NCBI RefSeq assembly: GCF_003585935.1
Contig: NZ_NRJG01000028.1
Coordinates: 1 to 60,653, forward strand
Length of the DNA: 60,653 nucleotides
Reading direction: 5' to 3'
From: Psittacicella hinzii
GTDB taxonomy: Bacteria; Pseudomonadota; Gammaproteobacteria; Enterobacterales; Psittacicellaceae
The position numbers and the translations under genes are program-made. Each line of letters begins with the position of its first letter. Position 1 is the first letter of the stretch. The notes beneath the pieces were generated by a model, which was given only the letters and a program-made list of their open reading frames with translations, was not told the origin of the DNA and ran no database searches. Positions 1 through 60,653 of this stretch are shown piece by piece.

Positions 1-1
1 A

Positions 2-304
2 GGCTGGTATAACTACTACAGGCACACTTGGATCTTTAGCTATAGCTGGACTTTATCGGCAGATGAGTTTATCCGTAGGCGAATAAGGAGTATGCTTTGG
101 AGACAATGGAAAACACCACAGAACAGGAAGAAAAAGTTACTCCAACTTAATCCTAAGTTCAAAGGGAAAATACCATGGTCAGGATGCCGCAGATATAGGT
201 TCTGTTCTAGTCTATTAAATTCAGCATTAACTAACGAAGCGTTAGCTAAAGCTGGTTTTACTTGGCTAAACCTAATTCATCGCGAATATCTTAACAAGAA
301 TTAG
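2..304 (+). CDS. Group II intron-encoded maturase, C-terminal end (partial)
   Basis: The reading frame is open from base 2 and continues past the first ATG at 92, so this is the 3' part of a longer gene that starts outside the window. The translation runs GWYNYYR, then ADEFIRRRIRSMLWRQWK, then a basic stretch, and ends in SALTNEALAKAGF followed by WLNLIHREYL. This matches the maturase (X) domain C-terminus of group II intron reverse transcriptases, where R-x-R-[IL]-R-x-x-x-W-[KR]-Q-W-K is a hallmark. The protein would splice and mobilise the intron. Domains V and VI lie directly downstream in the same orientation, as expected. Whether the upstream reverse transcriptase domain is intact cannot be seen. 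Confidence 0.75.
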   Translation, partial: GWYNYYRHTWIFSYSWTLSADEFIRRRIRSMLWRQWKTPQNRKKKLLQLNPKFKGKIPWSGCRRYRFCSSLLNSALTNEALAKAGFTWLNLIHREYLNKN

Positions 305-439
305 GGTAATAAGAAAAGCCCAGAGTACTAGGTCTCTGGACTTTGGACGTAACCGCCGTATACGGTTCCGTACGTACGGTGGTGTGAGAGGTCGCGGTCC
401 TAGGTATAACTATACAACCTAGGCCGGATCTACTCGATT
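305..439 (+). mobile_element. Group II intron 3' end (domains V and VI)
   Basis: Bases 352-360 (ACCGCCGTA) pair with 375-383 (TACGGTGGT) around a short inner hairpin, which is the compact domain V fold. The flanking GGTGTGAGAGGTCG is typical of the domain V to VI linker in bacterial introns. Bases 395-405 and 417-426 then form the domain VI stem, and the intron appears to end at CTACTCGAT (about 430-438). The 3' exon therefore begins near 439, only a few bases from the lldD terminator. The intron class was not determined. The 5' end is outside the window. Confidence 0.75.
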
Positions 440-444
440 AATGC

Positions 445-470
445 AAAAAAGCTCTACTGATCAGTAGAGC
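445..470 (-). terminator. Intrinsic terminator of lldD
   Basis: A perfect 20-base inverted repeat (451-470, arms GCTCTACTGA and TCAGTAGAGC) is followed on the minus strand by six T residues. It lies about 100 bases after the lldD stop codon. Confidence 0.8.
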
Positions 471-567
471 TTTAAGAGTTTTAAATTTTCATAAATTGTG
501 GTCTTATATGAGTTGAGTTATTTTATATGTGTATAGATAGTGGAATTAAATTAGAGATCTCTTAGTA

Positions 568-1737
568 CTAGTATTTAGGCGTTGGATAAGTACCTGGTAA
601 AAGAATTTCTTTATTAACTTCTTCAATTTGTGTTTTTCCACAAAATGCCATACTTAAATCCATTTCACGATATAAGATCTCAAGAGCACGGGTAACTCCT
701 GCTTGTTCATATGCTCCTAATCCCCAAAGATGCGGACGGCCAACAAATACTCCTTTAGCGCCTAAAGCGTAGGCTTTAAGAGCATTTTGCCCTGAGTAAA
801 TCCCACCGTCAAGGAGTACTTCTAGTTTATCACCTACTTTATCTACAATAGATGGTAACATGTTAATTGTAGAGCTAGCAAAGTCTAACTGACGTCCGCC
901 ATGATTAGATACCACAATAGCATCAGCACCATGTTCATATGCCATACGTGCATCTTCAGGATCAAGAATCCCTTTAATAATTAGTTTGCCACCCCAAAGT
1001 TCTTTAATGGTTGCAACATCATCCCAAGATAAACTTGGATCGAATTGTTGTCCTACCCATTCTAATAACTTGTCTAGGTTGTCAACGTTTTTAGCATGAC
1101 CAACAATATTACCGAAAGTACGACGTTTAGTACCTAGCATATTCTTAACCCAATAAGGTTTAGTCATGAGATCAAGAATATTGCGTAAGGTTGGTTTAGG
1201 GGGAGCTGAAAGTCCGTTTTTAATGTCGCAGTGACGTTGCCCAGTAATCTGTAAATCGGCGGTTAAAACTAAAGCTCCACAATGCACCGCTTTAGCGCGT
1301 TCGATTAGATTACGCATAAACTCGCGATCTTTCATTACATACAGTTGAAACCAAAACGGAGCACTTGTAGCACTACGTACGTCCTCAAGCGAAGCAATCG
1401 ACATCGTACTTAAAGTATAGGGCACCCCAAAATTCTCACAAGCTTTAGCAGCTAAGAGCTCTCCATCTGCATGTACCATGCCGGTAAAACCTGTAGGAGC
1501 AACAGCAATAGGCATTTTAACTTTTTGTCCTACAATAGTAGTTGCTAGACTACGATTGTCCATATCAACGAGTACTTTTTGGCGGAACATAATATTATCA
1601 AAATCCGCATGGTTGCTGCGGTAAGTGCTTTGTGTCCATGAACCTGAATCTACGTATTGGTAGAACATACGTGGCACACGACGTTTTGCTACTTTCTTTA
1701 AGTCTTCAATGCAGGTAATTTTGCTAAGATCGGCCAT
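568..1737 (-). CDS. lldD: FMN-dependent L-lactate dehydrogenase (LldD)
   Basis: This is a member of the FMN-dependent alpha-hydroxy-acid dehydrogenase family. The enzyme oxidises L-lactate to pyruvate at the inner membrane and passes electrons to the quinone pool. At 389 residues it is the normal length. The family signature SNHGGRQLD is present with the catalytic His at residue 279, together with the substrate-side FQLYV and VLTADLQITGQR segments and the C-terminal FMN-phosphate region DGGIYSG and GAKGVFVGRP. AGGA lies about 8 bases before the ATG. The gene stands alone, without the lldP/lldR neighbours seen in E. coli. A close paralogue acting on another 2-hydroxy acid cannot be excluded, but the overall match is to bacterial LldD. 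Confidence 0.9.
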   Translation of the reverse strand: MADLSKITCIEDLKKVAKRRVPRMFYQYVDSGSWTQSTYRSNHADFDNIMFRQKVLVDMDNRSLATTIVGQKVKMPIAVAPTGFTGMVHADGELLAAKACENFGVPYTLSTMSIASLEDVRSATSAPFWFQLYVMKDREFMRNLIERAKAVHCGALVLTADLQITGQRHCDIKNGLSAPPKPTLRNILDLMTKPYWVKNMLGTKRRTFGNIVGHAKNVDNLDKLLEWVGQQFDPSLSWDDVATIKELWGGKLIIKGILDPEDARMAYEHGADAIVVSNHGGRQLDFASSTINMLPSIVDKVGDKLEVLLDGGIYSGQNALKAYALGAKGVFVGRPHLWGLGAYEQAGVTRALEILYREMDLSMAFCGKTQIEEVNKEILLPGTYPTPKY

Positions 1738-1763
1738 AAGAGTATCCTAAGTAGTAAACTTCT

Positions 1764-1785
1764 TGGTCAATTTTCAGCTTGACCA
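1764..1785. promoter_or_regulatory. Interrupted palindrome upstream of lldD, possible operator
   Basis: The half-sites TGGTCAA (1764-1770) and TTGACCA (1779-1785) are perfectly inverted around 8 bases, 27-48 bases before the lldD start. Size and position fit a dimeric repressor site. GntR-family regulators of lactate genes use TGG/CCA-type sites, but assignment to any regulator is inference. Confidence 0.35.
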
Positions 1786-2222
1786 CAGAATGAGATAAGT
1801 TAAAGTTAGAAAACGGGAGGACTTTAAAATAGGAGTATTAAGTAGGAGAATTGTAAATATTAGCGTGATGCTGCAAAGTAATCACCACAAATTCATCGTT
1901 GTAAAGCTCTACTGTTTTAGCCTCTATTTTAGTCTACACAAAATAAATACTAAATACAAGTTAATTTTTGCCCTATGGATAGATATCTTGTCGCTTGATA
2001 TGTTGATATAGAAGAAGTCTAGAATGAGAGAACTCGATTATCAGATAACTCGATAATTAGATAACTAGATAAATAGATAACTAGATAAATAGATAACCGG
2101 TAATTAGAGGATAAGTTTGTGGTACAGCTCATAACTCGATAATTAGAGCATAAGGGGATAGATTTGTGGTACGAATCAATGAGAGAGACTCATCTGATTG
2201 AATGAGGTGTAATTGCAGACAT

Positions 2223-2257
2223 AAAAAATAGCCAGGAAGTGGCGCTTCCTGACTATT
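2223..2257 (-). terminator. Intrinsic terminator downstream of hemN
   Basis: The arms around CAGGAAG (2233-2239) and CTTCCTG (2245-2251), extended by AATAG and CTATT, form a stem that is followed on the minus strand by a run of T residues. It is about 245 bases past the hemN stop, so the transcript would have a long 3' untranslated region. Confidence 0.6.
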
Positions 2258-2502
2258 CATCATTTGATAGTGATTAACCTAAGTTAATCATCAATGGAAA
2301 GTTTGTAAAAAATTGCAAGATAAATTAAGCACTTGCATGGATAAACTTATGTGACTGCTCTATTATACTTTTAACTAGAGGTTTATGTGCAATTAGTTTA
2401 AGTTTATCGCTTGCTTTAAGACTTGAGTTATAAAGCTCAAAGTTTAAAGTCATAAAATTTGCATTTAGTGATTAGCAATTAGTGGGTTGTTAATACTCCA
2501 AA

Positions 2503-3873
2503 TTAAAGAATGCGGCTAAACGAAGCACGTTTTAAGTTTGAGTATTCATCAAATGCCATGCATACGTGACGCACAAATAGTTTGTAATTTTCTGGAATCG
2601 TAAAACCAGAATCATCAGCATGCATTACTACAATGCCATCAGCAATGAACGTATTTAGTAATTCAAGTTCAGCAGCAAAGTGTTGCTTGAAATTAATGCC
2701 ATACTCTTTTTCAAAAGGAGCATAGTCTAAACTGAAATTACAAATAATTTGTTTAATGATGTCACGACGTAAGCAATCTTCTTTACTTAAACTAAAGCCT
2801 TTAATAATTGCTTGTTGCTGCGTATCGATCAGTTCGTAGTATTCTTGGGTGGTTTTAGCATTTTGCGCATAAGTATCACCTACCATAGAAATACTAGTAC
2901 AACCAAAGCCTACTAAATCAGCTTCACCATGGGTTGTATAACCTTGGAAGTTACGGTGCAGAATCCCCGCTTTTTGGGCTTGGGCTAATTCATTGTCTGG
3001 TTTAGCAAAGTGATCCATCCCAATGAAAGCAAATCCTTCTTGATGTAAGCGTTTAATGCTGTACTCAAAAATCGCTAATTTAGTTGCCGCTGATGGTAAG
3101 GTTTCATCTTTAATTTTAGCTTGCCCAGGTACACGTGCTGGTAAGTGTGCGTAGTTAAAAACAGACAGACGATCTGGATTTAAAGTAATTACTTGATCTA
3201 AAGTCTCTTTAAAGGTGTCAACCGTTTGGAAAGGTAAACCGTATATTAAATCTAAGTTAATTGAATCAATTCCTAAATCACGACTATGTTGAATGAGATC
3301 AGTAATAAACTTAGCATCTTGCACGCGGTTTACGGCTTCTTGTACTTGCGGATTAAAGTCTTGAATCCCAATCGAAATACGATTAAAGCCTAATTCTACC
3401 AGCATATCCATGTAATTTAGTTCAATGCGACGTGGATCGATCTCGATACCCATTTCGCGATCATCGGTGAACGTAAAATACTGATGCGCCATTTTCATTA
3501 GGCGTTTCATTTGTGCTGGTACTAAGTAAGTAGGTGTACCACCACCTAAGTGGAATTGATTTACTTTACGTCCAGCAAGTTGCTGTGCACGATAGGCAAA
3601 TTCTTTTTCCAAATAGTCTAAGTATAAATCTGCTTTTTCAATGTGACGCGTAATTACTTTATTACACGCACAGAAGTAACAAAGCGTATGACAGAACGGA
3701 ATGTGAATATACACAGATAGCGGACGTTCTGGATATTTTTGTAACGCTTGCTCAAAATCAGCATTAGTGTAATTAGCAGAGAACTCTAATGCTGTTGGAT
3801 AAGAAGTATATCTTGGGCCTGATAGATTATATTTATCGATCAGTTTTTGATCCCAAACAAATTCGGTGGTCAT
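2503..3873 (-). CDS. hemN: Oxygen-independent coproporphyrinogen III dehydrogenase (HemN)
   Basis: This is a radical-SAM enzyme that oxidatively decarboxylates two propionate side chains of coproporphyrinogen III to give protoporphyrinogen IX without oxygen, in cytoplasmic haem synthesis. The cluster-binding cysteines are at residues 61, 65 and 68 (PFCHTLCYFC) with a further Cys at 70, which is the HemN-specific arrangement. GGGTPT for SAM binding and the N-terminal GPRYTSYPTA substrate-contact segment are also present. The length of 456 residues is normal for true HemN; HemW paralogues are shorter and lack the last Cys. No matching FNR-type site was found upstream. Confidence 0.95.
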   Translation of the reverse strand: MTTEFVWDQKLIDKYNLSGPRYTSYPTALEFSANYTNADFEQALQKYPERPLSVYIHIPFCHTLCYFCACNKVITRHIEKADLYLDYLEKEFAYRAQQLAGRKVNQFHLGGGTPTYLVPAQMKRLMKMAHQYFTFTDDREMGIEIDPRRIELNYMDMLVELGFNRISIGIQDFNPQVQEAVNRVQDAKFITDLIQHSRDLGIDSINLDLIYGLPFQTVDTFKETLDQVITLNPDRLSVFNYAHLPARVPGQAKIKDETLPSAATKLAIFEYSIKRLHQEGFAFIGMDHFAKPDNELAQAQKAGILHRNFQGYTTHGEADLVGFGCTSISMVGDTYAQNAKTTQEYYELIDTQQQAIIKGFSLSKEDCLRRDIIKQIICNFSLDYAPFEKEYGINFKQHFAAELELLNTFIADGIVVMHADDSGFTIPENYKLFVRHVCMAFDEYSNLKRASFSRIL

Positions 3874-3993
3874 AAATTCAGGTCACAATGCGAGTTCTGC
3901 TTTCAAGGCAAACTCGTGTAAAGATAGTTAAAATTCGGCATTTATTTTATCATAAGCCTATGCAAAATAATGAGCCAGCACTTAAAAAGTGTA

Positions 3994-4031
3994 AAACAAG
4001 GAGATAAAAGAGTACTTTTATCTCCTTGTTT
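3994..4031 (-). terminator. Strong intrinsic terminator after the first exported paralogue
   Basis: A perfect 17-bp stem (3994-4010 with 4015-4031) and loop AGTA lie between the gene ending at 4225 and the hemN start. On the minus strand the hairpin is followed by GTTTTAC. Confidence 0.75.
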
Positions 4032-4224
4032 AGAATGATTTGCAATAGCAAAGAAAGCAAGCTGCTGCAATAGCAAAAGAAACAAGCTAAATCAACATCG
4101 TAAGCTAACCTAGTTTAGAAAGTAGTAGCACAAGGTAATCTAATCTAGAAAGTTGTGAGATTTGCTTATTTGAAAAAATATGTGTAGATTTGTAGCTTAG
4201 ACTACTTTGCTTTAGCATTTACGA

Positions 4225-5166
4225 TCACGATTTCTTTTCGTCGCTCTTATCTGGAGTAATGGTAATGCCAAACTGTTTTAATAAGAAGATCGTGTTTTGA
4301 TTTTGTTCTTTGAACTGTTGGTATTTTGGTGTACCAGGTTTAAAGCTAACTTGGTATGCCGGAGTTTGGCGTTTTAGTGTATTGAGCAGTAGGTTAGTAC
4401 GCTTTTTCATCTCCGGCGATAAAGGTTGGCTTTGATGTTGTTCTACGTTTTTTAGAATTACACCTAATAGAGCAATGCTTTGTAAGTAATCTGAACTATT
4501 TAACGCAAAGTCATTCCATAGCAGTTGCATACTACACAACGTATGCATTACTGGTAAGTTTTGTTCAACTAGAGCCCAACGAGTTACTTGTTGTTGATAG
4601 TTGTAACAAAGACTAATTAAGTTACTTAGTTCAGTAATAGCTGGTGCTGAATAAGTATCATTTTCAATGCGATAGTTCTCATTTAAGCGTAGTAATGAGT
4701 AAGCTACATAGGTAATGAACTGCGAGTAAGTTAGTTCTTTTTTCTGTAGCATAAACATTAAAGTACGACTTGCATCTGGATAGAACTTAGTTTGTAATTC
4801 AGGATTACGTTTAATGAGTTCTGTAATTTTTTGTAAAGTTACAAGACCTTCAGCAGCGGCTGACGAGTTCTTATAGTTAGCTAAGAATAATGGATCTTGC
4901 TGCGCATAGGTAATTTGTTGTGCCATGAGCTCAGGATCAGTTGTAATCTGAAACAGCCCTTTAGCAATAGTTTTACCATCTTTACTCGTTGTGTTTTTAA
5001 GCGTAAGCGCGTTAAGAGTTAGATTGGTGGTTACAGGATATACAGAGTATTTATCTAATAAAGAAGTTGTGTTGGGATTAGCTTGGGCTAAGCTTGAGCT
5101 TAAACTACAAACTCCAGTCAAAGCTAAAGCTGCCAGCGTGCGTGGAGAAAATTTGAATTTTGCCAT
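4225..5166 (-). CDS. Exported two-cysteine paralogue A, function unknown
   Basis: I do not recognise a named domain. The protein begins with a Sec-type signal peptide (basic start, hydrophobic core, probable cleavage after AQA at residues 27-29). The mature part is mostly helical and Gln/Leu-rich. It is a divergent member of the family repeated through 4.2-15.1 kb. Its conserved points are NDTYSAP before the first Cys, Cys187 and Cys211 (23 residues apart), and VSFKP near the C-terminus. The two cysteines could form a disulfide in the periplasm. At 313 residues it is the longest member. It has its own strong terminator, so it is probably transcribed alone. An envelope role is inferred only from the signal peptide. 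Confidence 0.8.
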   Translation of the reverse strand: MAKFKFSPRTLAALALTGVCSLSSSLAQANPNTTSLLDKYSVYPVTTNLTLNALTLKNTTSKDGKTIAKGLFQITTDPELMAQQITYAQQDPLFLANYKNSSAAAEGLVTLQKITELIKRNPELQTKFYPDASRTLMFMLQKKELTYSQFITYVAYSLLRLNENYRIENDTYSAPAITELSNLISLCYNYQQQVTRWALVEQNLPVMHTLCSMQLLWNDFALNSSDYLQSIALLGVILKNVEQHQSQPLSPEMKKRTNLLLNTLKRQTPAYQVSFKPGTPKYQQFKEQNQNTIFLLKQFGITITPDKSDEKKS

Positions 5167-5223
5167 AGAGAAAGAGATCTTGTAATTGGAGAGATAGCTC
5201 TAGGAGTTAAAAAGCTCATAACG

Positions 5224-5383
5224 AGAAAAATATCTTAGAGTTAGAGCAAGAGCCCTAAGACCAGAAAAATCTTTTAGAGCTAGAGTAAGAACTTTAAATA
5301 GCTATAAAAAGCTCTTAGAGCTTGGATAAGGCTTTTAAATATAGAAAAATATCCTAGAACTAAAGTAAGTACCTTAAAGTTGC
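5224..5383. repeat. Four degenerate tandem units of about 37-43 bp
   Basis: Units start near 5224, 5263, 5306 and 5343. Each resembles AGAAAAATATCTTAGAG followed by an ANT-rich AGAGTAAGA segment and a CTTTAAA-like end. They lie just upstream of paralogue A and are not coding. Confidence 0.55.
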
Positions 5384-5915
5384 AAGATTATCTGTAAAAA
5401 TCTTTGGTAGTATGTCTTATCGTATAGCTTAATTACTAAAAGTCCTATTATGCCGTAGATTTTACTTTAGATCTGTACTTTTTACTTGTACCTAAAAAGG
5501 GTAAATTGTTAATCTTTTCCGTAGTTAAGAGCAGTATTTGCGATTTATTGATAGATATAAATAGAGAATTAGGTTATGTTCCTCAATTGAGGGATGGCTA
5601 GTGGCTTTTTCCTATCAATTTAAGGTTGAATTTTTCAAGCTAGTAGATATAAGATCAAGATCGTGGGCTTTTAGACATAATTTAATGTTTTTCCGAGCAA
5701 ATAAGGTAAAATAAACTAACCCCCTTGTAAGTTATTGAGCATCTCTTATGGGGTATCCAGCTTTAACTCAAGATGGACAAAGAAAATTTTTCTCTGTAAA
5801 GAAACATTGGTAACTTACTCGAGTAACATTAGGGTGAAGTTAGAGTAAGTGCTAAAAATTAGGTATCTTATCTTCTAAATCTCTTTACTATTTCCATAAT
5901 CATTAGAGAAAGGTT
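5384..5915. other. Gene-free spacer between divergent genes
   Basis: The spacer separates the minus-strand gene starting at 5166 from the plus-strand gene starting at 5916. It should hold the promoters of the latter, and no clear consensus promoter was found. No open reading frame or RNA structure was recognised. Confidence 0.4.
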
Positions 5916-6872
5916 ATGAGTTATAATAAATTTTTTCATCAACAACTTCTCTTATGGCAACAAACGGTAAGAACTACCAGTAAACTAAGTATTAGTTTAG
6001 GGCTAGGTTTAAGTTTAGTAAGTGGAGTGCAAACAGCATGGGCTAATCCAACTCCTGCTGTACCAGCAGTACCAGCGACTGCTCTACCAACTAATGCCGC
6101 AGAAATTGCTAAGCAAATGGTAGATAAAGCTACGCAAACTGCAACCAATGCTGCAGCGCAAGTTGCGAATCAAGCCGCAAATCAGGCAGCGACGCAAGCT
6201 GCTAACCAAGCAGCACAAAACGCCCAAACTGCGGCACAAACGGCTCAAGATGCAGCAGTAGCTGCACAAGAGGCTGCGCAAGCTGCACAAGCAGCAAGCG
6301 CTAATGTGGATAAAGTAACTGCCGAGATTGCTCGTCAGACCAATCAAGGTAAGCGCCCACACCATGATTTTTCAGTGCGTCCGGGAGGGGTGCTGCATGA
6401 TGGTAGTGGTAAAGCTTTTGATCCGCAAGATCAAATTCGTGATTTCCACAATCCACCACCGCCAGTAGATATGCGTTTAACCATGTATCTACGTACGATT
6501 GGACAGCAAACATTCATTGAGCAACAACAAATGTTCACCAAACAACTAAACGATTATGAAAGTTTAGTGAGTTTTGATGATCGTGGTAAACCCGTGCCGC
6601 AATTTACCAAACTAAATTCGGCTGGTACTATTGTAGTTACTATGGGACAAGAAACTCCTTTAGTAACACGTTGCAATATGAAAGGTACTGATCTAATTTT
6701 AAAATATGCAGTAGCTCAAAATGATCTCAAAGATTTAAATCTAAGAGACATTGCGCTGAAATATCAGATGAGTACGAGTGATGTTAATGCTTTAAGTAGT
6801 AATTGTAATTTTATTAGTACGGTATCAACATACTCTACTCCAATTATTACCATTCAAAAAGGTAGTAATTAA
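5916..6872 (+). CDS. Exported Ala-rich coiled-coil protein, function unknown
   Basis: A long signal peptide ends near AWA at residues 41-43. A Pro/Val/Ala linker is followed, from about residue 60 to 135, by a run rich in Ala, Gln and Asn with a heptad-like pattern (repeats such as NQAA and AAQ). This is typical of a rod or coiled coil. The last ~170 residues are a separate domain with a Pro-rich hinge (NPPPPVD) and two cysteines (VTRCN and SSNCN). The segment LRDIALKYQMSTSDVNAL resembles the helical part of a LysM peptidoglycan-binding module, but the match is partial. GAG lies about 7 bases before the ATG. A periplasmic or surface-anchored stalk protein is inferred. It is the only plus-strand exported gene in the paralogue region. 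Confidence 0.75.
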   Translation: MSYNKFFHQQLLLWQQTVRTTSKLSISLGLGLSLVSGVQTAWANPTPAVPAVPATALPTNAAEIAKQMVDKATQTATNAAAQVANQAANQAATQAANQAAQNAQTAAQTAQDAAVAAQEAAQAAQAASANVDKVTAEIARQTNQGKRPHHDFSVRPGGVLHDGSGKAFDPQDQIRDFHNPPPPVDMRLTMYLRTIGQQTFIEQQQMFTKQLNDYESLVSFDDRGKPVPQFTKLNSAGTIVVTMGQETPLVTRCNMKGTDLILKYAVAQNDLKDLNLRDIALKYQMSTSDVNALSSNCNFISTVSTYSTPIITIQKGSN

Positions 6873-7333
6873 TAACTATCTAACATTTTATGATTACATT
6901 TATAGGCTACTTTTAAGTATGTCTATGTTTGTAGATTACTTTAGTAGACTACTGCCGCTTTGAGGTGAAGATAGTTATTTTTAGTATTAGAATTTTCTCA
7001 TAAGGCTCACCGGTTTCACAGTTTCTAATAATAGGAAAATCAGCTATTTGTATATATAGTTGTATGTAGTTATATATTTGCAGATAGTTAGATTTAGCAA
7101 GAATAATTATGGGGCACTGCGTTGCAGTGCCCCTGAAATTATAGTTTTGTTTAAAATTTTATTGCTCACTTTGCTTGTACGCCAAGCGATACTTTATTTA
7201 AGTAATCTAGTTGAGAGGTTAATTTTAAAATCTTAACTAAGTTTAAGCTTAAGTTTAATTTAATTCTCAACTAAGCTTACTCCTAAACTTACAAGCTTAG
7301 CCCTCTTGGCATAGCTTGGATTAACTTGAGTAA
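6873..7333. other. Spacer between convergent genes
   Basis: AT-rich and non-coding, with the hairpin at 7111-7133 and several TAAGTTTAAG-like short repeats at about 7220-7290. Nothing else was recognised. Confidence 0.4.
7111..7133. terminator. GC-rich hairpin between convergent genes
   Basis: GGGGCACTGC pairs perfectly with GCAGTGCCCC around a GTT loop. Neither strand has a good T-run, so it is a terminator-like hairpin rather than a textbook terminator. Confidence 0.5.
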
Positions 7334-8179
7334 CTATTTTCTAAATCCTGGTAAGATATACTGTTGCTCCATTTGCTGACTATGTAAATTGATCGTTAAC
7401 TGTTTCTGTTGTAAAAAGTTAAGGATATAGTCAATAAATGGATTGTTAACAAGTAGATCTTTTGGTTTAAGTGGCATGTAGTTAAATCCGCCTGCTTGTA
7501 CTTGTTCGGTAAGAATTTTGCCCAAATAGTTTTTATGCTGATTAAGGGTTAAATTACTACCAGTCGTATCTTCAAGTAGTTGTTGTCCGTACAGACCTTG
7601 AGTGGCAAGACTCTGCACAAAGTCACCATTAAACAAGCTTAAAGTTAAGTAAAAGATACTGACTTGGCAAGCTTGAAAAATAGGTTCGGGTAACTTTTCC
7701 GCTGCTTGATGTAACTCAAAGTCACTACTGTTAAACAGTTTAAAACAATCACGTCCAAAGTTTAACCAGTCTGGAACTTGCGGGAAATTAATGCCGTATT
7801 GATTGGTATACTGATAGGCTAAAGATTTACCTAAGGTTTGCGTTACGGCATCCATAAACTCCATTGGGCTTAGGCTGAGTAAGTGGTTGCTGTTAGCCTG
7901 AACTAAGGGTAAATGATTGTTAGCAACTAAGAGTTGTAAAAAAGATTCGAGACTATTGTACTCTTCAATCACTAAAGATAACGGTGATTCAAAAGCTAAA
8001 GCTTCGTTCAGACTATCGTTATTGGTAGCAGTTGAGTTTGCTTGACTTGTGGGACTAAATAATAAACCACAACTAGCAATGAGGAATACACATAAGGCAA
8101 GAACATATGAGCGTAAACGTAGGAGCTTGCTACTAACGTAAGCTAATACTGGTTCATGCCCTAAAGAAAATGTGACCAT
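7334..8179 (-). CDS. Exported or lipid-anchored two-cysteine paralogue B
   Basis: No known domain is recognised. The N-terminus has a hydrophobic segment ending in L-I-A-S-C (Cys37), which fits a lipobox, so this member may be a lipoprotein. Alternatively, cleavage after SQA near residue 47 would release it. Family landmarks are present: NQYGINFP, Cys145 and Cys171 (25 residues apart), and GGFNYMPLKP near the C-terminus, equivalent to the conserved Phe-x-[Tyr/Phe] motif. It starts 51 bases after paralogue C ends and is probably in the same transcript. The start has no visible ribosome binding site. It is one of the most divergent members. Confidence 0.75.
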   Translation of the reverse strand: MVTFSLGHEPVLAYVSSKLLRLRSYVLALCVFLIASCGLLFSPTSQANSTATNNDSLNEALAFESPLSLVIEEYNSLESFLQLLVANNHLPLVQANSNHLLSLSPMEFMDAVTQTLGKSLAYQYTNQYGINFPQVPDWLNFGRDCFKLFNSSDFELHQAAEKLPEPIFQACQVSIFYLTLSLFNGDFVQSLATQGLYGQQLLEDTTGSNLTLNQHKNYLGKILTEQVQAGGFNYMPLKPKDLLVNNPFIDYILNFLQQKQLTINLHSQQMEQQYILPGFRK

Positions 8180-8230
8180 AAGGTTGATTAATGATTATCA
8201 GCTAAAAAAACTCTAGTTAAGTTTAAAAAG

Positions 8231-8968
8231 TTAAGGTGCAACAAGGTTTACACCTTGAGCAAGGAGTAGTTGCGCTAAAGCAAAATACAACCCTTGCTGT
8301 TGTAAATCTTTATCACTGTAAGTAGTAAAAGTAAATCCTAAACGCAAGTTAGCTGCACGACTTTGGTTATGCACTAAGAGCATGCATTGCTGAAAAAAGT
8401 TATAGCGCGAGGTTTGACTTGCCATTAACTTTTTTTGTAAACTTGCTTGATGTAAATGCCAATAGTGTCCAGTAAAGATTAGGGTTTGAAAGTAATCGCG
8501 ATTGAACTGTAATAAGTAAGGTAAATACAGTAAAGGCACGCACTTTTTGTCCCAATGAGAACTGTGGTTCTCTTGTTTAGCAAAAACTAAGTAAGTAGCA
8601 CAATTTAACATTAAATCATAAGCCACTTGGCTAGCCATAGATAAGTAGCGATTATTGCGAATATCGTAATCTAAAGTCGCAGCATAGGCTTTAGCTAAAT
8701 CGGCAACGGCCTGCTCATAAGTAAGAGCAGGTATAGCTTGCCATTTAGTTAAAAGCTCTTGGCTAGTTTTGATTGTGTTGCTTACTACTTGGGGATGATT
8801 AGTTTCTAAGTCGTTGAGAAGTTGGGCTATTTGCTGACTTGGTTTAAGTTGAGCTGTAGTTTTCGCTTGCAATACTTGACTACTAATGCCTAAACCTAAG
8901 CTCCCAAGTACTACTAGGTTTAGACAAGCGCGCAAGCTGTATAAAAATTTAAAGTAGAACTGTTGCAT
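8231..8968 (-). CDS. Exported two-cysteine paralogue C
   Basis: This is a 245-residue protein with a signal peptide (probable cleavage after LQA, residue 35) and no recognised domain. It is a clear family member: RNNRYLS motif, Cys123 and Cys143 (19 residues apart, with HWDKK just before the second), LGFTFTTYS near residue 215 and a Leu-rich end. HWDKKC here closely resembles QWDKFC in paralogue D. It is followed after 51 bases by paralogue B on the same strand. The function is unknown; the signal peptide and cysteine pair point to the periplasm. Confidence 0.8.
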   Translation of the reverse strand: MQQFYFKFLYSLRACLNLVVLGSLGLGISSQVLQAKTTAQLKPSQQIAQLLNDLETNHPQVVSNTIKTSQELLTKWQAIPALTYEQAVADLAKAYAATLDYDIRNNRYLSMASQVAYDLMLNCATYLVFAKQENHSSHWDKKCVPLLYLPYLLQFNRDYFQTLIFTGHYWHLHQASLQKKLMASQTSRYNFFQQCMLLVHNQSRAANLRLGFTFTTYSDKDLQQQGLYFALAQLLLAQGVNLVAP

Positions 8969-9066
8969 ATTAATGAGCTTAAGTGAAAATTAAAGCATAA
9001 GTTTATTATGACTATTATATTAGACCTGTGAATAATTTTTTTAAAAAATGATAATAGAGGAAAACG

Positions 9067-9126
9067 ATGTTCACAAGAGAATCTCTAGTAAATATTTTCA
9101 ATTTTTACCTATTTAAAGGTGAATAA
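9067..9126 (+). CDS. Possible 19-codon leader peptide
   Basis: A short frame (MFTRESLVNIFNFYLFKGE) is preceded by AGAGGAAAAC, one of the best ribosome binding sites in this region, 6-7 bases before the ATG. It ends 41 bases before the earliest possible start of the next gene, in a different frame. It could be a leader peptide or the decayed beginning of the S24-like gene. Evidence is limited to the binding site. Confidence 0.3.
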   Translation: MFTRESLVNIFNFYLFKGE

Positions 9127-9167
9127 GCTTTAACTTGGTATAAAGAAGACACCAATATAAGTAAAGC

Positions 9168-9836
9168 TTGCTTATTACTTCTTTGTGGTGGAAATCAGAG
9201 CAAGTGCACGTAAATTTTAATCAGGCTGAGCGTACAAGCGTAGATTTCTTTAATCAAATTTGTTTATTCTTAGGTTTTCGTAGTAAAAACTTTAAGCTTC
9301 TTTTCTCTTACTGCCAAAATAAAGGTTGGGTTAGTGAACCAACAATTTTTGTTGAGGAGTTTAAAGCTCTTGTAAATGCTTGGGAAGAAGTTCCAGATTA
9401 TGAAGAAGGAAAAGAAATTACCTTAGAACAAGCTCTATATGAAGATCTAGCTGAGAATTATATTACAGCACTATTCCTTGAGCCAGAATACATCCCATTA
9501 CATTCGCTCGAAGAATTATATATTGGTGATGATAAGTTTAGCCCTGTGTTAGTAGAGGGTGATATAGTTGCTGTTTTAAGAAAAGATAAATTTTGCGGTA
9601 ATGGTTTATACCTAATTCGCAAAGTAGATGCTGTTCAAGAAAATCCTGTATTAGTTGAATTAGCTGAACAAGCTGAGAGCAAGAATTTCAAAGTATTATA
9701 TGCAACTAATCCGGAGCTAAACAATAGCACTCTTAATAGAGATGATTTTGAGATTATCTATTGTATTGCTGTAGCAACGAGAAGAGGTGCACCTGTAGTG
9801 TTACCTAGTCAGATGCCTGAGCTAAACAATAATTAA
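9168..9836 (+). CDS. S24/LexA-fold repressor-like protein lacking the catalytic dyad
   Basis: The C-terminal half (about residues 115-210) reads like the C-terminal domain of phage repressors and LexA: FSPVLVEGDIVAVLR, GNGLYLIRKVD, VLYATNPELNNSTLNRDDFEIIYCIAVATRR. The Ser of the usual D-S-M-x-P-T motif is not in place and the Lys of V-K-R is missing, so self-cleavage is unlikely. No helix-turn-helix is recognisable in the first 100 residues. An in-frame stop lies two codons upstream of the TTG at 9168; alternatives are TTG 9183 and GTG 9204, and none has a good ribosome binding site. It could be a non-cleavable regulator, a repurposed domain, or a gene whose 5' end has decayed. It stands opposite to its exported neighbours. 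Confidence 0.6.
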   Translation: MLITSLWWKSEQVHVNFNQAERTSVDFFNQICLFLGFRSKNFKLLFSYCQNKGWVSEPTIFVEEFKALVNAWEEVPDYEEGKEITLEQALYEDLAENYITALFLEPEYIPLHSLEELYIGDDKFSPVLVEGDIVAVLRKDKFCGNGLYLIRKVDAVQENPVLVELAEQAESKNFKVLYATNPELNNSTLNRDDFEIIYCIAVATRRGAPVVLPSQMPELNNN

Positions 9837-9877
9837 GAGTTCAAAATAAGCCCAAATGATTAAGCATTAGCTTTATC

Positions 9878-9916
9878 AAATAGTAATACCCAGCCGATGG
9901 CTGGGTATTACTATTT
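9878..9916. terminator. Bidirectional intrinsic terminator
   Basis: A perfect 18-bp stem (9878-9895 with 9899-9916) with loop GAT and A/T-rich flanks on both sides lies between a plus-strand and a minus-strand gene that converge. It can serve both. Confidence 0.8.
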
Positions 9917-10060
9917 ATAAAATTGAAAACTGTTGGTCTGACCTGTGCGGTTAAGATAATACGTTAAGGTAAGAGTAAGCGTTATGATCTTAATGGCTCT
10001 TGATGATCCCTACGAATAATCTTTATTTACAGATGCGCTCTTAAATCACTGCAAATCGGT

Positions 10061-10792
10061 TTAAGTACGAGGATCTTTAATTACGGTCGTAGGTAAATTA
10101 CGACTTGCTAAGTAACGATTAATCTGTCTGATTAAGCGAATTCCAGAAGTAGTATTAGCCGCAGGTAAAGCACTATAGGTAAAACCTAAATCATTAACCG
10201 TTGATTGGTTCTTATGCACGCGCGTCATTACGCTTTGATAAAAGCGTAAAGTAGAGAGTTCTCCATTACCAAGGCGATTTTGCTTTTGTAATGAGGAGTA
10301 ACTTAAAAACTGGGTATAAACCAGTAATGATTTAAACTGATTTAACGAAGTAAAGCTAGCGCTAATGGTTTTAAATGGCGCGCAGAATTTATCCCATTGT
10401 GGGAAGTTGCGACTATTGCGCGCACTGCGTCCGGCAGGTAAGCTATTGCAAGTTTGCGCAAAGGTGTATACCGCATCTGCGGCAGTATTTGAATAACGAT
10501 TACGAGCAATAATTGGGTGTAACTCGTTATTGAGCATACTACTTAAACTAAAGAAGTAGTGCTGCATGCTAAGCGTGGTTTGATAAACCAGCACTTGCTC
10601 AAACTTAGTTAGAGCGTTATGGGTATTTGTGAGTAGCGTTTTATGAGCTTGATAAGCATGTTGTAAACGATACTCAACATTAGCGCGACTATTATAAGCA
10701 GCTTGCGCGATACTGCTAGTCATAACTAGCCAACTACAGCTAGCAAGACTAAGAGAAAAAACTTTAGACCAAAGCGAGAAAAACCTAAACAT
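10061..10792 (-). CDS. Exported two-cysteine paralogue D
   Basis: This is a 243-residue exported protein with the signal peptide ending near AQA (residues 29-31). It is one of the best-conserved members of the local family: RNRYSNTAADAVYTFAQTC, Cys115 and Cys137 (21 residues apart, QWDKF before the second), then NDLGFTYSALP about 75 residues later. The mature protein is basic and probably all helical. No catalytic signature is recognised. It is flanked by a convergent terminator on one side and a small membrane ORF on the other. The function is unknown. Confidence 0.8.
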   Translation of the reverse strand: MFRFFSLWSKVFSLSLASCSWLVMTSSIAQAAYNSRANVEYRLQHAYQAHKTLLTNTHNALTKFEQVLVYQTTLSMQHYFFSLSSMLNNELHPIIARNRYSNTAADAVYTFAQTCNSLPAGRSARNSRNFPQWDKFCAPFKTISASFTSLNQFKSLLVYTQFLSYSSLQKQNRLGNGELSTLRFYQSVMTRVHKNQSTVNDLGFTYSALPAANTTSGIRLIRQINRYLASRNLPTTVIKDPRT

Positions 10793-11016
10793 TGACCTTA
10801 CTCATGAAAATTGAACAAACTGCTAGCTATTATACAACTAGCAAGCTTGCGTAAAAGTAGATCTTAGGGATTTTATTCTTGAGAGCAAGAAATTGCTAGG
10901 ACTTGCTATCAATTTATAGATCGAGACTAGACTTTAACTATCAGTAAGCGTTAAGTCTGAAACTTTGAACAGTTTGTAGATCCAGTCTGAGGTTGTATAA
11001 ATATACAAGGCTAAGC

Positions 11017-11259
11017 TTAACAAGGAGGCTTGTTATTAGGTAAGGCATTTTGACTTGGAGCTACTTGTTCTTTATCACTTGAAGCAAACTTCACTTGTGC
11101 CGGTTGAGGACAAGTAGTTGCTGTATACTTTTGCATAAAGTAGTGACTTGAACTATGACTCATATGCAATAAAGTTAAGGCTAAATAGAGAGCAATAATG
11201 GGCTTAACGACAACCGCACTATATCTCCATATACCACGAAGAATTTTAGAAAATGACAT
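11017..11259 (-). CDS. Small single-span membrane protein, hypothetical
   Basis: The chosen ATG gives 80 residues; a TTG two codons upstream is also open. A basic start is followed by one hydrophobic segment (VVVKPIIALYLALTLLH, about residues 15-35), then a polar tail with two cysteines and a PPC end. No ribosome binding site is clear. It lies between paralogues D and E. It may be a real small inner-membrane protein or a chance frame. Confidence 0.4.
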   Translation of the reverse strand: MSFSKILRGIWRYSAVVVKPIIALYLALTLLHMSHSSSHYFMQKYTATTCPQPAQVKFASSDKEQVAPSQNALPNNKPPC

Positions 11260-11265
11260 AAACAA

Positions 11266-11594
11266 TTTTAGTGCTAAGGGCTTAAGACATATAGCTTAAC
11301 CTCAAGGGTTAATCTCTACGATTTAGCACCTCTAGAAAACTTAGTTACTGTTCTAAGTAGTAAGTAAAAAAGTACTACCTAGCTACTTAATTAGACAGAC
11401 TAAAATGCTAAAAGTTTTATGCCATTATCAAAAAAAATAGTAAGCAAAAAGTGGATTTAGCTATAGAAATATAGCTATGGATAAAAGTCCGAGTGCGTAA
11501 CAAATAAACAGGATCTGTGCAATCTACAATGCAACATACCCCTGTAGCTTTTAGTGCCTTAGCACTTAAAGTTACAGGGGTAAGTTATTAAAAA
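11266..11594. other. Spacer upstream of the small ORF
   Basis: AT-rich, non-coding. It contains only the hairpin at 11537-11582 next to the end of paralogue E. Confidence 0.4.
11537..11582 (-). terminator. Hairpin just after paralogue E
   Basis: TACCCCTGTA pairs with TACAGGGGTA, and the interior contains AGTGC-CTTA-GCACT, giving a long nested hairpin 13 bases beyond the stop codon. A T-run is lacking. Confidence 0.55.
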
Positions 11595-12416
11595 TTATTT
11601 TTTAGTTTGCTTTGTCGCCGGAGTAGGGTTCTCAAGAACAACTTTAAAACCTAGATGTGAAACATATTTGTTTAGAACTTCAAGGTTTTGTTTCATTTCT
11701 GGAGACTCTAAAGCTGGTAAAGGTTCAAAGCGGAATGCTAAAGTTTTCTCAAAATTAGCAATATCACCTTTACTTAAGCTTTCTAAACCAGTTTTAATTA
11801 GCGTTTGTGCTTCTTTTTCACTTGGAGTTAGCTCTTTAGCAGGTAGTTGCTCTAAAGCATAATAAGCTGTCATGTAAAGAGCAGACTCAAACATTTGTAA
11901 GCTTTGACCGTAAGCCATAGCTACAGGAATAAAGAAGTGACAAGCACCAAACCAATCAGCTTTAACGTCTTCTTTTTTCACTTGGTCGTGAATCATAGTA
12001 TTGGCACAAGCGAAAACGAAGTTATACAGCGGATAAGTATTTGGACCGTTTTGGAATTTACCATTTACTACACTAAAGCCAGTAGTATCTAACATGCCCG
12101 CAGCTGAATAAGCCACAAAGTCATCGATCATAATGCTTTTAGTTTTACTGTTAGCTACATCGTTATAGAAGTCGTATAGATTATGCGCTACTTCATCATA
12201 CATTTGCGAATTTTTAGCATATAAATCCATTGCCACTTTACGATAGTCACCATCGGCTGGGATCGTTGGACCATTACGTACTTCATTTACTGGAAGTAAA
12301 GTAAGGTCATAAGGGGTAGCAGCATTAGCCATAGGTGCGAACATGGTAGTTGCACTTAAAGCCATTAAGCTTGCTGAAAGGAATTTAATTTTTTGCGTTA
12401 ATGAGCGAAAAATCAT
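11595..12416 (-). CDS. Exported two-cysteine paralogue E
   Basis: This is a 273-residue protein with a signal peptide cleaved near ANA (residue 32). Family landmarks: GKFQNGP in place of the usual N-x-Y-[ST]-N-P, Cys137 and Cys159 (21 residues apart, ADWFGA before the second), PVAMAY after the pair as in other members, and LAFRFEPLP near residue 230. The C-terminal Thr/Lys-rich tail is unique. Mature protein helices are likely. The function is unknown; no enzyme motif is visible. Confidence 0.8.
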   Translation of the reverse strand: MIFRSLTQKIKFLSASLMALSATTMFAPMANAATPYDLTLLPVNEVRNGPTIPADGDYRKVAMDLYAKNSQMYDEVAHNLYDFYNDVANSKTKSIMIDDFVAYSAAGMLDTTGFSVVNGKFQNGPNTYPLYNFVFACANTMIHDQVKKEDVKADWFGACHFFIPVAMAYGQSLQMFESALYMTAYYALEQLPAKELTPSEKEAQTLIKTGLESLSKGDIANFEKTLAFRFEPLPALESPEMKQNLEVLNKYVSHLGFKVVLENPTPATKQTKK

Positions 12417-12694
12417 GGGGAGAATCCTGTAATAGAGATAAAAGTTCTTCTAAGAAAACGGGAGTAAGTAATAAATAAACGGAGTTTATTGTTTACTTTC
12501 TTAGAGGTTAAATCATGACGTAACTATCGTAAACTTAAACTAACTTGTTACAGACAGCTGTTATAAATATAGAGCTAAAGCGACAAATATCAAGCTAAAA
12601 CTAAGGTAGTCTATATTTAGTTATAGCCTATATCTAGTTATAGTTGATATGGTTGCTCGCAAGTACAAGCTTAAGAGTCTGCTAAGACTTCAAC

Positions 12695-12874
12695 AAAGCT
12701 ATCTATAAAGCCAGCATCAAAGCCAGCAACAAAGCTTGAAACAGAGCCCTCAATATAGCTTGAAACAAAGCTAGCAACAAAGCCCTCACTAAAGCTAGCA
12801 GCAAGGCTTGCAACAAGACCAGAAATATATCCTGAAATATAGCCTAAAATAGAGCCTGAAGCCAAGCCTGCAAC
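12695..12874. repeat. Fifteen degenerate 12-bp tandem repeats
   Basis: The block divides exactly into 15 units of 12 bases resembling AAAGCCAGCAAC or ATAGCTTGAAAC. On the minus strand one frame is open throughout (12671-12865, TTG start) and would encode a tetrapeptide repeat of [Ser/Gly]-[Phe/Tyr]-x-x (GYIS, GFVA, SFVS, SYIE and so on). There is no ATG start and no clear ribosome binding site, so I treat it as a repeat array first and a coding frame second. Confidence 0.7.
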
Positions 12875-12997
12875 TTAGTTAGTACCCTAAGTAAGTTATT
12901 GGTGTTAAGTCTGATTAGGATGAAAGAGTAGATGATGAGATCACTAATTTGTTCTACTCTTAACTCTAGGAGTTTAGGTAAGCTTTAATACTCTTTC

Positions 12998-13765
12998 CTA
13001 GTCTTTAAGCTTTAAGCGGTAGTACTCATCAAAATAACTATGTAAACTTGCAGCACACACCACTAAATTAGGTGTTTTTTCTGGTTCAAAGTCTAAATAT
13101 TCTTGGCTTAATTCTGGATCTTTGTAGATGATATCTACAACTTTCTTGAAGTAAGCAAGGTTACGACTTTTTACGCTTGCCAGTTGTGGTTTGGCAGTAT
13201 TCTGTTGGGCTAGTAAGCGTTGATAGGTCGCTAAAAATACATCTGTATGCAAGGAAGAGATATGATTGTCATATACCATAGCTAAAGGAGCTAAAGGTTT
13301 ACATACAGGCCACCAACGATCAAGACTTTCTTGATCAGGAGCATGTTGCATTACTGCCAAGCGTAATTGGTTACACAATATCGCTACTTGGTACAGTTGT
13401 GTAACTTGGGGATTACTGTATTGGTTTCTGGCAATAGTATATTCAGTATTAGTTGCCAGTACTTGATTGCTCTGAGAAATTAAACTTTTAACCGTTAACG
13501 GGTTTTTACGATTAGTCGCCAGTTTATTGTAGAGTTTGTTCAACTCTGCACTGGTACGATAGATCAAATCTGCGGTTTGGGGATTAACCATTAATGAGTT
13601 CAACTCAGTATAGATTTGACTTTGTTTTTGGGTTGCAATAGGTAAAGCTTGGGTTGCACTACTCCATAAAAACAATGAGCTCAATGTTGCGCGAGTAAGT
13701 AGTGTACGTGGGATCAAGAAATTACCTATAACGTTTGACTTAAACATATGGCAAGTCAACCTCAT
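12998..13765 (-). CDS. Exported two-cysteine paralogue F
   Basis: This 255-residue family member has landmarks ARNQYSNPQVTQLYQVAILC, Cys131 and Cys155 (23 residues apart, RWWPV before the second), KPLAPLAMVYDNHISSLHTDVF after the pair, and YLDFEPEKTP near residue 224. The signal peptide probably starts at the internal Met7 (ATG at 13747), giving a basic start, a hydrophobic stretch and cleavage after TQA. The upstream ATG at 13765 has no better binding site. The function is unknown. It shares the NxYSNP and YxxxxxxC pattern most closely with paralogues D and G. Confidence 0.8.
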   Translation of the reverse strand: MRLTCHMFKSNVIGNFLIPRTLLTRATLSSLFLWSSATQALPIATQKQSQIYTELNSLMVNPQTADLIYRTSAELNKLYNKLATNRKNPLTVKSLISQSNQVLATNTEYTIARNQYSNPQVTQLYQVAILCNQLRLAVMQHAPDQESLDRWWPVCKPLAPLAMVYDNHISSLHTDVFLATYQRLLAQQNTAKPQLASVKSRNLAYFKKVVDIIYKDPELSQEYLDFEPEKTPNLVVCAASLHSYFDEYYRLKLKD

Positions 13766-14298
13766 ATAGGGGAAAAGATAGATTCGAGGAAAGATCTGTG
13801 TACTAATAATATGCCATCTAGTACTGAAGAATAAGAGGAGTTATATGACTGTGCTTAACTTTGTCACAGAGAACATATAAACATAGACCTTTCTCTCTAT
13901 ATTTTACGTGATGTTGGGCATATTTAGCATTGCCAAAGGTAAAAAAGCCGCTTTACTCGGACTTTTTAAAGATTTTTACCTGAAAAATAGAGCTGCTCTT
14001 GCTTTTATCTGTCAAAAGTAAGTGAGAATACAGCAGCAAAATATCATGCTTTGCCTTGTGGCAAATCTGCCTAGCAGGGAAGAATATCCGAGCTAATCTC
14101 GGATATTCTACAAATCATAATTACAAATGACAAGCTTAGCTTGTAAGACCTGTTCATAAGCATAGTCCAAGCCAATAGGAGTCATCCCAGCTCGTAAACA
14201 TTAGTCAAGCTCATGAGTATGATCTAAGCTTGTAAGCATAAGCTAAGCTCATAAATATGATCTAAGCTCGTAAGCATAAGCTAAGCTCATAATCCTAC
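13766..14298. other. Spacer with imperfect 38-bp repeats
   Basis: Non-coding. Apart from the repeat at 14207-14293, no open frame, promoter or RNA was recognised. Confidence 0.4.
14207..14293. repeat. 38-bp direct repeat, about 2.3 copies
   Basis: Unit 1 (14207-14244) and unit 2 (14245-14282) read AAGCTCAT...TATGATCTAAGCT.GTAAGCATAAGCT with a few differences. A third partial unit (14283-14293) reaches almost to the stop codon of paralogue G. Sub-repeats of CTAAGCT-GTAAGC occur within each unit. Confidence 0.7.
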
Positions 14299-15105
14299 TT
14301 ACTTTGGTTGTTGATTAGTGTGGTAATCGTGAATTAGTTTTAAACGTAAACCGTTAAAGTACTTATCAAGAGCATTGTATTGCGCTTGATTAACGCTTCC
14401 TTGCTTATAGGTAAAGTCTAAATCACGTTGTGCCTCAGCCAGATCAGCTTTTATTATACGGTACAAGTGCATAAAATTACGGATGTAATCTTGCGAAGGA
14501 GCTGGAGCATTAGTCTCTTGGCGTTGTTTAAGAGTTACGTATTGTACGGTAAATAAACTTGTACGATAAGTAGCTAATTCTTTATAAATTAGTGCTACAG
14601 GGGCAAGATAGCCACAGTTACGTGCTAAATGCTCTGGCATTTTAAATTTGCTTACTTTACTTGCGCTATTAGTGTAGTAAAGGCAAGTTTGTGCAAACTC
14701 ATAAACAAGATTAGCTTGAGGATTAGTGTATTTACCAGCGGCAATTTGCGGTTGGGTGAACAGATTAATGATATTCCCCGAATCATAGATAAATTTCATT
14801 AGACTTACATTCGCAGCTCCTGATGTGAGGTAACTACGATAAAGTAGACCTAAGTAATCGACGATTTGGGTAATGCTTTGTTTGCTATCTTGTTGTAAGA
14901 GTTGCTCTAAGCGTTGTTGATAGTCACTTGGAGTTAAAAGTTGTTGCGGTAATAAGCTTGGAGATTCTACTTGAGGTACGGTTGGTTGTACTTCTGGAGT
15001 AGAGTCTGTACTTTGAGCAAAAGTTAAACTTGCGGTAAGGGCTAAGCTTGAAGCTAAGGCAAGTTTAAGGGTTAGGCGACTAAGGTTTGCTGTAAATAAC
15101 GCCAT
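14299..15105 (-). CDS. Exported two-cysteine paralogue G
   Basis: This 268-residue protein has a signal peptide ending at TFA (residue 30), then a Pro/Ser/Gln-rich linker to about residue 55. Family landmarks: AAGKYTNPQANLVYEFAQTC, Cys141 and Cys164 (22 residues apart), GYLAPVALIYKELATYRTSLF after the pair, and RDLDFTYKQGS near residue 233. It is the best reference member for the family because every shared motif is present. The function is unknown. It is first in order of transcription direction among the minus-strand series but is separated from paralogue F by more than 500 bases, so it is probably transcribed on its own. Confidence 0.8.
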   Translation of the reverse strand: MALFTANLSRLTLKLALASSLALTASLTFAQSTDSTPEVQPTVPQVESPSLLPQQLLTPSDYQQRLEQLLQQDSKQSITQIVDYLGLLYRSYLTSGAANVSLMKFIYDSGNIINLFTQPQIAAGKYTNPQANLVYEFAQTCLYYTNSASKVSKFKMPEHLARNCGYLAPVALIYKELATYRTSLFTVQYVTLKQRQETNAPAPSQDYIRNFMHLYRIIKADLAEAQRDLDFTYKQGSVNQAQYNALDKYFNGLRLKLIHDYHTNQQPK

Positions 15106-15518
15106 AAGTTAATCCGTGTTTAAAACATAGATGTCAGTAACTAACTTGATCTATGGAAAGAAGCTAAAGATTGCAGGAGAGGATTTTTAAAAGGGATGAT
15201 TTCTACTAAAGTTTTACTTTAGAGAACCTAAGAAAAATCACTCTTGCTATATCTTTATCTTATTACGAAAAGCGCTTTTTTACTGAAAAACTTAAGCCTA
15301 AACTGCAAAATAGGTACTAGTTGCTTACCTATAACTTTATAGGTTTTTGTAAAGTGTTACTCCTTAGAAGAAGCTTAACAACGTTTAGCAACTTAGTCGC
15401 ACAATCTAGCTTAACTGCATGACTATAAGAGGCTGTACGACCTCAACTTAACCTTGTATTTGTAGCATTAGAGGTACAGCACCCAACTATAACTAGCATT
15501 ACAAAAAGCAAACAGTCT
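15106..15518. other. Spacer, nothing recognised
   Basis: Non-coding AT-rich DNA between paralogue G and the small membrane protein gene. Only a weak pairing of CTGTAC (about 15434) with GTACAG (about 15474) was seen. Confidence 0.35.
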
Positions 15519-15818
15519 CTATTTACTTGCTTTCCAAGTGCCCACACCTTTTTCTGCATACTCGGCAGCATATTCTTGTTCAGCTTGGACTTTAGCTTTA
15601 GCTTGAGCACGCGCTAAGCGTTCTTGCTCGGCTTGTTCGAACTCAGCTTGTGCTTGTTCGGCTTCGAGCTTCTCTTGTGCAATTTTACGTAAGACACGGA
15701 TTTTACTAATACGTAGCCATACGTATACTAAGAGCATTAAGAAGATAAAGAAGATAATACAGAAGATTAATAATGAAGCTTCTAGTTGATTTAAACTAAA
15801 TAATACGGGAATAAACAT
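15519..15818 (-). CDS. Small inner-membrane protein with charged coiled-coil tail
   Basis: The 99-residue product has one transmembrane segment (about residues 13-36, LLIFCIIFFIFLMLLVYVWL) followed by a basic stretch (RISKIRVLRK), then a Glu/Gln/Ala-rich helix to the end. The basic stretch places the tail in the cytoplasm. GAGG lies about 9 bases before the ATG. It is not recognised as a named family. It follows the era cluster but is separated by an intrinsic terminator, so it probably has its own promoter. Confidence 0.65.
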   Translation of the reverse strand: MFIPVLFSLNQLEASLLIFCIIFFIFLMLLVYVWLRISKIRVLRKIAQEKLEAEQAQAEFEQAEQERLARAQAKAKVQAEQEYAAEYAEKGVGTWKASK

Positions 15819-15841
15819 TACTTATGCCCTCATGCAAGAAA

Positions 15842-15865
15842 AGGCTAAACTGCAAAGTTTAGCCT
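15842..15865 (-). terminator. Intrinsic terminator of the era/YihI-like transcript
   Basis: AGGCTAAAC and GTTTAGCCT form a 9-bp stem around TGCAAA. The minus strand then reads TTTTCTTG. Confidence 0.65.
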
Positions 15866-16030
15866 CAATTTATAAATATAATTACAGATATGATTATTAC
15901 GTTGAGTAGTAAATATCTCTTTGGAGTACAGCTCAGGGTAATAGTAAGTATTAGTTAAGGAAAATGGGAGTATGCACCCCCCTTTTGGTTGTAAATATTA
16001 AGTACTCGTTTATGAGCGCTTAAGATCTTC

Positions 16031-16795
16031 TTACCATTGAGTATTTTCCCAAAGATCTAATAACTCTTCACCAGAAAGTTGTTCTTTTTGTTTACGTTTA
16101 GCGCTAATAGATTTTTCAGCAGCAGCTTGGGTACGTACGTAGTCGGCATTACGTCCAGCTTTATAGTCACGTGTCTTAATACGGCGATCTTCTTGTTCAG
16201 CCATATTAGGAGAGTTTTCCGCTTGACGTGTAGCTTTTTTCGCTTTTTTCGCAGCCGCTTGTTGCGCAAAGAACTCGGCCTCTTTACCAGGTTCAACATT
16301 ATAGCGCTCTAACATACGTAATTGTGCTTTACCTAGTTTCGCAACATTGAACTCTTCGTCGCTCTCTAGGTTAAAGTTGCTAGCTTTAGAAGCAGCTTTA
16401 GCGTTAGCTTGGTTAGCTTTACGCTCTTCACGTTGCGCTTGCGCACGAGCCTTAGCTTTTTCTTGTTGCAGTGCAGTAGCAGAAACAAAAGTACCAGCAT
16501 GGAACACTAAATCTTCGTGATCTTTAGTGGTTTTAGCTGTTTCTTTTTTCGCACTGCTTACAACTGCTAATTCCGTATTCATTAGAGGTTTATCTTTACC
16601 AGGGATATAAATCGGAATCGCTTTTTTCTCTTTTGGAGCAGAGGTTTTTTGCGTTTGAGCTGTAGCGGCAGCTTTAGAGGTTAAGTTTGGATTTGAGCGT
16701 GAACCAGCAGCACGACCGGCATGCTTTTTCTTTTTCTTTAAAGCCCATGATAGTTCGTTGGCTTCCACGCGCGTTAGTTTACGTCTTTGACTCAT
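16031..16795 (-). CDS. Basic YihI-like protein (possible Der GTPase activator)
   Basis: The N-terminus (KKKKKHAGRAAGSRSN, then KEKKAIPIYIPGKDKPLM) resembles YihI, which has KKRxGHAPGSR followed by KTPIPL and a K-P-x-L segment. YihI stimulates the GTPase of the ribosome assembly factor Der. The rest is a long Ala/Lys/Gln-rich linker and a C-terminal acidic helix (SGEELLDLWENTQW), so at 254 residues it is longer than E. coli YihI (about 170). The ATG is one base from the era stop codon, implying translational coupling. That places a candidate GTPase activator beside the ribosome assembly GTPase Era. The YihI assignment rests on the N-terminal motif only. Confidence 0.55.
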   Translation of the reverse strand: MSQRRKLTRVEANELSWALKKKKKHAGRAAGSRSNPNLTSKAAATAQTQKTSAPKEKKAIPIYIPGKDKPLMNTELAVVSSAKKETAKTTKDHEDLVFHAGTFVSATALQQEKAKARAQAQREERKANQANAKAASKASNFNLESDEEFNVAKLGKAQLRMLERYNVEPGKEAEFFAQQAAAKKAKKATRQAENSPNMAEQEDRRIKTRDYKAGRNADYVRTQAAAEKSISAKRKQKEQLSGEELLDLWENTQW

Positions 16796-16796
16796 T

Positions 16797-17738
16797 TTAT
16801 TCGTCCATGTAACCTAAAGAACGGAGAGCACGAATATCATCAGACCAACCGCGTTTAACTTTTACCCAGAGGTTTAAGTTAATGCGACGTTCGAGCGCTT
16901 TACCAAGATCAATTCTGGCTTCAGTACCAATACGTTTGATCTTTTCTCCGTTTTTACCAATAATAATTTTTTTCTGTCCGTCACGGTCAACGTAGATAAC
17001 TGCATCTACATTCACTCCGCCTGGAGTCATACGAAAACGTTCAATCTCTACTGAAGTTGAGTAAGGTAACTCATCTCCGAGTAGACGCATGAGTTTTTCA
17101 CGAATGAACTCGGCAGCCATAAAACGTCCACCTTTATCAGTCACTTGATCTTGATCATAGTGATAATCGCTTAATGGTAAGAATTTAGTAGATAAAGATA
17201 CTAGTTTATCTAGGTTATCACCTTTTTCTGCTGATACAGGGATAATATCAGCCCACGGATATTTACTTTGCACTTGTTCTAAGTAAGGTAGTAATTTAGT
17301 TTTGTCTGCAATAATATCAACTTTATTGAGCACTAAAATTACTGGAGTTTGTACTTGTTGCAGTTTAGATAACACTAAATCGTCATCTTCTAACCATTTA
17401 GTTCCTTCAACTACAAAGTACAGTACATCTACGCTATTAAGTACATTAACTGCCGTGCGGTTAATGATCTTGTTTAGTTGATTAGTTTCTTTAGCATGCA
17501 TACCTGGACTATCAACGAAGATTAATTGTGCATTATCTTCGGTCAGAATGCCTAGAATACGATGACGTGTAGTTTGCGGTTTAGAAGAGGTAATGGCAAT
17601 TTTTTGCCCAAGTAAAGAGTTCATTAAGGTTGACTTGCCCACGTTTGGACGGCCAACAATCCCAATATAACCACAACGACGTGTTGCTAAGTCGTGATTA
17701 GCAGGATTAAGAGTTTCTAAATCTAAATTTTCAGTCAT
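16797..17738 (-). CDS. era: GTPase Era
   Basis: Era is an essential GTPase that binds 16S rRNA in late 30S subunit assembly. The G1 motif GRPNVGKS is at residues 29-36, followed by switch and G3 (DSPGMHAKE), G4 (NKVD) and G5 (SAEKGDN). The C-terminal KH domain includes the characteristic VIYVDRDGQKKIIIGKNGEKIKRIG. The length of 313 residues is slightly above the usual ~300. It is downstream of rnc on the same strand with a 145-base gap that contains a hairpin, so it is less tightly coupled to rnc than in E. coli. Confidence 0.97.
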   Translation of the reverse strand: MTENLDLETLNPANHDLATRRCGYIGIVGRPNVGKSTLMNSLLGQKIAITSSKPQTTRHRILGILTEDNAQLIFVDSPGMHAKETNQLNKIINRTAVNVLNSVDVLYFVVEGTKWLEDDDLVLSKLQQVQTPVILVLNKVDIIADKTKLLPYLEQVQSKYPWADIIPVSAEKGDNLDKLVSLSTKFLPLSDYHYDQDQVTDKGGRFMAAEFIREKLMRLLGDELPYSTSVEIERFRMTPGGVNVDAVIYVDRDGQKKIIIGKNGEKIKRIGTEARIDLGKALERRINLNLWVKVKRGWSDDIRALRSLGYMDE

Positions 17739-17828
17739 AAGAGAAAAAATAAAAGCAAAAACCAGGAGCTAGTTAACTGGCAGTGAGATAACTGACTTCA
17801 ACTCGCAACTAATTTTTGCTTTACAGCT

Positions 17829-17862
17829 GCAAGGGGGAAGACGTTTAACGTCTTAATCTTGC
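17829..17862 (-). terminator. Hairpin between rnc and era
   Basis: AAGACG and CGTCTT (within 17838-17854) form a hairpin flanked by outer pairing of GCAAG and CTTGC. There is no T-run. It could attenuate or mark an RNase III-type processing site, as known for rnc leaders in E. coli, but here it is after rnc. Confidence 0.35.
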
Positions 17863-17883
17863 ATAGATCACAGAGATATAAAA

Positions 17884-18654
17884 TTAAATGTGCTGAATTT
17901 TATCTAATTGTTCTTGACTAAGAGTATTAGTCTCACGTAACTTACGGATCATTAACATAGCAGCTTCTTGTTCAGCTTTACGTTTGTTTTTGCCCACACC
18001 TGGCGTTTTAAATCCGAGTTCGTTAATTAAGCATTCAGCATAGAAAGTTTGGTTGTGAGATTTACCCTCGGTACGTACAAGGACATAGGTGGGTTTATTT
18101 TTAAAGATTTCTTGCACAATCTCTTGGAGAAGAGTTTTTGGATCACGGTAACCCGTGCGGAATGATTCTTTTTGGCGTAAGTTATCTTTAAAAATATTAA
18201 GTACGGCTTTTTCGGTAACTTCAAATGAACCTGAATCTAAATAGATGGCTGCACAGATAGCTTCGACTGTATCTTCAAGAATCGAATCACGTGTACGACC
18301 ATTGTTTTGGATTTCACCTTTGGCCAGACGAATGTAGTAGCCCAGATTTAATTTACGTGCGATATCACAAAGTGAAGCACCACAAATTAAAGCCGAACGC
18401 ATTTTGGTTAATGCACCTTCGTCTACGTCCTTAATCGTATTAAACAGGTATTTACCGATAACAAAGTTAACAATACTATCACCTAAGAACTCATAGCGTT
18501 CGTAGTTTTCAGTATTACAAAAACTTGAATGAGTAGTCGCCACACGAAGATGGTGAATATTCTTAAACTTATATTCAAGTTTTTTCTCGAGAGTATATAA
18601 CTCATCGTCAGCTGCATTTTCTGCAGTTAAATAGTTCTGCTGTGGCATAAGCAA
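17884..18654 (-). CDS. rnc: Ribonuclease III
   Basis: RNase III cleaves double-stranded RNA, including rRNA precursors. The catalytic signature YERYEFLGDSIVNF is at about residues 51-64, with a second acidic cluster DSILEDTVEAI about 70 residues later. The double-stranded RNA-binding domain follows (DPKTLLQEIVQE through GVGKNKRKAEQEAA). The length of 256 residues is above the usual ~226 because of short extensions at both ends. lepB, the usual upstream partner, is absent here; a 940-base gene-free region precedes rnc. Confidence 0.96.
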   Translation of the reverse strand: MLMPQQNYLTAENAADDELYTLEKKLEYKFKNIHHLRVATTHSSFCNTENYERYEFLGDSIVNFVIGKYLFNTIKDVDEGALTKMRSALICGASLCDIARKLNLGYYIRLAKGEIQNNGRTRDSILEDTVEAICAAIYLDSGSFEVTEKAVLNIFKDNLRQKESFRTGYRDPKTLLQEIVQEIFKNKPTYVLVRTEGKSHNQTFYAECLINELGFKTPGVGKNKRKAEQEAAMLMIRKLRETNTLSQEQLDKIQHI

Positions 18655-19429
18655 TTACATGAAAGTAAAGATTAAGTCGCATAGTTGAGACTAGTCAAGA
18701 AAAAGCAACCAACACTATGGCTCAAGTTAGTAAATACTAACTATTTTGCCGTAAGAACAAAAGATTAATAGTAAGACTAATAGTAAGACTAGTAAAAAGA
18801 CTAATCGAAAAACTAATAAAGGCTTTTACTAATAGTTTTTTATAAAAGCTTCTTTCTTAGGTTTTGTAATACTCTTTTTAAGAGTTGTAGGTTAAGAGTT
18901 TCAGTCCTAGAGTTTTTAACACTCTTTTCAGAGTTGTAGGCAAAGAGCTCTCAAAACACCGTTTTCTCTACTGATCAACTTACTTTCTTACAAGCTTTCT
19001 TACAAGCTTTATTACCATGAGATTGTAACTAGATGACAGCTAGCTTATAACTAGATAACGACTAAAGTACTACTAAACTACAACTAGTAAATTGGACAAG
19101 CTCTTCTTAATATTTGTCCTTTATTTGAATAGTTGAAACTAGGTTTGCAAGGCAATAATAGCTAAAAGCGTTAATCTGTCATAGCAAGTAAGAATAAGAA
19201 ATCTGGATTTAAGATTTAAGATCTAACTTTGCTAATGGGATAAGTCTGCTTTTAACTTTGTGCTTGTAAGTTTAACTTCTATAGTAAGCTTGTTCTTGTT
19301 TGTTGTTTTTTCTTGCTTGACTTAATCGCGAAGAATTTACAAGGATGCCACAATAAGGCTAAGCCTATAGGTAAGAATTTTATGTAAAACCCTTACCTAT
19401 ATGCTTTGTATTCTGTGGCAAGTGACTAC

Positions 19430-19453
19430 GTAATTTTATGCGCATAAAATTAC
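19430..19453. repeat. Perfect 24-bp palindrome
   Basis: The half-site is GTAATTTTATGC followed directly by its exact complement, with no spacer. It could be a binding site for a dimeric regulator or form a cruciform. It lies between two other hairpins, in the gap between fic and rnc. Confidence 0.6.
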
Positions 19454-19529
19454 ATGTTAATTATAGCGTTTTTAGGATTTTTTTGCTGAACTAATGCAAG
19501 GGAAAGTAAGAGAAAAATTGGCAACATAT

Positions 19530-19563
19530 AGTAACAGCGCAAGAGGTTTCTTGCGCTGTTACT
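19530..19563 (-). terminator. Hairpin downstream of fic
   Basis: AGTAACAGCGCAAGA pairs perfectly with TCTTGCGCTGTTACT around GGTT, 33 bases beyond the fic stop. No T-run follows on the minus strand, so termination is plausible but not certain. Confidence 0.55.
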
Positions 19564-19596
19564 GGTTTAACTATCTTCTTTTTATCTAGGATTATC

Positions 19597-20430
19597 TTAT
19601 AAACTACGACCGGTTTTTTCCACGATCATTTTATGCGGAAATGGAATTAGTTCGGCAACTTGCTGCGCTAACTCTGGGCATGAACGTGATAACTGACGTC
19701 CACCGGCATTAAGCATTACATTTAAGGAACGTACCATTTCTAAATGTAAGAGCTCATTAATGGCGCTGTAGTTACCGCGATCTGCTGAACTTAAGCATTT
19801 AAAGTATTCGTTTTTATCAGCCGGTTGAATACAAAGGAGTGGGTAGCCTGCTTTCATTAATTCGAAGTTAAGAATTAAGCGGGCAACACGACCATTACCA
19901 TCGACAAAAGGTTGTAAATGTAAAAAGTCAGCATGGAAACGAATTGCACGTTCAAGCACAGCTTTACCGCTAGCTAGATCATTATTGTAATCCATGATCA
20001 GTTGGCTTAACTTACTAAGAATTACTTCTGGATCTGGAGCAAAGTTTTTTGCTCCTTCAACGTGGATCGGTTGATTACGAAACTGTCCAGCTTGCTCTGC
20101 GTAAATGCCAGTAGCTAAGACTAAGCGATTAAACTCTTGGGCTAGCGCTAAAGATAAAGGCACTCCAGCTTGCGCTTGCTCTACCATAAAATTAGTAGCA
20201 GCTGCTTGGTTTAAGAGCATTTGCTGATAAGTAAAATCGCGATCAGTTTCTTTCACACGATAGCCTTCAAGCATAGCGCTAGCTGTATCTTGGGTAAGAT
20301 TACAGCCTGCGAGTTTGCAAGAGGTGTAATTAAAGGTAAAAAAGAATGTATCTTGTACGCTTAATGCCATGGCTTTAGATAAAGCCGGCTGGCTATCTAA
20401 GAGTTTTTTAAGTTGCGCCACTAATTGCAT
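19597..20430 (-). CDS. Fic-domain protein with degenerate catalytic and inhibitory motifs
   Basis: Fic proteins transfer AMP or related groups to target hydroxyls. The core motif here reads FLHLQPFVDGNGRVARL, where the family has H-P-F-x-[DE]-G-N-G-R. The catalytic His is replaced by Gln173 (codon CAA, 19912-19914), while the Asp, Gly, Asn and Arg that bind nucleotide are kept. The N-terminal inhibitory helix, normally [ST]-x-x-x-E-G-N, reads TSCKLAGCN, so its Glu is Ala41 and its Asn is Cys43. The rest of the domain (QAGQFRNQPIHVEG, ADKNEYFKCL) looks normal. Loss of catalysis would remove the need for inhibition, so the two changes are consistent. AAGGA lies 7 bases before the ATG, 38 bases after dapF: probably one operon. 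The function may be nucleotide binding without AMPylation, or altered chemistry. Confidence 0.88.
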   Translation of the reverse strand: MQLVAQLKKLLDSQPALSKAMALSVQDTFFFTFNYTSCKLAGCNLTQDTASAMLEGYRVKETDRDFTYQQMLLNQAAATNFMVEQAQAGVPLSLALAQEFNRLVLATGIYAEQAGQFRNQPIHVEGAKNFAPDPEVILSKLSQLIMDYNNDLASGKAVLERAIRFHADFLHLQPFVDGNGRVARLILNFELMKAGYPLLCIQPADKNEYFKCLSSADRGNYSAINELLHLEMVRSLNVMLNAGGRQLSRSCPELAQQVAELIPFPHKMIVEKTGRSL

Positions 20431-20468
20431 AGAGAATCCTTAAAAAAGATAGTTAAATTAAGTTAAGT

Positions 20469-21551
20469 TTACGCATTACTACGAATGGTAAAGTTTTCTG
20501 GATCATTTTCCAGTTCAGCTTGTGCTTGTTCTTCACTCAGAGTTGCGTTGGCATTGTTAGCACTGCTGGCATTATGAGCTGCAGTTGAGTTTTGCACCGG
20601 AGCTGAAGTTTGGGCGTTAGTTGCAGTTTGTGTTGGAGCAGAAGCTGCATTAGCTTGTGCTGCTAACTCTTGTTTGCGCGCTAATTGTGCAAGATGTAAA
20701 GCACGAATTTGACGAATGGTATTCGAGTTAATTTTGCCTGTGTACACAAAACTTGCCGGACCAGTCATAAACAGAGGTTCTCCCTCAACGCCAGACCATT
20801 GAATCTCTAAATCACCACCTAAAGTGTGAACCGTAATTGGAGTATTAGGTTTTAATTTACCTTGACGAATTCCAACAGCTACCGCACCACAGCAGCCTGA
20901 ACCACAAGCTTGGGTTTCACCAGCACCACGTTCCCACACGCGAACTTTAATTTCAGTAGGAGAAACGATTTCCATAAATGGCACATTCGTACGTTCAGGG
21001 AAACGTTCGTGATTTTCAATTAATGGACCAATACCTGTTACATCGGCTGTATTTACGTTATCCACCGTAACTACGCAGTGAGGATTACCCATACTCACCA
21101 CTCCACAAAGTTGTACTCCTTTCGCCGTAGTAATCATATAAAAGTGCTCTGGAGTATTAGCTTTAAAAGGAACTTTTTTCGGAGTGAAATTCGGAGCACC
21201 CATGTTCACTTTAACCGTATTGTGGTTAATACTTAGGATCATGCGTCCGTTATTAGTGGTAACGTAGATATCGTTTTTATTTGTTAACCCTTGTAAGGTT
21301 ACATATAGCGCAAAACAACGCGCACCATTACCGCATTGATTTACTTCTGAACCATCAGCATTAAAAATGCGATAGTGAAAATCTGTGTCAGGATCGTATG
21401 GTGGTTCAATAAGTAATAGTTGGTCAAAGCCAATACCACGATGACGATCAGCTAAAGCTTGAATAGTTTTAGGATTGAGGAACACTTTTTGCGTAACTGA
21501 ATCAATTACCATAAAGTCGTTACCCAACGCGTGCATTTTCGCAAAATGCAT
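20469..21551 (-). CDS. dapF: Diaminopimelate epimerase with C-terminal extension
   Basis: DapF converts LL- to meso-diaminopimelate for lysine and peptidoglycan. Both catalytic cysteines are present: Cys73 in NQCGNGARC and Cys216 in [10 protein letters not shown]. The start [17 protein letters not shown] is typical, and AGGGAG precedes the ATG. The enzyme core ends near residue 280. A further ~80 residues rich in Ala, Asn, Thr and Ser (about 280-360), ending in an acidic segment, are not part of the usual 274-residue enzyme and look disordered. It is followed by fic. Confidence 0.96.
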
Positions 21552-21942
21552 ATGTCTCCCTTATGCCAAAATGACCAAAATAATCATTTTTCTTGAGCAA
21601 ATAGTTCTTTTTTCTTTATTATACGCTTTTTTGGGCATTTTTTAAATAATTTAGGTGCTTTTTTGTGCAAAAAAAGTCTTAAATTTAAAGCGTTTAATGC
21701 AAAGACCGAATCAGTAGTAAGTAAAGATGAAATCATAATTATAAACAGTATCTAAAAGATAAAACCCTCCATGCGTAAGCGCATAGAGGGAAACGGAGTA
21801 AAATGCAACAAGTTATCTTTTCAAAGAGGTGAAGCTGTCTGTTAGGCAATTGGTTACGCAATTGACTATACAGTAGGCTATACAGTCGCCTGTATAGTTG
21901 TCAGTCTATTGCCTAGCAGTTGTCTTTACAGTAGTCATTGCT
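21552..21942. other. Spacer after the giant gene: terminator plus nested inverted repeats
   Basis: Besides the terminator at 21765-21790, bases 21844-21914 form nested inverted repeats: AGGCAAT with ATTGCCT outside, and CTATACAG-TCGC-CTGTATAG (about 21877-21896) inside. Short CTATACAGT units recur. No gene was found. Confidence 0.45.
21765..21790 (-). terminator. Intrinsic terminator of the giant polymerase gene
   Basis: CCCTC-c-ATGCG pairs with CGCAT-a-GAGGG around TAAG. The minus strand continues with TTTTATC. It lies about 150 bases past the stop codon. Confidence 0.65.
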
Positions 21943-24900
21943 TTACTCATCTCCCTTAAAACTCGTAAGAATAGAACTACGATCACCAAGTTTTTCATTG
22001 AGTAAATCACTTGCTTGGTGAATACGAGCTTTATCACCTTTTGTCAAACCTGCATTAAGTTTATGAATAATCCGTTGTTGGCGTAAGCGCTTTTTATGTC
22101 CTACGACATCGGTAAACATATTGGCTTGGAACTCTGTGTTGTAAGGGATGATGTTAATAGCCCGTACAGTTAAAGCTCGTACTGGTAATGACCAATGGTA
22201 GTTGGCATTAAACAGCTCGGTCGCTTTAGCCGCTAGATCTTTAGCGATCAAGGTTGGAAGTTCCATTTGCGCTTGCCAACTATGATCTTTAAAAGATGTA
22301 TCACGGATCGAAATTTGTACACCGTAGGCTAAACAGTTTTCACGATGTAGCTTCTCTGAAACTTCAACCGCTAATTCAAGAATAAAGCGTTTGATTTCAG
22401 CTGGATCATGCGCATCGGTTGATAAGGTTGTGCCACGTCCGACTGATTTAATGCGGTCGCGGTTTTTACCATCTTTTACGGAGACACAATCTAAGCCATT
22501 AGCATCTAGCCAGAGATTTAAGCCGTGATGTCCTAGGGCATCGTACATTTTTTGGCGCGGCGTATTCGCTAGAGCACCAATTGTCCCTATACCTAGGCGA
22601 TCGAGCTTAATTAGAGTTTTACGTCCTACCCCAATTAGTTCTGATACTGCACGCGGCCAAACGATCTCTTGCCAGCGATGCGGAGGGATACACGTAACCG
22701 CGTCTGGTTTTTTCATATCTGAACCTAATTTCGCTAGAACTTTATTAAAGCTTACCCCTACCGAAATAGTAATCCCTAATTCTCGCTTAATATGTTCACG
22801 AATTTGATTAGCTAGGGCTTCTGGAGATTCATATTGCGCTACTACTTCGGTTACGTCTAACCATGCTTCATCAATACTATAAAGCTCAACATGAGGTGTA
22901 TATTGCGCATAGATTTCTGATGCCATATTCGAGTAACGACGATAATCATCAAAGTTCGGTGGCACTAAAATTAAGTTGGGACATTTTTTTAGTGCTACGA
23001 CTGTTGGTTCTCCGGTAGTAATGCCATATTCTTTAGCAGCATAAGAACGAGCGAGAATAACTCCTTTGCGCTGTTCAGAATCTCCGGCAACGGCAATGGC
23101 TTTGCCTTGCAGTTGCGGATTTTCACGGGCAGCAATGGAAGCAAAACAGTTATTCATATCACAATGTAAAATTACACGTTCATATGTTGGGTGCAACTTA
23201 TCTAAATCGATTTTCTCCATGGTCTCGATATTGGTATCGCGAATATAGAGATCTCGTTTTTGCGCTAAAGCTTGGTAGACATTTTCTTCGATCTTATCAA
23301 CATGCATGATCTGACAAAACTCAGGCACTGATAAGTAAGCTAACTCTTGTAAAGCTTGGCTTGAGAACTCACAATTAAAGCCTGCATAATAGTGCAGTTC
23401 ATTGCGTACTTTATGTAAGCTATTATCGTCGTGATAATAAACTTGGTTTAAGACAGCAATAATTTCGGCATGGAAGTTATGTACTTCTTTTTGCCAAGCA
23501 TAGTAGTAAGCTAAGTATTGTTCTGGAGTCATAAATACGTTCTGCGGTTCAGTATAACGTCCAAAATCCAGACCATATTCTTGTTTGATATATTGCTGGT
23601 AGAACGTCATGCCTTCGGCACATTGGTTTTTACTTTCTTGGAAACGATTAAAGCTCACTCCTTGACGAATGCTATGAGCAATATCTTCAGGAATGCTTGG
23701 GAGATAGAAGTTTGGTTGACTATTACCATGCCATAATTCTCCTGTGAGCGGATTAGTAGCACTCACGCCAAGAATATGGTATCCCGCATGACGACTTGAT
23801 CCCTGATAACGTGAGTTAGGGAAGTAGGTTGCCATATAAGGAATTACCCCATAACTATTACGACGAAACGTGCGTTTTAATAGCGCCGGAAAAGCATAGA
23901 TTTGCTGACGATTACGATAAGCACCATAGGCAGTAGCTAAGTTTTGCGTGAGTTGAGTATAGAATTGCTTATCTAACTCAGTCGTAAATGTAAGCGTAGC
24001 TTGATAGTTTAAATTAGGACTAATGCCACTATAGAGTAAGAACTCTTGTTGTGCTTGACTAATTACTTTAGCATTAACAGCAGGATTAAGTTGGGTTAAT
24101 ACTTCTTGCTCTGTGTTCAGTGGAGCAACAGGTGTAGCCATGGGATCAAGCATCATATCCATATCCACCGTAAACTTACCCGTAGCAGCTCGACTGAAAA
24201 GCGCAGTGAGCTTATTAGGAGTAGAGAAGAACTCTTGAATTGCAACTTGTCCGACCTGCTCTTGTGCTTGTAAAGCACGTTGCATTTGTTGGTTTTGCTC
24301 AGGTTTCAGTTGCGGAGCTGAGTCTGCATTACCGAGCAAGCCCCAACGGCAGTTTTGCACTACAGGCAGGACTAATTTAAGTTCTGTAAGTTCTGGAGCT
24401 TGTTGCTTAATCCCAAACCTCTCAGCTGTCACTACTAATTTATAGCTTTCTGCTGGAGAGGCTTGCTGCTTAGTAGCTAATTCATGCCATACATTATGCG
24501 CTTGGCTGCGCATTTCTGGTGACAGAATATGCAATGGCGTACGCGTAATTTCTTGCCCTAAAGCCGCGTACATCACTTGTTGACGATAGTCCTTACTAGC
24601 CGCAAACTTCTGTACGTGCGTAATATCTAAAGTATTAAACAGTTCATTGGTCGCAGCCGCAGAGACTACACTTAGATTAAATGCATTAGCACGACTATAA
24701 GCTTGGGAGAATTTTTGTGCTGCTACTGGATTAAGCGTTAAGCATAGTTGGGCTAAACGTTGCGCATGTTCTTTACGGTAACGCGAGTAGTGCGTTGGCA
24801 GCGGTAAAGTATGTGCTTGTTCATAATCTTGTAAGCGTGCATATTCTTCTAACGGTAACATGAGATCAGGAAGTAGCACTAAGCCATTGTAGTATAGGCT

Positions 24901-27900
24901 GGCATAAGTACCATATCCCTCTAACTGGTGCTCGTTTGCTTGCATTTCATCTAAGTACACAAGGCTTTGAACTTTAGTGATGTAGTTGTTCGCTGCATCA
25001 TAATAAGCTTGAGCTCTTTGTTTTATATGAGCTTGCGCTTGTGGATTATATTTTGCGCGTTTTAGTAAGGTGTCTACAGGATTATTCCATGCAAAATGTT
25101 CAGGTTCATGATGTAAAAACGAATAACGATTTTCTTTATGGTAATTACTAAAGTATTTACGATAGTAATGTTCAAGATAATCAGCATCCGGAATTACTTC
25201 GAGCTGATTTGCAGCTTGTAGATCTCCTGTTTTACTAACTGCTTTTACTAGAATATTAGTAACTGCGGTTGATAATAAACTTGGGTTATCTTCATTACCT
25301 GTACTTAGATGCACTTGTCCTAAATCTTGTTGTAAAGCTACTAAAGATTGTTTGTCTTGTGCTGTACGTTGTAACTGTGGATTAACCTTGTGTTCACGTC
25401 CTAAATAGTTATTGCTGCTTTTTACTTCTTGTTGTCCAGCTTTGGCTTGAGCCAGAGCTTGACTCCAACCTTTAGCTACTTCGTCTTCGGTAGTTAAAAT
25501 CGCAGCTTGGTGCTTAGGTTGTGAGGTAAGAGGGAAGTCCGCAGTAAAGGTTTGTGGTTTACGTTGTCTTGGCTCTTTATGCTTATATGCAGCAAGTTTA
25601 GTTTGCTGCATATAGTACAACTCTTTAGCTAACTCAAAGTAATCTCCGTAACTTTGCTCAGAGATTTGCATATATTGTACTAGAGGATTATTAGCTTTTT
25701 CTGGGCTAGGTTGAGAAGTTAGTGTACTTTGAACGGTTTGTAAACCTTGAGCCGCTTGTGTACTTTGAGTAGCTTGTGTAACTTGAACGGCTTGTGTACT
25801 TTGAGCACCTTGTGCAACTTGCGCTGCTTGAGTAACTTGCATTTGCGAAGCAGGGTTAACTTGCGCAAGAGGAGTAAATCTACTACTAGCAAGACTGTTA
25901 AGCGAGCCACTAGTAGCACTATTAGAGGCATTATTGGTAACGACACTGTTAGTAGCAACACTACTAGAAGTAAAACTATTAGCAACACTGTTAGCAACAC
26001 TGTTAACAAAATTACCAGTAGCGCCTTGGGTATCTCCTTGAGAAGCTAAACCTTGGCTTTGAGCATAACTAAGATTACGCTCATGCACTAGTTGGTTTTG
26101 GGCATGCATTTGCTCTTGGAGAGCTTGTGCCATCTTACCTGGAGTTATAGGTGCTTTAGAGAGCGCTTGTTCTTGGTTCTCTTCTGCACTATCAGGGTTC
26201 TTACTTAAAGCCTCAATAAAGCGTTGACGCATCTGTCTTGCTTCTAACTTATCGCGTTGCTTTTTCGTTTGATGGGCATTAAGACCTGGTAAAGTTAGGC
26301 TTTTAGTATCTAACTGTTCATGCATGGCTAGATGTAAAGCATCTTGCTCTTGTTGGGCAATATCAGTTAGTACTATACGCATGGTTTCTTTTTGCGTTGC
26401 CGCAAAAGCAGAATCTACTGCCTTGCGGCTTCTTTTTTGCGTTAAGTAAGCGCGTTGCTTTTGTTTTTGTAAGCGACGGGCTAGATCATCATCTTCTCTA
26501 GTATCAAGACGAAAACGCTCATCGGTTGCGTCCGCGGCAAAGTTAATATGCTGCAGATCGTGGATCGGCAGTTTATTTAGATTATTTTTGTGCCAAATAT
26601 AAATAAAATTCTCATTAAACGGTAAGAATCCTGATTGTTGATCAATATATACCGGTAAAGGAGTTTTACTAAACTGCTGTCCAGAAGTAATTTGTGGTAC
26701 TTCTTGATGTAAAGCTTGTCCTAATTGTTCGTATAGATGTAAGTAGTTTAAGTAACCGGTATAGCGTAATTCTCCACCACTTAAAGCAACATAATCTGGG
26801 ATGCTTGTGCTGGTTTGTTCTTGTGCTTGAGAATTATCTAGTGTTTGCTCTTGTGCTTTATCTTGATTACTATCTTGTACTTGACTTTGTGCTTGAGATA
26901 GATCTTGTGGCTCGTTTTGATCTTGTGACTTGGCTTGATCTTTAGTTAAAGCTTGAGCTTGTGTATTTTGTGCAGTTTGGCTATTTTGCATAGCTTGCGC
27001 ATTTTGTACACTTTGCTCATAAGCTAAAACTGTACGCAGCTTAAACAGATTAACCCAACGTGCTTTACTATGGAGACGTGGGTCAATAGTCATTACTGCT
27101 ACTGGTAAGTTTTTATTAATTTCAGGATCTAATTCTCCCAGAATAATATGCTGCGCATATTGTCCACAAAACTCCCAGTCAATTAGGTATTTATCTAAAG
27201 GTGCTTGATAGTAACTATCAATAACCTTTTGTTGATAAGTAAAGTCTTTACCTAACCAGTGTTGCAAACCTTCACTGGTTTTCGTTTCAATAGTTGAGAA
27301 TTGATGTTGGTGGTTACGTTTATCTAGAGCATTTAATGCTGTCCAGATATCCGTTTGATACCAAGTTACTTTGTCAAGTTTAGGAGTTGGATAGGCAATA
27401 CCTAGTTTACTTGCTAGTTGCGGAATAATCTGATAGTAGTAAAAACTACTATTAGCTTGCGCTTTAGCGTTGTACAGTAAACCAAAACGATGGAATAACT
27501 CTTGTTGTTGGTAAGAGTATTCTTTTTTCATTAAAGGTAACTGATCAAGACCAACGCTTACGCGTGCACTACCACCATGACTTAATTGTTGTTTACGAAT
27601 AATAGTTGTTAAGTAGTCATAAGCTAAGTCATAACGCCATTGGTTCTCAAAGTAAGCTAAGCGATCTTTAACTTCGTTGTTATCTACTTTAAAAGTATTA
27701 TAACCATCACCTTTTTTAACAATATGCTCATTAAAAATTGGCATGTAATCAGCATAGCTTTGTTGTTCTGGGCGATTAGATGGAATATCTTCTAAACGTA
27801 AAGGTCCTGAGCTGCGGCGAATATTAGCTAAAGCTTGTGCTTCGGCTTGTGCTTTTTGTTCTTGGCGTAACAGGGTTTGATGGTACTGCTCAAGATAATC

Positions 27901-29535
27901 ATTACTTAGCGCATAAGGTACAAGACGAGGCGCATGATCAAGCGTAGCTTGAGCATGAGACGAGATTTTACTACTTAGAGCTTCTGGACTTAATTGCGGT
28001 TGTGAGAGCTTATCAACACTACGCAGCTTTAAGTCATCAATTAAAAGTTGACGCATCTCAGGCGTCATATTTAAGCGTTCAAAGTACTCTGGATCATCAA
28101 AGTGCACAAACGGATCAACAATCCCATCAGCTAGCCCTTCAAGTTCTGGGAAACTAGCGTTAGCTAGTTCTTGACTCATGGCATAGTATTTTTCTTCAAG
28201 TGGGACTTGAGGATTAGTTACTAACCCAATTAAAGGTTGTAATACCGGTAACTCAAACAGATCCTCAATTTTAGGATCAGACAGTTGAGTTTGCACATGT
28301 TGGAGAGCTACTGCAAGTTGAGCTTGAGCTTTAGCAACTAGTTGGAGTTGATAAATAAACGTTGCTAATTGCTGTTGTAAAGTTAATAGTTGTTCTTGAG
28401 CCTGTGGATTAATATCCTTGGTTTCTTGCGCTCGTTGAATTGCCTGTTGTAGGTGACTTTGTAATGCTTGTTGTACTTTAAGATAGTGAGGATCTTGACT
28501 AGCTTGGGTATTACCTATACGTTCTTGTTGTTCAAGTTTGTCTTGTAAACTTAAAGCTTGAGTAAGAAGATCTCCAACTTGCGCATAAGCAGTATACTGC
28601 GGTTTTAATTGTAGGATCTGTGCTTGTACTTGGCTTAATTGCTGACTAAGGAACTTCTCTACTTGCTGCGCACGTGTTTGTTGTTGCTCTAAAGCATATT
28701 GCTTGTAGTGTAAAAGTTGTAAGTGCATTTCCACTTTTTGTATTATTGCTTGCGGGCATCCTTGGTTACCCCCATTAGCGATAATAGGTGCAAAAGCTTG
28801 TAAAGCTAACATTAAGCGTACGTTATAGGTAATACGTTGACGATAATGTGAATCTATATCGTCCATGCGCGCTTGTTTAAAATCAGCAGGAACTTTAGCT
28901 TGGTTTAGGCGTAAGTGTAAGAAATTGCGCATTTTAGGAATGGCAATTTGCATACTGTGAGTAGCTAGACGTAACTCTTTTAGTCTTTCTTGAATAGCTT
29001 GATGCCCAATACGCGTAAACTGCGCAGGAGTAACCCGTACAGTTTGTTCGATAACCGGAGCAGGTGGTCCAACTTCGATCGATTGCCAGTAAGCTTGAAG
29101 TAGTTCTTGCGCTTGTTGCCAAAAATAACTAAACAGCTCTTTATATTGTTTTACTGTAATTTGATTCGCTTTTAAATTTAAAAGAGCTAAGAGTTGTTTT
29201 TTCTCGGTGTTTTGCGCTTGGCTACGCATTTGCGTTTGTTGTTCTTGCTGAAAAGCTGCAAGCTTTTCCATGGCTAAAGAATATTTTTTCTGCGCTGGTA
29301 AAAAACGTGAATGAAAAATATCTTCTTTATACGCAAAAGTCGCAAGATTCTCTTTAGTCGCAGGTTTAAGAGTTTCGACTAAAGGAGTAACTATAGCAAT
29401 AGCGGCTTCAAGTCCCCAAGCTTTTAGTTGGGCACTAGTGTAGCGTGGAGTTTGGCGGGTTTTAGAGGTGCTAATTTCTGTATTACCACTCGTGTTTTGA
29501 GCGCGAGTAGGAGTATTTTTACTATCTTGGCTCAT
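21943..29535 (-). CDS. dinB: Giant protein: ~2100-residue unknown region fused to a Y-family DNA polymerase
   Basis: One frame of 2530 codons is open without a stop. About residues 2115-2490 are a Y-family (DinB/UmuC-type) translesion polymerase: VILHCDMNNCFASI with Asp2126 and the steric-gate Phe, VAGDSEQRKGVILARSYAAKEYGI, the catalytic YSIDEAWLDV (Asp2222, Glu2223), VGVSFNKVLAKLGSDMKKPD, the helix-hairpin-helix ELIGVGRKTLIKLDRLGI, and a little-finger domain. The metal-binding acids are intact, so activity is likely. Nothing upstream matches a family I know. It has a Gln-rich helical segment (about residues 80-470), a mixed region with many Tyr/Trp, Gln/Asn/Ser low-complexity linkers at about 850-910 and 1120-1270 (VTQ/AAQ/STQ repeats), and another folded-looking region (1400-2100). 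Ordinary DinB has about 350 residues. There is no clear ribosome binding site. The polymerase block resembles the versions with AGD and SIDE motifs common outside Enterobacteria. Confidence 0.9.
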   Translation of the reverse strand: MSQDSKNTPTRAQNTSGNTEISTSKTRQTPRYTSAQLKAWGLEAAIAIVTPLVETLKPATKENLATFAYKEDIFHSRFLPAQKKYSLAMEKLAAFQQEQQTQMRSQAQNTEKKQLLALLNLKANQITVKQYKELFSYFWQQAQELLQAYWQSIEVGPPAPVIEQTVRVTPAQFTRIGHQAIQERLKELRLATHSMQIAIPKMRNFLHLRLNQAKVPADFKQARMDDIDSHYRQRITYNVRLMLALQAFAPIIANGGNQGCPQAIIQKVEMHLQLLHYKQYALEQQQTRAQQVEKFLSQQLSQVQAQILQLKPQYTAYAQVGDLLTQALSLQDKLEQQERIGNTQASQDPHYLKVQQALQSHLQQAIQRAQETKDINPQAQEQLLTLQQQLATFIYQLQLVAKAQAQLAVALQHVQTQLSDPKIEDLFELPVLQPLIGLVTNPQVPLEEKYYAMSQELANASFPELEGLADGIVDPFVHFDDPEYFERLNMTPEMRQLLIDDLKLRSVDKLSQPQLSPEALSSKISSHAQATLDHAPRLVPYALSNDYLEQYHQTLLRQEQKAQAEAQALANIRRSSGPLRLEDIPSNRPEQQSYADYMPIFNEHIVKKGDGYNTFKVDNNEVKDRLAYFENQWRYDLAYDYLTTIIRKQQLSHGGSARVSVGLDQLPLMKKEYSYQQQELFHRFGLLYNAKAQANSSFYYYQIIPQLASKLGIAYPTPKLDKVTWYQTDIWTALNALDKRNHQHQFSTIETKTSEGLQHWLGKDFTYQQKVIDSYYQAPLDKYLIDWEFCGQYAQHIILGELDPEINKNLPVAVMTIDPRLHSKARWVNLFKLRTVLAYEQSVQNAQAMQNSQTAQNTQAQALTKDQAKSQDQNEPQDLSQAQSQVQDSNQDKAQEQTLDNSQAQEQTSTSIPDYVALSGGELRYTGYLNYLHLYEQLGQALHQEVPQITSGQQFSKTPLPVYIDQQSGFLPFNENFIYIWHKNNLNKLPIHDLQHINFAADATDERFRLDTREDDDLARRLQKQKQRAYLTQKRSRKAVDSAFAATQKETMRIVLTDIAQQEQDALHLAMHEQLDTKSLTLPGLNAHQTKKQRDKLEARQMRQRFIEALSKNPDSAEENQEQALSKAPITPGKMAQALQEQMHAQNQLVHERNLSYAQSQGLASQGDTQGATGNFVNSVANSVANSFTSSSVATNSVVTNNASNSATSGSLNSLASSRFTPLAQVNPASQMQVTQAAQVAQGAQSTQAVQVTQATQSTQAAQGLQTVQSTLTSQPSPEKANNPLVQYMQISEQSYGDYFELAKELYYMQQTKLAAYKHKEPRQRKPQTFTADFPLTSQPKHQAAILTTEDEVAKGWSQALAQAKAGQQEVKSSNNYLGREHKVNPQLQRTAQDKQSLVALQQDLGQVHLSTGNEDNPSLLSTAVTNILVKAVSKTGDLQAANQLEVIPDADYLEHYYRKYFSNYHKENRYSFLHHEPEHFAWNNPVDTLLKRAKYNPQAQAHIKQRAQAYYDAANNYITKVQSLVYLDEMQANEHQLEGYGTYASLYYNGLVLLPDLMLPLEEYARLQDYEQAHTLPLPTHYSRYRKEHAQRLAQLCLTLNPVAAQKFSQAYSRANAFNLSVVSAAATNELFNTLDITHVQKFAASKDYRQQVMYAALGQEITRTPLHILSPEMRSQAHNVWHELATKQQASPAESYKLVVTAERFGIKQQAPELTELKLVLPVVQNCRWGLLGNADSAPQLKPEQNQQMQRALQAQEQVGQVAIQEFFSTPNKLTALFSRAATGKFTVDMDMMLDPMATPVAPLNTEQEVLTQLNPAVNAKVISQAQQEFLLYSGISPNLNYQATLTFTTELDKQFYTQLTQNLATAYGAYRNRQQIYAFPALLKRTFRRNSYGVIPYMATYFPNSRYQGSSRHAGYHILGVSATNPLTGELWHGNSQPNFYLPSIPEDIAHSIRQGVSFNRFQESKNQCAEGMTFYQQYIKQEYGLDFGRYTEPQNVFMTPEQYLAYYYAWQKEVHNFHAEIIAVLNQVYYHDDNSLHKVRNELHYYAGFNCEFSSQALQELAYLSVPEFCQIMHVDKIEENVYQALAQKRDLYIRDTNIETMEKIDLDKLHPTYERVILHCDMNNCFASIAARENPQLQGKAIAVAGDSEQRKGVILARSYAAKEYGITTGEPTVVALKKCPNLILVPPNFDDYRRYSNMASEIYAQYTPHVELYSIDEAWLDVTEVVAQYESPEALANQIREHIKRELGITISVGVSFNKVLAKLGSDMKKPDAVTCIPPHRWQEIVWPRAVSELIGVGRKTLIKLDRLGIGTIGALANTPRQKMYDALGHHGLNLWLDANGLDCVSVKDGKNRDRIKSVGRGTTLSTDAHDPAEIKRFILELAVEVSEKLHRENCLAYGVQISIRDTSFKDHSWQAQMELPTLIAKDLAAKATELFNANYHWSLPVRALTVRAINIIPYNTEFQANMFTDVVGHKKRLRQQRIIHKLNAGLTKGDKARIHQASDLLNEKLGDRSSILTSFKGDE

Positions 29536-30426
29536 AGGGTTATTGTTTCCGTATTCTTAATCTTGTTCGTTTTTGTTGTAACGAGAGTTACGAAAAAATT
29601 AGCAAAAAAGTAATTTAAATTTTATTTAAAATAAAAAATTAGAAAAAATTAAAAATAATTCTAAAAAAAATATTTCGCTATGCGAGATGGGAAGGAGTAT
29701 GTAAGAGATTAACTTAGGCTCGACCTTCTTTCCCTTTATATACTCCCCATACTCCAGTCTTTCTCCCTATACTTCTGTAGAAAAAGAGATTCTTCGTCCT
29801 TTTTGAATAGAAGATTTAAGGTTAGTGAGAAGAGGATTGTAGAGATGTTCGAGAAAATATTTTTTAAGAATAATTATTTTTATTTAAATATATTATAGCT
29901 TAAAAAGAATTAAATGAATTTAACTAAGTAATAAGGGTAATTGCGTGGTGGTCGGTAAAGCTTTGATAAATATGTGTAATTTGTGTAAGAGTTGGCTATT
30001 GATTATTTTTATTAATTTTTTTTAATAAATTATTAAAAATAAATATAAAAATAGAAAAAGAGTAATGGAGTAGGAATAGAACAGCGGGAGTAGAACAAGA
30101 AATTAGGCAGAAATGGTAATGAATAGTAACAGAATAAGACTGAATAAGTACTGAAGTAGAGCTGAAGAGCTAAAGAATAGAAGGGATAGAACGGGAAAAG
30201 CTGGAAAAACTACCTGCAAGACACAAGAAATCCCTAGAGAACTAACTTCTCTAGGGATGAATAAGGTAATAAATTGAGTGTATGTAAGGGAGTAAGTAAA
30301 AATAACAGAGCTTAATTTAATCTGATCAGCATGTAATTAGGTATTCGTGTGAACAGACACACAGGTCATCTGATATTCGTGTAAGCGGATAAACTGAAAG
30401 GTAAACAACCTTATTTTATTCTTAGC
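29536..30426. other. 890-base AT-rich gene-free region
   Basis: This is very AT-rich DNA upstream of the giant gene, with poly-A/T tracts near 29600-29660 and 29990-30060. No open frame, RNA or repeat array was recognised apart from the terminator at 30230-30258. Confidence 0.4.
30230..30258 (-). terminator. Intrinsic terminator downstream of yigZ
   Basis: ATCCCTAGAGA pairs with TCTCTAGGGAT around a 7-base loop. The minus strand then reads TTTCTTG. It is about 170 bases past the yigZ stop. Confidence 0.55.
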
Positions 30427-31038
30427 TTACTCTCCAATCTTAAACATAAATAGACTACCTGCTGAACGATCGGTTAGTAAAGCTTGTAGTTGCTCAGCTT
30501 GTTCGGCAGGAATACCAAATTCAATCGTTACTTGTTCTAAGAACTCTTGGAACTCAATTTTTGTATTAAATTGTCCTAAAAGATTTTGCACCATACCTAG
30601 ATGTTCATAATCAAAGGTAATAAAATATAGATCTCTTTCTACTTCGGTAGTGGTTTGCGCTAATTTGAGTGCTTGTTGCACTCCACTAGCATAGGCTTTA
30701 CAAAGACCACCAGTTCCTAAGAGGATGCCTCCAAAGTAACGTACAGTTGCAGCAACTATATGTCCGATTTGGGAGTTAATCAGAGTATTTAACATAGGAC
30801 GTCCAGCTGTACCAGATGGTTCTCCATTGTCAGTAGAATAGTATTGCAGTTCATCTCCAGGTACACCAGCTACGGTTGCCCAGCAAACGTGGGTAGCTTT
30901 AGGATGTTCTTGCCAAATTTGGTGAATAAAAGCACGAGCTTCTTCTAAATTATTAACCCGTGCAAGATAGGTAATAAAGCGGCTTTTTTTGAACTCTTCT
31001 TCAAAAATTACCGGTTCAGCTAATACTTTATATTCCAT
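30427..31038 (-). CDS. yigZ: YigZ/IMPACT family protein
   Basis: The 203-residue protein aligns along its length with E. coli YigZ: EEEFKKSRFITYLARV, TDNGEPSGTAGRPML (the family signature), VRYFGGILLGTGGLCKAYASG, and the C-terminal ferredoxin-like domain ending in DRSAGSLFMF. The family has been linked to translation regulation (eukaryotic IMPACT), but the bacterial role is not settled. The start is 80 bases from a 7-bp repeat array, so its promoter may be influenced by array length. Confidence 0.93.
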   Translation of the reverse strand: MEYKVLAEPVIFEEEFKKSRFITYLARVNNLEEARAFIHQIWQEHPKATHVCWATVAGVPGDELQYYSTDNGEPSGTAGRPMLNTLINSQIGHIVAATVRYFGGILLGTGGLCKAYASGVQQALKLAQTTTEVERDLYFITFDYEHLGMVQNLLGQFNTKIEFQEFLEQVTIEFGIPAEQAEQLQALLTDRSAGSLFMFKIGE

Positions 31039-31118
31039 ATAATCTGCGTATTTTCCAAAATTTTAGAGTTTCCTATTATAGCATAAGGCTAAGAATGGTT
31101 GGATTAGGGAAGCTAGAT

Positions 31119-31328
31119 TGTCTCTTATCCCTTATCTCTCATCTCTCATCTCTTATCCCTTATCCCTTGTCTCTTGTCCCTTGTCTCTTATCTCTTGTCT
31201 CTTATCTCTTGTCCCTTGTCTCTTGTCTCTTGTCCCTTGTCTCTTGTCTCTTGTCTCTTGTCTCTTGTCTCTTGTCTCTTGTCTCTTGTCTCTTGTCTCT
31301 TGTCTCTTGTCTATTGTCTATTGTCTAT
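31119..31328. repeat. Heptanucleotide tandem array, about 30 units
   Basis: Units are CTCTTGT and variants (CTCTTAT, CCCTTAT, CTCTCAT, CCCTTGT, CTATTGT). Ten consecutive units (31241-31310) are identical. All three plus-strand frames are open across it because the unit lacks stops, so the apparent proteins there are artefacts. The array lies 80 bases upstream of yigZ and is a candidate length-variable locus. Confidence 0.9.
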
Positions 31329-31804
31329 TATTTTTGTCTCGGTCTCTATTCTTTACGTAAAGACATGTCTATTCCCTTACTCTTAGTACCTATTTTTATT
31401 TAACATTAACTAAAACTGACAAATGATAGATAAGAGAAATTAGGGAATTTTTTCATTTTTCCTCTTGGTTTTTTATACTTAAGTCGCTATATTTAAGGTA
31501 AAATATACATTAAAAAATTCGCTCACAAATTTTGCTCATCTTAAACGTGGCATAAGCCATTGTTTTATCGCAGCAAAAGTTTGCAACGTGACTTTTTCTT
31601 CCCGTTTTTTGATCTTCCTTTCTAGTTAAAGGAAGCAGCCCCTTACTTAATTTAATTTCTCGCAAGGGGCTAAAATTTTGTGTATGTTTACCGTACAATT
31701 TCGTTATTCTTTTTGCATTTGTCATGTTTTTCTCTATTTTGCATTTGTTATTGCTTGTTTCTTGTACAAGGATGAGTAATAAGTAAACTAAGATAAATTT
31801 TTAA
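31329..31804. other. Spacer between the two arrays, with two hairpins and a doubtful small ORF
   Basis: TTCCTTT-CTAGTT-AAAGGAA (about 31615-31634) and AGCCCCTT to AAGGGGCT (31637-31671) form adjacent hairpins. A 71-codon minus-strand frame (31510-31725, basic, no known domain) has GAG 7 bases before its ATG, but its AGA/CGA-rich codon use differs from neighbours. I regard it as unproven. Confidence 0.3.
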
Positions 31805-32000
31805 GAATAAATTTTTAAGAATAAATCTTTGAGAATAAATCTTTGAGAATAAATCTTTGAGAATAAATCTTTGAGAATAAATCTTTGAGAATAAATCTTT
31901 GAGAATAAATCTTTGAGAATAAATCTTTGAGAATAAATCTTTGAGAATAAATCTTTGAGAATAAATCTTTGAGAATAAATCTGTAAGAATTAATTTTTAA
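31805..32000. repeat. 14-bp tandem array upstream of tolB, 14 units
   Basis: The unit GAATAAATCTTTGA occurs 11 times without change (31819-31972) and is flanked by degenerate copies on both sides. The array ends 67 bases before the tolB ATG, so it occupies the promoter region. There is no spacer sequence between units, which excludes CRISPR. Confidence 0.92.
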
Positions 32001-32067
32001 GAAATTGACGTAAATGCACAGTTCCCCCTCTTCTTCATTACCATTTTTTAACCATACGACTTAATCT

Positions 32068-33408
32068 ATGATTAAAGTTTTTTCTTCATACAAATTATGG
32101 GGTGTAGGTTTAGCTTGTTTCTATGCGTTAACAGGTTATGCTGAAACTTCAAGTAATATTACTCCTGTAACTGATCCTAATACTTCATCAACGGTGATTA
32201 ATATCGATCAGGGTACGCACCAAGCACAAAAAATCGCAATTGCGAATTTTAGCTATGCTCCTGGAGTAAATATTCAAAATAAATTAGAAACCATTATCGG
32301 TGCGGATTTACAAAATACTGGTATCTTTGCTCCTGTATACGCGCAAAACTTCCCACAAGATATGAATACCCCAATTAATCCTAATGTATGGAATCAAGCA
32401 GGAGTATTCTATTTAGTAACTGGTGCAGTAAGTCCGGCTGGTCAAGGTTATAAATTAGACTATAACCTATACGATATGTCAGGTGCGATTTGTCCAGTAG
32501 GGCAAGCATGTATTAGTCGTTCAGTGACTTATACTCCTGGCGATCAACGTAAATTAGCGCACGCCGCTGCCGATAGCGTATTTACAGCCATCACTAAAAA
32601 ACTATCTGATTTCTTAACTAAAATCGCTTACGTACAGCAACCTATTGCAGGGGTTAACGAATATAACCTTTATATCGCTGATTACGATGGTTACAATGCT
32701 AAAAAAATCTATACTTCAAGTAAACCAATTCTTTCTCCGGATTGGTCACCTGATAACAGTAATTTAGCATTCGTGACTTATACGACTTTTAGTTCGGTGA
32801 TTATGCAATATAACCTAGCTTCAGGTCGCGTATATACAGTAGTTAATCGTCTAGGGAATTCTTCAGCGCCAGCTTATAGTGCTGATGGTAACTACTTAGC
32901 TTACGTTTACGGTAACAATGGTAAGTTTGATATTTACTTACGTAACTTAAAAAATAATAGTGAACGTAACCTAACTAATGGTGCAGGACGTAACTCTGAA
33001 CCAGCATGGTATGGTAATAGCTTAATCTTTACTTCAGACCGTGGCGGTAATGCCGCGATTTACCAAATGGATTTAGGTAGCGGTCAAGCTTATCGTATTT
33101 CACGTACAAGTGGACAAACAACTAATGCCGATGTAAGTTATAGCGCTAAAACCATGGTATTTATTAACCGTGACCGTATTACAGCACAAGACTTAACTAC
33201 AGGTAAAACTACAGCTTTATCTTCAACTTACTTAGATGAAGGTTTAACTTTAAGTCCAAATGGACAAATGGTAATCTATTCTTCAACGGTTGGTAACAAT
33301 AAACGTTTAAATTTAATTAGTATCGACGGTTACAATCGTGTGACTTTACCATTAACTCAAGGTTCATATAGTAATGCAGCATGGTCAAATGCGGTGACAA
33401 ATCCGTAA
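32068..33408 (+). CDS. tolB: Tol-Pal system protein TolB
   Basis: TolB is a periplasmic beta-propeller that binds Pal and TolA to link the inner and outer membranes during division. The signal peptide ends near GYA (residue 25). The N-terminal domain contains IAIANFSYAPG and IIGADLQNTGIFAPV; the propeller repeats show the typical LSPDWSPDNSNLAFVTY, PAYSADGNYLAYV, SEPAWYGNSLIFTSDRGGNAAIYQMDL and LSPNGQMVIYSS. The length of 446 residues is normal. No ribosome binding site is evident before the ATG. tolQRA do not precede it; the upstream DNA is a 14-bp repeat array. pal follows after about 200 bases. Confidence 0.95.
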   Translation: MIKVFSSYKLWGVGLACFYALTGYAETSSNITPVTDPNTSSTVINIDQGTHQAQKIAIANFSYAPGVNIQNKLETIIGADLQNTGIFAPVYAQNFPQDMNTPINPNVWNQAGVFYLVTGAVSPAGQGYKLDYNLYDMSGAICPVGQACISRSVTYTPGDQRKLAHAAADSVFTAITKKLSDFLTKIAYVQQPIAGVNEYNLYIADYDGYNAKKIYTSSKPILSPDWSPDNSNLAFVTYTTFSSVIMQYNLASGRVYTVVNRLGNSSAPAYSADGNYLAYVYGNNGKFDIYLRNLKNNSERNLTNGAGRNSEPAWYGNSLIFTSDRGGNAAIYQMDLGSGQAYRISRTSGQTTNADVSYSAKTMVFINRDRITAQDLTTGKTTALSSTYLDEGLTLSPNGQMVIYSSTVGNNKRLNLISIDGYNRVTLPLTQGSYSNAAWSNAVTNP

Positions 33409-33610
33409 AATCATGTAGTTTTGCAATGAGAACTAATTTATATTTTAAAATTTCTATTTGGGGTTTAGGTATTAGCCAGTAGTACCTAAACTAGTTTTAT
33501 AATAAAAGTACTTTGAGGCTTAGAGCTATTAAGCCTCGATTGCTTACCTAGCTGATTAATAACCTTTGATATAGTTTTTAACTAGGATCTTTCTTTTTAA
33601 GGATATCTTT
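33409..33610 (+). promoter_or_regulatory. tolB-pal spacer with a possible pal promoter
   Basis: A perfect TATAAT (33498-33503) lies about 107 bases before the pal ATG, without a convincing -35 element. AAGGA lies 7 bases before the pal start. pal may therefore be transcribed independently of tolB as well. Confidence 0.35.
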
Positions 33611-34126
33611 ATGGTAAAATTATTTTCCCCTTCACGTTTAGCTCTAGCGGTAGTTGCTGCATTTGCTTTAGCAGCATGTTCTTCAGGTGTTAGCCAAAAC
33701 ACTGGTACAGCTGATAATTCATTTACGAATGCGAATTTACAAGCTAAAGACCCTAACGCGAAAATCTATAACGGTTATTCACAAAACGAATTACAAAATA
33801 CTTACAACACTGTATTATTTGCTTTCGACTCTTACACTCCAACAGCAGAAGGTGTTGAGTTAATTAAAGCTCACGCAGCTTTCATTAAAGCAAACGGTGC
33901 AAAAGTAGTATTAGAAGGTTACACTGACGAACGTGGTACTCCAGAGTACAACATTACTCTAGGTGCACAACGTGCTAAATCAGTAGCTGATTTATTAGTA
34001 CAATTCGGTGTTGATCCAGCATCTATTCGTCAATTAAGCTACGGTGAAGAGCGTCCAGCAGTATTAGGTCACAACGAAGCTGCTTACTCTAAAAACCGTC
34101 GTGTAGTATTCAACTACAACTTCTAA
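33611..34126 (+). CDS. pal: Peptidoglycan-associated lipoprotein Pal
   Basis: This is an outer-membrane lipoprotein. The lipobox ALAAC places the lipidated Cys at residue 23, and a Ser/Thr/Asn-rich linker leads to the OmpA-like peptidoglycan-binding domain: VLFAFDSYTPTAEG, VVLEGYTDERGTPEYNITLGAQRAKSVADLL, and RQLSYGEERP, ending NRRVVFNYNF. The Asp and Arg that contact diaminopimelate in OmpA-like domains (TDERGT, QRA) are present. The length is slightly above the usual ~155. Codon use is strongly biased (GGT, CGT, AAC), as expected of a highly expressed gene. Confidence 0.96.
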   Translation: MVKLFSPSRLALAVVAAFALAACSSGVSQNTGTADNSFTNANLQAKDPNAKIYNGYSQNELQNTYNTVLFAFDSYTPTAEGVELIKAHAAFIKANGAKVVLEGYTDERGTPEYNITLGAQRAKSVADLLVQFGVDPASIRQLSYGEERPAVLGHNEAAYSKNRRVVFNYNF

Positions 34127-34196
34127 TTTTAAGAGTAAATAATAAACTACAAAATTAATACACTACAAAGAGTGTAAAAAATTGTAAAAGATTAAT

Positions 34197-34233
34197 AAAT
34201 TAAGGCGGAGGTTTTTAACCTCCGCCTTAATTT
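34197..34233. terminator. Bidirectional terminator between pal and the ABC exporter
   Basis: AAATTAAGGCGGAGG pairs perfectly with CCTCCGCCTTAATTT (15 bp) around TTTTTAA. It lies between convergent genes. Confidence 0.85.
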
Positions 34234-34398
34234 ATGTTGGCTTTTTGCTAGCTTTGAGCTTGCTTTTCGCTTGTTTATTGCTTGGATTTTGCCTGCTGTG
34301 GTGTATCATTTTGTGGTCCAGCTCACTTTTTTGCAGACTTACTCTACTCTGTAGAGTATGACTTATTTGAGTGGGCAAAGTTAGGCTACTTAACCATG

Positions 34399-36162
34399 TC
34401 ATTGGCTACTGCTTACAGCTTCAATGGCTAGGTAAACTTTGTCCTCACCTACCAGTTCACTTACTTGCCCTTGGGCAATGAGATATAAGTAATCCGCAGC
34501 GTCAAAGTACTCTGCATCATGACTCACTACAAAAATGGTTTTGCCCTGAGATTTTAGTAAAGGTAAAATCTCACGGTAGAAAATACGCTTAAACGATGGG
34601 TCTTGTTCAGCTGCCCATTCATCAAGAATAATAATCGGACGCTGCGACACTATGGCAATAAGTAAAGCTAAGCGACGACGTTGTCCAGTTGATAAGTTGG
34701 TAGTACTAAACTCAAAATTATCAACACTTACTTTATCTTGTAGTTGTAAGCGCTTTAACCAAGTTTGCATGAGTTGCATGGTCGTGTAGGTTTGTTCAAC
34801 TCCGATTTCATTAAAGAGGTAGAAATCACTAAAAATATTTGCCACCATGTGACGATAAGCAGCAATGGTATTTTTAGTAATGCGGTGTTGATCAATATAC
34901 ATTTCTCCACTTGTCCAAGGAGTAATCCCGGACATAATCCCTACTAATGAAGATTTACCAGCCCCGTTTTTTCCGACTAACATAGTAATCGAACCACGTC
35001 GGAGTTCAATATTAATGTTACTTAGGGTAAACGGTTTGATTGTGCTGCTACTAGCAAGACTTGGAGGTAGAGTTACCTCCACCTCATCTTCATTAAACAG
35101 GTCATCCATGTGGTAGTGGCTTGCTACTTCGATTTCGTCTTCATCAAGAGTACGCGCATCTGGGTAGACGTAGTTTAAGTTTTGCCAACGCACGCTTTGC
35201 CAGTTACTTTTTACGCTTAATTGATGTTTAAACTGCGGTTCGTAATTACCGAGATCAAGTTGCGACATTTTATTTGCAGACACTAAAGCATAGTCAACTA
35301 GAGGTAAAGTACGAATAACTGCACTTAAAAATGTTCGAATATACAGTAAAGTTAAGCAAATGGTAATGGCAGTACCGGTCGAAGAGAAATTAAACTCAAA
35401 GTTGATAAAGAAGATAAAACCAATTAGCGCCAGTAAAAGCACATCAAAGAATACAGCAGCTAAATAATAGTAGCTATCTGAAAGATTGTATTGCTTTAAA
35501 GCATAGCGAGTGTGTTTTTGGAAGATTTTACGATACCAACGTTCAGCAAAAAGAGTATTAGTTTTTAACTCACGATTACCATCAATCGAAGCATGATAAT
35601 CGGCAGTAATATTATCTTTAGATGTACGGTACAGACGCATATGATGTACGCTGCGACGAATAAAGATTTGAGTTAGGATTAAAGCTACTAATAACCAGAG
35701 AACACTAATGCCAGTTAAACTTGGAGATAAAAAGGCTAAGTATATCAAGGTTGAAAAAGTAACTATCATCCCTTGAATTAAATAAGGTAACTCAACGAAT
35801 AAGCGCTGAAAGTTATTGATATCAAAGTTTAAAGAGGCAATATAACGACCTTTACCTTGGAGTTGTAAGCGGACGTAATCTGCATCGATAATTTGTTTAA
35901 TTACGCGCTCACGGATTTGGTTAACCAGAGCATGTCCAATGCGGGCAAGGAGGATTTGCGAACCCGCAGATACGGCAAAGAAAATAAGCAGCAATGCCGC
36001 AAAGATCATTAAAGATTCAATACTAAAACTTGTAGGCGAAAGTACTTTATCATTTAGGACGTCAAGTAAAAGGACACTGACAATCCCTTCTGCAACCGTG
36101 ACTAAAAAAGTAAAGCACACGCGCAGTTTGTTTTGCCATACATAGGCGAGGAGTAGATCCAT
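34399..36162 (-). CDS. yojI: YojI-like cyclic-peptide export ABC transporter (fused permease-ATPase)
   Basis: An N-terminal six-helix permease (about residues 1-290) is fused to an ATPase domain with Walker A VGKNGAGKSS, signature LSTGQRRRLAL, Walker B IIILDEWAAEQD, and switch His in VVSHD. The DEWAAEQDP sequence and the unusual signature are typical of the SyrD/PvdE/YojI group, which exports cyclic peptides or siderophore precursors; E. coli YojI pumps out microcin J25. At 587 residues it is longer than YojI because of an acidic insert (about 340-370) between the halves. No peptide precursor or synthetase gene is adjacent, so the substrate is unknown. Confidence 0.88.
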   Translation of the reverse strand: MDLLLAYVWQNKLRVCFTFLVTVAEGIVSVLLLDVLNDKVLSPTSFSIESLMIFAALLLIFFAVSAGSQILLARIGHALVNQIRERVIKQIIDADYVRLQLQGKGRYIASLNFDINNFQRLFVELPYLIQGMIVTFSTLIYLAFLSPSLTGISVLWLLVALILTQIFIRRSVHHMRLYRTSKDNITADYHASIDGNRELKTNTLFAERWYRKIFQKHTRYALKQYNLSDSYYYLAAVFFDVLLLALIGFIFFINFEFNFSSTGTAITICLTLLYIRTFLSAVIRTLPLVDYALVSANKMSQLDLGNYEPQFKHQLSVKSNWQSVRWQNLNYVYPDARTLDEDEIEVASHYHMDDLFNEDEVEVTLPPSLASSSTIKPFTLSNINIELRRGSITMLVGKNGAGKSSLVGIMSGITPWTSGEMYIDQHRITKNTIAAYRHMVANIFSDFYLFNEIGVEQTYTTMQLMQTWLKRLQLQDKVSVDNFEFSTTNLSTGQRRRLALLIAIVSQRPIIILDEWAAEQDPSFKRIFYREILPLLKSQGKTIFVVSHDAEYFDAADYLYLIAQGQVSELVGEDKVYLAIEAVSSSQ

Positions 36163-36682
36163 AGGAGATAATGAGTTCTCAAAAAAGATAGAAGTACAAA
36201 CTAAAACTAACGATGAGGCATAAAATAAGTAAGTAAAAACGAACTATATAAAATCATCGTTAAGCTTAGGAAAATATAAAGTTAAGTTTAATTATTATAG
36301 CGGTTTTATAGCGAACTTGCTATAGAGGAAGAACTTAATTTTTGTCATTAAGCAGTGAGAGTTGCGAGTACGGCAATTGGTGTATTTTCTTGGACTTTAG
36401 TTGTACTTATGAGGGTTTAAAAAATAAGATACTTTCGCAAAAGCAATGAATCTTGTGAGTATGTAAAGGGTGATACACTAGAGAAAGGGGAGACTGAAAA
36501 ATAGTTGTCAGAGAGGTCTAAAAAAATTAAGATGGGGATTTTAGGTACTAGAAATCAGCAGCTTACTCCTTAACAAAACCCTCAAATGCTCATTTTTTCG
36601 GCAAAAACTCTACCCAACAACAAATAAAACTATCACAAGTCCCGATAAATTGGGGCAAAAAGCCATTAATTTATGTAATACC

Positions 36683-36711
36683 CCGACAAATAGCTAGCAA
36701 TTCGGTAAAAT
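36683..36711 (+). promoter_or_regulatory. Possible promoter of a non-coding RNA
   Basis: CCGACA (36683-36688) and TAAAAT (36706-36711) are 17 bases apart, matching four and five of six positions of the sigma-70 consensus. Transcription would start near 36718. Confidence 0.25.
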
Positions 36712-36717
36712 AATACG

Positions 36718-36900
36718 TAGGAAGATGGGGTAAGTACTAGGCCGTAAAGCTAATACTTATTGCCTCTTTAGTTCATTAAGTAGACATCTGTCTACTCCTG
36801 AGACTAATATTCCGAAATATAAAAAGAACCTGTGCTAAAGTCTGCGGACTTTAGTACCTTATACTTAGAGCCTAAGTCGTAAGACCTAGGCTCTATTTTT
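36718..36900 (+). ncRNA. Candidate structured non-coding RNA
   Basis: Three successive hairpins occur in a stretch with no gene: AGTAGACA/TGTCTACT (36779-36796), CTAAAGTC-TGCG-GACTTTAG (36835-36854), and TAGAGCCTA-aGTC-gtaa-GACc-TAGGCTCTA (36866-36895). The last is followed by TTTTT on the plus strand. Both neighbouring genes are on the minus strand, so a plus-strand intrinsic terminator needs another transcript. It matches no RNA family I recognise (not tmRNA, SRP or 6S). The length of about 180 bases is an estimate from the weak promoter. Confidence 0.45.
36866..36900 (+). terminator. Intrinsic terminator on the plus strand, no plus-strand gene upstream
   Basis: A 12-bp stem with one mismatch is followed by TTTTTG on the plus strand. 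The minus strand has no T-run. It ends the candidate non-coding RNA. Confidence 0.65.
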
Positions 36901-37048
36901 GTGCTTATATTCAGTGCATTTATTGAGTGCTTGTATTCAGTAGGTAACTCAAATTAAGTTTGTGAATTCAAGCATGGATGATTCTGAAATTATCTTTAAG
37001 TGCTTGTAATAAACACGATACTAAACTCTGATACCAAGTACATATGAG

Positions 37049-38212
37049 CTAAAGTTCGGCGAGGATTTGCTCTAAGCCATGTTGTAAGAGGATTTCATAC
37101 CAAGCACTAAAGACTAGAATCTTCTCTTTTTCAAAATCATAGCGATGGTAGGATTTATCACTATGATTAGTCAGTTCTTTACCATGAGAAATGCATGCGG
37201 AAATTGCATCTTTATATTGGGGGAAGTGTTCAATCATGGTACTAAAGAACAGTGAGCGAAAACCATGCATCGTTGCACTAAATTTTAACTTCTTTAACTC
37301 CCATTGCATCTTGTGGTATACCACTGGAGAATAGGAGAGTAGCTTGAGTATTGGCTGCGGTAAGAAAACCGTATGCTCTAAACCTCGTTTCATCCGTTGA
37401 GCAGGGATATACCAAAGAGCTCCGCTTGCTTTAGTTTCGAGTTTATCTTGCTGACTACGTTTAAGTACTTCGTTGCAGCGACAAGCCGTGAGAATAATTA
37501 AAAGAATACTAGCAGCTGCTTCTTTATCTATGAGTTTGAGTTTCCTAAAGAACTCTGGTATTTGTTGTAAGTCGAGCGCTTTAAAAGGTTGACGCATGAC
37601 TTTCTCTGAGAACAAATGCGAGTACTTGGGTAATTTACAATCGTTAATCATGCGATTACCAATGGCATAATTAACCGCACTCTTAATAAAGGTATAGGCA
37701 TCCGACTTAGTACTAGCAGCCCATCCTAAAGTATTGAGTTCGTCTTTAAGTAATTTAGGGGTTAGACGTGAAACAGGAATGGTTGCTAGTTTAGTGCGTT
37801 TGATCCCTTCTAAGAAATCGCACATTTTATGATACGAACGTTCAGCCCATTGTGGTCGCTTAAAATCGATATACCACATAATTAAGGCTTCTAAAGTAAC
37901 GGCTTCGCGTTGGATTTGGTTATTAATTTCAGCAGGTATGCCATGCTGGTAGGATTTTTTAATGCGAATGGCAATTTGCCGTGCTTGCTCAATAGAAATA
38001 TAACCTGGAATACTATGATGGTATTCACCAATAGTCACTCGCACTTGTTTCTCTCTAGGTCCGACAACAAGTGACCAAGAACCTTTACCTGGATAAGATG
38101 GGCTTAATCTTAACTGTAAACGCCCTCCATCTGAGAGAGTGAGGGCTTTGTGACTGCTCTTTACTTTTGCTACAGCTTTGCCGATGATGGACTTATTAAG
38201 TCTTCCGTACAT
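37049..38212 (-). CDS. Tyrosine recombinase/integrase (P4/IntS type)
   Basis: The 387-residue product has the N-terminal arm-binding domain of P4-like integrases (LTLSDGGRLQLRLSPSYPGKGSWSL and RVTIGEYH), a core-binding helical domain, and a catalytic domain with Arg in LTACRCNEVL, HGFR, a second His in ISHG and the nucleophile Tyr in SYHRYDF. All catalytic positions look intact. Such enzymes integrate genomic islands and prophages, often at tRNA genes, but no tRNA or island cargo is visible. It is therefore a lone integrase, either a remnant or one controlling the flanking DNA. Confidence 0.88.
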   Translation of the reverse strand: MYGRLNKSIIGKAVAKVKSSHKALTLSDGGRLQLRLSPSYPGKGSWSLVVGPREKQVRVTIGEYHHSIPGYISIEQARQIAIRIKKSYQHGIPAEINNQIQREAVTLEALIMWYIDFKRPQWAERSYHKMCDFLEGIKRTKLATIPVSRLTPKLLKDELNTLGWAASTKSDAYTFIKSAVNYAIGNRMINDCKLPKYSHLFSEKVMRQPFKALDLQQIPEFFRKLKLIDKEAAASILLIILTACRCNEVLKRSQQDKLETKASGALWYIPAQRMKRGLEHTVFLPQPILKLLSYSPVVYHKMQWELKKLKFSATMHGFRSLFFSTMIEHFPQYKDAISACISHGKELTNHSDKSYHRYDFEKEKILVFSAWYEILLQHGLEQILAEL

Positions 38213-38652
38213 GTAATGTTTCCTTGCTTAAAAATAGAAAAAGCTTACATAGCCTAGTAAAGTGAAAAAAGGTTTGCCTAAACAAACCTTGAATTATAGG
38301 AATATAAGCATATTTTAGTATTTTTCATGTCGAACATGCGTCCTCAAAGACTGCAATATTCAGACATGTAAAGCAAAGAGATGTACCTAAATATAAGGAA
38401 GAGATATCATCTAGTTAAGAAATATCATGCATTAAGATAGCTCATAGAAAGCTCATAGCTAGCTGGGCTACTAAACTAGCATTAACAAAATAGTTTTATA
38501 TTGTAAAGGGGAATAGGCAAGCAAAGGTGATACACTACAAAACCTAAATTCCCAAATAATGAAAAGCTTGGAGTATGAATGATTTTTGTTATTACGATTC
38601 TAAGCTATAACTATCCGCAACAATAACGATCATCAGCTATGAAGATTCTTAA
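38213..38652. other. Spacer between ybaK and the integrase
   Basis: Non-coding. It holds the terminator at 38265-38290 and the motif GGTGATACACTAC at 38526-38538, which matches sequence on the other side of the integrase gene. Confidence 0.4.
38265..38290 (-). terminator. Intrinsic terminator upstream of the integrase
   Basis: AAGGTTTG pairs with CAAACCTT around CCTAAA, and the minus strand continues TTTTTTC. It would stop transcripts coming from ybaK. Confidence 0.6.
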
Positions 38653-39132
38653 CTATTCACTATCCACTACATCTGCAAAGGTAGCACGAGTTAGTTTGGC
38701 TAGATCAGCTGGTGCTAAAGAGATATCTAGGCCTCGTTTGCCACCAGAACAATAAATCACCTCGAAATTTTTCGCTGTAGTTTCAATAAGGGTTGGTAAA
38801 GCTTTCTTTTGTCCTAAAGGAGAAATCCCTCCTACTAAATAACCTGTAACTTTTTGTGCAATCTCTTTATCAGCCATTTCAAGTTTTTTCACTCCAAAGG
38901 CTTTAGCAGCTTTTTTCAGGCTTAGCATATGAGCAATAGGTAATACCACTACTCCGAGTTTTTTCTGATCCCCATTAAAAGCTACAAGTAAAGTTTTATA
39001 CACTTGTTCAGCTGGAAAACCTAACTTATCTACCGCCTCTTGCCCAAAGTTTGTATTCTCTGGATCATGAGCGTATTCGTGAATGCCAAACTTAATTTTC
39101 TCTTTTTTCAGTAGATTAACAGCAGGGGTCAT
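38653..39132 (-). CDS. ybaK: Cys-tRNA(Pro)/Cys-tRNA(Cys) deacylase YbaK
   Basis: YbaK hydrolyses Cys wrongly attached to tRNA(Pro) by prolyl-tRNA synthetase. The 159 residues align with Yba[10 protein letters not shown]...[10 protein letters not shown] at the start, VYKTLLV with the key Lys, the VVVLPI strand, [33 protein letters not shown] and the [16 protein letters not shown] end. The length is normal. It is transcribed singly. Confidence 0.93.
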
Positions 39133-39461
39133 AGATGTCTCCTTAGGTAAAAGTTTCTTGGGTAAAAGTATTAGTGTGTTATTAAGAGGGTATAGTTATT
39201 TGTTGCCTATTATACTCCCAAGGCAAGTAAAAACTAAATTAATCCCGAGGTAAGTAAGGCACTAAGATCTAAATATGCGATAATAACTAAAAACAGTTTT
39301 CAGACTTTGCTTGAGCTTTTACTTGCACTTTTCCTTGTAACTAATGTTCTCTTGTTTCTTGGTTAAGACAACCGGACTTTCTTACTTAAACGTAGGTTGA
39401 GGAGTAGAGAGAACTGAATTAGGGAGTAAAAGCTGGCATTTTATTATTTTGAGTTATATCA
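39133..39461. other. Spacer between divergent genes ybaK and the GT10 gene
   Basis: AT-rich; it must contain both promoters, but none was convincing. Nothing else was recognised. Confidence 0.35.
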
Positions 39462-40811
39462 ATGTTAAAACTTAGTAAACTCAATTATTCTGGTATGTGG
39501 AGTAACTTTGATTACAGTAAAAGCGCAGTGAGCTTTTTAATAAATAAGTTCCGCTACCTAGAGTTTCCCTCACCAATCAATATTATTTATCTTTTTTCAA
39601 CTCGCTATAATCTGCAAGGAATACTCGAACAACAGTATTCAAAATTACGCACGCAATATCCAGATGCCGTACCAACTCTCTACGCATTTGAGCCGTTATG
39701 GTATATGAATCAAGTTTTTGCCGATAATAATGTAAAACCTTTTCTGTTTACAGGCATGCCGACAATTACGCATACCCAAGAGAATGTGTATAACATGTCA
39801 TGGTGTTTTGCGGCTGCGGATCATTATGCTGATTTCTGCGATATTGCGGCCGGTCCATATGAACCAGAACGAGTGTCTACACTATTTAATAACTATGTGC
39901 ACATTCCGAACTTTTTCCGCAGCGCTGATGCGGGCTTTCTGATGGATTATGGTTTACCTACTTATCAACAATTAGTTGAATGGGTAGATAAGATCAATAA
40001 TCTTGAAAGCCGCAAGTTTGATATTGATAAACGTAATGTTCTTGCAGCATGTATTGCTAGTCATGACATTATCGGCTTGTTACATGGAGTGCGTAGCCAA
40101 ATTTGTGATATCTTCGAAGAAATCTTTATTCAAATAACAGATTATCCGATGCTTTATGCAGGGAAGTGGCGTAAAAATACCACTATTCTTCAAGAAGAGT
40201 TTAATGACAAGAAACTAGATTTTTTACAGCGTGTTATTTTTAACATTTGTCCAGAAAACTCTAATACACCTGGTTATGTAACGGAAAAATTACTTGAAGC
40301 TTTTGCTGCAGGTTGTATCCCAATTTATTGGGGTGGAATAGAAACCGAGCTTGATTACATCAATCCTAAAGCTTTTATCTATTACAATCCACGCGACCGC
40401 GAAGGATTTAAAGTAACAATCGCCCGTTTATGGAATAATGAGCAAGCAGGGATCAAAGCCATCTTAAAGGAAAAACCATTCTTACCTGGAGCTGCTGCAC
40501 GTATTTTCTTACGTTATGTTTATCCTTTTGCTAAGCGCTTTGCTCAATGCATGGATGATATCAATCTGTACCAATATCTCGTAGATCCAGTAGATACGAC
40601 TCTAGAAATAGAAGCAGAAAAAGCGCGTGCTGCTCTAGCAGAGCTAGGCTTAGAGGAAACTAAATATCTTGCTTTAGAACAAGAGGAGAATAAACCTCCG
40701 TTTTTTACTCCGAGTTTAGATGAGATTATCCCTGAAGAAGATAAGAAACAACGGATTATCCAAGCGATTTATAAGTATCGCGAGCATGCTTATCCCTTAA
40801 ATAAAAAATAA
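39462..40811 (+). CDS. Glycosyltransferase family 10 (fucosyltransferase-like)
   Basis: The C-terminal half has the family-10 donor-binding signature: FNICPENSNTPGYVTEKLLEAFAAGCIPIYWGG, then a DYINPKAFIYY segment. This is the alpha-1,3/1,4-fucosyltransferase pattern for GDP-fucose binding. There is no signal peptide, so it acts in the cytoplasm. Bacterial members add fucose to lipopolysaccharide or surface glycans, as in Helicobacter. The tail (about residues 385-449) is charged and helical. It is not in a polysaccharide cluster here, and no GDP-fucose synthesis genes are present, so acceptor and sugar are uncertain. Confidence 0.85.
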   Translation: MLKLSKLNYSGMWSNFDYSKSAVSFLINKFRYLEFPSPINIIYLFSTRYNLQGILEQQYSKLRTQYPDAVPTLYAFEPLWYMNQVFADNNVKPFLFTGMPTITHTQENVYNMSWCFAAADHYADFCDIAAGPYEPERVSTLFNNYVHIPNFFRSADAGFLMDYGLPTYQQLVEWVDKINNLESRKFDIDKRNVLAACIASHDIIGLLHGVRSQICDIFEEIFIQITDYPMLYAGKWRKNTTILQEEFNDKKLDFLQRVIFNICPENSNTPGYVTEKLLEAFAAGCIPIYWGGIETELDYINPKAFIYYNPRDREGFKVTIARLWNNEQAGIKAILKEKPFLPGAAARIFLRYVYPFAKRFAQCMDDINLYQYLVDPVDTTLEIEAEKARAALAELGLEETKYLALEQEENKPPFFTPSLDEIIPEEDKKQRIIQAIYKYREHAYPLNKK

Positions 40812-40892
40812 TCCTACACCTAATTAAGCTATCCCTAATCCTATAGCTTCTTGTAGTTGAATTAATACTCCATCGGAGTAAGTAAAATGTAA

Positions 40893-40926
40893 AAAGGTTC
40901 GAGAGGTTAATGCCTCTCGAACCTTT
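40893..40926. terminator. Bidirectional terminator between the GT10 gene and cpdB
   Basis: AAAGGTTCGAGAGG pairs perfectly with CCTCTCGAACCTTT (14 bp) around TTAATG. The minus strand continues TTACATTTT. The genes converge here. Confidence 0.85.
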
Positions 40927-40994
40927 AACTTTATTAAGAGTATAAGTATTCAGTTAAGATCTTTTAAAGATTGTAATCATTACTAGCTTACGAC

Positions 40995-43034
40995 TTATTT
41001 ACTAGGAGTAAATGGTTTGTAAGCGTTTTCTGGTAAGTATTTAGAAAGATCGATGCGGTACTCTTGGAAACCTGCATAATCTAAACCAAGTTTAGTTAAT
41101 GGGTAAACAGAGTTTTGTAACGCATAACCCACAGCTGTATCGTTTGGTGCAGAGAAGATTACCACATTAAGGTTTTCACTACCTTTGATTGGTAAGATGC
41201 TCCAGTTTACAGTGTGATCGATCTTAATTGCTTTACCATCTTTAGCTAATTTAGTTGCGTAATTCGCAATTAACTCTTGAGATGTTTCTAAAGCTGCATA
41301 CACTACGCTTTGTGGACCCGAACCTGGGAACATACCACCGTTTGCACGATAGTTGTTCGTAGCTAATAAGAATTTATCACTGTCTTTAATTTCTTGACCT
41401 TGATATTGCATATTAACTACACGACCAGCACCAATAGTACGACTTGGACGACAACGCGAGTCAAATGCTGAAGGTTTAGTAACATCGTATTGGTAAGTTA
41501 CCCCATAGAGTACGTCAAAGTTATAAGTACGGAAAGTATTGTAGTTTAGTAACTCTTGACGATCTGATGTACCTGTAAAGATTTGGTTGAATAATGATGA
41601 AGAACATTCAGCCCAGTTTTTCACATCTTTACCAGTTACTTCGATGATGGTGAACGTATTTGGATAGAAGTATACGTCTGATACATTACGTAAAGTAAAT
41701 GGACCTTTATCTACGTGTGTAAAACCATTTACGTCGTTGTGACGCTCACCATATCTAAATGGAGCAGCAGCTGATACTAACTTGTGGTTAGCATATTTAG
41801 GGTTCTCTTTTACCCAATTTTGTAAAGCATCCATTTGTACTTGGTTAACAAGTTTAACTGTTGGATCATCTTGAGTTAATGCTAAGTAACCGTATAGAGG
41901 ATCATCAATTTTACCTAGTGGTTTATTAGCATAAGCACGTGTAGCTTCGTGGGTTTGTTCTAGAGTTTTAACCGCTAATGGGCTTTCTTCTACCAGTTCT
42001 TTACGGTTTTTAATGTCGTAAACTGGTTCAGCATAAGCTACGGCTTTTGAAGCATTAGCTTTCCAGCTACCATCAGGTTGTTTTTCTAATACTAGATCAA
42101 CAATCCCTAAGTGGCTACCCCAACGACCAGGCATTACCGATGGTACTCCATTAATAGTACCACGTTTAATGTCAGCACCAGGAGTACTTGCATATTCTTC
42201 AGATGGGAATACCCCGTGCGAGTGCCCAAACATTACCGCATCTACGTCTTTAACTTTAGTTAAGTTAATAACTTGGTTCGGGAATAAAGATGAAGATGGA
42301 GCATTCGTACCAATACCCGAGTGAGGAATAGCCACGATTACTTCAGCACCTTTGGCTTTCATTTCTGGAATGAATTTTTCTGCCGAAGCAACAATAGGCG
42401 CAGCAGTCACTTTACCGGTTAATTTTTCGGCATCCCATTGCATAATGCCTGGAGGAGTAAAGCCGATATAACCTACTTTAATTTGATGTTTAGTGCCATC
42501 TTCGGCAGTAAATGTATGTTCTTTAATAATGTATGGAGTGTAGTAGTTAGCACCAGTTTTTGCGTCATATACGTTTGAGTTAATAACCGGAACACCTGCT
42601 AGTTTTTGTGCAGAGTCTACTACTTTTTGTAAGTAAGGTAAACCAAAGTTAAACTCGTGGTTACCTAAGTTAGATACATCGTAATTAAATGCTTTGAATA
42701 AAAGATACGCAGGGTGAATCTGATAAGATTTAAAGTCATCTTCAACTGCCCAAGTTCCGATCATCCCACCTTGGATTAAGTCACCGTTATCCACTAAGAT
42801 CGAGTTTACAGCTCCAGCACGAGCTTTTTCAATTAGAGAAGCCGTACGTGTAAAGCCGTACTCTTTGATTGGACGGTCACTATAGTAGTCATAAGCTGTA
42901 TAGTAAGCATGCAGGTCGGTCGTTTCAATAACACGTAGTTTAATTGTGTTACTGTCAGCAAAAGCATGAGCTGAAAGACCTAATACAGCAAAAGCTGCTG
43001 CTAATTTAGCAAATTTAGTACGTATTTTAGTCAT
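40995..43034 (-). CDS. cpdB: Periplasmic 2',3'-cyclic-nucleotide 2'-phosphodiesterase/3'-nucleotidase
   Basis: CpdB hydrolyses 2',3'-cyclic nucleotides and 3'-nucleotides in the periplasm to supply nucleosides and phosphate. A signal peptide ends at AFA (residue 26). The metallophosphatase domain has TTDLHAY, DNGDLIQGG, GNHEFNFG and FGHSHG metal ligands, and the C-terminal substrate domain includes TNNYRANGG. The length of 679 residues is normal. It stands alone with a strong terminator. Confidence 0.95.
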   Translation of the reverse strand: MTKIRTKFAKLAAAFAVLGLSAHAFADSNTIKLRVIETTDLHAYYTAYDYYSDRPIKEYGFTRTASLIEKARAGAVNSILVDNGDLIQGGMIGTWAVEDDFKSYQIHPAYLLFKAFNYDVSNLGNHEFNFGLPYLQKVVDSAQKLAGVPVINSNVYDAKTGANYYTPYIIKEHTFTAEDGTKHQIKVGYIGFTPPGIMQWDAEKLTGKVTAAPIVASAEKFIPEMKAKGAEVIVAIPHSGIGTNAPSSSLFPNQVINLTKVKDVDAVMFGHSHGVFPSEEYASTPGADIKRGTINGVPSVMPGRWGSHLGIVDLVLEKQPDGSWKANASKAVAYAEPVYDIKNRKELVEESPLAVKTLEQTHEATRAYANKPLGKIDDPLYGYLALTQDDPTVKLVNQVQMDALQNWVKENPKYANHKLVSAAAPFRYGERHNDVNGFTHVDKGPFTLRNVSDVYFYPNTFTIIEVTGKDVKNWAECSSSLFNQIFTGTSDRQELLNYNTFRTYNFDVLYGVTYQYDVTKPSAFDSRCRPSRTIGAGRVVNMQYQGQEIKDSDKFLLATNNYRANGGMFPGSGPQSVVYAALETSQELIANYATKLAKDGKAIKIDHTVNWSILPIKGSENLNVVIFSAPNDTAVGYALQNSVYPLTKLGLDYAGFQEYRIDLSKYLPENAYKPFTPSK

Positions 43035-43993
43035 AAGTCTTTGATAGTTAGGTGAAAGAGCCTTGTTTTAACTTTAGGTTAGTGTCGTTCTGTGCTTACT
43101 CAAGGTAAGAAGCTAGGAGCTAAGCATAAAGCTAAGACAAGAAGTGAAAGAGATAAAAAACAGGAAAATACGACAAGAGTAAGCGATTAATCTCCTACTC
43201 TAGTTCGACAAAATAAATCAAGCGATACTTAAAAATATTTCACAAATATTGCTGATTTTATTGGTGGAATTTCTGCCCTTATTTTAACGAAAAAATCGCT
43301 TAAAACGTGACTTTATTTAGTGCTCTAAACTAAAAAAACGTAAATGACTAAATTTTAGATGAGCAAAAAGATAAAAGTTAGATTAAAAAGCTCTTAAAAA
43401 CTATTATTTGCAAGCTTAAAATTTAAATTTTCTTTACCTTTTGCAAAAGTGTGAAAGTAAAGGTGAATGCGAAGCAACAAATACGAAGCTCAAACTGATC
43501 TTTTGTAACAAAATGATCATGAGATAGATTGCTTAGAGCAAGAAAAGAGGCGTGACAATGAGTTTAATGTTGAGGCAAACTAACTTTTGCAAATTAAAAG
43601 TTTAAAACCATGTATTAATATGTTAGTTTTGATCTTGTTGAGCTAGAGAGGAAAGAGTTTTGATAGCTTGTTTCTTACGTTTGGTAAGAATAAACGAAAG
43701 AGAAGATAAGAAAGATAATTTTGTTGATTTGCCAAGTTAGACAACTTTAAACCCTAAGTTTTTATCAGGAATTACTAAAATTATCACAATAATTAACAAG
43801 GGATTATTTAGGATTTTCGAGTGGGAGTCAGAAAGGTTGTCTGAAAAAATTTAGGGATCAGTAATTAAAACTACTCGCTTTAAGAAAAATGTTTACGGCT
43901 TTACGAATAATTTACAAGTTATAAAAAATCCCTTTAAGCATAAAAGCCTAAAGGGATATTTCCTTCTCAAGGTCGATTAAAGAAAATTATATA
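43035..43993. other. 958-base gene-free region between the APE cluster end and cpdB
   Basis: AT-rich with no coding frame. An imperfect inverted repeat (TGATC...GATCA) lies at about 43496-43519. The APE terminator is at 43923-43957. No RNA or repeat array was recognised. Confidence 0.4.
43923..43957 (-). terminator. Intrinsic terminator of the APE operon
   Basis: ATCCCTTTA pairs with TAAAGGGAT, extended by GC pairs inside, and the minus strand continues TTTTTTA, 37 bases past the last APE gene. Confidence 0.8.
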
Positions 43994-45241
43994 TTATTTT
44001 CCAGTCCAGCGCTTAAAGATTAGACTAGTGTTTACTCCACCAAAGGCAAAGTTGTTATTCATTACGTAATCGGTTTGGATTTCTCTTCCCTCACCAGTAA
44101 TGTAGTCTAAATCACCACAACGTGGATCGATTTCTGTAAGATTAAGCGTTGGTGCAAACCAGCCATCGTTCATCATGTTAATGGCAAACCAACTCTCAAG
44201 CGCGCCACATGCACCAAGAGTGTGCCCTAAATAGCTTTTTTGTGAACTTAGAGGTACTTTACCAAATAAAGAGGCTGTTGCTTGCGTTTCAGCAATATCT
44301 CCTTGTTCAGTAGCTGTACCATGACCATCAACATAACCAATGTCTTCTGGTTTTAAGTTTGCATCTTTAAGAGCTAACTCCATACATAGTTGCATGGTTT
44401 CTTTAGATGGGCGAGTAATATGCGTACCATCACTATTAGCACCATAACCCACCACCTCAGCCAGAATATTAGCGCCACGCGCTAGAGCATGTTCGAGCTC
44501 TTCTAAAACGAGCATTCCCGCACCTTCCCCAATTACTAAACCATCACGTTTAGCATCATAAGGACGTGGGTTTAACTCTGGATGATCATTGTCTCTACTT
44601 GCTGCATACAATGAGTCAAATACATATACTTCAGAAAGGCAGAACTCTTCACCGCCGCCGGCAATCATCATAGGGATCATGCCATATTTAATCGACTCAT
44701 AAGCATAGCCAATTGCTTGGCTACCAGATGAACAAGCGCTAGAGGTTGGAATAATACGTCCACTTAAACCAAAGAAAATGCCAATATTAGCTGCCGTAGT
44801 GTGCGGCATCATACGTACATAGGTGTTGGCATTGAATTTATCATTTTCTCCGGTTGAAATAAGATCAGCTACGGTAAGAATATCAGGTGTACTTCCAGTC
44901 GACGATCCTGAAGCTACCCCCATATTACCATTTAAGCAGCAAGGATCAATCACTCCATCCTTTAATAATCCAGCACTAATAAGCGCATCTTGAGCAGCAT
45001 CTACACAGAACATAGATACTCGCCCCATGCTTCTTAGTTGTTTTCTATTCCAAGAGGCTGGAGGGGTATAACCATTAATTGGCGCACCAAGGTAAGATTC
45101 AAGATCTTTATATTTTGCATCCCAATTTAAGCGTTTTACAGCATTCTTTTGTGATTTAAAAGCTTGCTTAATGTCTTGCCAAGTACGACCAAGAGCGGTG
45201 ATACCTCCAGCTCCAGTTATAACTACTCTTTTTGTTTGCAT
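43994..45241 (-). CDS. apeR: Aryl polyene beta-ketoacyl synthase ApeR
   Basis: This FabF-like condensing enzyme of 415 residues has the Cys-His-His triad: SSACSSGSQ, VDGHGTATEQGD and YLGHTLGACGALE. It is last in the operon, directly after the ketoreductase (17-base gap), as in other gammaproteobacterial APE clusters, where ApeR is a ketosynthase acting beside the ApeO/ApeC pair. The C-terminal FAFGGVNTSLIF is intact, so it should be active. Confidence 0.9.
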   Translation of the reverse strand: MQTKRVVITGAGGITALGRTWQDIKQAFKSQKNAVKRLNWDAKYKDLESYLGAPINGYTPPASWNRKQLRSMGRVSMFCVDAAQDALISAGLLKDGVIDPCCLNGNMGVASGSSTGSTPDILTVADLISTGENDKFNANTYVRMMPHTTAANIGIFFGLSGRIIPTSSACSSGSQAIGYAYESIKYGMIPMMIAGGGEEFCLSEVYVFDSLYAASRDNDHPELNPRPYDAKRDGLVIGEGAGMLVLEELEHALARGANILAEVVGYGANSDGTHITRPSKETMQLCMELALKDANLKPEDIGYVDGHGTATEQGDIAETQATASLFGKVPLSSQKSYLGHTLGACGALESWFAINMMNDGWFAPTLNLTEIDPRCGDLDYITGEGREIQTDYVMNNNFAFGGVNTSLIFKRWTGK

Positions 45242-45258
45242 ATCTTACTTCTTCTTTT

Positions 45259-45987
45259 TTAACATAAACCGCCATTTACCGCCAGAACTTGACGTGTAAT
45301 ATATGCAGCTTGTTCATCTAGTAAAAAACTAACAGCATGAGCAACTTCTTCTGGTTTACCCATACGTTGAGCCGGAATAGCTTTTAATATTTGCTCTACT
45401 GGAGTTAACTCATCAATAATATCAGTATCAATTAATCCTGGAGCGACACAATTTACAGTTATATTACGTTTAGCTAACTCAATTGCTAGTGATTTAGCTG
45501 CGCCAATAATACCAGCTTTAGAAGCACTATAATTCACTTGTCCGCGATTACCAATTAACCCAGAAACGCTTGTAATACAAACGATACGACCTGGTTTACG
45601 ATTACGGATCATTGGCATGATTACTTGATGTAATACATTGTAAAAGCCATCAAGGTTCGTGTGAATTACGCTATCCCAATCTTGATCTGTAAGAGCAGGG
45701 AAAGCTCCATCGCGAGTTAAACCGGCATTAAGCACAACTCCATAATAAGCCCCATGTTCTTCAACGTCTTGGGTTAGAATTTGTTTACAGGATTGACGGT
45801 CAGATACATCAAATTGCAGTAAACGAGCTTTACGTCCTAAAGCTTGTACTTGCGCAATTACTTCTTGTGCTTGTTCAACTTGTGAACGACAGTGAATTAC
45901 GAGATCATAACCTTTAGCGGCTAATGCTAAAGCAATCGCCTTACCAATACCTCTACTTGAACCTGTAACTAATACGGTTTTTTCCAT
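45259..45987 (-). CDS. apeQ: Aryl polyene 3-ketoacyl-ACP reductase ApeQ
   Basis: This FabG-type short-chain dehydrogenase uses NADPH to reduce the beta-keto group after each condensation. TGSSRGIG is at residues 8-15, NAG at the usual place, catalytic Ser in CITSVSG, and Tyr/Lys in YSASKAG. The length of 242 residues is normal. It sits between the dehydratase and ApeR with gaps of 11 and 17 bases. Confidence 0.92.
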   Translation of the reverse strand: MEKTVLVTGSSRGIGKAIALALAAKGYDLVIHCRSQVEQAQEVIAQVQALGRKARLLQFDVSDRQSCKQILTQDVEEHGAYYGVVLNAGLTRDGAFPALTDQDWDSVIHTNLDGFYNVLHQVIMPMIRNRKPGRIVCITSVSGLIGNRGQVNYSASKAGIIGAAKSLAIELAKRNITVNCVAPGLIDTDIIDELTPVEQILKAIPAQRMGKPEEVAHAVSFLLDEQAAYITRQVLAVNGGLC

Positions 45988-45998
45988 AGCTATCTATC

Positions 45999-46451
45999 CT
46001 ATTTGTTGGGGCTATACACATTAAGAGCTGCTTTAATTAGAAGTTTTTGGCTAGCTTTTTCAAAAAGCTCTACATCAAAAACCCCAAAACCAGTTTCATC
46101 TTGTAATGAAAGTTGCACTTTTATTTCTAACGTAGTGCCAATTTCTATGGCATCGCAATAAAAGTCAATTTTACGTGATCCTAAAAAATAACCCAAACGT
46201 ATTGGTTTACCTTGAGAATAAGAGCGACAACCTTCCCAACAACCGATACTTTGCGCCATTACTTCAAGGGCTGAATAATTAACAAATTTATCACCCTCTA
46301 ATAAAATATTGTTAGGACGAATAGTGAACTCAGTAACTATATAATTTGCTCCATAGTCTAGAACTCGATCTACTTGAATCATTGCTCCAGATTGCGGTAA
46401 AAGCTGATCCACTTGAGTAAAAGGAAAGGTTAATTGTCTAGTTGTGGTCAT
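45999..46451 (-). CDS. apeP: Aryl polyene dehydratase subunit ApeP (hot-dog fold)
   Basis: The 150-residue protein has a FabZ/FabA-like hot-dog pattern: LLPQSGAMIQVDRVL, EVMAQSIGCWEG and RLGYFLGSRKIDF. In characterised APE systems ApeP pairs with ApeI to dehydrate 3-hydroxyacyl-ACP and build the conjugated chain. It overlaps the upstream ketosynthase gene by 14 bases, which implies coupled translation. Confidence 0.85.
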   Translation of the reverse strand: MTTTRQLTFPFTQVDQLLPQSGAMIQVDRVLDYGANYIVTEFTIRPNNILLEGDKFVNYSALEVMAQSIGCWEGCRSYSQGKPIRLGYFLGSRKIDFYCDAIEIGTTLEIKVQLSLQDETGFGVFDVELFEKASQKLLIKAALNVYSPNK

Positions 46452-47664
46452 CTCTTTGTCCTAGAATTAATACAGCATTATTTCCACCAAAAGCAAATGA
46501 ATTACTTAAAGCAATACGTCTAGCTTGTGGCCAATAACTGTCAGCTTGGGTTATATTAAGTTGAGGAATATCTGGATCTGGTTGCCCATCCCATAATTGT
46601 GCAGGTAACACCCCAGTCGGATTTAAGTCGGGGCTAATAAACGCCCAAGCAATAGCGGCTTCTATAGCTCCTGCAGCTCCTAAGGTATGAGCTGTATAAG
46701 GTTTGGTTGAAGTGCAAAATACTTGAGTACCTAGCACTTGTGAGACAGCTAAAGCTTCCATACTATCGTTATGGCGCGTCCCTGTTCCATGGAGGTTTAC
46801 CCAACCAATCGATGAAGGCTCTAATCGTGCTAATGCTAAAGCTTGCTCCATAGCAAGTTTTGCGCCTAGACCTTCAGGGTGTGGACTACTCATGTGATAA
46901 GCGTCACTGCTTGCTCCATAGCCTAAAAGCTCTTGTGCTTGATCATTGAGTGCTTGTCTGGTTAGCACAAATAAAGCAGCTCCCTCTCCGATATTAGTAC
47001 CTTGACGATTAGTAGAAAACGGATTTAATACTTGAGGAGAAAGTACTGATAAAGATTCAAACCCTTTAATGGTTAAAGGAGATAGAGTATCAACTCCTCC
47101 CACAATTACAGCATCACATAAATTAGCTAATAAGAGGCGAGCTCCAGCCATAATAGCTCGTGCGCCTGAAGTACAAGCCGTAGAAATACCATAGCCTAAG
47201 CCCTCAAGTCCGTATAGCTCACGCACATAATCTTGCGGCGAACTAAAATATAGTTGGCTTTGATTAAGATAATCGTCGTGCTTATTATTTAAATAAGCTT
47301 GCTTAAAATAAGGGATTATCGTATCAATACCAGCAGTAGATGTGCCCACGACAACTGCAACTCTTTGACGACCATATTGAGCTATAACTTGTTGAATTTG
47401 CTCGTCGATTTGCATTAAAGCATGATAAGTAATTTGGTTACTTCTACATACCATATGAGCCGGAGTTGATTCTGGTAACTCTAGTAAAGGACAAGTTATT
47501 TTACCGAATGTTCCTTGTTTTAAATTAAAATCAGGATCATAAAAAGGGTTATCTTCGCTAATTAAAGGAGATGGAGTTTGTTGAGACAAAATATGAAAAT
47601 GTTGAGCAATGCCTGAACCTAAACTGCTAACAATTCCTGGAGTATGAAGATATATTTTATGCAT
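46438..47664 (-). CDS. apeO: Aryl polyene ketosynthase ApeO
   Basis: This condensing enzyme has the catalytic Cys in STACTSGAR, His in NLHGTGTRHND and His in YTAHTLGAAGAIE. In APE systems ApeO forms a heterodimer with the chain-length factor ApeC, which here is the first gene of the operon. The 408-residue length and the N-terminal HTPGIVSSLGSG are typical. It follows the DUF3261 lipoprotein gene with 4 bases between them. Confidence 0.88.
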   Translation of the reverse strand: MHKIYLHTPGIVSSLGSGIAQHFHILSQQTPSPLISEDNPFYDPDFNLKQGTFGKITCPLLELPESTPAHMVCRSNQITYHALMQIDEQIQQVIAQYGRQRVAVVVGTSTAGIDTIIPYFKQAYLNNKHDDYLNQSQLYFSSPQDYVRELYGLEGLGYGISTACTSGARAIMAGARLLLANLCDAVIVGGVDTLSPLTIKGFESLSVLSPQVLNPFSTNRQGTNIGEGAALFVLTRQALNDQAQELLGYGASSDAYHMSSPHPEGLGAKLAMEQALALARLEPSSIGWVNLHGTGTRHNDSMEALAVSQVLGTQVFCTSTKPYTAHTLGAAGAIEAAIAWAFISPDLNPTGVLPAQLWDGQPDPDIPQLNITQADSYWPQARRIALSNSFAFGGNNAVLILGQRDDHN

Positions 47665-47668
47665 AAAA

Positions 47669-48160
47669 TTACTGAGGTAAATATGTAACTAACCATTGAG
47701 AATTATCAAAGAGGATAATTTGTGCTTGGTTTTGTTTTACTTGAATTTTCCAAACTAAACGATTATCAACAAAATAATTCTTCCATCCTTGATCGTCTTT
47801 AATTTCGCTATAGTTTAATAGTGAAAGTGAAGGATCTAGATAAGTGGTAATTGCTGCAAATAGATATTTAGCTTGCTCATTTGGTGGGGCAAAACCATCA
47901 GCTTTCCAACCTTGAGGCGTTAAAAGCATACGCGCTAAAGGTGCTCCGAGAGGATCAGTTAGTATCCATCGCCATTGGTCAGCTCCAGATTGAATAACCA
48001 GTAAACTAGTTTGTTGTTTAGGCTCTTGTTGCTGCACTTTATACATATGCTTTGCCTGCTCGTTAGTCGTAGGAAATTGCTTAATTTCTGGGAAAGAAGA
48101 GCAAGCAGCAAGAGCGCAAGTTATCCCTAAAAGGAATAACATTTTAAATTTTTTATGCAT
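47669..48160 (-). CDS. APE-cluster lipoprotein, DUF3261-like
   Basis: A signal peptide with lipobox ALAAC puts the lipidated Cys at residue 20. The mature part (WRWILTDPLGAPLARMLLTPQGW) matches the DUF3261 lipoproteins found beside apeO in APE operons. It probably helps deliver the pigment lipid to the outer membrane together with the LolA-like protein and MMPL pump; that role is inferred from position. Confidence 0.8.
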   Translation of the reverse strand: MHKKFKMLFLLGITCALAACSSFPEIKQFPTTNEQAKHMYKVQQQEPKQQTSLLVIQSGADQWRWILTDPLGAPLARMLLTPQGWKADGFAPPNEQAKYLFAAITTYLDPSLSLLNYSEIKDDQGWKNYFVDNRLVWKIQVKQNQAQIILFDNSQWLVTYLPQ

Positions 48161-48457
48161 ATGGTTAACCTATTCAAGGTTAAAAAATCTAATCTTAAGT
48201 GGATAAACATTAAGCTAAGGTGCGTATTCACCTATAAGCTTAATTTTATGAGATTTGTTGCTTGGTAGTGTATCACTTTAGTTTGCGTTAAGTAGCACTT
48301 ACAGGAGCTACCATTTTATTAAGTCATATTAGCTATCTATGATAGGTTGCCTTAGGTGCTACTTACGCTAAACTAAATTGTAGTTTTAAGAGTTGGGTAA
48401 ACTTAATTAAACTTGCTTAACCTTAATTACCTTAATCCAACTCAATAAAGTTTAATT
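48161..48457. other. Break inside the APE operon with a long inverted repeat
   Basis: This is the longest gap in the cluster. Arms 48277-48300 and 48353-48376 (TTTAGTTT-GCG-TTAAGTAGCAC and its imperfect complement) enclose about 50 bases, giving a ~100-base hairpin. GTAGTGTATCAC at 48265-48276 is the exact complement of a motif beside the integrase. The element may be a small insertion, a transcription attenuator or an internal regulatory region. Confidence 0.5.
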
Positions 48458-50779
48458 TTATTGCTTAGTTTGATAATCTTTATAGCTTAAAAAGATTATT
48501 AATACACAATAGAATACTCCGAGGCTAACACTTAAACCAAACGCTGATACGGCTGGAGTTGAGCTTATACCTAGTAGTAAAAAAGCAATCATGGTGGTTA
48601 AAGCTGCAAAGAAGACTGCAGTCTTCTTATACTTTTTCTTCTCTTGTACAGTTTCGAGATACACCGTATAGTCAATACCTATAGCCGAAACTAATAGTAA
48701 ACCAAACATGGCAAACAGACTTATTGGCACATTAAACCAACCAAGAGTTGCGATGGTTAAACCTATAGCAGCTAAAGGTAAAAGAAGCATTTTAGCAGTT
48801 TTCTTCACGCCAAAGAATTTCCAGAGGAATAAGAAAGCTAGGACAAAAGAAGCAATCTTTAACCAAGCAGCTTGATCTCTAGTATGTTTAAAGGACTCAT
48901 TTAAGTGTCCTGCTTTATCTTGCCAAAAAACATCTTGATTATTAGCTAAAGCTTGTACTTGAGATAATGCAGTAGTGGTTAAACCTGGAAACTTAATCAC
49001 CGCACCATAAACTTGAGGTTGTAGTTCCCCTAAGTATAAATATTGCCAAGCTTGTCCAATACTTGTAGCTAAAGCTTGGGTTAAACTTACCGGTTGCGTT
49101 TGGGTTAACTCAGTTAAAGCTTGCTGTATTTTACTTGCAGGTATGCCAATTTGCTCCAAAATGGCATAATCTTGTGCTTGGATATGCGAGCTTAAGTATT
49201 CAGCTAATGCTTTTTGTTTACTCTGCGTATGTAACCAATTACTTAAAGATAAGAACTTAATTTCAGGATTTTGCGTCTGTAATTGTTGTAATTGCGCTGT
49301 AACTTGGGCATTTTTGTCTAATAGTGCTTCTGGACTATTAGCAGTTATTAGTAAGTACTGGGTACTTAAGTCCATACCCGTATAATTAGCAATTTGTTGG
49401 GCTTGGATTAGCATACTATCTGGTACAGCTATCCATTGACGCATATTATCGTGCCATTGGCTACGATAGATACCAATTGCTCCTAAAATTAAAACTCCTA
49501 CGCCTAAGAGATATTTAACTTTGGTGTTTAAGGAGTAAAAGCAAGTTACTTCGGTAAGCTCTGGTAGTTTTACTAAAGGTTTAGGCTGATAGCGTGCAAA
49601 TCTTCCTGGAAGCCAGAAAAGCGTAGTAATTACAGCAAAAATTAAAGCAACAGCCGAGAATAACGCTGTTTGTTGCAAGATAGGTAAAACTGTAATCCCT
49701 AAAAGGATATAACCTAATAGAGTAATAATTAAGCTAAGGATAAAAGTCTTTTGCAATGCTTGCATACTAGCTTTAGCTTGCCAATTTGCAGTAAAGAAAG
49801 ATCCCATGAGCCAATGTAAAGGAAAATCAATTAAAACCCCAATTAAACTAGTTCCTATCACTAGGGTCATAATATGAATTTGTCCAAATACTAGTACCGT
49901 TGCACTAACGCCACAAACTAATCCGACTACAATAGGTAAATATAACCAGAGAATTTTTAAACTGCGGAATATAGCTAGCAGTAATCCTAAGGTTAGGATA
50001 GTTCCTACAATAGACATAATGGTACTTTCAGCTTGGGCTTGAGCTTGGGTATAAGCTGCAAAAATACTCGTACCTGTAACTAAAAATTTACCTGCGCTCG
50101 AAGCTCGTACTTGCTCACGCGTTTGCTTGAGTACTTCTAAAAGAGAGCTCTGCTCTTTAATGATGTCGCCATCGCTTAAAGTAGCTTGCAGAACAACATA
50201 GGTAGTATTATTGTGCTCTAAGTATAAAAAACCAGAGCTCATATCCCATTGTACTTTACTGGAAGTTAAAGCCGAAGTTAAAGTGTAGCGACTAAAACTT
50301 AACCAATCCTGATCTACAGCTAATAATGAGGTTTTATTAAACGGATTCATTATTTGCTGGGCATAGGTTTGGAAATAAGCTTGTGGCTTAGTTTTAAGTT
50401 CTTGGATTACGTTATCAGGTAAAGTTGCAAACCCTAGAAGCTTTAAGTCTTGCTGCAGCTTACTAATGTCTGGCTGCGTTTGTCCTTGTACATGACTAAA
50501 AATCCCAGTTTGTTGCCAGAGCTTAACCACATTTTGTGCTTGAGTAAAAGCTTGTTCTTTATCTTGCTCACCAATCAAAGCAATAATTTGTTTATTTAGC
50601 GCTTGTGTTTGTAAATCATCAGCGGATACTTGCACGGGATTCCAAGATTTTTCTTGAGGTAAAAGAGAGATTAAATCTGTAACCACCCAATTATGGTTGG
50701 CGATTCTTCCTCCTAAAAAAGTCACGAGAGCTAAACAAACCAGCGCAAAGAAGACCTTTATTCCTGTACTAAAGTGCAT
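48458..50779 (-). CDS. MMPL/RND-family exporter of the APE cluster
   Basis: The 773-residue membrane protein has the RND-like layout of two halves: a transmembrane helix, a large periplasmic loop, then five helices, repeated. Helical blocks are visible at about 260-395 and 640-770, with IMTLVIGTSLIGVLIDFPLHW and FAMFGLLLVSAIGIDYTVY as the paired core helices that carry the MMPL signature. It probably moves the aryl polyene lipid out of the inner membrane. It starts 8 bases after the LolA-like gene. Confidence 0.88.
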   Translation of the reverse strand: MHFSTGIKVFFALVCLALVTFLGGRIANHNWVVTDLISLLPQEKSWNPVQVSADDLQTQALNKQIIALIGEQDKEQAFTQAQNVVKLWQQTGIFSHVQGQTQPDISKLQQDLKLLGFATLPDNVIQELKTKPQAYFQTYAQQIMNPFNKTSLLAVDQDWLSFSRYTLTSALTSSKVQWDMSSGFLYLEHNNTTYVVLQATLSDGDIIKEQSSLLEVLKQTREQVRASSAGKFLVTGTSIFAAYTQAQAQAESTIMSIVGTILTLGLLLAIFRSLKILWLYLPIVVGLVCGVSATVLVFGQIHIMTLVIGTSLIGVLIDFPLHWLMGSFFTANWQAKASMQALQKTFILSLIITLLGYILLGITVLPILQQTALFSAVALIFAVITTLFWLPGRFARYQPKPLVKLPELTEVTCFYSLNTKVKYLLGVGVLILGAIGIYRSQWHDNMRQWIAVPDSMLIQAQQIANYTGMDLSTQYLLITANSPEALLDKNAQVTAQLQQLQTQNPEIKFLSLSNWLHTQSKQKALAEYLSSHIQAQDYAILEQIGIPASKIQQALTELTQTQPVSLTQALATSIGQAWQYLYLGELQPQVYGAVIKFPGLTTTALSQVQALANNQDVFWQDKAGHLNESFKHTRDQAAWLKIASFVLAFLFLWKFFGVKKTAKMLLLPLAAIGLTIATLGWFNVPISLFAMFGLLLVSAIGIDYTVYLETVQEKKKYKKTAVFFAALTTMIAFLLLGISSTPAVSAFGLSVSLGVFYCVLIIFLSYKDYQTKQ

Positions 50780-50787
50780 ACTACTTC

Positions 50788-51381
50788 CTAAGGTAAAGCT
50801 TTACTTGCAAAACTATTTAATGGTTTATCTACTTTTACTTGACTAAAAGAAATTACGGTTTTATCACCTTGCTTTTCTTGTAAAGTAATAGTTTTAACTA
50901 AATCACCACCGGCAATAGTTATCTGGGTAAAGATTTGTTTCATTAGTACACTGCTTGGGGTAAGATCCATAGTCCAGTTCGCAGCTGTTCCCGATACTTT
51001 AATGGCAAATTGATTTTCAATCCCAGATACGTCACCAGAAAGTAAACCTAAAAAGAGTTTAATCTGTGCGGATTGACCTATTTGATCAGAGAATATCCAC
51101 TGATTGCCATCCCATTGAGAAATACCTTTACTATTTAAGCGAATACTTACTGGGAAAGGAGTTTGCATATTCCACAATAAGCCTTTAGCTTTAACTAGCG
51201 TAAAATCTCCAGTTGAAGTAATAGGAGAACCTAAATTAGCTAAAAATCTTTGTTGGGTAAAATCACCTTGCAGACTCGTTGGCTGCTGTAATTGTTTTAC
51301 AAGATCAGCCTGACCAAAAGCCCAAGACCAGCTAGTAAGTAAGCCTAAGCTGGCAGTAAGTAATATTTTTTTTAATATCAT
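50788..51381 (-). CDS. LolA-like periplasmic carrier of the APE cluster
   Basis: A signal peptide (to about WAFG, residue 23) precedes a LolA-type beta-barrel pattern: LQGDFTQQRFLANLGSPITSTGDFTLVKAKGLLW is the hallmark start of LolA relatives. Chromosomal LolA carries lipoproteins; APE-linked versions are thought to carry the pigment lipid across the periplasm. It is coupled to the MMPL pump gene. Confidence 0.87.
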   Translation of the reverse strand: MILKKILLTASLGLLTSWSWAFGQADLVKQLQQPTSLQGDFTQQRFLANLGSPITSTGDFTLVKAKGLLWNMQTPFPVSIRLNSKGISQWDGNQWIFSDQIGQSAQIKLFLGLLSGDVSGIENQFAIKVSGTAANWTMDLTPSSVLMKQIFTQITIAGGDLVKTITLQEKQGDKTVISFSQVKVDKPLNSFASKALP

Positions 51382-51486
51382 GTGTTTTTTAAACCTTTAA
51401 ATCATGCCTAGTTAGTACCAATTAGCTTGGTTGCAAACTCTAAGAAAAGTTGTTAACTAGTTTGCATTGCGGGGTCTAAGTTAAAA

Positions 51487-51939
51487 TTATGCTTGCGCTG
51501 GTTTAAACTCTGGATAAGCTTCAACAACTCGGCGTAATGATTCTGGAGTTTGTAACTGCAGTTCTTGCGTGTCTAAACTTACTGCAACTTGCATAGTACT
51601 TGCTTTAGTTAAACGCGTACCAGTTTGTGCGTCAAGGATTAGATAATCAAATTTTAAGCTTGATTCGTACTCCACAAGCTGTACTATGATTTTAATTTTT
51701 TGTTTAAATACTGTAGGTTTTACGTACTTAATATTAACTTGCACTACAGGCCAGCCATATCCTTGGTGTTCCATAACATCGTATGAGTAGTTAATTTGAT
51801 CTAAAAATGCACAACGTGCCATTTCGAGATATTTTACGTAATTCCCGTGCCACATAATCCCCATAGCATCCGTATCAAAAAACTGAATCTGATATTCAGA
51901 GCTATGAGTGGCATAAACGTGTTTTTTAGATTTAAGCAT
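51487..51939 (-). CDS. Acyl thioesterase (4HBT hot-dog) of the APE cluster
   Basis: The 150-residue hot-dog thioesterase has the 4HBT signature FFDTDAMGIMWHGNYVKYLEMAR; the Asp in DTDAMG is the expected catalytic residue. It probably releases finished or stalled chains from the carrier protein. About 105 bases separate it from the LolA-like gene and 50 from the upstream lipoprotein gene. Confidence 0.88.
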   Translation of the reverse strand: MLKSKKHVYATHSSEYQIQFFDTDAMGIMWHGNYVKYLEMARCAFLDQINYSYDVMEHQGYGWPVVQVNIKYVKPTVFKQKIKIIVQLVEYESSLKFDYLILDAQTGTRLTKASTMQVAVSLDTQELQLQTPESLRRVVEAYPEFKPAQA

Positions 51940-51989
51940 AAAATTATTTAGATAATAGAAGGGCTAAAGCTCTGCTTTAGCCCTTAATA

Positions 51990-52415
51990 TTATTTTTTAA
52001 TGTCACCAGTTAATGAAACGCGAGAAATCAGATTACCTGCATGACACTCATATTGGGTTGCAGATTTAAAGTTAGAGCCTTTATAAGTACTAAAGATGTT
52101 TGTTACTTTAGTTCCACCTAACTCTTTAGCTTTTTTCTGTAATTGCACAACAGCACTTAAGAATGCCCACTGACAAGAATTAACATCTGCTTTGGCAAAA
52201 GCATTAGTTGTACGATTTGTTGTAGCATCTTTTAAAAGCAGTGTACCTGGTGCGTCAGTGCCCCAAAATAGTTGAATATTTGGATCTACTACTTTTTTCG
52301 CTTGAGCAGAGGCTAAAGTTTCTTGCACGCTATGAAATGAAGTTTCATTACGAGCACATGAGCCTAAAGCTAAAGCTGCTACTGCTAAAACAGATAGAGT
52401 TTTAAGAACTTTCAT
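51990..52415 (-). CDS. Small exported protein of the 'excinuclease-like' secreted family
   Basis: The signal peptide ends with a possible lipobox LGSC (Cys20). The mature part has TTNAFAKADVNSCQWAFLSAVVQLQKKAKELGGTKV and the C-terminal YECHAGNLISRVSLTGDI. This matches small secreted proteins often annotated as 'excinuclease ATPase subunit' by mistake; they have no nuclease or ATPase motif. The role is unknown. It is flanked by 214 bases upstream and 50 downstream and is not a universal APE component. Confidence 0.7.
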   Translation of the reverse strand: MKVLKTLSVLAVAALALGSCARNETSFHSVQETLASAQAKKVVDPNIQLFWGTDAPGTLLLKDATTNRTTNAFAKADVNSCQWAFLSAVVQLQKKAKELGGTKVTNIFSTYKGSNFKSATQYECHAGNLISRVSLTGDIKK

Positions 52416-52629
52416 GGGATATCCTTATATAAAATGCGAAAAGTTATGTTAAGGTTTGTAAGGTGAACTATTTACTAAAACTTCACTCTTAGATCTAATG
52501 CTTTCTAAGTTAACTGCAAAGAGTTTTAGAGATAGGTAAGGAAGATAAATTAAAGTAAATCTAAACCTATGCAAATTTAAGATTAAATCTTAAAGCGGAG
52601 GTTAAAAGTCAGCCTCTAAGTTTAGTATA

Positions 52630-53580
52630 TTACAGATCATTCTGATTATCTTTACCTATAGACCAAAAATCATAAAAGTTAAACCAGAATAGAGGTCTTT
52701 GCTTACAAGATAAAGCTAAAAAGTGTGCATATTGCTGCATAACTTGAGCAATTTGTTCTTTTCTTTGTTTCCCTTTAGCGATTAAAGGTGAGCTAAAACT
52801 TTTTAACTCAAGAACAAAGTCATTTCCTTCGCGATAACAGGCAAGAGTATTAATGGGTGCTGTTAGCAAACTAGATAAAAGCCAAGGACCAAGAGGTAAA
52901 TTAGCTTTCTCACCTAAAAAATCAACTGCCGTATACTTATCTTTGCTAGGATCAAAACGATCGACAGCAATGGCTAACCATTCTCCGCGTGCTAAACGCT
53001 GTTCGAGCTCGAGCATTTGCTGTACATCAAGAGCTCCGATTTGTAATAAATTAATATTATTGCTATTTTGTCTGCTCTTTTCTAAAGTGCGATTAAATTT
53101 TAAAGAATTATTCTTATCTAAAATAATATTAAGTTTTATATCTTGGTAGATTTTATCTTGGAAAAAGATTTGACAAATAGGAGCGCAACCATGGTGCGAA
53201 AAAACAAAAATCTGACCAGGTTGCTTTTGATGCATTTTTTCGAGTAGATTGTCCGGATCTTGGAGAATAATCTTGTTATAGATTTTGCGATTTTGCGTTA
53301 TAGCTAACTTATCTACAATGGTTTGAGCAAAATTATAAAATACTCTAAATTTTGCCGCATACCCTAAATTGATTTCAGGAAAAGTAGCTTGTAAGCGTTG
53401 TAAATATTGTTGAATATTACCACGAGCACAGCTGCTGGTTAAGTAGTAATAAGTAATTACTACGAGAGTAACTAATTTTAAAATCCAGACTGGCGTGTAT
53501 TTAGTAAGCCAACGGCTTACATTAAGGAAAAACATATTGCCTTTTTCAGGCTGCTGATTCCAGTTTTTTTTTGAGCTCAT
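52630..53580 (-). CDS. LpxL/HtrB-like acyltransferase (COG4261 type) with altered active site
   Basis: This is a predicted lysophospholipid/lauroyl acyltransferase-superfamily protein: membrane helix at about residues 35-50, SHHGCAPICQ where the family has S-H-x-G-N-x-[ED], then GALDVQQMLELEQRLARGEWLAIAVDR and VDFLGEKANLPLGPWLL. The acidic residue five after the His is Pro in this copy, so activity is doubtful. In many APE clusters this domain is fused behind a family-2 glycosyltransferase (ApeJ); here the two are separate genes overlapping by four bases (ATGA). Confidence 0.78.
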   Translation of the reverse strand: MSSKKNWNQQPEKGNMFFLNVSRWLTKYTPVWILKLVTLVVITYYYLTSSCARGNIQQYLQRLQATFPEINLGYAAKFRVFYNFAQTIVDKLAITQNRKIYNKIILQDPDNLLEKMHQKQPGQIFVFSHHGCAPICQIFFQDKIYQDIKLNIILDKNNSLKFNRTLEKSRQNSNNINLLQIGALDVQQMLELEQRLARGEWLAIAVDRFDPSKDKYTAVDFLGEKANLPLGPWLLSSLLTAPINTLACYREGNDFVLELKSFSSPLIAKGKQRKEQIAQVMQQYAHFLALSCKQRPLFWFNFYDFWSIGKDNQNDL

Positions 53581-54305
53581 ACACTTTTTCCTGTGAGTTT
53601 GCGAGCTAGCATCCCAAAGAATAAGCGAGCGTGCATTTTGCTAATACGCCAGTTATCAGCCCAAGCTTTAAAGTGACTGACCCCACCTGGGTGATAGGTT
53701 ACAGGCGTTTCAATCCACAGAAATGGAATTTGTTGCCAGTGACAGCGGACTAAGATTTCAGTATCAAAATCCATACGATTACCTATGTGCTGTTCAAGCA
53801 AAATAGGCAAAGTCGTGTCTAAAGGATAAAGTCTAAAACCACACATCCCGTCTTTTAAATCGAACGACCAAGTATTAATGGCATTCCAAAAGTTAGTAAT
53901 TTTACGTCCGTATAATCTAGCTTTAGGAGCATCAGCGCCATAAACAGGTAAACCACATATAATCGTATCAGGATGGCTTTGAGCGCTTTGAATAAATTTT
54001 AGGACATCGCTTAACTTATGTTGTCCATCGGCATCGACTTGTAAAACATGGCTATAACCTAGCTGTTGGGCTAGGACAAAAGCATCTTTTACTGCAGCAC
54101 CTTTTCCTTGGTTTACGGGATTGAGTTGTACTTGCACATGAAGGTCTTGCAATTGTTGTACAACTTGTGCTTGAGCTGGTTCAGATCCGTCATCAACAAT
54201 AATTACTGGCAGATTGTGCAATCTTAGTTCCTCAACTACCCGTCTAATGGTACTAGCATGGTTATAGTGAGGAATAATAACTACAGGTTGAAAAATTTTA
54301 GACAT
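53577..54305 (-). CDS. Family-2 glycosyltransferase of the APE cluster (ApeJ N-terminal equivalent)
   Basis: This is a GT-A fold transferase: VVIIPHYNHASTIRRVV, VDDGSEP, NQGKGAAVKDAF, VDADGQHKLSDV and KDGMCGFRLYPL. It resembles dolichol-phosphate-mannose-synthase-type enzymes. It is expected to add the sugar of the APE lipid at the cytoplasmic membrane face. It is coupled to the acyltransferase gene by ATGA, which suggests the split of a two-domain protein or its ancestral unfused state. Confidence 0.88.
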   Translation of the reverse strand: MSKIFQPVVIIPHYNHASTIRRVVEELRLHNLPVIIVDDGSEPAQAQVVQQLQDLHVQVQLNPVNQGKGAAVKDAFVLAQQLGYSHVLQVDADGQHKLSDVLKFIQSAQSHPDTIICGLPVYGADAPKARLYGRKITNFWNAINTWSFDLKDGMCGFRLYPLDTTLPILLEQHIGNRMDFDTEILVRCHWQQIPFLWIETPVTYHPGGVSHFKAWADNWRISKMHARLFFGMLARKLTGKSV

Positions 54306-54323
54306 CTAGCGATCCTAACCAAG

Positions 54324-55619
54324 TTAATTTAATGGTTGTAAACAAATTTGTTCGACTTGTTGGCGATCTATTTTGTCTTGGGAGTTACGTGGTAATTGCT
54401 CGATAAAGCGCCAGTAACGAGGTAAAACACTCTTTTCTTGCGATTTGCTTAAAAAGTGCTTTAATTCAGCAATGATTGGTTTACGTCCTTGGCTCTCAAG
54501 CATAGCTTCTGGTTTAAGTACAACTAAAGCTACCAGACGCATAAACTTAGGATGTTTACATACGTAGGCGTCTTGTACCCAAGGATGTAAGATTAGCTCT
54601 TGTTCAACTTGCGATAAAGAGACGCGTTTGTCATTAATCTTAACAATGCGATCATTACGACCAATTAACTTAAATCCTTGCGAACTTAGCTCTACCACAT
54701 CACTCGTTTGTTCTCGTTGGTTAACCCAAGGAGATTCTACCCATAAGCATTCGTGCTCATTTACGCCAATGTTTACTGGAGATAAAGTTTGCCATATCCC
54801 TTTTCCAGGTCGATAAGCAACTACTCCGGTTTCAGTACTGCCGTAAATTTCAAAGACATTAATCTTGAACTGGGAGAGTTTTTGTTCAGTTTCTAGGCTA
54901 AGTACTCCACCAGCACAAACCACTCCGAGCAAGTTTTGTTGTGCTTGTGCTTTTATTTGATGGAGATTAGACAAGAAAACCGGACTACTAATCCATACAG
55001 AAGGACGTGTGGTTTCTGCAATTAGATTTTCATTAAAAACTAGTTGTTGACGTCCGATAATCCAGCCTTGAGACAGAGGTAAAAATACCCTATGAGTTAA
55101 ACCATACATGTGTAAACAGCTCACGCTGCCTAACACTTGCAGTTCTGGATGAACAAACGGAAATACTTTAGCTAAGCTCGTTGCTTCTTGCCACATATGG
55201 CAAGCAAGCTTAGTTATAACTTTAGGATTACCAGTAGAACCTGAAGTTTTTAATTTAATTTGTGTTTGCGAATAAGGATCTATTAGTTCATCTAGATCTT
55301 GGGGTAAAGTTACCTGTTGCTCTAAACCTAAATCTCTAAATTCTTGATCAGTTAAAATGAAATCACTTTCATTTTGTGCCCAAACTAAATTTTGTTCTAA
55401 AAGGTTGGGCGGAAGTAATACATTTATCTTGGCGTGTAAACAAGCAAGAAGGCAGCAAGCAAACTCACTTACATCTGAAAGATGTAAAGTTACATTTTGA
55501 TACTTACGTTCTTGTAGCTCTTGGCTAATTTGTAATACACGCTTAGCAAAATCCTGACGTTCCCAACACGGATTAACCGCTATTGGGTTCTTAACCTTAA
55601 AAGTAGATAGCATTGTCAT
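54324..55619 (-). CDS. apeH: AMP-dependent acyl ligase ApeH
   Basis: The adenylate-forming enzyme has the P-loop LKTSGSTGNPKVI, an A5-like EIYGSTETGVVAYR, and the hinge LIGRNDRIVKINDKRV, ending in LPRNSQDKIDR with the catalytic Lys. It is expected to activate an aryl acid such as 4-hydroxybenzoate or cinnamate-type starter and load it on a carrier protein. At 431 residues it is a little short but complete in motifs. Confidence 0.87.
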   Translation of the reverse strand: MTMLSTFKVKNPIAVNPCWERQDFAKRVLQISQELQERKYQNVTLHLSDVSEFACCLLACLHAKINVLLPPNLLEQNLVWAQNESDFILTDQEFRDLGLEQQVTLPQDLDELIDPYSQTQIKLKTSGSTGNPKVITKLACHMWQEATSLAKVFPFVHPELQVLGSVSCLHMYGLTHRVFLPLSQGWIIGRQQLVFNENLIAETTRPSVWISSPVFLSNLHQIKAQAQQNLLGVVCAGGVLSLETEQKLSQFKINVFEIYGSTETGVVAYRPGKGIWQTLSPVNIGVNEHECLWVESPWVNQREQTSDVVELSSQGFKLIGRNDRIVKINDKRVSLSQVEQELILHPWVQDAYVCKHPKFMRLVALVVLKPEAMLESQGRKPIIAELKHFLSKSQEKSVLPRYWRFIEQLPRNSQDKIDRQQVEQICLQPLN

Positions 55620-55659
55620 AATATGCTTAGCAAGCTGCTATTGATTGCAAAAAGATTTA

Positions 55660-56220
55660 TTATTCTTTGTTATGGATCTTAATGAGATAGGGACGAAGAA
55701 TAAACTCTCCAATAAACAAAACTCCCATTAGGACGTAAGAAATAGCTCCTGCGTACCAAGCCCAAAAAGTCCAATATTCACCCCAAATGCTAAAGCTCAC
55801 AATTGTAATATTTAGGATGAAAAAGCCACACCAAACATAAGTAAGTTTACGTAAGTAACTTGAGGCTTGTGCTGGTAGATGAGGATCCTTAAGGCGAGCA
55901 ATTCGCTCGATAAAAGTTGGAGGTTTTATTAAACTTGCTCCAAATACAAGGAGCATAAACCCACTAACGAGAGCTGGATACCAGTGAGCTAACTCATGCG
56001 ATCCTATTACGGCGATAAAAACAAAGAACAATCCAATAAACACTTGAAAAAATCGGTAATTACTAGGAAAAACTAGCCCTTTAATGAGCCATAAACTAGC
56101 AAGTAACCAAATTAATCCATAAGTAAGTTGGGAGTTTGATGCAAAAAGCCAACATAGAGGGTAAGCTATCGAACAAAGAGTTAGAGCGAGAGATACCACT
56201 CCAGAAATAAGCTTAAGCAT
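55660..56220 (-). CDS. apeG: APE-cluster integral membrane protein (COG4648-like, ApeG)
   Basis: The 186-residue protein has five or six hydrophobic helices and a cytoplasmic loop PPTFIERIARLKDPHLPAQASSYLRKLT, which is typical of the COG4648 family found in APE operons. Its biochemical role is not known. It overlaps the dehydratase gene upstream by 8 bases. Confidence 0.78.
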   Translation of the reverse strand: MLKLISGVVSLALTLCSIAYPLCWLFASNSQLTYGLIWLLASLWLIKGLVFPSNYRFFQVFIGLFFVFIAVIGSHELAHWYPALVSGFMLLVFGASLIKPPTFIERIARLKDPHLPAQASSYLRKLTYVWCGFFILNITIVSFSIWGEYWTFWAWYAGAISYVLMGVLFIGEFILRPYLIKIHNKE

Positions 56221-56806
56221 AAAAATAGTACCCTTTACAACTAGGTTTACCGGCTGTTTCTAATTTGAATTCTAGTCGTTGTTTGTCTTTATCCCAAATA
56301 AAAGTAAGCTCAATTAGATCATTCGGTTGAGTAAAATTTTGGAATTTAAGATTTTTAACTTGACCTACATAATCTAATGCAGGGTAAATCTTTTGTGCTT
56401 GCTTTTTTATCCAACGTAGAATAACTACTCCTGGAACTAAAGGAAATGAATCAAAGTGATCTCTGAAATACAGTAGATCAACTGGTACTTGTCCTTGTAA
56501 TACATAAGTATTATCTTTCTCTTGGCATGAATGCCATTCAGGATCTTTAATTCCTTGAGTTAGTTTTTGTTCTAAATCAATAACATCGAATTGGTTAGGC
56601 AATTTATCTGTGAACAGAGTGAGCTCACTTATTAAAGCCTCAGGCAAGTGTTGATTGATTAAAGCTAATAAATGAGCTCTTCCTTGTTGACGATATACTT
56701 CGATCCCTTGCGGATTAAGTTCTAGACAAGCTATCTTAGATGGCGCTTTAGCAACATAAGCTGCATTTATCCAAGGTAAGCTTTCTAAACAAGTTTTAAT
56801 ACTCAT
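56213..56806 (-). CDS. apeI: Aryl polyene dehydratase subunit ApeI with an extra N-terminal segment
   Basis: The C-terminal ~100 residues are a hot-dog dehydratase: QVPVDLLYFRDHFDSFPLVPGVVILRW, with the catalytic His in DHF. The first ~85 residues (WINAAYVAKAPSKIACLEL, GRAHLLALINQHLPEALISELTLFTDKLP) look like the C-terminal lid of an adenylating enzyme, although ApeH keeps its own lid. This suggests descent from a fused ligase-dehydratase. It pairs functionally with ApeP. Confidence 0.82.
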   Translation of the reverse strand: MSIKTCLESLPWINAAYVAKAPSKIACLELNPQGIEVYRQQGRAHLLALINQHLPEALISELTLFTDKLPNQFDVIDLEQKLTQGIKDPEWHSCQEKDNTYVLQGQVPVDLLYFRDHFDSFPLVPGVVILRWIKKQAQKIYPALDYVGQVKNLKFQNFTQPNDLIELTFIWDKDKQRLEFKLETAGKPSCKGYYFYA

Positions 56807-56809
56807 GTA

Positions 56810-57115
56810 TTATCCTTGTTTAGAATCATCTTGAGGTGCACTTACCTCTTGCTCAGGATTGATGCTAACTTTTTTCACCGCTTCGATTACATCTTGTACT
56901 GTACGTACAGTGCGGAAATCTTCAGCATTTAATTTATAACCTGTTTTACGCTTAATAAAGTCGATTAAGTCAATTGCGTCAATACTATCGATATCTAAAT
57001 CTGTATATAGATTAGTTTCAGGAGTAATTTCTTGCGCATCAACTTCAAATAATTCTACTAAAGCGTTAGTTAGAATCTGTTGAATCTCTTGGTCAGTTAA
57101 TTGTTTCTGTTGCAT
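56810..57115 (-). CDS. apeF: Acyl carrier protein ApeF
   Basis: The phosphopantetheine site is DLDIDSIDAIDLIDF (attachment Ser in DSID). I start at the ATG at 57115 (MQQKQLTDQEIQ), giving 101 residues; the frame is open 11 codons further to a TTG, which lacks a binding site. AAGTGA lies just before the ATG. The C-terminal tail is acidic and Gln/Pro-rich. It is one of two carrier proteins in the cluster. Confidence 0.88.
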   Translation of the reverse strand: MQQKQLTDQEIQQILTNALVELFEVDAQEITPETNLYTDLDIDSIDAIDLIDFIKRKTGYKLNAEDFRTVRTVQDVIEAVKKVSINPEQEVSAPQDDSKQG

Positions 57116-57170
57116 AATTTCACTTAGATATAGGAAAGAATAATTCAAACTTAAAGAGTTTTACTCTTGC

Positions 57171-57434
57171 TTATTTGTTGTTGATTTGTTCTTGAACAAA
57201 ATCAGTTAAAGTTTGTACACTTTTGAAATAAGTATTTAGATCGTGTTGCTCTACATCAAAACTAAAACCGTATTTCTTTTGTAATTCTAAACCTAATTCT
57301 AGAGCGTCCACAGAATCTAAGCCTAGACCTTGCTCATCAAAAAGTAAAGTGTCATTAGAAATATCTTCAACAGTAATGTCTTCTAAAGATAAGCTGTCAA
57401 TAATTAATTTCTTAATTTCGTCGGCTAATTGCAT
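57171..57434 (-). CDS. apeE: Acyl carrier protein ApeE
   Basis: This 87-residue carrier protein has attachment site GLGLDSVDALELGLEL (Ser in LDSVD). It overlaps the acyltransferase gene by 10 bases and precedes the second carrier protein. In APE systems ApeE is the main chain-bearing carrier. Confidence 0.9.
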   Translation of the reverse strand: MQLADEIKKLIIDSLSLEDITVEDISNDTLLFDEQGLGLDSVDALELGLELQKKYGFSFDVEQHDLNTYFKSVQTLTDFVQEQINNK

Positions 57435-58204
57435 GTATTATCCTTTGTTTGAGTATTAAAATAAGTTTCAAGTTCGGCTTTAATTCTTCTTGCCGCAATA
57501 GGCAAAGGTTTTTCGGCTAATCTTTGAGCAGTATCTATATCTTCACCTACATAAATATCATAGTTAACAGTGCAAACTGGTACTTTATACCAAGGCTGCC
57601 CTTTCTTAAAGTGAGGTGGATTGGCTTTAATAATTACAGGAGTAATTACTTTGGCGCTGCGTAAACCTATGGAGATAGCTCCCCGATGAATATTTACCAC
57701 CCCATCCCAGCCTGTGCGAGTTCCTTCGGGAAAAATAAGTAAAGATTGCTCTTGAAGAGCCTTATGACATGCTTCTAAGAATTCTTCACTTTCAGTTCCT
57801 GGAATAAAACCACAAGCACGAATAGCTCCACGCATACTTGGGTTTTGTAAAAGACTTTTCTTTACTACAATATTAGTATTATTGATCTTCATAAAGAGCA
57901 ATACTACGTCAAGTAGAGACGGATGGTTGGCTAGGATCAATTGTCCAGGTTTACCTAAGCGCTCAAGGCCACGATAGTTAACTTTAACTATTTTGCAAAG
58001 AGTACCGTATTTAATGAGCAGTCTCCAAGTCCAACTAACGAATTTGCGGGCTTTGAGTTGTGACTTAAGACTGGTATTTGGATAATTCCAACCCCAAGGG
58101 ATAAGCACCAGATACATGAGAGTACCGAATACTCCGAAGAGAATAAAACCGAATATTGTCACTATAAAGCGATAAATTAATTCGATTTTCTTTCCCATGT
58201 CCAT
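57425..58204 (-). CDS. apeD: PlsC-like acyltransferase ApeD
   Basis: This is a 1-acylglycerol-3-phosphate acyltransferase-type protein with N-terminal membrane helix (about residues 8-35), motif I ANHPSLLDV (His and Asp in H-x4-D), and motif III FPEGTRTGWDG. The active site is intact, unlike the LpxL-like enzyme later in the operon. It probably acylates the APE-lipid intermediate. It overlaps apeC by 28 bases. Confidence 0.86.
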   Translation of the reverse strand: MDMGKKIELIYRFIVTIFGFILFGVFGTLMYLVLIPWGWNYPNTSLKSQLKARKFVSWTWRLLIKYGTLCKIVKVNYRGLERLGKPGQLILANHPSLLDVVLLFMKINNTNIVVKKSLLQNPSMRGAIRACGFIPGTESEEFLEACHKALQEQSLLIFPEGTRTGWDGVVNIHRGAISIGLRSAKVITPVIIKANPPHFKKGQPWYKVPVCTVNYDIYVGEDIDTAQRLAEKPLPIAARRIKAELETYFNTQTKDNTCN

Positions 58205-58926
58205 ACTCCGTACTGTGCTGGACTTGTCCAGTGGTTTAAACCTAAATTATGAGCTTTAATAAATTGAAGGTTATTGTCAACTAATACTTTAGGTGATTGG
58301 ATTTGAGCCTGTAGTTTTAAGCTATAGTTATTACCTGGCGTAACAACTAAAGCTAAAGCATAATCTAGTGGTGGAAATACAAGATCAGGTTGTGAGTTAT
58401 AATTTGCTTCTTTAAGAAAAGTTTCGCTTAAGACAATTAGAACTTTTGTTACACCTTGTTGAAACATAGTGTAAGCTTCAACTAAAGCAACTTCTAAATT
58501 ATCTTTGCTGGTTGCGATTGCTGAAGATTCGGCAGTAGTGTTTTGCATTACTGTCCACTGACCAACAATAGCATTGTGCACCGATAGGCTAAAAGAGGTA
58601 GGAGAAATCGTCCCTTGAGTTAAAAAGTCTGAAAATAATTCAAAAGAACGATTATTTTCACTTTGACTTGAAGCGTAGATTACAGGAAGATTTTCTTCTT
58701 TATTGGTTAATGGCCAAGCTGCGCTGAAGATCAAACGAGCGCTATCGCCTAATCTACGGCGTTGTAAAGGAGGTAGAAAACTTAGTTCTGGACTAACTAT
58801 TTCTCGATCTTTTACTTGATTGTACCAATAACTATTATCTTGTTGCCAATCTTGGTTGGAGATGTTCCTATTGAATGAGCTGTTAAACTCTTCAATATTA
58901 AAGTTTATTGCACAAATGTCTTTCAT
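58177..58926 (-). CDS. apeC: Chain-length factor ApeC (truncated ketosynthase-like)
   Basis: The 249-residue protein resembles the beta-ketoacyl-synthase-like chain-length factors of APE clusters: LPPLQRRRLGDSARLIFSAAW and SPTSFSLSVHNAIVGQWTVMQNTTAESSAI. It lacks the catalytic Cys, as expected of a partner that shapes the ApeO active site. It is the first gene of the operon; genes before apeC in E. coli-type clusters (apeA, apeB) are missing here. Confidence 0.83.
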   Translation of the reverse strand: MKDICAINFNIEEFNSSFNRNISNQDWQQDNSYWYNQVKDREIVSPELSFLPPLQRRRLGDSARLIFSAAWPLTNKEENLPVIYASSQSENNRSFELFSDFLTQGTISPTSFSLSVHNAIVGQWTVMQNTTAESSAIATSKDNLEVALVEAYTMFQQGVTKVLIVLSETFLKEANYNSQPDLVFPPLDYALALVVTPGNNYSLKLQAQIQSPKVLVDNNLQFIKAHNLGLNHWTSPAQYGVWTWERKSN

Positions 58927-59801
58927 ACCTGAAATCTTAAATTACATAATTGAGATATTAATCCATTAGACTACGTTAATGTTTAAATTATACCTAAGCC
59001 GACACTAAAAAAGAAGTGATATCACCCTCATTTATCACGGATAAACAAGGAATAAAACGATTAATTTTGGTGTCATATATCAAAAAATACTACTTTATAA
59101 GTTTTTAGCTTATAAATGTACTTTACAGATCTAAAATTAAAGATAGTAACTGGGAAAAAGACAAAAAGTAATTTGCTTTGATCTCCTTGTTTGAAATAAC
59201 AAATTTTGCAACTATTTTTAACCTTATATCTAAATATAATATACTACAGCTTTGCCAATTATGTTCTAGCTAAAGCCTTGTTTTGCCGTTATTGATAGGC
59301 AAAAAATTTTAGCACTTTATCGTTACCTATCTCGTTAACGATCAGCTTTATTTGCTAAGTAATTTGATATCTACGTACGATAATAAAAAACCAATGAATT
59401 TTTACTTAGTTGTGCAAAATTAACCTTGTGTGGTTTGAAGATTTCTTGGTGTACAGCTCATGGAGTGTGATGGATTTTCACCTATAGTTTTCTTGAACCT
59501 TAGTAATAGTTTTACGTTTACGTAAAGTAGTCTATTTTTGAGACCGACTTGATTTATGCAGTGATCAAGCTAATGAACATAGATAAATCATAGAGCGATG
59601 TGTTACAATAGAAAACAGTGTTGATTTATGGTAATTTACCGTAAATAACCTTATTTAAGATTTTATTTTTCTTTACAAAATTAAGCATTTTGTAAAGACT
59701 ACCCCTTTTCATTTTCATTGCAAGTTGATCAACAGCGACCTATACTTTTAGCTTTTGAGTATTTACTAGGTGTTGCGACTTGCTAGATTTGTGAGTTATT
59801 C
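58927..59801. other. 875-base regulatory spacer between divergent APE operon and lipoprotein gene
   Basis: There is no coding frame. It must contain promoters for both directions. A minus-strand TATAAT is noted separately. AT-rich stretches surround 59090-59270. No RNA or repeat array was recognised. Confidence 0.4.
58987..58992 (-). promoter_or_regulatory. Possible -10 element of the APE operon
   Basis: A perfect TATAAT on the minus strand lies 61 bases before the apeC ATG. No good -35 element is 16-18 bases upstream, so activation by a regulator would be needed if it is real. Confidence 0.3.
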
Positions 59802-60623
59802 ATGACTAGTAAATTACTTACTCGTGTAGCCCAAGCTTTATGTGTAGTTGGTGCTTTTGCATTAGCTGCTTGTGATAAAAATTCTGCTCCAGAGACAGCT
59901 GCTAATAATGCTCCAGCTGCCGAGCAAACTGCAACAACTAAAGATGTAGCTGCAAGTTTAGATGATGTAACTATTAAACAAGGTTTAGAAGCTTTAAGTC
60001 AAACTTTAAGCAATCCTGCAAATAGCGAGCAATTACGTAAAATCAACCATGCTCTAGTAGGTACTTCAGATGAGCGTTTAGCGTTTATTAACAAGTACAT
60101 GCAAGATAATAAAGATATCTATCCGGATTATGCTTTAGTGTATCAAGCTAATGGTGCATATGTGAAACAGAAAAACGAAGCATATACAGATGAGATCGAT
60201 ATTAGTGATGAAGCAGTAAAAGATTTCTTAGCTTATTCATTTGTGAATAACTACGAGTTAATTGCTAAAGACTTTAAATATTTCTCAGGTTTAAACGTAG
60301 CTGAGTATTACTACAGCTTATATGGTGTGCCTTTAGCATTAAATCTGTATCCAGATGATTTCCCGAATCGTCTTTTAGATGATGCAGGTCAAGCATCTTT
60401 ATACGAGTTTTTAGCTACCCCAGGCTTGAAAGAAGAATTACCAAAACAAATTCTTCTAGAGTGTCAAACTTATGGTAACTATCAGTTAGTTACTACAGGT
60501 TTAACTGGACAAATGTTAGACTTAGCTAATAAATACAATGCTCAAGCTTTAGGCTTTTGTCAAAATATTGAAAAAGCAGCTAAAGATTTAGCAGAGAAAG
60601 AAAAAGCTGAAGAAAACAAATAA
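59802..60623 (+). CDS. Lipoprotein, function unknown
   Basis: The signal peptide ends in ALAAC, with lipidated Cys at residue 24, followed by an Ala/Asn/Thr linker (to about residue 52). The rest is mostly helical with Tyr-rich stretches (YYYSLYGVPLALNLYPDDFPNR) and a pair of cysteines 30 residues apart near the end (LECQTYG and LGFCQN). The spacing and surrounding motifs differ from the family at 4-15 kb, so I do not include it. GTGAG lies about 6 bases before the ATG. The Glu/Lys-rich tail ends the protein normally, inside the window. Confidence 0.8.
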   Translation: MTSKLLTRVAQALCVVGAFALAACDKNSAPETAANNAPAAEQTATTKDVAASLDDVTIKQGLEALSQTLSNPANSEQLRKINHALVGTSDERLAFINKYMQDNKDIYPDYALVYQANGAYVKQKNEAYTDEIDISDEAVKDFLAYSFVNNYELIAKDFKYFSGLNVAEYYYSLYGVPLALNLYPDDFPNRLLDDAGQASLYEFLATPGLKEELPKQILLECQTYGNYQLVTTGLTGQMLDLANKYNAQALGFCQNIEKAAKDLAEKEKAEENK

Positions 60624-60653
60624 TTACCAAATGTAAAAATAACGTGAGCCCAG

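What the first reader, a model, noticed from the sequence alone, without database searches (positions are those of the whole stretch)
4225..15105. Undescribed family of seven exported two-cysteine paralogues in one region
Seven minus-strand genes (4225, 7334, 8231, 10061, 11595, 12998 and 14299) encode signal-peptide proteins of 243-313 residues. They are highly divergent, but every one has Cys-x(19-25)-Cys and a Phe-x-[Tyr/Phe/Pro] motif about 70-80 residues later (LGFTFT, LGFTYS, LDFEPE, LDFTYK, LAFRFE, VSFKP, GGFNYM). Most also have [RK]-N-x-Y-[ST]-N-P before the first Cys and a Trp or aromatic residue before the second. Repeated duplication with rapid divergence suggests selection at the cell envelope, for example host interaction or variable surface or periplasmic partners.
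Basis: partly seen in the sequence, partly recalled or inferred. Interest (0 to 1): 0.78.

Follow-up and report, generated by a model that had tools for sequence, protein, structure and literature searches.

The report
Expanding exported protein family in Psittacicella
A bird-associated bacterium carries a large, fast-changing and so far undescribed family of small exported proteins, held together by two conserved cysteines, that has multiplied separately in different species; what the proteins bind is unknown.

Summary
A profile built only from 39 relatives outside the window recognises all seven genes (six at E<=2.4e-12, 7334 at 2.5e-4; best control 0.22). The host genus is Psittacicella (order Pasteurellales). 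Iterative search finds 65 members in four genus genomes (22, 18, 9, 16), and none in 390, 368 and 397 other genomes of the same order, class and phylum; no known family or fold matches. Only four residues are near-invariant: two Cys, one Tyr, one Phe; no polar column exceeds 66%, suggesting a binding scaffold, not an enzyme. AlphaFold gives a confident helical model (pLDDT 88.9). Relatives without a clear signal peptide lack a complete Cys pair, which fits a periplasmic disulfide. One syntenic locus holds 3+ to 14 copies. The youngest paralogues have dN/dS 0.76-1.10: fast change is shown, positive selection is not. Two of the seven (4225, 7334) group with a different array. In passing: 9-18 TpsA-type exoproteins per genome against 1-2 recognised TpsB transporters; many carry a two-Cys C-terminus shared with window protein 5916-6872.

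The parts
4225..5166 (-). family member, 313 aa, signal peptide, Cys187-x23-Cys211; affiliates with the adh-TetR array group, not with its neighbours
   Evidence: (1.7e-22 to a profile without window sequences)
7334..8179 (-). most divergent family member, 281 aa, Cys145-x25-Cys171
   Evidence: 2.5e-4; model with the same order of elements, pLDDT 72.9
8231..8968 (-). family member, 245 aa, Cys123-x19-Cys143
   Evidence: (4.9e-17)
10061..10792 (-). family member, 243 aa, Cys115-x21-Cys137; grouped with the era-locus orthologues of P. melopsittaci and P. gerlachiana (SH-aLRT 80)
   Evidence: (2.4e-12)
11595..12416 (-). family member, 273 aa, Cys137-x21-Cys159
   Evidence: (9.9e-14)
12998..13765 (-). 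family member, 255 aa, Cys131-x23-Cys155; modelled structure
   Evidence: 2.7e-17; pLDDT 88.9, pTM 0.87
14299..15105 (-). family member, 268 aa, Cys141-x22-Cys164, nearest the yihI-like/era genes
   Evidence: (2.7e-13)
5916..6872 (+). not a family member: exported 318-aa protein inside the array whose last ~80 residues are the two-Cys C-terminal domain found at the ends of giant TpsA-type ORFs; possible partner, link not shown

Best explanation
The seven genes belong to a genus-restricted, birth-and-death multigene family of small all-helical proteins. Most carry a Sec-type signal, some a lipobox, a few a membrane anchor. After export they are probably clamped by one intramolecular disulfide between neighbouring antiparallel helices, oxidised by the Dsb pathway. 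They are most likely non-enzymatic binding proteins on the periplasmic side of the envelope: a fixed core (two Cys, one Tyr, one Phe, hydrophobic helices) carries a freely changing surface, and different copies would bind different or changing partners. New copies arise by tandem duplication at preferred loci, diverge quickly and are sometimes broken. Shown: homology, restriction to the genus among genomes searched, the conserved Cys pair, species-specific expansion, fast protein divergence, a confident model. Inferred: disulfide, periplasmic location, binding role. Unknown: the partners; I rank variable external partners (host molecules, phage or rival products) above the bacterium's own giant exoproteins.
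For: Profile homology of all seven; 65 members, best control 0.63; Cys 65/65 and 63/65; no polar column above 66%, so no sign of a catalytic residue; confident helical model with the two Cys about equally far from the loop of a helical hairpin (inferred from positions, coordinates not read); three tandem relatives without a clear signal peptide keep Tyr and Phe but have no complete Cys pair; DsbB in 4 of 4 genomes; syntenic locus with 6+, 14, 6 and 3+ copies and species-specific clades; orthologues 35-64% identical against 83-96% for housekeeping neighbours, youngest paralogues dN/dS 0.76-1.10.
Against: Nothing shows a ligand, a disulfide or a location. dN/dS near 1 with intervals including 1 is also what relaxed constraint gives. 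A conserved active site can be missed in an alignment of sequences about 15% identical. Two of the three signal-less relatives are borderline (E 0.003 and 0.011), and one of these has a hydrophobic first stretch. Five of the housekeeping-like comparisons are few; one non-family neighbour is also fast-evolving (49% identity).
Confidence: 0.55

Rival explanations
1. Periplasmic partners of two-partner secretion: the proteins bind the two-Cys C-terminal domain of the genus's giant TpsA-type exoproteins and tune which one is held in, or released from, the one or two shared TpsB transporters.
For: 12, 16, 9 and 18 TPS domains against 2, 1, 1 and 1 ShlB-type TpsB matches; the C-terminal domain at 6, 6, 6 and 10 sites; 4 of 28 such sites have a family member within 10 kb against 0.92 expected, Poisson 0.015; a protein with this domain lies inside the window array.
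Against: 24 of 28 sites have no family member near, and the largest arrays (adh-TetR locus) have no TpsA gene beside them. The domain was first seen in family neighbourhoods, so the linkage test is post hoc. No interaction was tested.
Confidence: 0.12
2. Immunity proteins: an array of periplasmic antidotes against contact-delivered or secreted toxins of rivals or sister cells.
For: Tandem arrays of fast-diverging exported small proteins are a pattern known for immunity genes (recalled).
Against: No T6SS VipA/TssB in 4 of 4 genomes (found in the E. coli control). No toxin gene was recognised beside members, though neighbours were not scanned systematically. The PT-VENN search was uninformative (nothing rang anywhere).
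Confidence: 0.1
3. Mostly drifting duplicates: a few conserved core members have a housekeeping envelope role, and the extra copies are short-lived duplicates under weak constraint.
For: dN/dS about 1 among the youngest copies, intervals including 1; three truncated copies of 65.
Against: 62 of 65 ORFs are of full length, Cys, Tyr and Phe stay near-invariant over sequences about 15% identical, and expansions occurred separately in two species.
Confidence: 0.2

Closest known systems
Lineage-specific multigene families of exported paralogues in host-associated bacteria (general kind, recalled)
   Same: Tandem arrays, copy number differing between species, fast divergence, mixture of signal-peptide and lipoprotein forms.
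   Different: No sequence relation to any Pfam or NCBIfam family or PDB sequence, no fold match found; signal-less relatives that lost the Cys pair.
Disulfide-bearing C-terminal anchor of TpsA proteins HMW1 and HxuA (PMC5422565 and PMC8151025, passages read)
   Same: Relevant to the neighbour 5916-6872 and to the giant ORFs, not to the seven: a small C-terminal region with two Cys at the end of TpsA-type proteins.
   Different: Here the domain is about 80 residues with the two Cys about 43 apart, and it also ends a 318-aa protein without a recognised TPS domain. Sequence relation to HMW1 or HxuA was not tested.

Membership tests
Psittacicella two-Cys exported family (defined here) | sequence homology to the family profile | tested here: met
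   all seven recovered by a profile of 39 non-window members, E 1.7e-22 to 2.5e-4, best control 0.22
Psittacicella two-Cys exported family (defined here) | conserved Cys pair, Tyr before it and Phe after it | tested here: met
   65/65, 63/65, 62/64 and 61/63
Psittacicella two-Cys exported family (defined here) | common fold | tested here: inconclusive
   12998 and 7334 show the same order of elements, but both models used the same alignment and were not superposed
Psittacicella two-Cys exported family (defined here) | oxidised Cys pair in the periplasm | not testable with these tools
   indirect support only: Cys columns, signal-less relatives without a full pair, DsbB in 4 of 4
Any curated Pfam or NCBIfam family | several members matching one model | tested here: not met
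   each matching model hits 1 of 46 members, best E 0.00086 and 0.00065; none of the seven reaches a Pfam cut-off
Known solved fold | significant structural match | tested here: inconclusive
   best Foldseek E 0.64, best VIA-align Z 3.4; a missing match is not proof of a new fold
T6SS or CDI immunity proteins | genome-encoded cognate toxin or delivery system | tested here: inconclusive
   VipA 0 of 4, PT-VENN uninformative; TpsA genes are abundant and their C-termini were not screened for toxins beyond the shared domain

The most novel reading that the evidence does not exclude
The family is a previously unknown additional component of two-partner secretion: dozens of diversified periplasmic helical proteins that bind the two-Cys C-terminal plugs of 9-18 giant exoproteins competing for one or two TpsB pores, and so choose which giant protein the cell displays.
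Probability: 0.1. Interest if true: 0.85.

Novelty: new variant of a known kind. Interest (0 to 1): 0.5.

Why it matters
A protein family with no recognised relatives makes up 9-22 known genes in each small (2.2-2.5 Mb) genome of a little-studied bird-associated genus and has multiplied separately in at least two species. It is a clear case of bacterial birth-and-death evolution, with a natural control for the disulfide (signal-less relatives without a complete Cys pair). The same genomes hold many giant TpsA-type exoproteins against one or two recognised TpsB transporters, so the genus is a good place to ask how one transporter handles many substrates and whether periplasmic helpers exist.

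Tried and rejected
Rejected: that the seven are chance look-alikes; that they are one local tandem series; that they belong to a named family; that phage or plasmid records hold close relatives (single-protein tblastn, no match: window 12998 against phages; one G001 array member against plasmids). Phase-variable simple repeats upstream of the 65 members: none with the patterns used. Window 59802-60623, a lipoprotein with a widely spaced Cys pair, did not reach E 10 in the profile search and has no Pfam match. CTD-family linkage, 4 of 28 sites, is suggestive but post hoc.

Led nowhere: no PDB or viral fold match; a viral-contig scan was not possible with the diverse alignment. One of 46 members matched the PADLOC candidate PDC-S04 at 5.8e-5; it is none of the seven window genes and was not traced further. 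Literature: Psittacicella (3 papers), Psittacicellaceae (1 paper) and a six-term query on paralogous periplasmic families (4 papers hold at least 5 terms, 3 listed) gave listings without this family (passages of PMC12524120 read). One further search, on HMW1 anchoring, supplied the two reviews cited (passages).

Dropped before counts: L039 and L040 copies, identical to L031 and L033; three truncated members left out of the tree (62 of 65 rows); ORFs of 600 aa or more and of 120 aa or fewer were not searched; five borderline relatives (E 0.003-0.016) not counted. In the wide searches only the best 7 or 8 candidates per genome were scored, and those sets overlap, so they are not summed.
Full report
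WHAT WAS CHECKED. The Cys-x(19-25)-Cys spacing is exact for all seven; the Phe lies 61-71 residues after the second Cys, a little nearer than stated; the strict [RK]NxY[ST]NP motif is in one of seven, while its Tyr is general in the family. None reaches a Pfam cut-off. Pairwise BLASTP of mature parts links five of the seven convincingly, 4225 and 7334 only weakly. With a profile made of 39 relatives, none from the window, all seven are recovered: 4225 at 1.7e-22, 12998 2.7e-17, 8231 4.9e-17, 11595 9.9e-14, 14299 2.7e-13, 10061 2.4e-12, 7334 2.5e-4; the best reversed or non-member control is 0.22. Those 39 were themselves found by iterating from the window genes, so the test is independent in content but not in origin.

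WHERE IT IS. The window is a contig of an unnamed 2.48-Mb assembly in 215 contigs, 86.6% complete. Its Era protein is 85, 84 and 81% identical to those of Psittacicella melopsittaci, P. gerlachiana and P. hinzii, a genus of Pasteurellales. G001 and G003 are the first two of these (identical era contigs). G002 is a third genus genome, probably P. hinzii (inference). Among the papers searched, Psittacicella appears in bird oral microbiota (listing; passages of PMC12524120).

HOW BIG THE FAMILY IS. Iterating on ORFs of the fetched contigs converges at 65 members (22 in the window's genome, then 18, 9 and 16), with five borderline relatives at E 0.003-0.016 and the best control at 0.63. A genome-wide search with the 46-row profile gives 21, 17, 8 and 14 at E<=0.01. 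Outside the genus there is no match at E<=0.001 in any of 390 same-order, 368 same-class and 397 same-phylum genomes (overlapping sets, at most 7 or 8 candidates scored per genome).

LOCI. One syntenic locus beside a zinc alcohol dehydrogenase (Pfam) holds 6 members in the window's genome (contig ends), 14 in P. melopsittaci, 6 in G002 and 3 in P. gerlachiana (contig ends). In P. melopsittaci and G002 the other side is bounded by a TetR-type gene; the G002 one scores just under Pfam's cut-off. The window's own locus, between hemN (named from the sequence) and the yihI-like and era genes, holds 7; P. gerlachiana shows 3 and P. melopsittaci 1 before their contigs end, and P. hinzii L041 none in about 7.5 kb beyond the yihI-like gene. 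The tree (62 members, quick method; 32 of 59 inner branches weakly supported) puts 8231, 10061, 11595, 12998 and 14299 with the era-locus orthologues and one more member (SH-aLRT 86), and 4225 with the array group (91); 7334 also falls there, on a very long branch. Four G002 array genes form their own clade (99), as do three P. melopsittaci genes (100), while other array genes have orthologues in all four species (100, 96).

RATE. Between P. melopsittaci and P. gerlachiana, five family orthologue pairs are 35-64% identical against 83-96% for five neighbouring housekeeping-type pairs; one non-family neighbour is also fast (49%). The three youngest paralogues give dN/dS 0.76, 1.10 and 1.02, each 95% interval including 1. 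This shows loose constraint, not proven positive selection. Three of 65 copies are short.

ANATOMY. Only four columns are nearly fixed: Cys (65/65), Cys (63 of 64 with a letter), Tyr (62/64), Phe (61/63); the next is Asn at 66% of rows. The mature part of 12998 gives a confident helical model (pLDDT 88.9, pTM 0.87); the Tyr lies in a short hairpin, and the two Cys sit about equally far from the loop joining two neighbouring helices (inferred from positions, coordinates not read). 7334 gives the same order of elements at lower confidence; both models used the same alignment. No PDB or viral fold match was found. By a simple pattern 53 of 65 have a hydrophobic N-terminus, 10 a lipobox-like match (at least two of these, L027_1069 and window 10061, look like ordinary signal peptides by eye) and 2 neither. 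Three tandem genes at G002:C129 without a clear signal peptide (one has a hydrophobic first stretch) keep Tyr and Phe but have no complete Cys pair; one is a counted member, two are borderline. DsbB is in 4 of 4 genomes.

INTERPRETATION. The pattern fits a disulfide-clamped, non-catalytic binding scaffold on the periplasmic side of the envelope, evolving by birth and death. The partners are not known. The genus also encodes 12, 16, 9 and 18 TPS domains with only 2, 1, 1 and 1 ShlB-type TpsB matches, and a two-Cys C-terminal domain at 6, 6, 6 and 10 sites, many at the end of very long ORFs. The window protein 5916-6872, inside the array, ends in the same domain. Two reviews describe a disulfide-bearing TpsA C-terminus that stays in the periplasm (PMC5422565, PMC8151025; passages). 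A link between the two families is thinkable, but co-location is 4 of 28 sites against 0.92 expected within 10 kb and was noticed after the fact. An immunity-array reading has no positive support: no T6SS VipA in 4 of 4 genomes, and the PT-VENN search says nothing.

VERDICT. A real, undescribed, genus-restricted and expanding exported family. Absence from print rests on three searches of one open library.

Noticed in passing
window 5916-6872 (+); also G003:C258, C113, C101, G000:C1, G001:C39, G001:C43 and others: A shared ~80-aa C-terminal domain with two Cys ends this 318-aa exported protein and many very long ORFs (open frames up to 14,652 aa) in all four Psittacicella genomes: 6, 6, 6 and 10 sites, nothing convincing in 95 other genomes.
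   Followed up: partly
genomes G000-G003: Many TpsA, few TpsB: 12, 16, 9 and 18 TPS domains against 2, 1, 1 and 1 ShlB-type transporters. One transporter may serve many giant substrates.
   Followed up: partly
window 21943-29535 (-): A 2530-aa ORF with a Y-family DNA polymerase (IMS and IMS_C, Pfam) only in its last ~400 residues, behind about 2100 residues rich in Gln with no Pfam match; a similar-looking ORF is in P. hinzii L041.
   Followed up: partly
window 39462-40811 (+): Glycosyltransferase family 10 (fucosyltransferase) match, a possible tool for decorating the surface with host-like sugars (inference).
   Followed up: no
window 9168-9836 (+): A plus-strand ORF inside the array with no Pfam match; its end recalls a LexA/S24-type domain (from memory, untested).
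   Followed up: no
window 43994-58926 (-): A run of fatty-acid-synthase-like, acyltransferase and exporter-like genes that looks like an aryl polyene cluster (named from the sequence, not tested).
   Followed up: no
window 31095-31403 (+): A 102-aa ORF made of a short repeated unit, probably a tandem repeat and not a gene.
   Followed up: no
G002:C129:3958-6124 (locus L150): Three tandem family relatives without a clear signal peptide that keep Tyr and Phe but lack a complete Cys pair.
   Followed up: partly

Follow-up and report, generated by a model that had tools for sequence, protein, structure and literature searches.

Translesion polymerases are normally compact and governed largely through short sliding-clamp-binding peptides, and the locus described here raises the question of why one of them should form the end of a 2530-residue protein. 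The gene occupies positions 21943..29535 of the 60,653-nucleotide stretch of DNA that was analysed (the window), part of a 2.48 Mb Psittacicella assembly in 215 contigs (order Pasteurellales). It lies on the minus strand, left unnamed in the original prediction, with an ATG start codon at 29535 and a stop codon ending at 21943, and encodes a product of about 287 kDa. Reading the interval on the plus strand was ruled out, as that strand is full of stops. The proposed uninterrupted frame of 2530 codons was therefore confirmed, and the predicted residue numbers proved exact.

Homologues with the same fusion were sought in a pattern-and-tblastn scan of a species-genome collection and in a search of 59 related genomes. 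Three same-genus genomes, corresponding to Psittacicella melopsittaci, P. gerlachiana and P. hinzii, each disclosed a single uninterrupted frame, located at 7851-12896 of L002 (1682 aa), 2026-8043 of L003 (2006 aa) and, in the P. hinzii relative, 6632-13558 of L004 (2309 aa). All four Psittacicella thus carry the fusion, which the original prediction had proposed to look for in related genomes, with total lengths of 1682, 2006, 2309 and 2530 aa. Because it recurs uninterrupted in three other species, we excluded a sequencing error, a mis-assembly or an artefactual join. Y-family frames in other Pseudomonadota were almost all 350-505 codons long; one 747-codon frame was seen in genome G032, from a different family. 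A literature search that reached few subscription papers retrieved no Y-family fusion of this type and nothing on Psittacicella genes or the enlargement of their proteins.

The gene neighbourhood is kept as far as the contigs extend, with pal, tolB and yigZ on one side and dapF and rnc on the other. In the three relatives, a protein of 416-448 residues with an N-terminal membrane segment is encoded immediately before the polymerase gene; the window holds no comparable frame at 29536-30426. The P. hinzii relative carries a likely DNA methyltransferase and an adjoining gene between the polymerase gene and dapF (L004:13995-18011), judged by eye to be a possible restriction-modification pair. Between yigZ and tolB, the window contains two intergenic tandem arrays, one of about 30 copies of 7-bp units (31118-31347) and one of 15 copies of a 14-bp unit, ATAAATCTTTGAGA (31793-32003).

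The polymerase domain spans residues 2118-2505 (22021..23184, minus strand), as defined by Pfam, NCBIfam, PDB and fold matches and by a phylogenetic tree. Both the palm/fingers domain (Pfam IMS, 1.2e-44, residues 2125-2273) and the little-finger domain (IMS_C, 1.2e-17, residues 2363-2466) scored above their cut-offs, sequence and fold matched solved Pol IV, and full-length Pol IV models covered residues 2116-2496. The polymerase had been predicted to be intact. This holds for the catalytic residues Asp2126, Asp2222 and Glu2223 and for the steric gate, Phe2131, all kept in the alignment, and less clearly for the helix-hairpin-helix, whose model (IMS_HHH) reached 18.4 bits against a cut-off of 24.4, the region being aligned within the full-length Pol IV models. 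We infer that the enzyme would work like other Pol IV proteins, using two-metal catalysis, a steric gate and a little finger. The usual Pol IV length of about 350-420 residues, a common but not a catalytic trait, is exceeded here (2530 aa) and in the relatives (1682-2309 aa); by catalytic criteria the gene is nonetheless a Pol IV, in which the architecture is novel and the polymerase is of a known type.

Comparison with other Y-family proteins narrowed the assignment. UmuC (Pol V) has the Y-family core in common with the Psittacicella polymerase and was rejected because its model scored only 89 bits against a cut-off of 431; ImuB, an inactive paralogue, was rejected because the catalytic residues are kept. 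The fold, catalytic residues and steric gate are those of E. coli Pol IV, itself a gammaproteobacterial DinB, yet proteins of that group measure about 350-370 aa, unlike the fusion, and fall on a separate branch of the tree.

That tree, a maximum-likelihood reconstruction of 36 polymerases including proteobacterial DinB from the same order, placed the four Psittacicella domains in one clade (support 100/100), joined to Pol IV of Tissierellia, Monoglobus, Oscillospiraceae and Subdoligranulum (99/98). The larger Bacillota set that includes Psittacicella was separated from every sampled proteobacterial DinB, same order included, at 100/99, and this split, with the grouping among Clostridia, ruled out an orthologue of gammaproteobacterial DinB. 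In the species-genome collection the closest match outside the genus was 44% identical. Clostridia-type Pol IV proteins (NCBIfam PRK03103 / PRK01810 models) are 42-44% identical to the Psittacicella polymerase over ~360-375 residues and have the identical ILHxDMNN motif and C-terminal layout; in contrast to the fusion, they are stand-alone proteins of about 410 aa with a canonical clamp peptide and no N-terminal extension. Several are encoded on plasmids, e.g., the Monoglobus and Oscillospiraceae copies. Judged from these alignments and the tree, the polymerase is evidently a horizontally acquired Clostridia-type Pol IV. Each of the four Psittacicella genomes yielded one IMS match, the sole Y-family gene found in assemblies that are 87-92% complete. 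In the simplest history, an ancestral Psittacicella would have taken up a stand-alone Clostridia-type Pol IV in place of its own gammaproteobacterial DinB, and the incoming enzyme would have become the C-terminal end of a scaffold protein specific to the genus, all before the species diverged; the order in which gain, loss and fusion took place is conjectural.

What precedes the polymerase is harder to classify. Residues 1-2117 had no match in Pfam, NCBIfam, PHROGs, PADLOC or PDB sequences, which bears out the ~2100 unrecognised residues of the original prediction. Alignment of the four proteins, together with composition and modelling, supported the alternation that it had described, with Gln-rich helical, low-complexity and conserved blocks. 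The N-terminal domain (ND, residues 101-510; 28006..29235, minus strand) is 34-41% identical between species and contains 17% Gln, with a core at residues 401-500 above 50% identity. It is followed by a weakly conserved middle region (residues 601-950; 26686..27735, minus strand) with one sharp conserved patch at residues 906-950, and then by a variable linker (residues 951-1560; 24856..26685, minus strand), mostly 4-21% identical and largely absent from P. melopsittaci. The first 470 residues of the linker are rich in Gln, Ala, Ser, Thr and Asn, and Tandem Repeats Finder located 18-bp tandem repeats in it that encode Gln/Ala-rich hexapeptides (25711..25839, minus strand). A further weakly conserved block, seen by blastp and alignment, covers residues 1561-1690 (24466..24855, minus strand). 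The junction domain (JD, residues 1851-2117; 23185..23985, minus strand) adjoins the polymerase and is conserved in the genus at 41-46% identity, its core at residues 2001-2050 reaching about 61%, equal to the polymerase.

The linker has thus lost almost all similarity between species, in contrast to ND and JD, which indicates selection on these two domains. The four-protein alignment in this way supports the idea that more than one region under constraint is linked to the polymerase, and the constraint on ND and JD beside a near-free linker argues for a putative scaffold or tether. The main rival to this reading is that an ordinary Pol IV fused to a neighbouring frame and that the front part then grew by repeat slippage and drift as tolerated ballast, leaving the polymerase to function normally, which the 18-bp repeats and the spread in total length from 1682 to 2530 aa would fit. 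We regard this passive growth as unlikely, though a serious contender; it is disfavoured because ballast would not retain two domains in all four species, and ND and JD are 34-46% identical (50-61% in their cores) against 4-13% through most of the linker.

AlphaFold models were obtained for residues 1-970 and 1550-2530, with mean pLDDT of 45 and 46, the 4-5 available sequences being the limiting factor. The polymerase was modelled well (mostly 70-88 pLDDT) and matched solved Pol IV. Residues 1-970 were predicted, with low to moderate confidence, to be entirely helical and to contain long helices; this model and the Gln content of ND suggest that ND is helical and probably a coiled coil. A Foldseek search with the model returned no significant match, the non-significant ones being mostly long-helix proteins. 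JD was mostly below 50 pLDDT, too uncertain for interpretation. Structure prediction, which had been proposed for the N-terminal region, thus succeeded for the polymerase and gave no interpretable fold for ND or JD.

Relatives of ND and JD outside the genus were not found in the order (248 genomes for each domain) or among phages, plasmids and viral contigs. Four ND matches at E 0.004-0.009 covered short stretches and were taken as chance. Non-catalytic regions around the core manage recruitment in Rev1 and Pol kappa, eukaryotic members of the Y family. The Psittacicella fusion resembles these in plan only: its extension greatly exceeds theirs in length, has no sequence relationship to them and contains neither a BRCT nor a ubiquitin-binding domain nor any other known one.

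The original prediction had also raised the possibility that the front part supplies a novel activity. Such an enzyme, acting for example on DNA or nucleotides and cooperating with the polymerase, could account for the JD core matching the polymerase in conservation and for the numerous invariant Tyr, Trp, His, Glu and Asn residues of JD. The front part, however, yielded no family, PDB or fold match and no recognisable catalytic motif or signature, and the JD model is not interpretable; we consider an enzymatic front part very improbable.

A separate question is whether the polymerase arises, additionally or exclusively, as its own product, from an internal start or by cleavage, leaving the front part as an independent protein. 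Sequence comparison revealed that Met2077 (23305..23307, minus strand) is the sole ATG common to all four species between the start of JD and the catalytic Asp, and initiation there would yield a normal-sized polymerase of 454 residues. None of the four species has a clear ribosome-binding site upstream of it; start sites within the window are generally weak, and a second, short product is for this reason possible. JD, however, is conserved across Met2077, and the frame is still fused in every species. We therefore hold two products to be distinctly unlikely and rank this reading, like the enzymatic one, as less likely than a scaffold or passive growth.

Regulation also appears to differ from that of E. 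coli DinB, which is LexA-controlled. The four Psittacicella polymerase genes have no LexA box within 400 bases upstream, and no LexA above the family cut-off was present in the four genomes, three of which gave weak partial matches. The latter result suggests that the canonical SOS repressor is absent from these genomes.

How the polymerase reaches its template is the point at which the front part may matter most. Recruitment of E. coli Pol IV depends largely on its clamp-binding peptide, which at the Pol IV C-terminus has the canonical form QLxLF / QLxLxL. Every E. coli polymerase, Pol I possibly excepted, has a clamp-binding motif needed for biological activity (PMC4564189), and clamp-independent recruitment of Pol IV has been discussed for one type of damage, nitrofurazone (PMC5735139). 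Alignment with Clostridial Pol IV placed residues 2470-2474 (22114..22128, minus strand), which read QANMF, at the position of this peptide. Clostridial relatives have QLQFF, QIDMF, QLDIF or QLSLL there, and the other Psittacicella have QGTLF (P. hinzii), TGNIF (P. melopsittaci) and PATWY (P. gerlachiana). A plausible clamp motif is thus kept in two of the four, the window and the P. hinzii relative, and the Gln is lost in P. melopsittaci and P. gerlachiana. The window's QANMF looks usable, and recruitment in this species may be ordinary. Clamp-like peptides also occur in the front part, namely QQELF at 677 in the window and QVSLL at 376 in the P. hinzii relative, and are not conserved. Erosion of the C-terminal peptide fits a transfer of recruitment to the front part and does not prove it.

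Taken together, we see about an even chance that the product is a single-chain Pol IV that relies in part on a genus-specific scaffold for its recruitment. In such a protein, the front part would most likely position and restrain the polymerase. Composition and the weak structural models hint that the helical, probably coiled-coil ND could mediate self-association or partner binding; the Gln/Ala-rich stretches would act as flexible spacers, and JD as a conserved domain beside the polymerase. We infer that the scaffold has at least partly taken over recruitment from the clamp peptide. A sole translesion polymerase joined to a conserved front of ~1,260-2,100 residues would offer a natural test of recruitment by peptide and clamp against recruitment by a tethered scaffold.

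The fusion does not stand alone. A survey of lengths in 436 kb of the window genome and 1.6 Mb of a related-order genome (G226) gave 105 reciprocal-best pairs with a median length ratio of 1.03; the highest ratios belonged to the polymerase (7.1x), a glycosyltransferase protein (5.1x), DnaG (2.6x), MutL (1.7x) and RNase E (1.65x). In family searches, open frames in all four Psittacicella exceeded those of seven other families for DnaG (1281-1503 against 577-611 codons), and they were likewise longer than the comparison frames for MutL (792-1089 against 575-677), MutS (971-1097 against 855-900) and PolA (1040-1093 against 917-954); these families were partly picked after the fact, the MutL contig was fetched on purpose, and no enrichment is claimed. 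The family search did not detect the MutL C-terminal domain in Psittacicella MutL. Extensions also occur in DapF, RNase E and a small number of other proteins, and RecG-like and RecN-like proteins, recognised by eye, are of normal size. The polymerase fusion is thus the extreme of a lineage pattern in which DnaG, MutL, MutS and PolA are enlarged in all four genomes.

The enlargement of DnaG, MutL, MutS, PolA, RNase E and DapF, by segments that are mutually unrelated, speaks in favour of passive growth. The added segments of DnaG and MutL contain 11-12% Gln, compared with 5% in the cores. The polymerase extension showed no significant similarity to the added segments of DnaG, MutL, MutS or RNase E, and common ancestry with them was rejected on this ground. 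Beyond the scaffold proposed for the polymerase, a broader possibility is that replication and repair were rebuilt on lineage-specific scaffolds, with an alternative protein network, perhaps a condensate, holding enzymes at the fork. Under this proposal, which we advance as speculative and rather unlikely, the polymerase, DnaG, MutL, MutS and PolA would have gained large segments while contact modules eroded, namely the Pol IV clamp peptide in two species, the detectable MutL C-terminal domain and the normal C-terminal region of DnaG. The parallel enlargement of DnaG, MutL, MutS and PolA does suggest a lineage-wide reorganisation of replication and repair proteins, and it could be studied in Psittacicella, a small bird-associated genus with genomes of about 2.3 Mb.

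Individual proteins of the window's own genome illustrate the range of extensions. The DnaG primase of 1498 aa (L110:3587-8083, contig C30, minus strand) keeps the zinc ribbon, DNAG_N and Toprim, followed by about 1100 residues made up of a Gln-rich linker and an unrecognised region in which no similarity to the usual C-terminal part of DnaG was detected. MutL measures 1085 aa, with no MutL C-terminal domain detected (L123:4344-7601), and MutS has a low-complexity tail of 241 residues at its N-terminus and lacks an obvious clamp peptide (L075:5754-9023). The glycosyltransferase protein, of 1310 residues (L122:2176-6108, minus strand), has a glycosyltransferase family 25 domain at residues 824-933 and is 5.1 times as long as its match in the comparison genome. 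Beside the polymerase gene, DapF (window 20469-21551) reaches 360 aa through an 86-residue Ala/Asn/Gln-rich C-terminal tail, compared with 304 aa in the P. hinzii relative and 274 aa in the comparison genome.

Two further observations concern other parts of the genome. A single 631-residue frame (L055:3678-5573, minus strand) joins DUF986 to a type I phosphomannose isomerase and is a possible second gene fusion. At 7334-15105, the window encodes a series of proteins, each of 243-281 residues, that look alike, appear to be exported and have in common a short motif around a conserved Cys; they are probably a local paralogous family.
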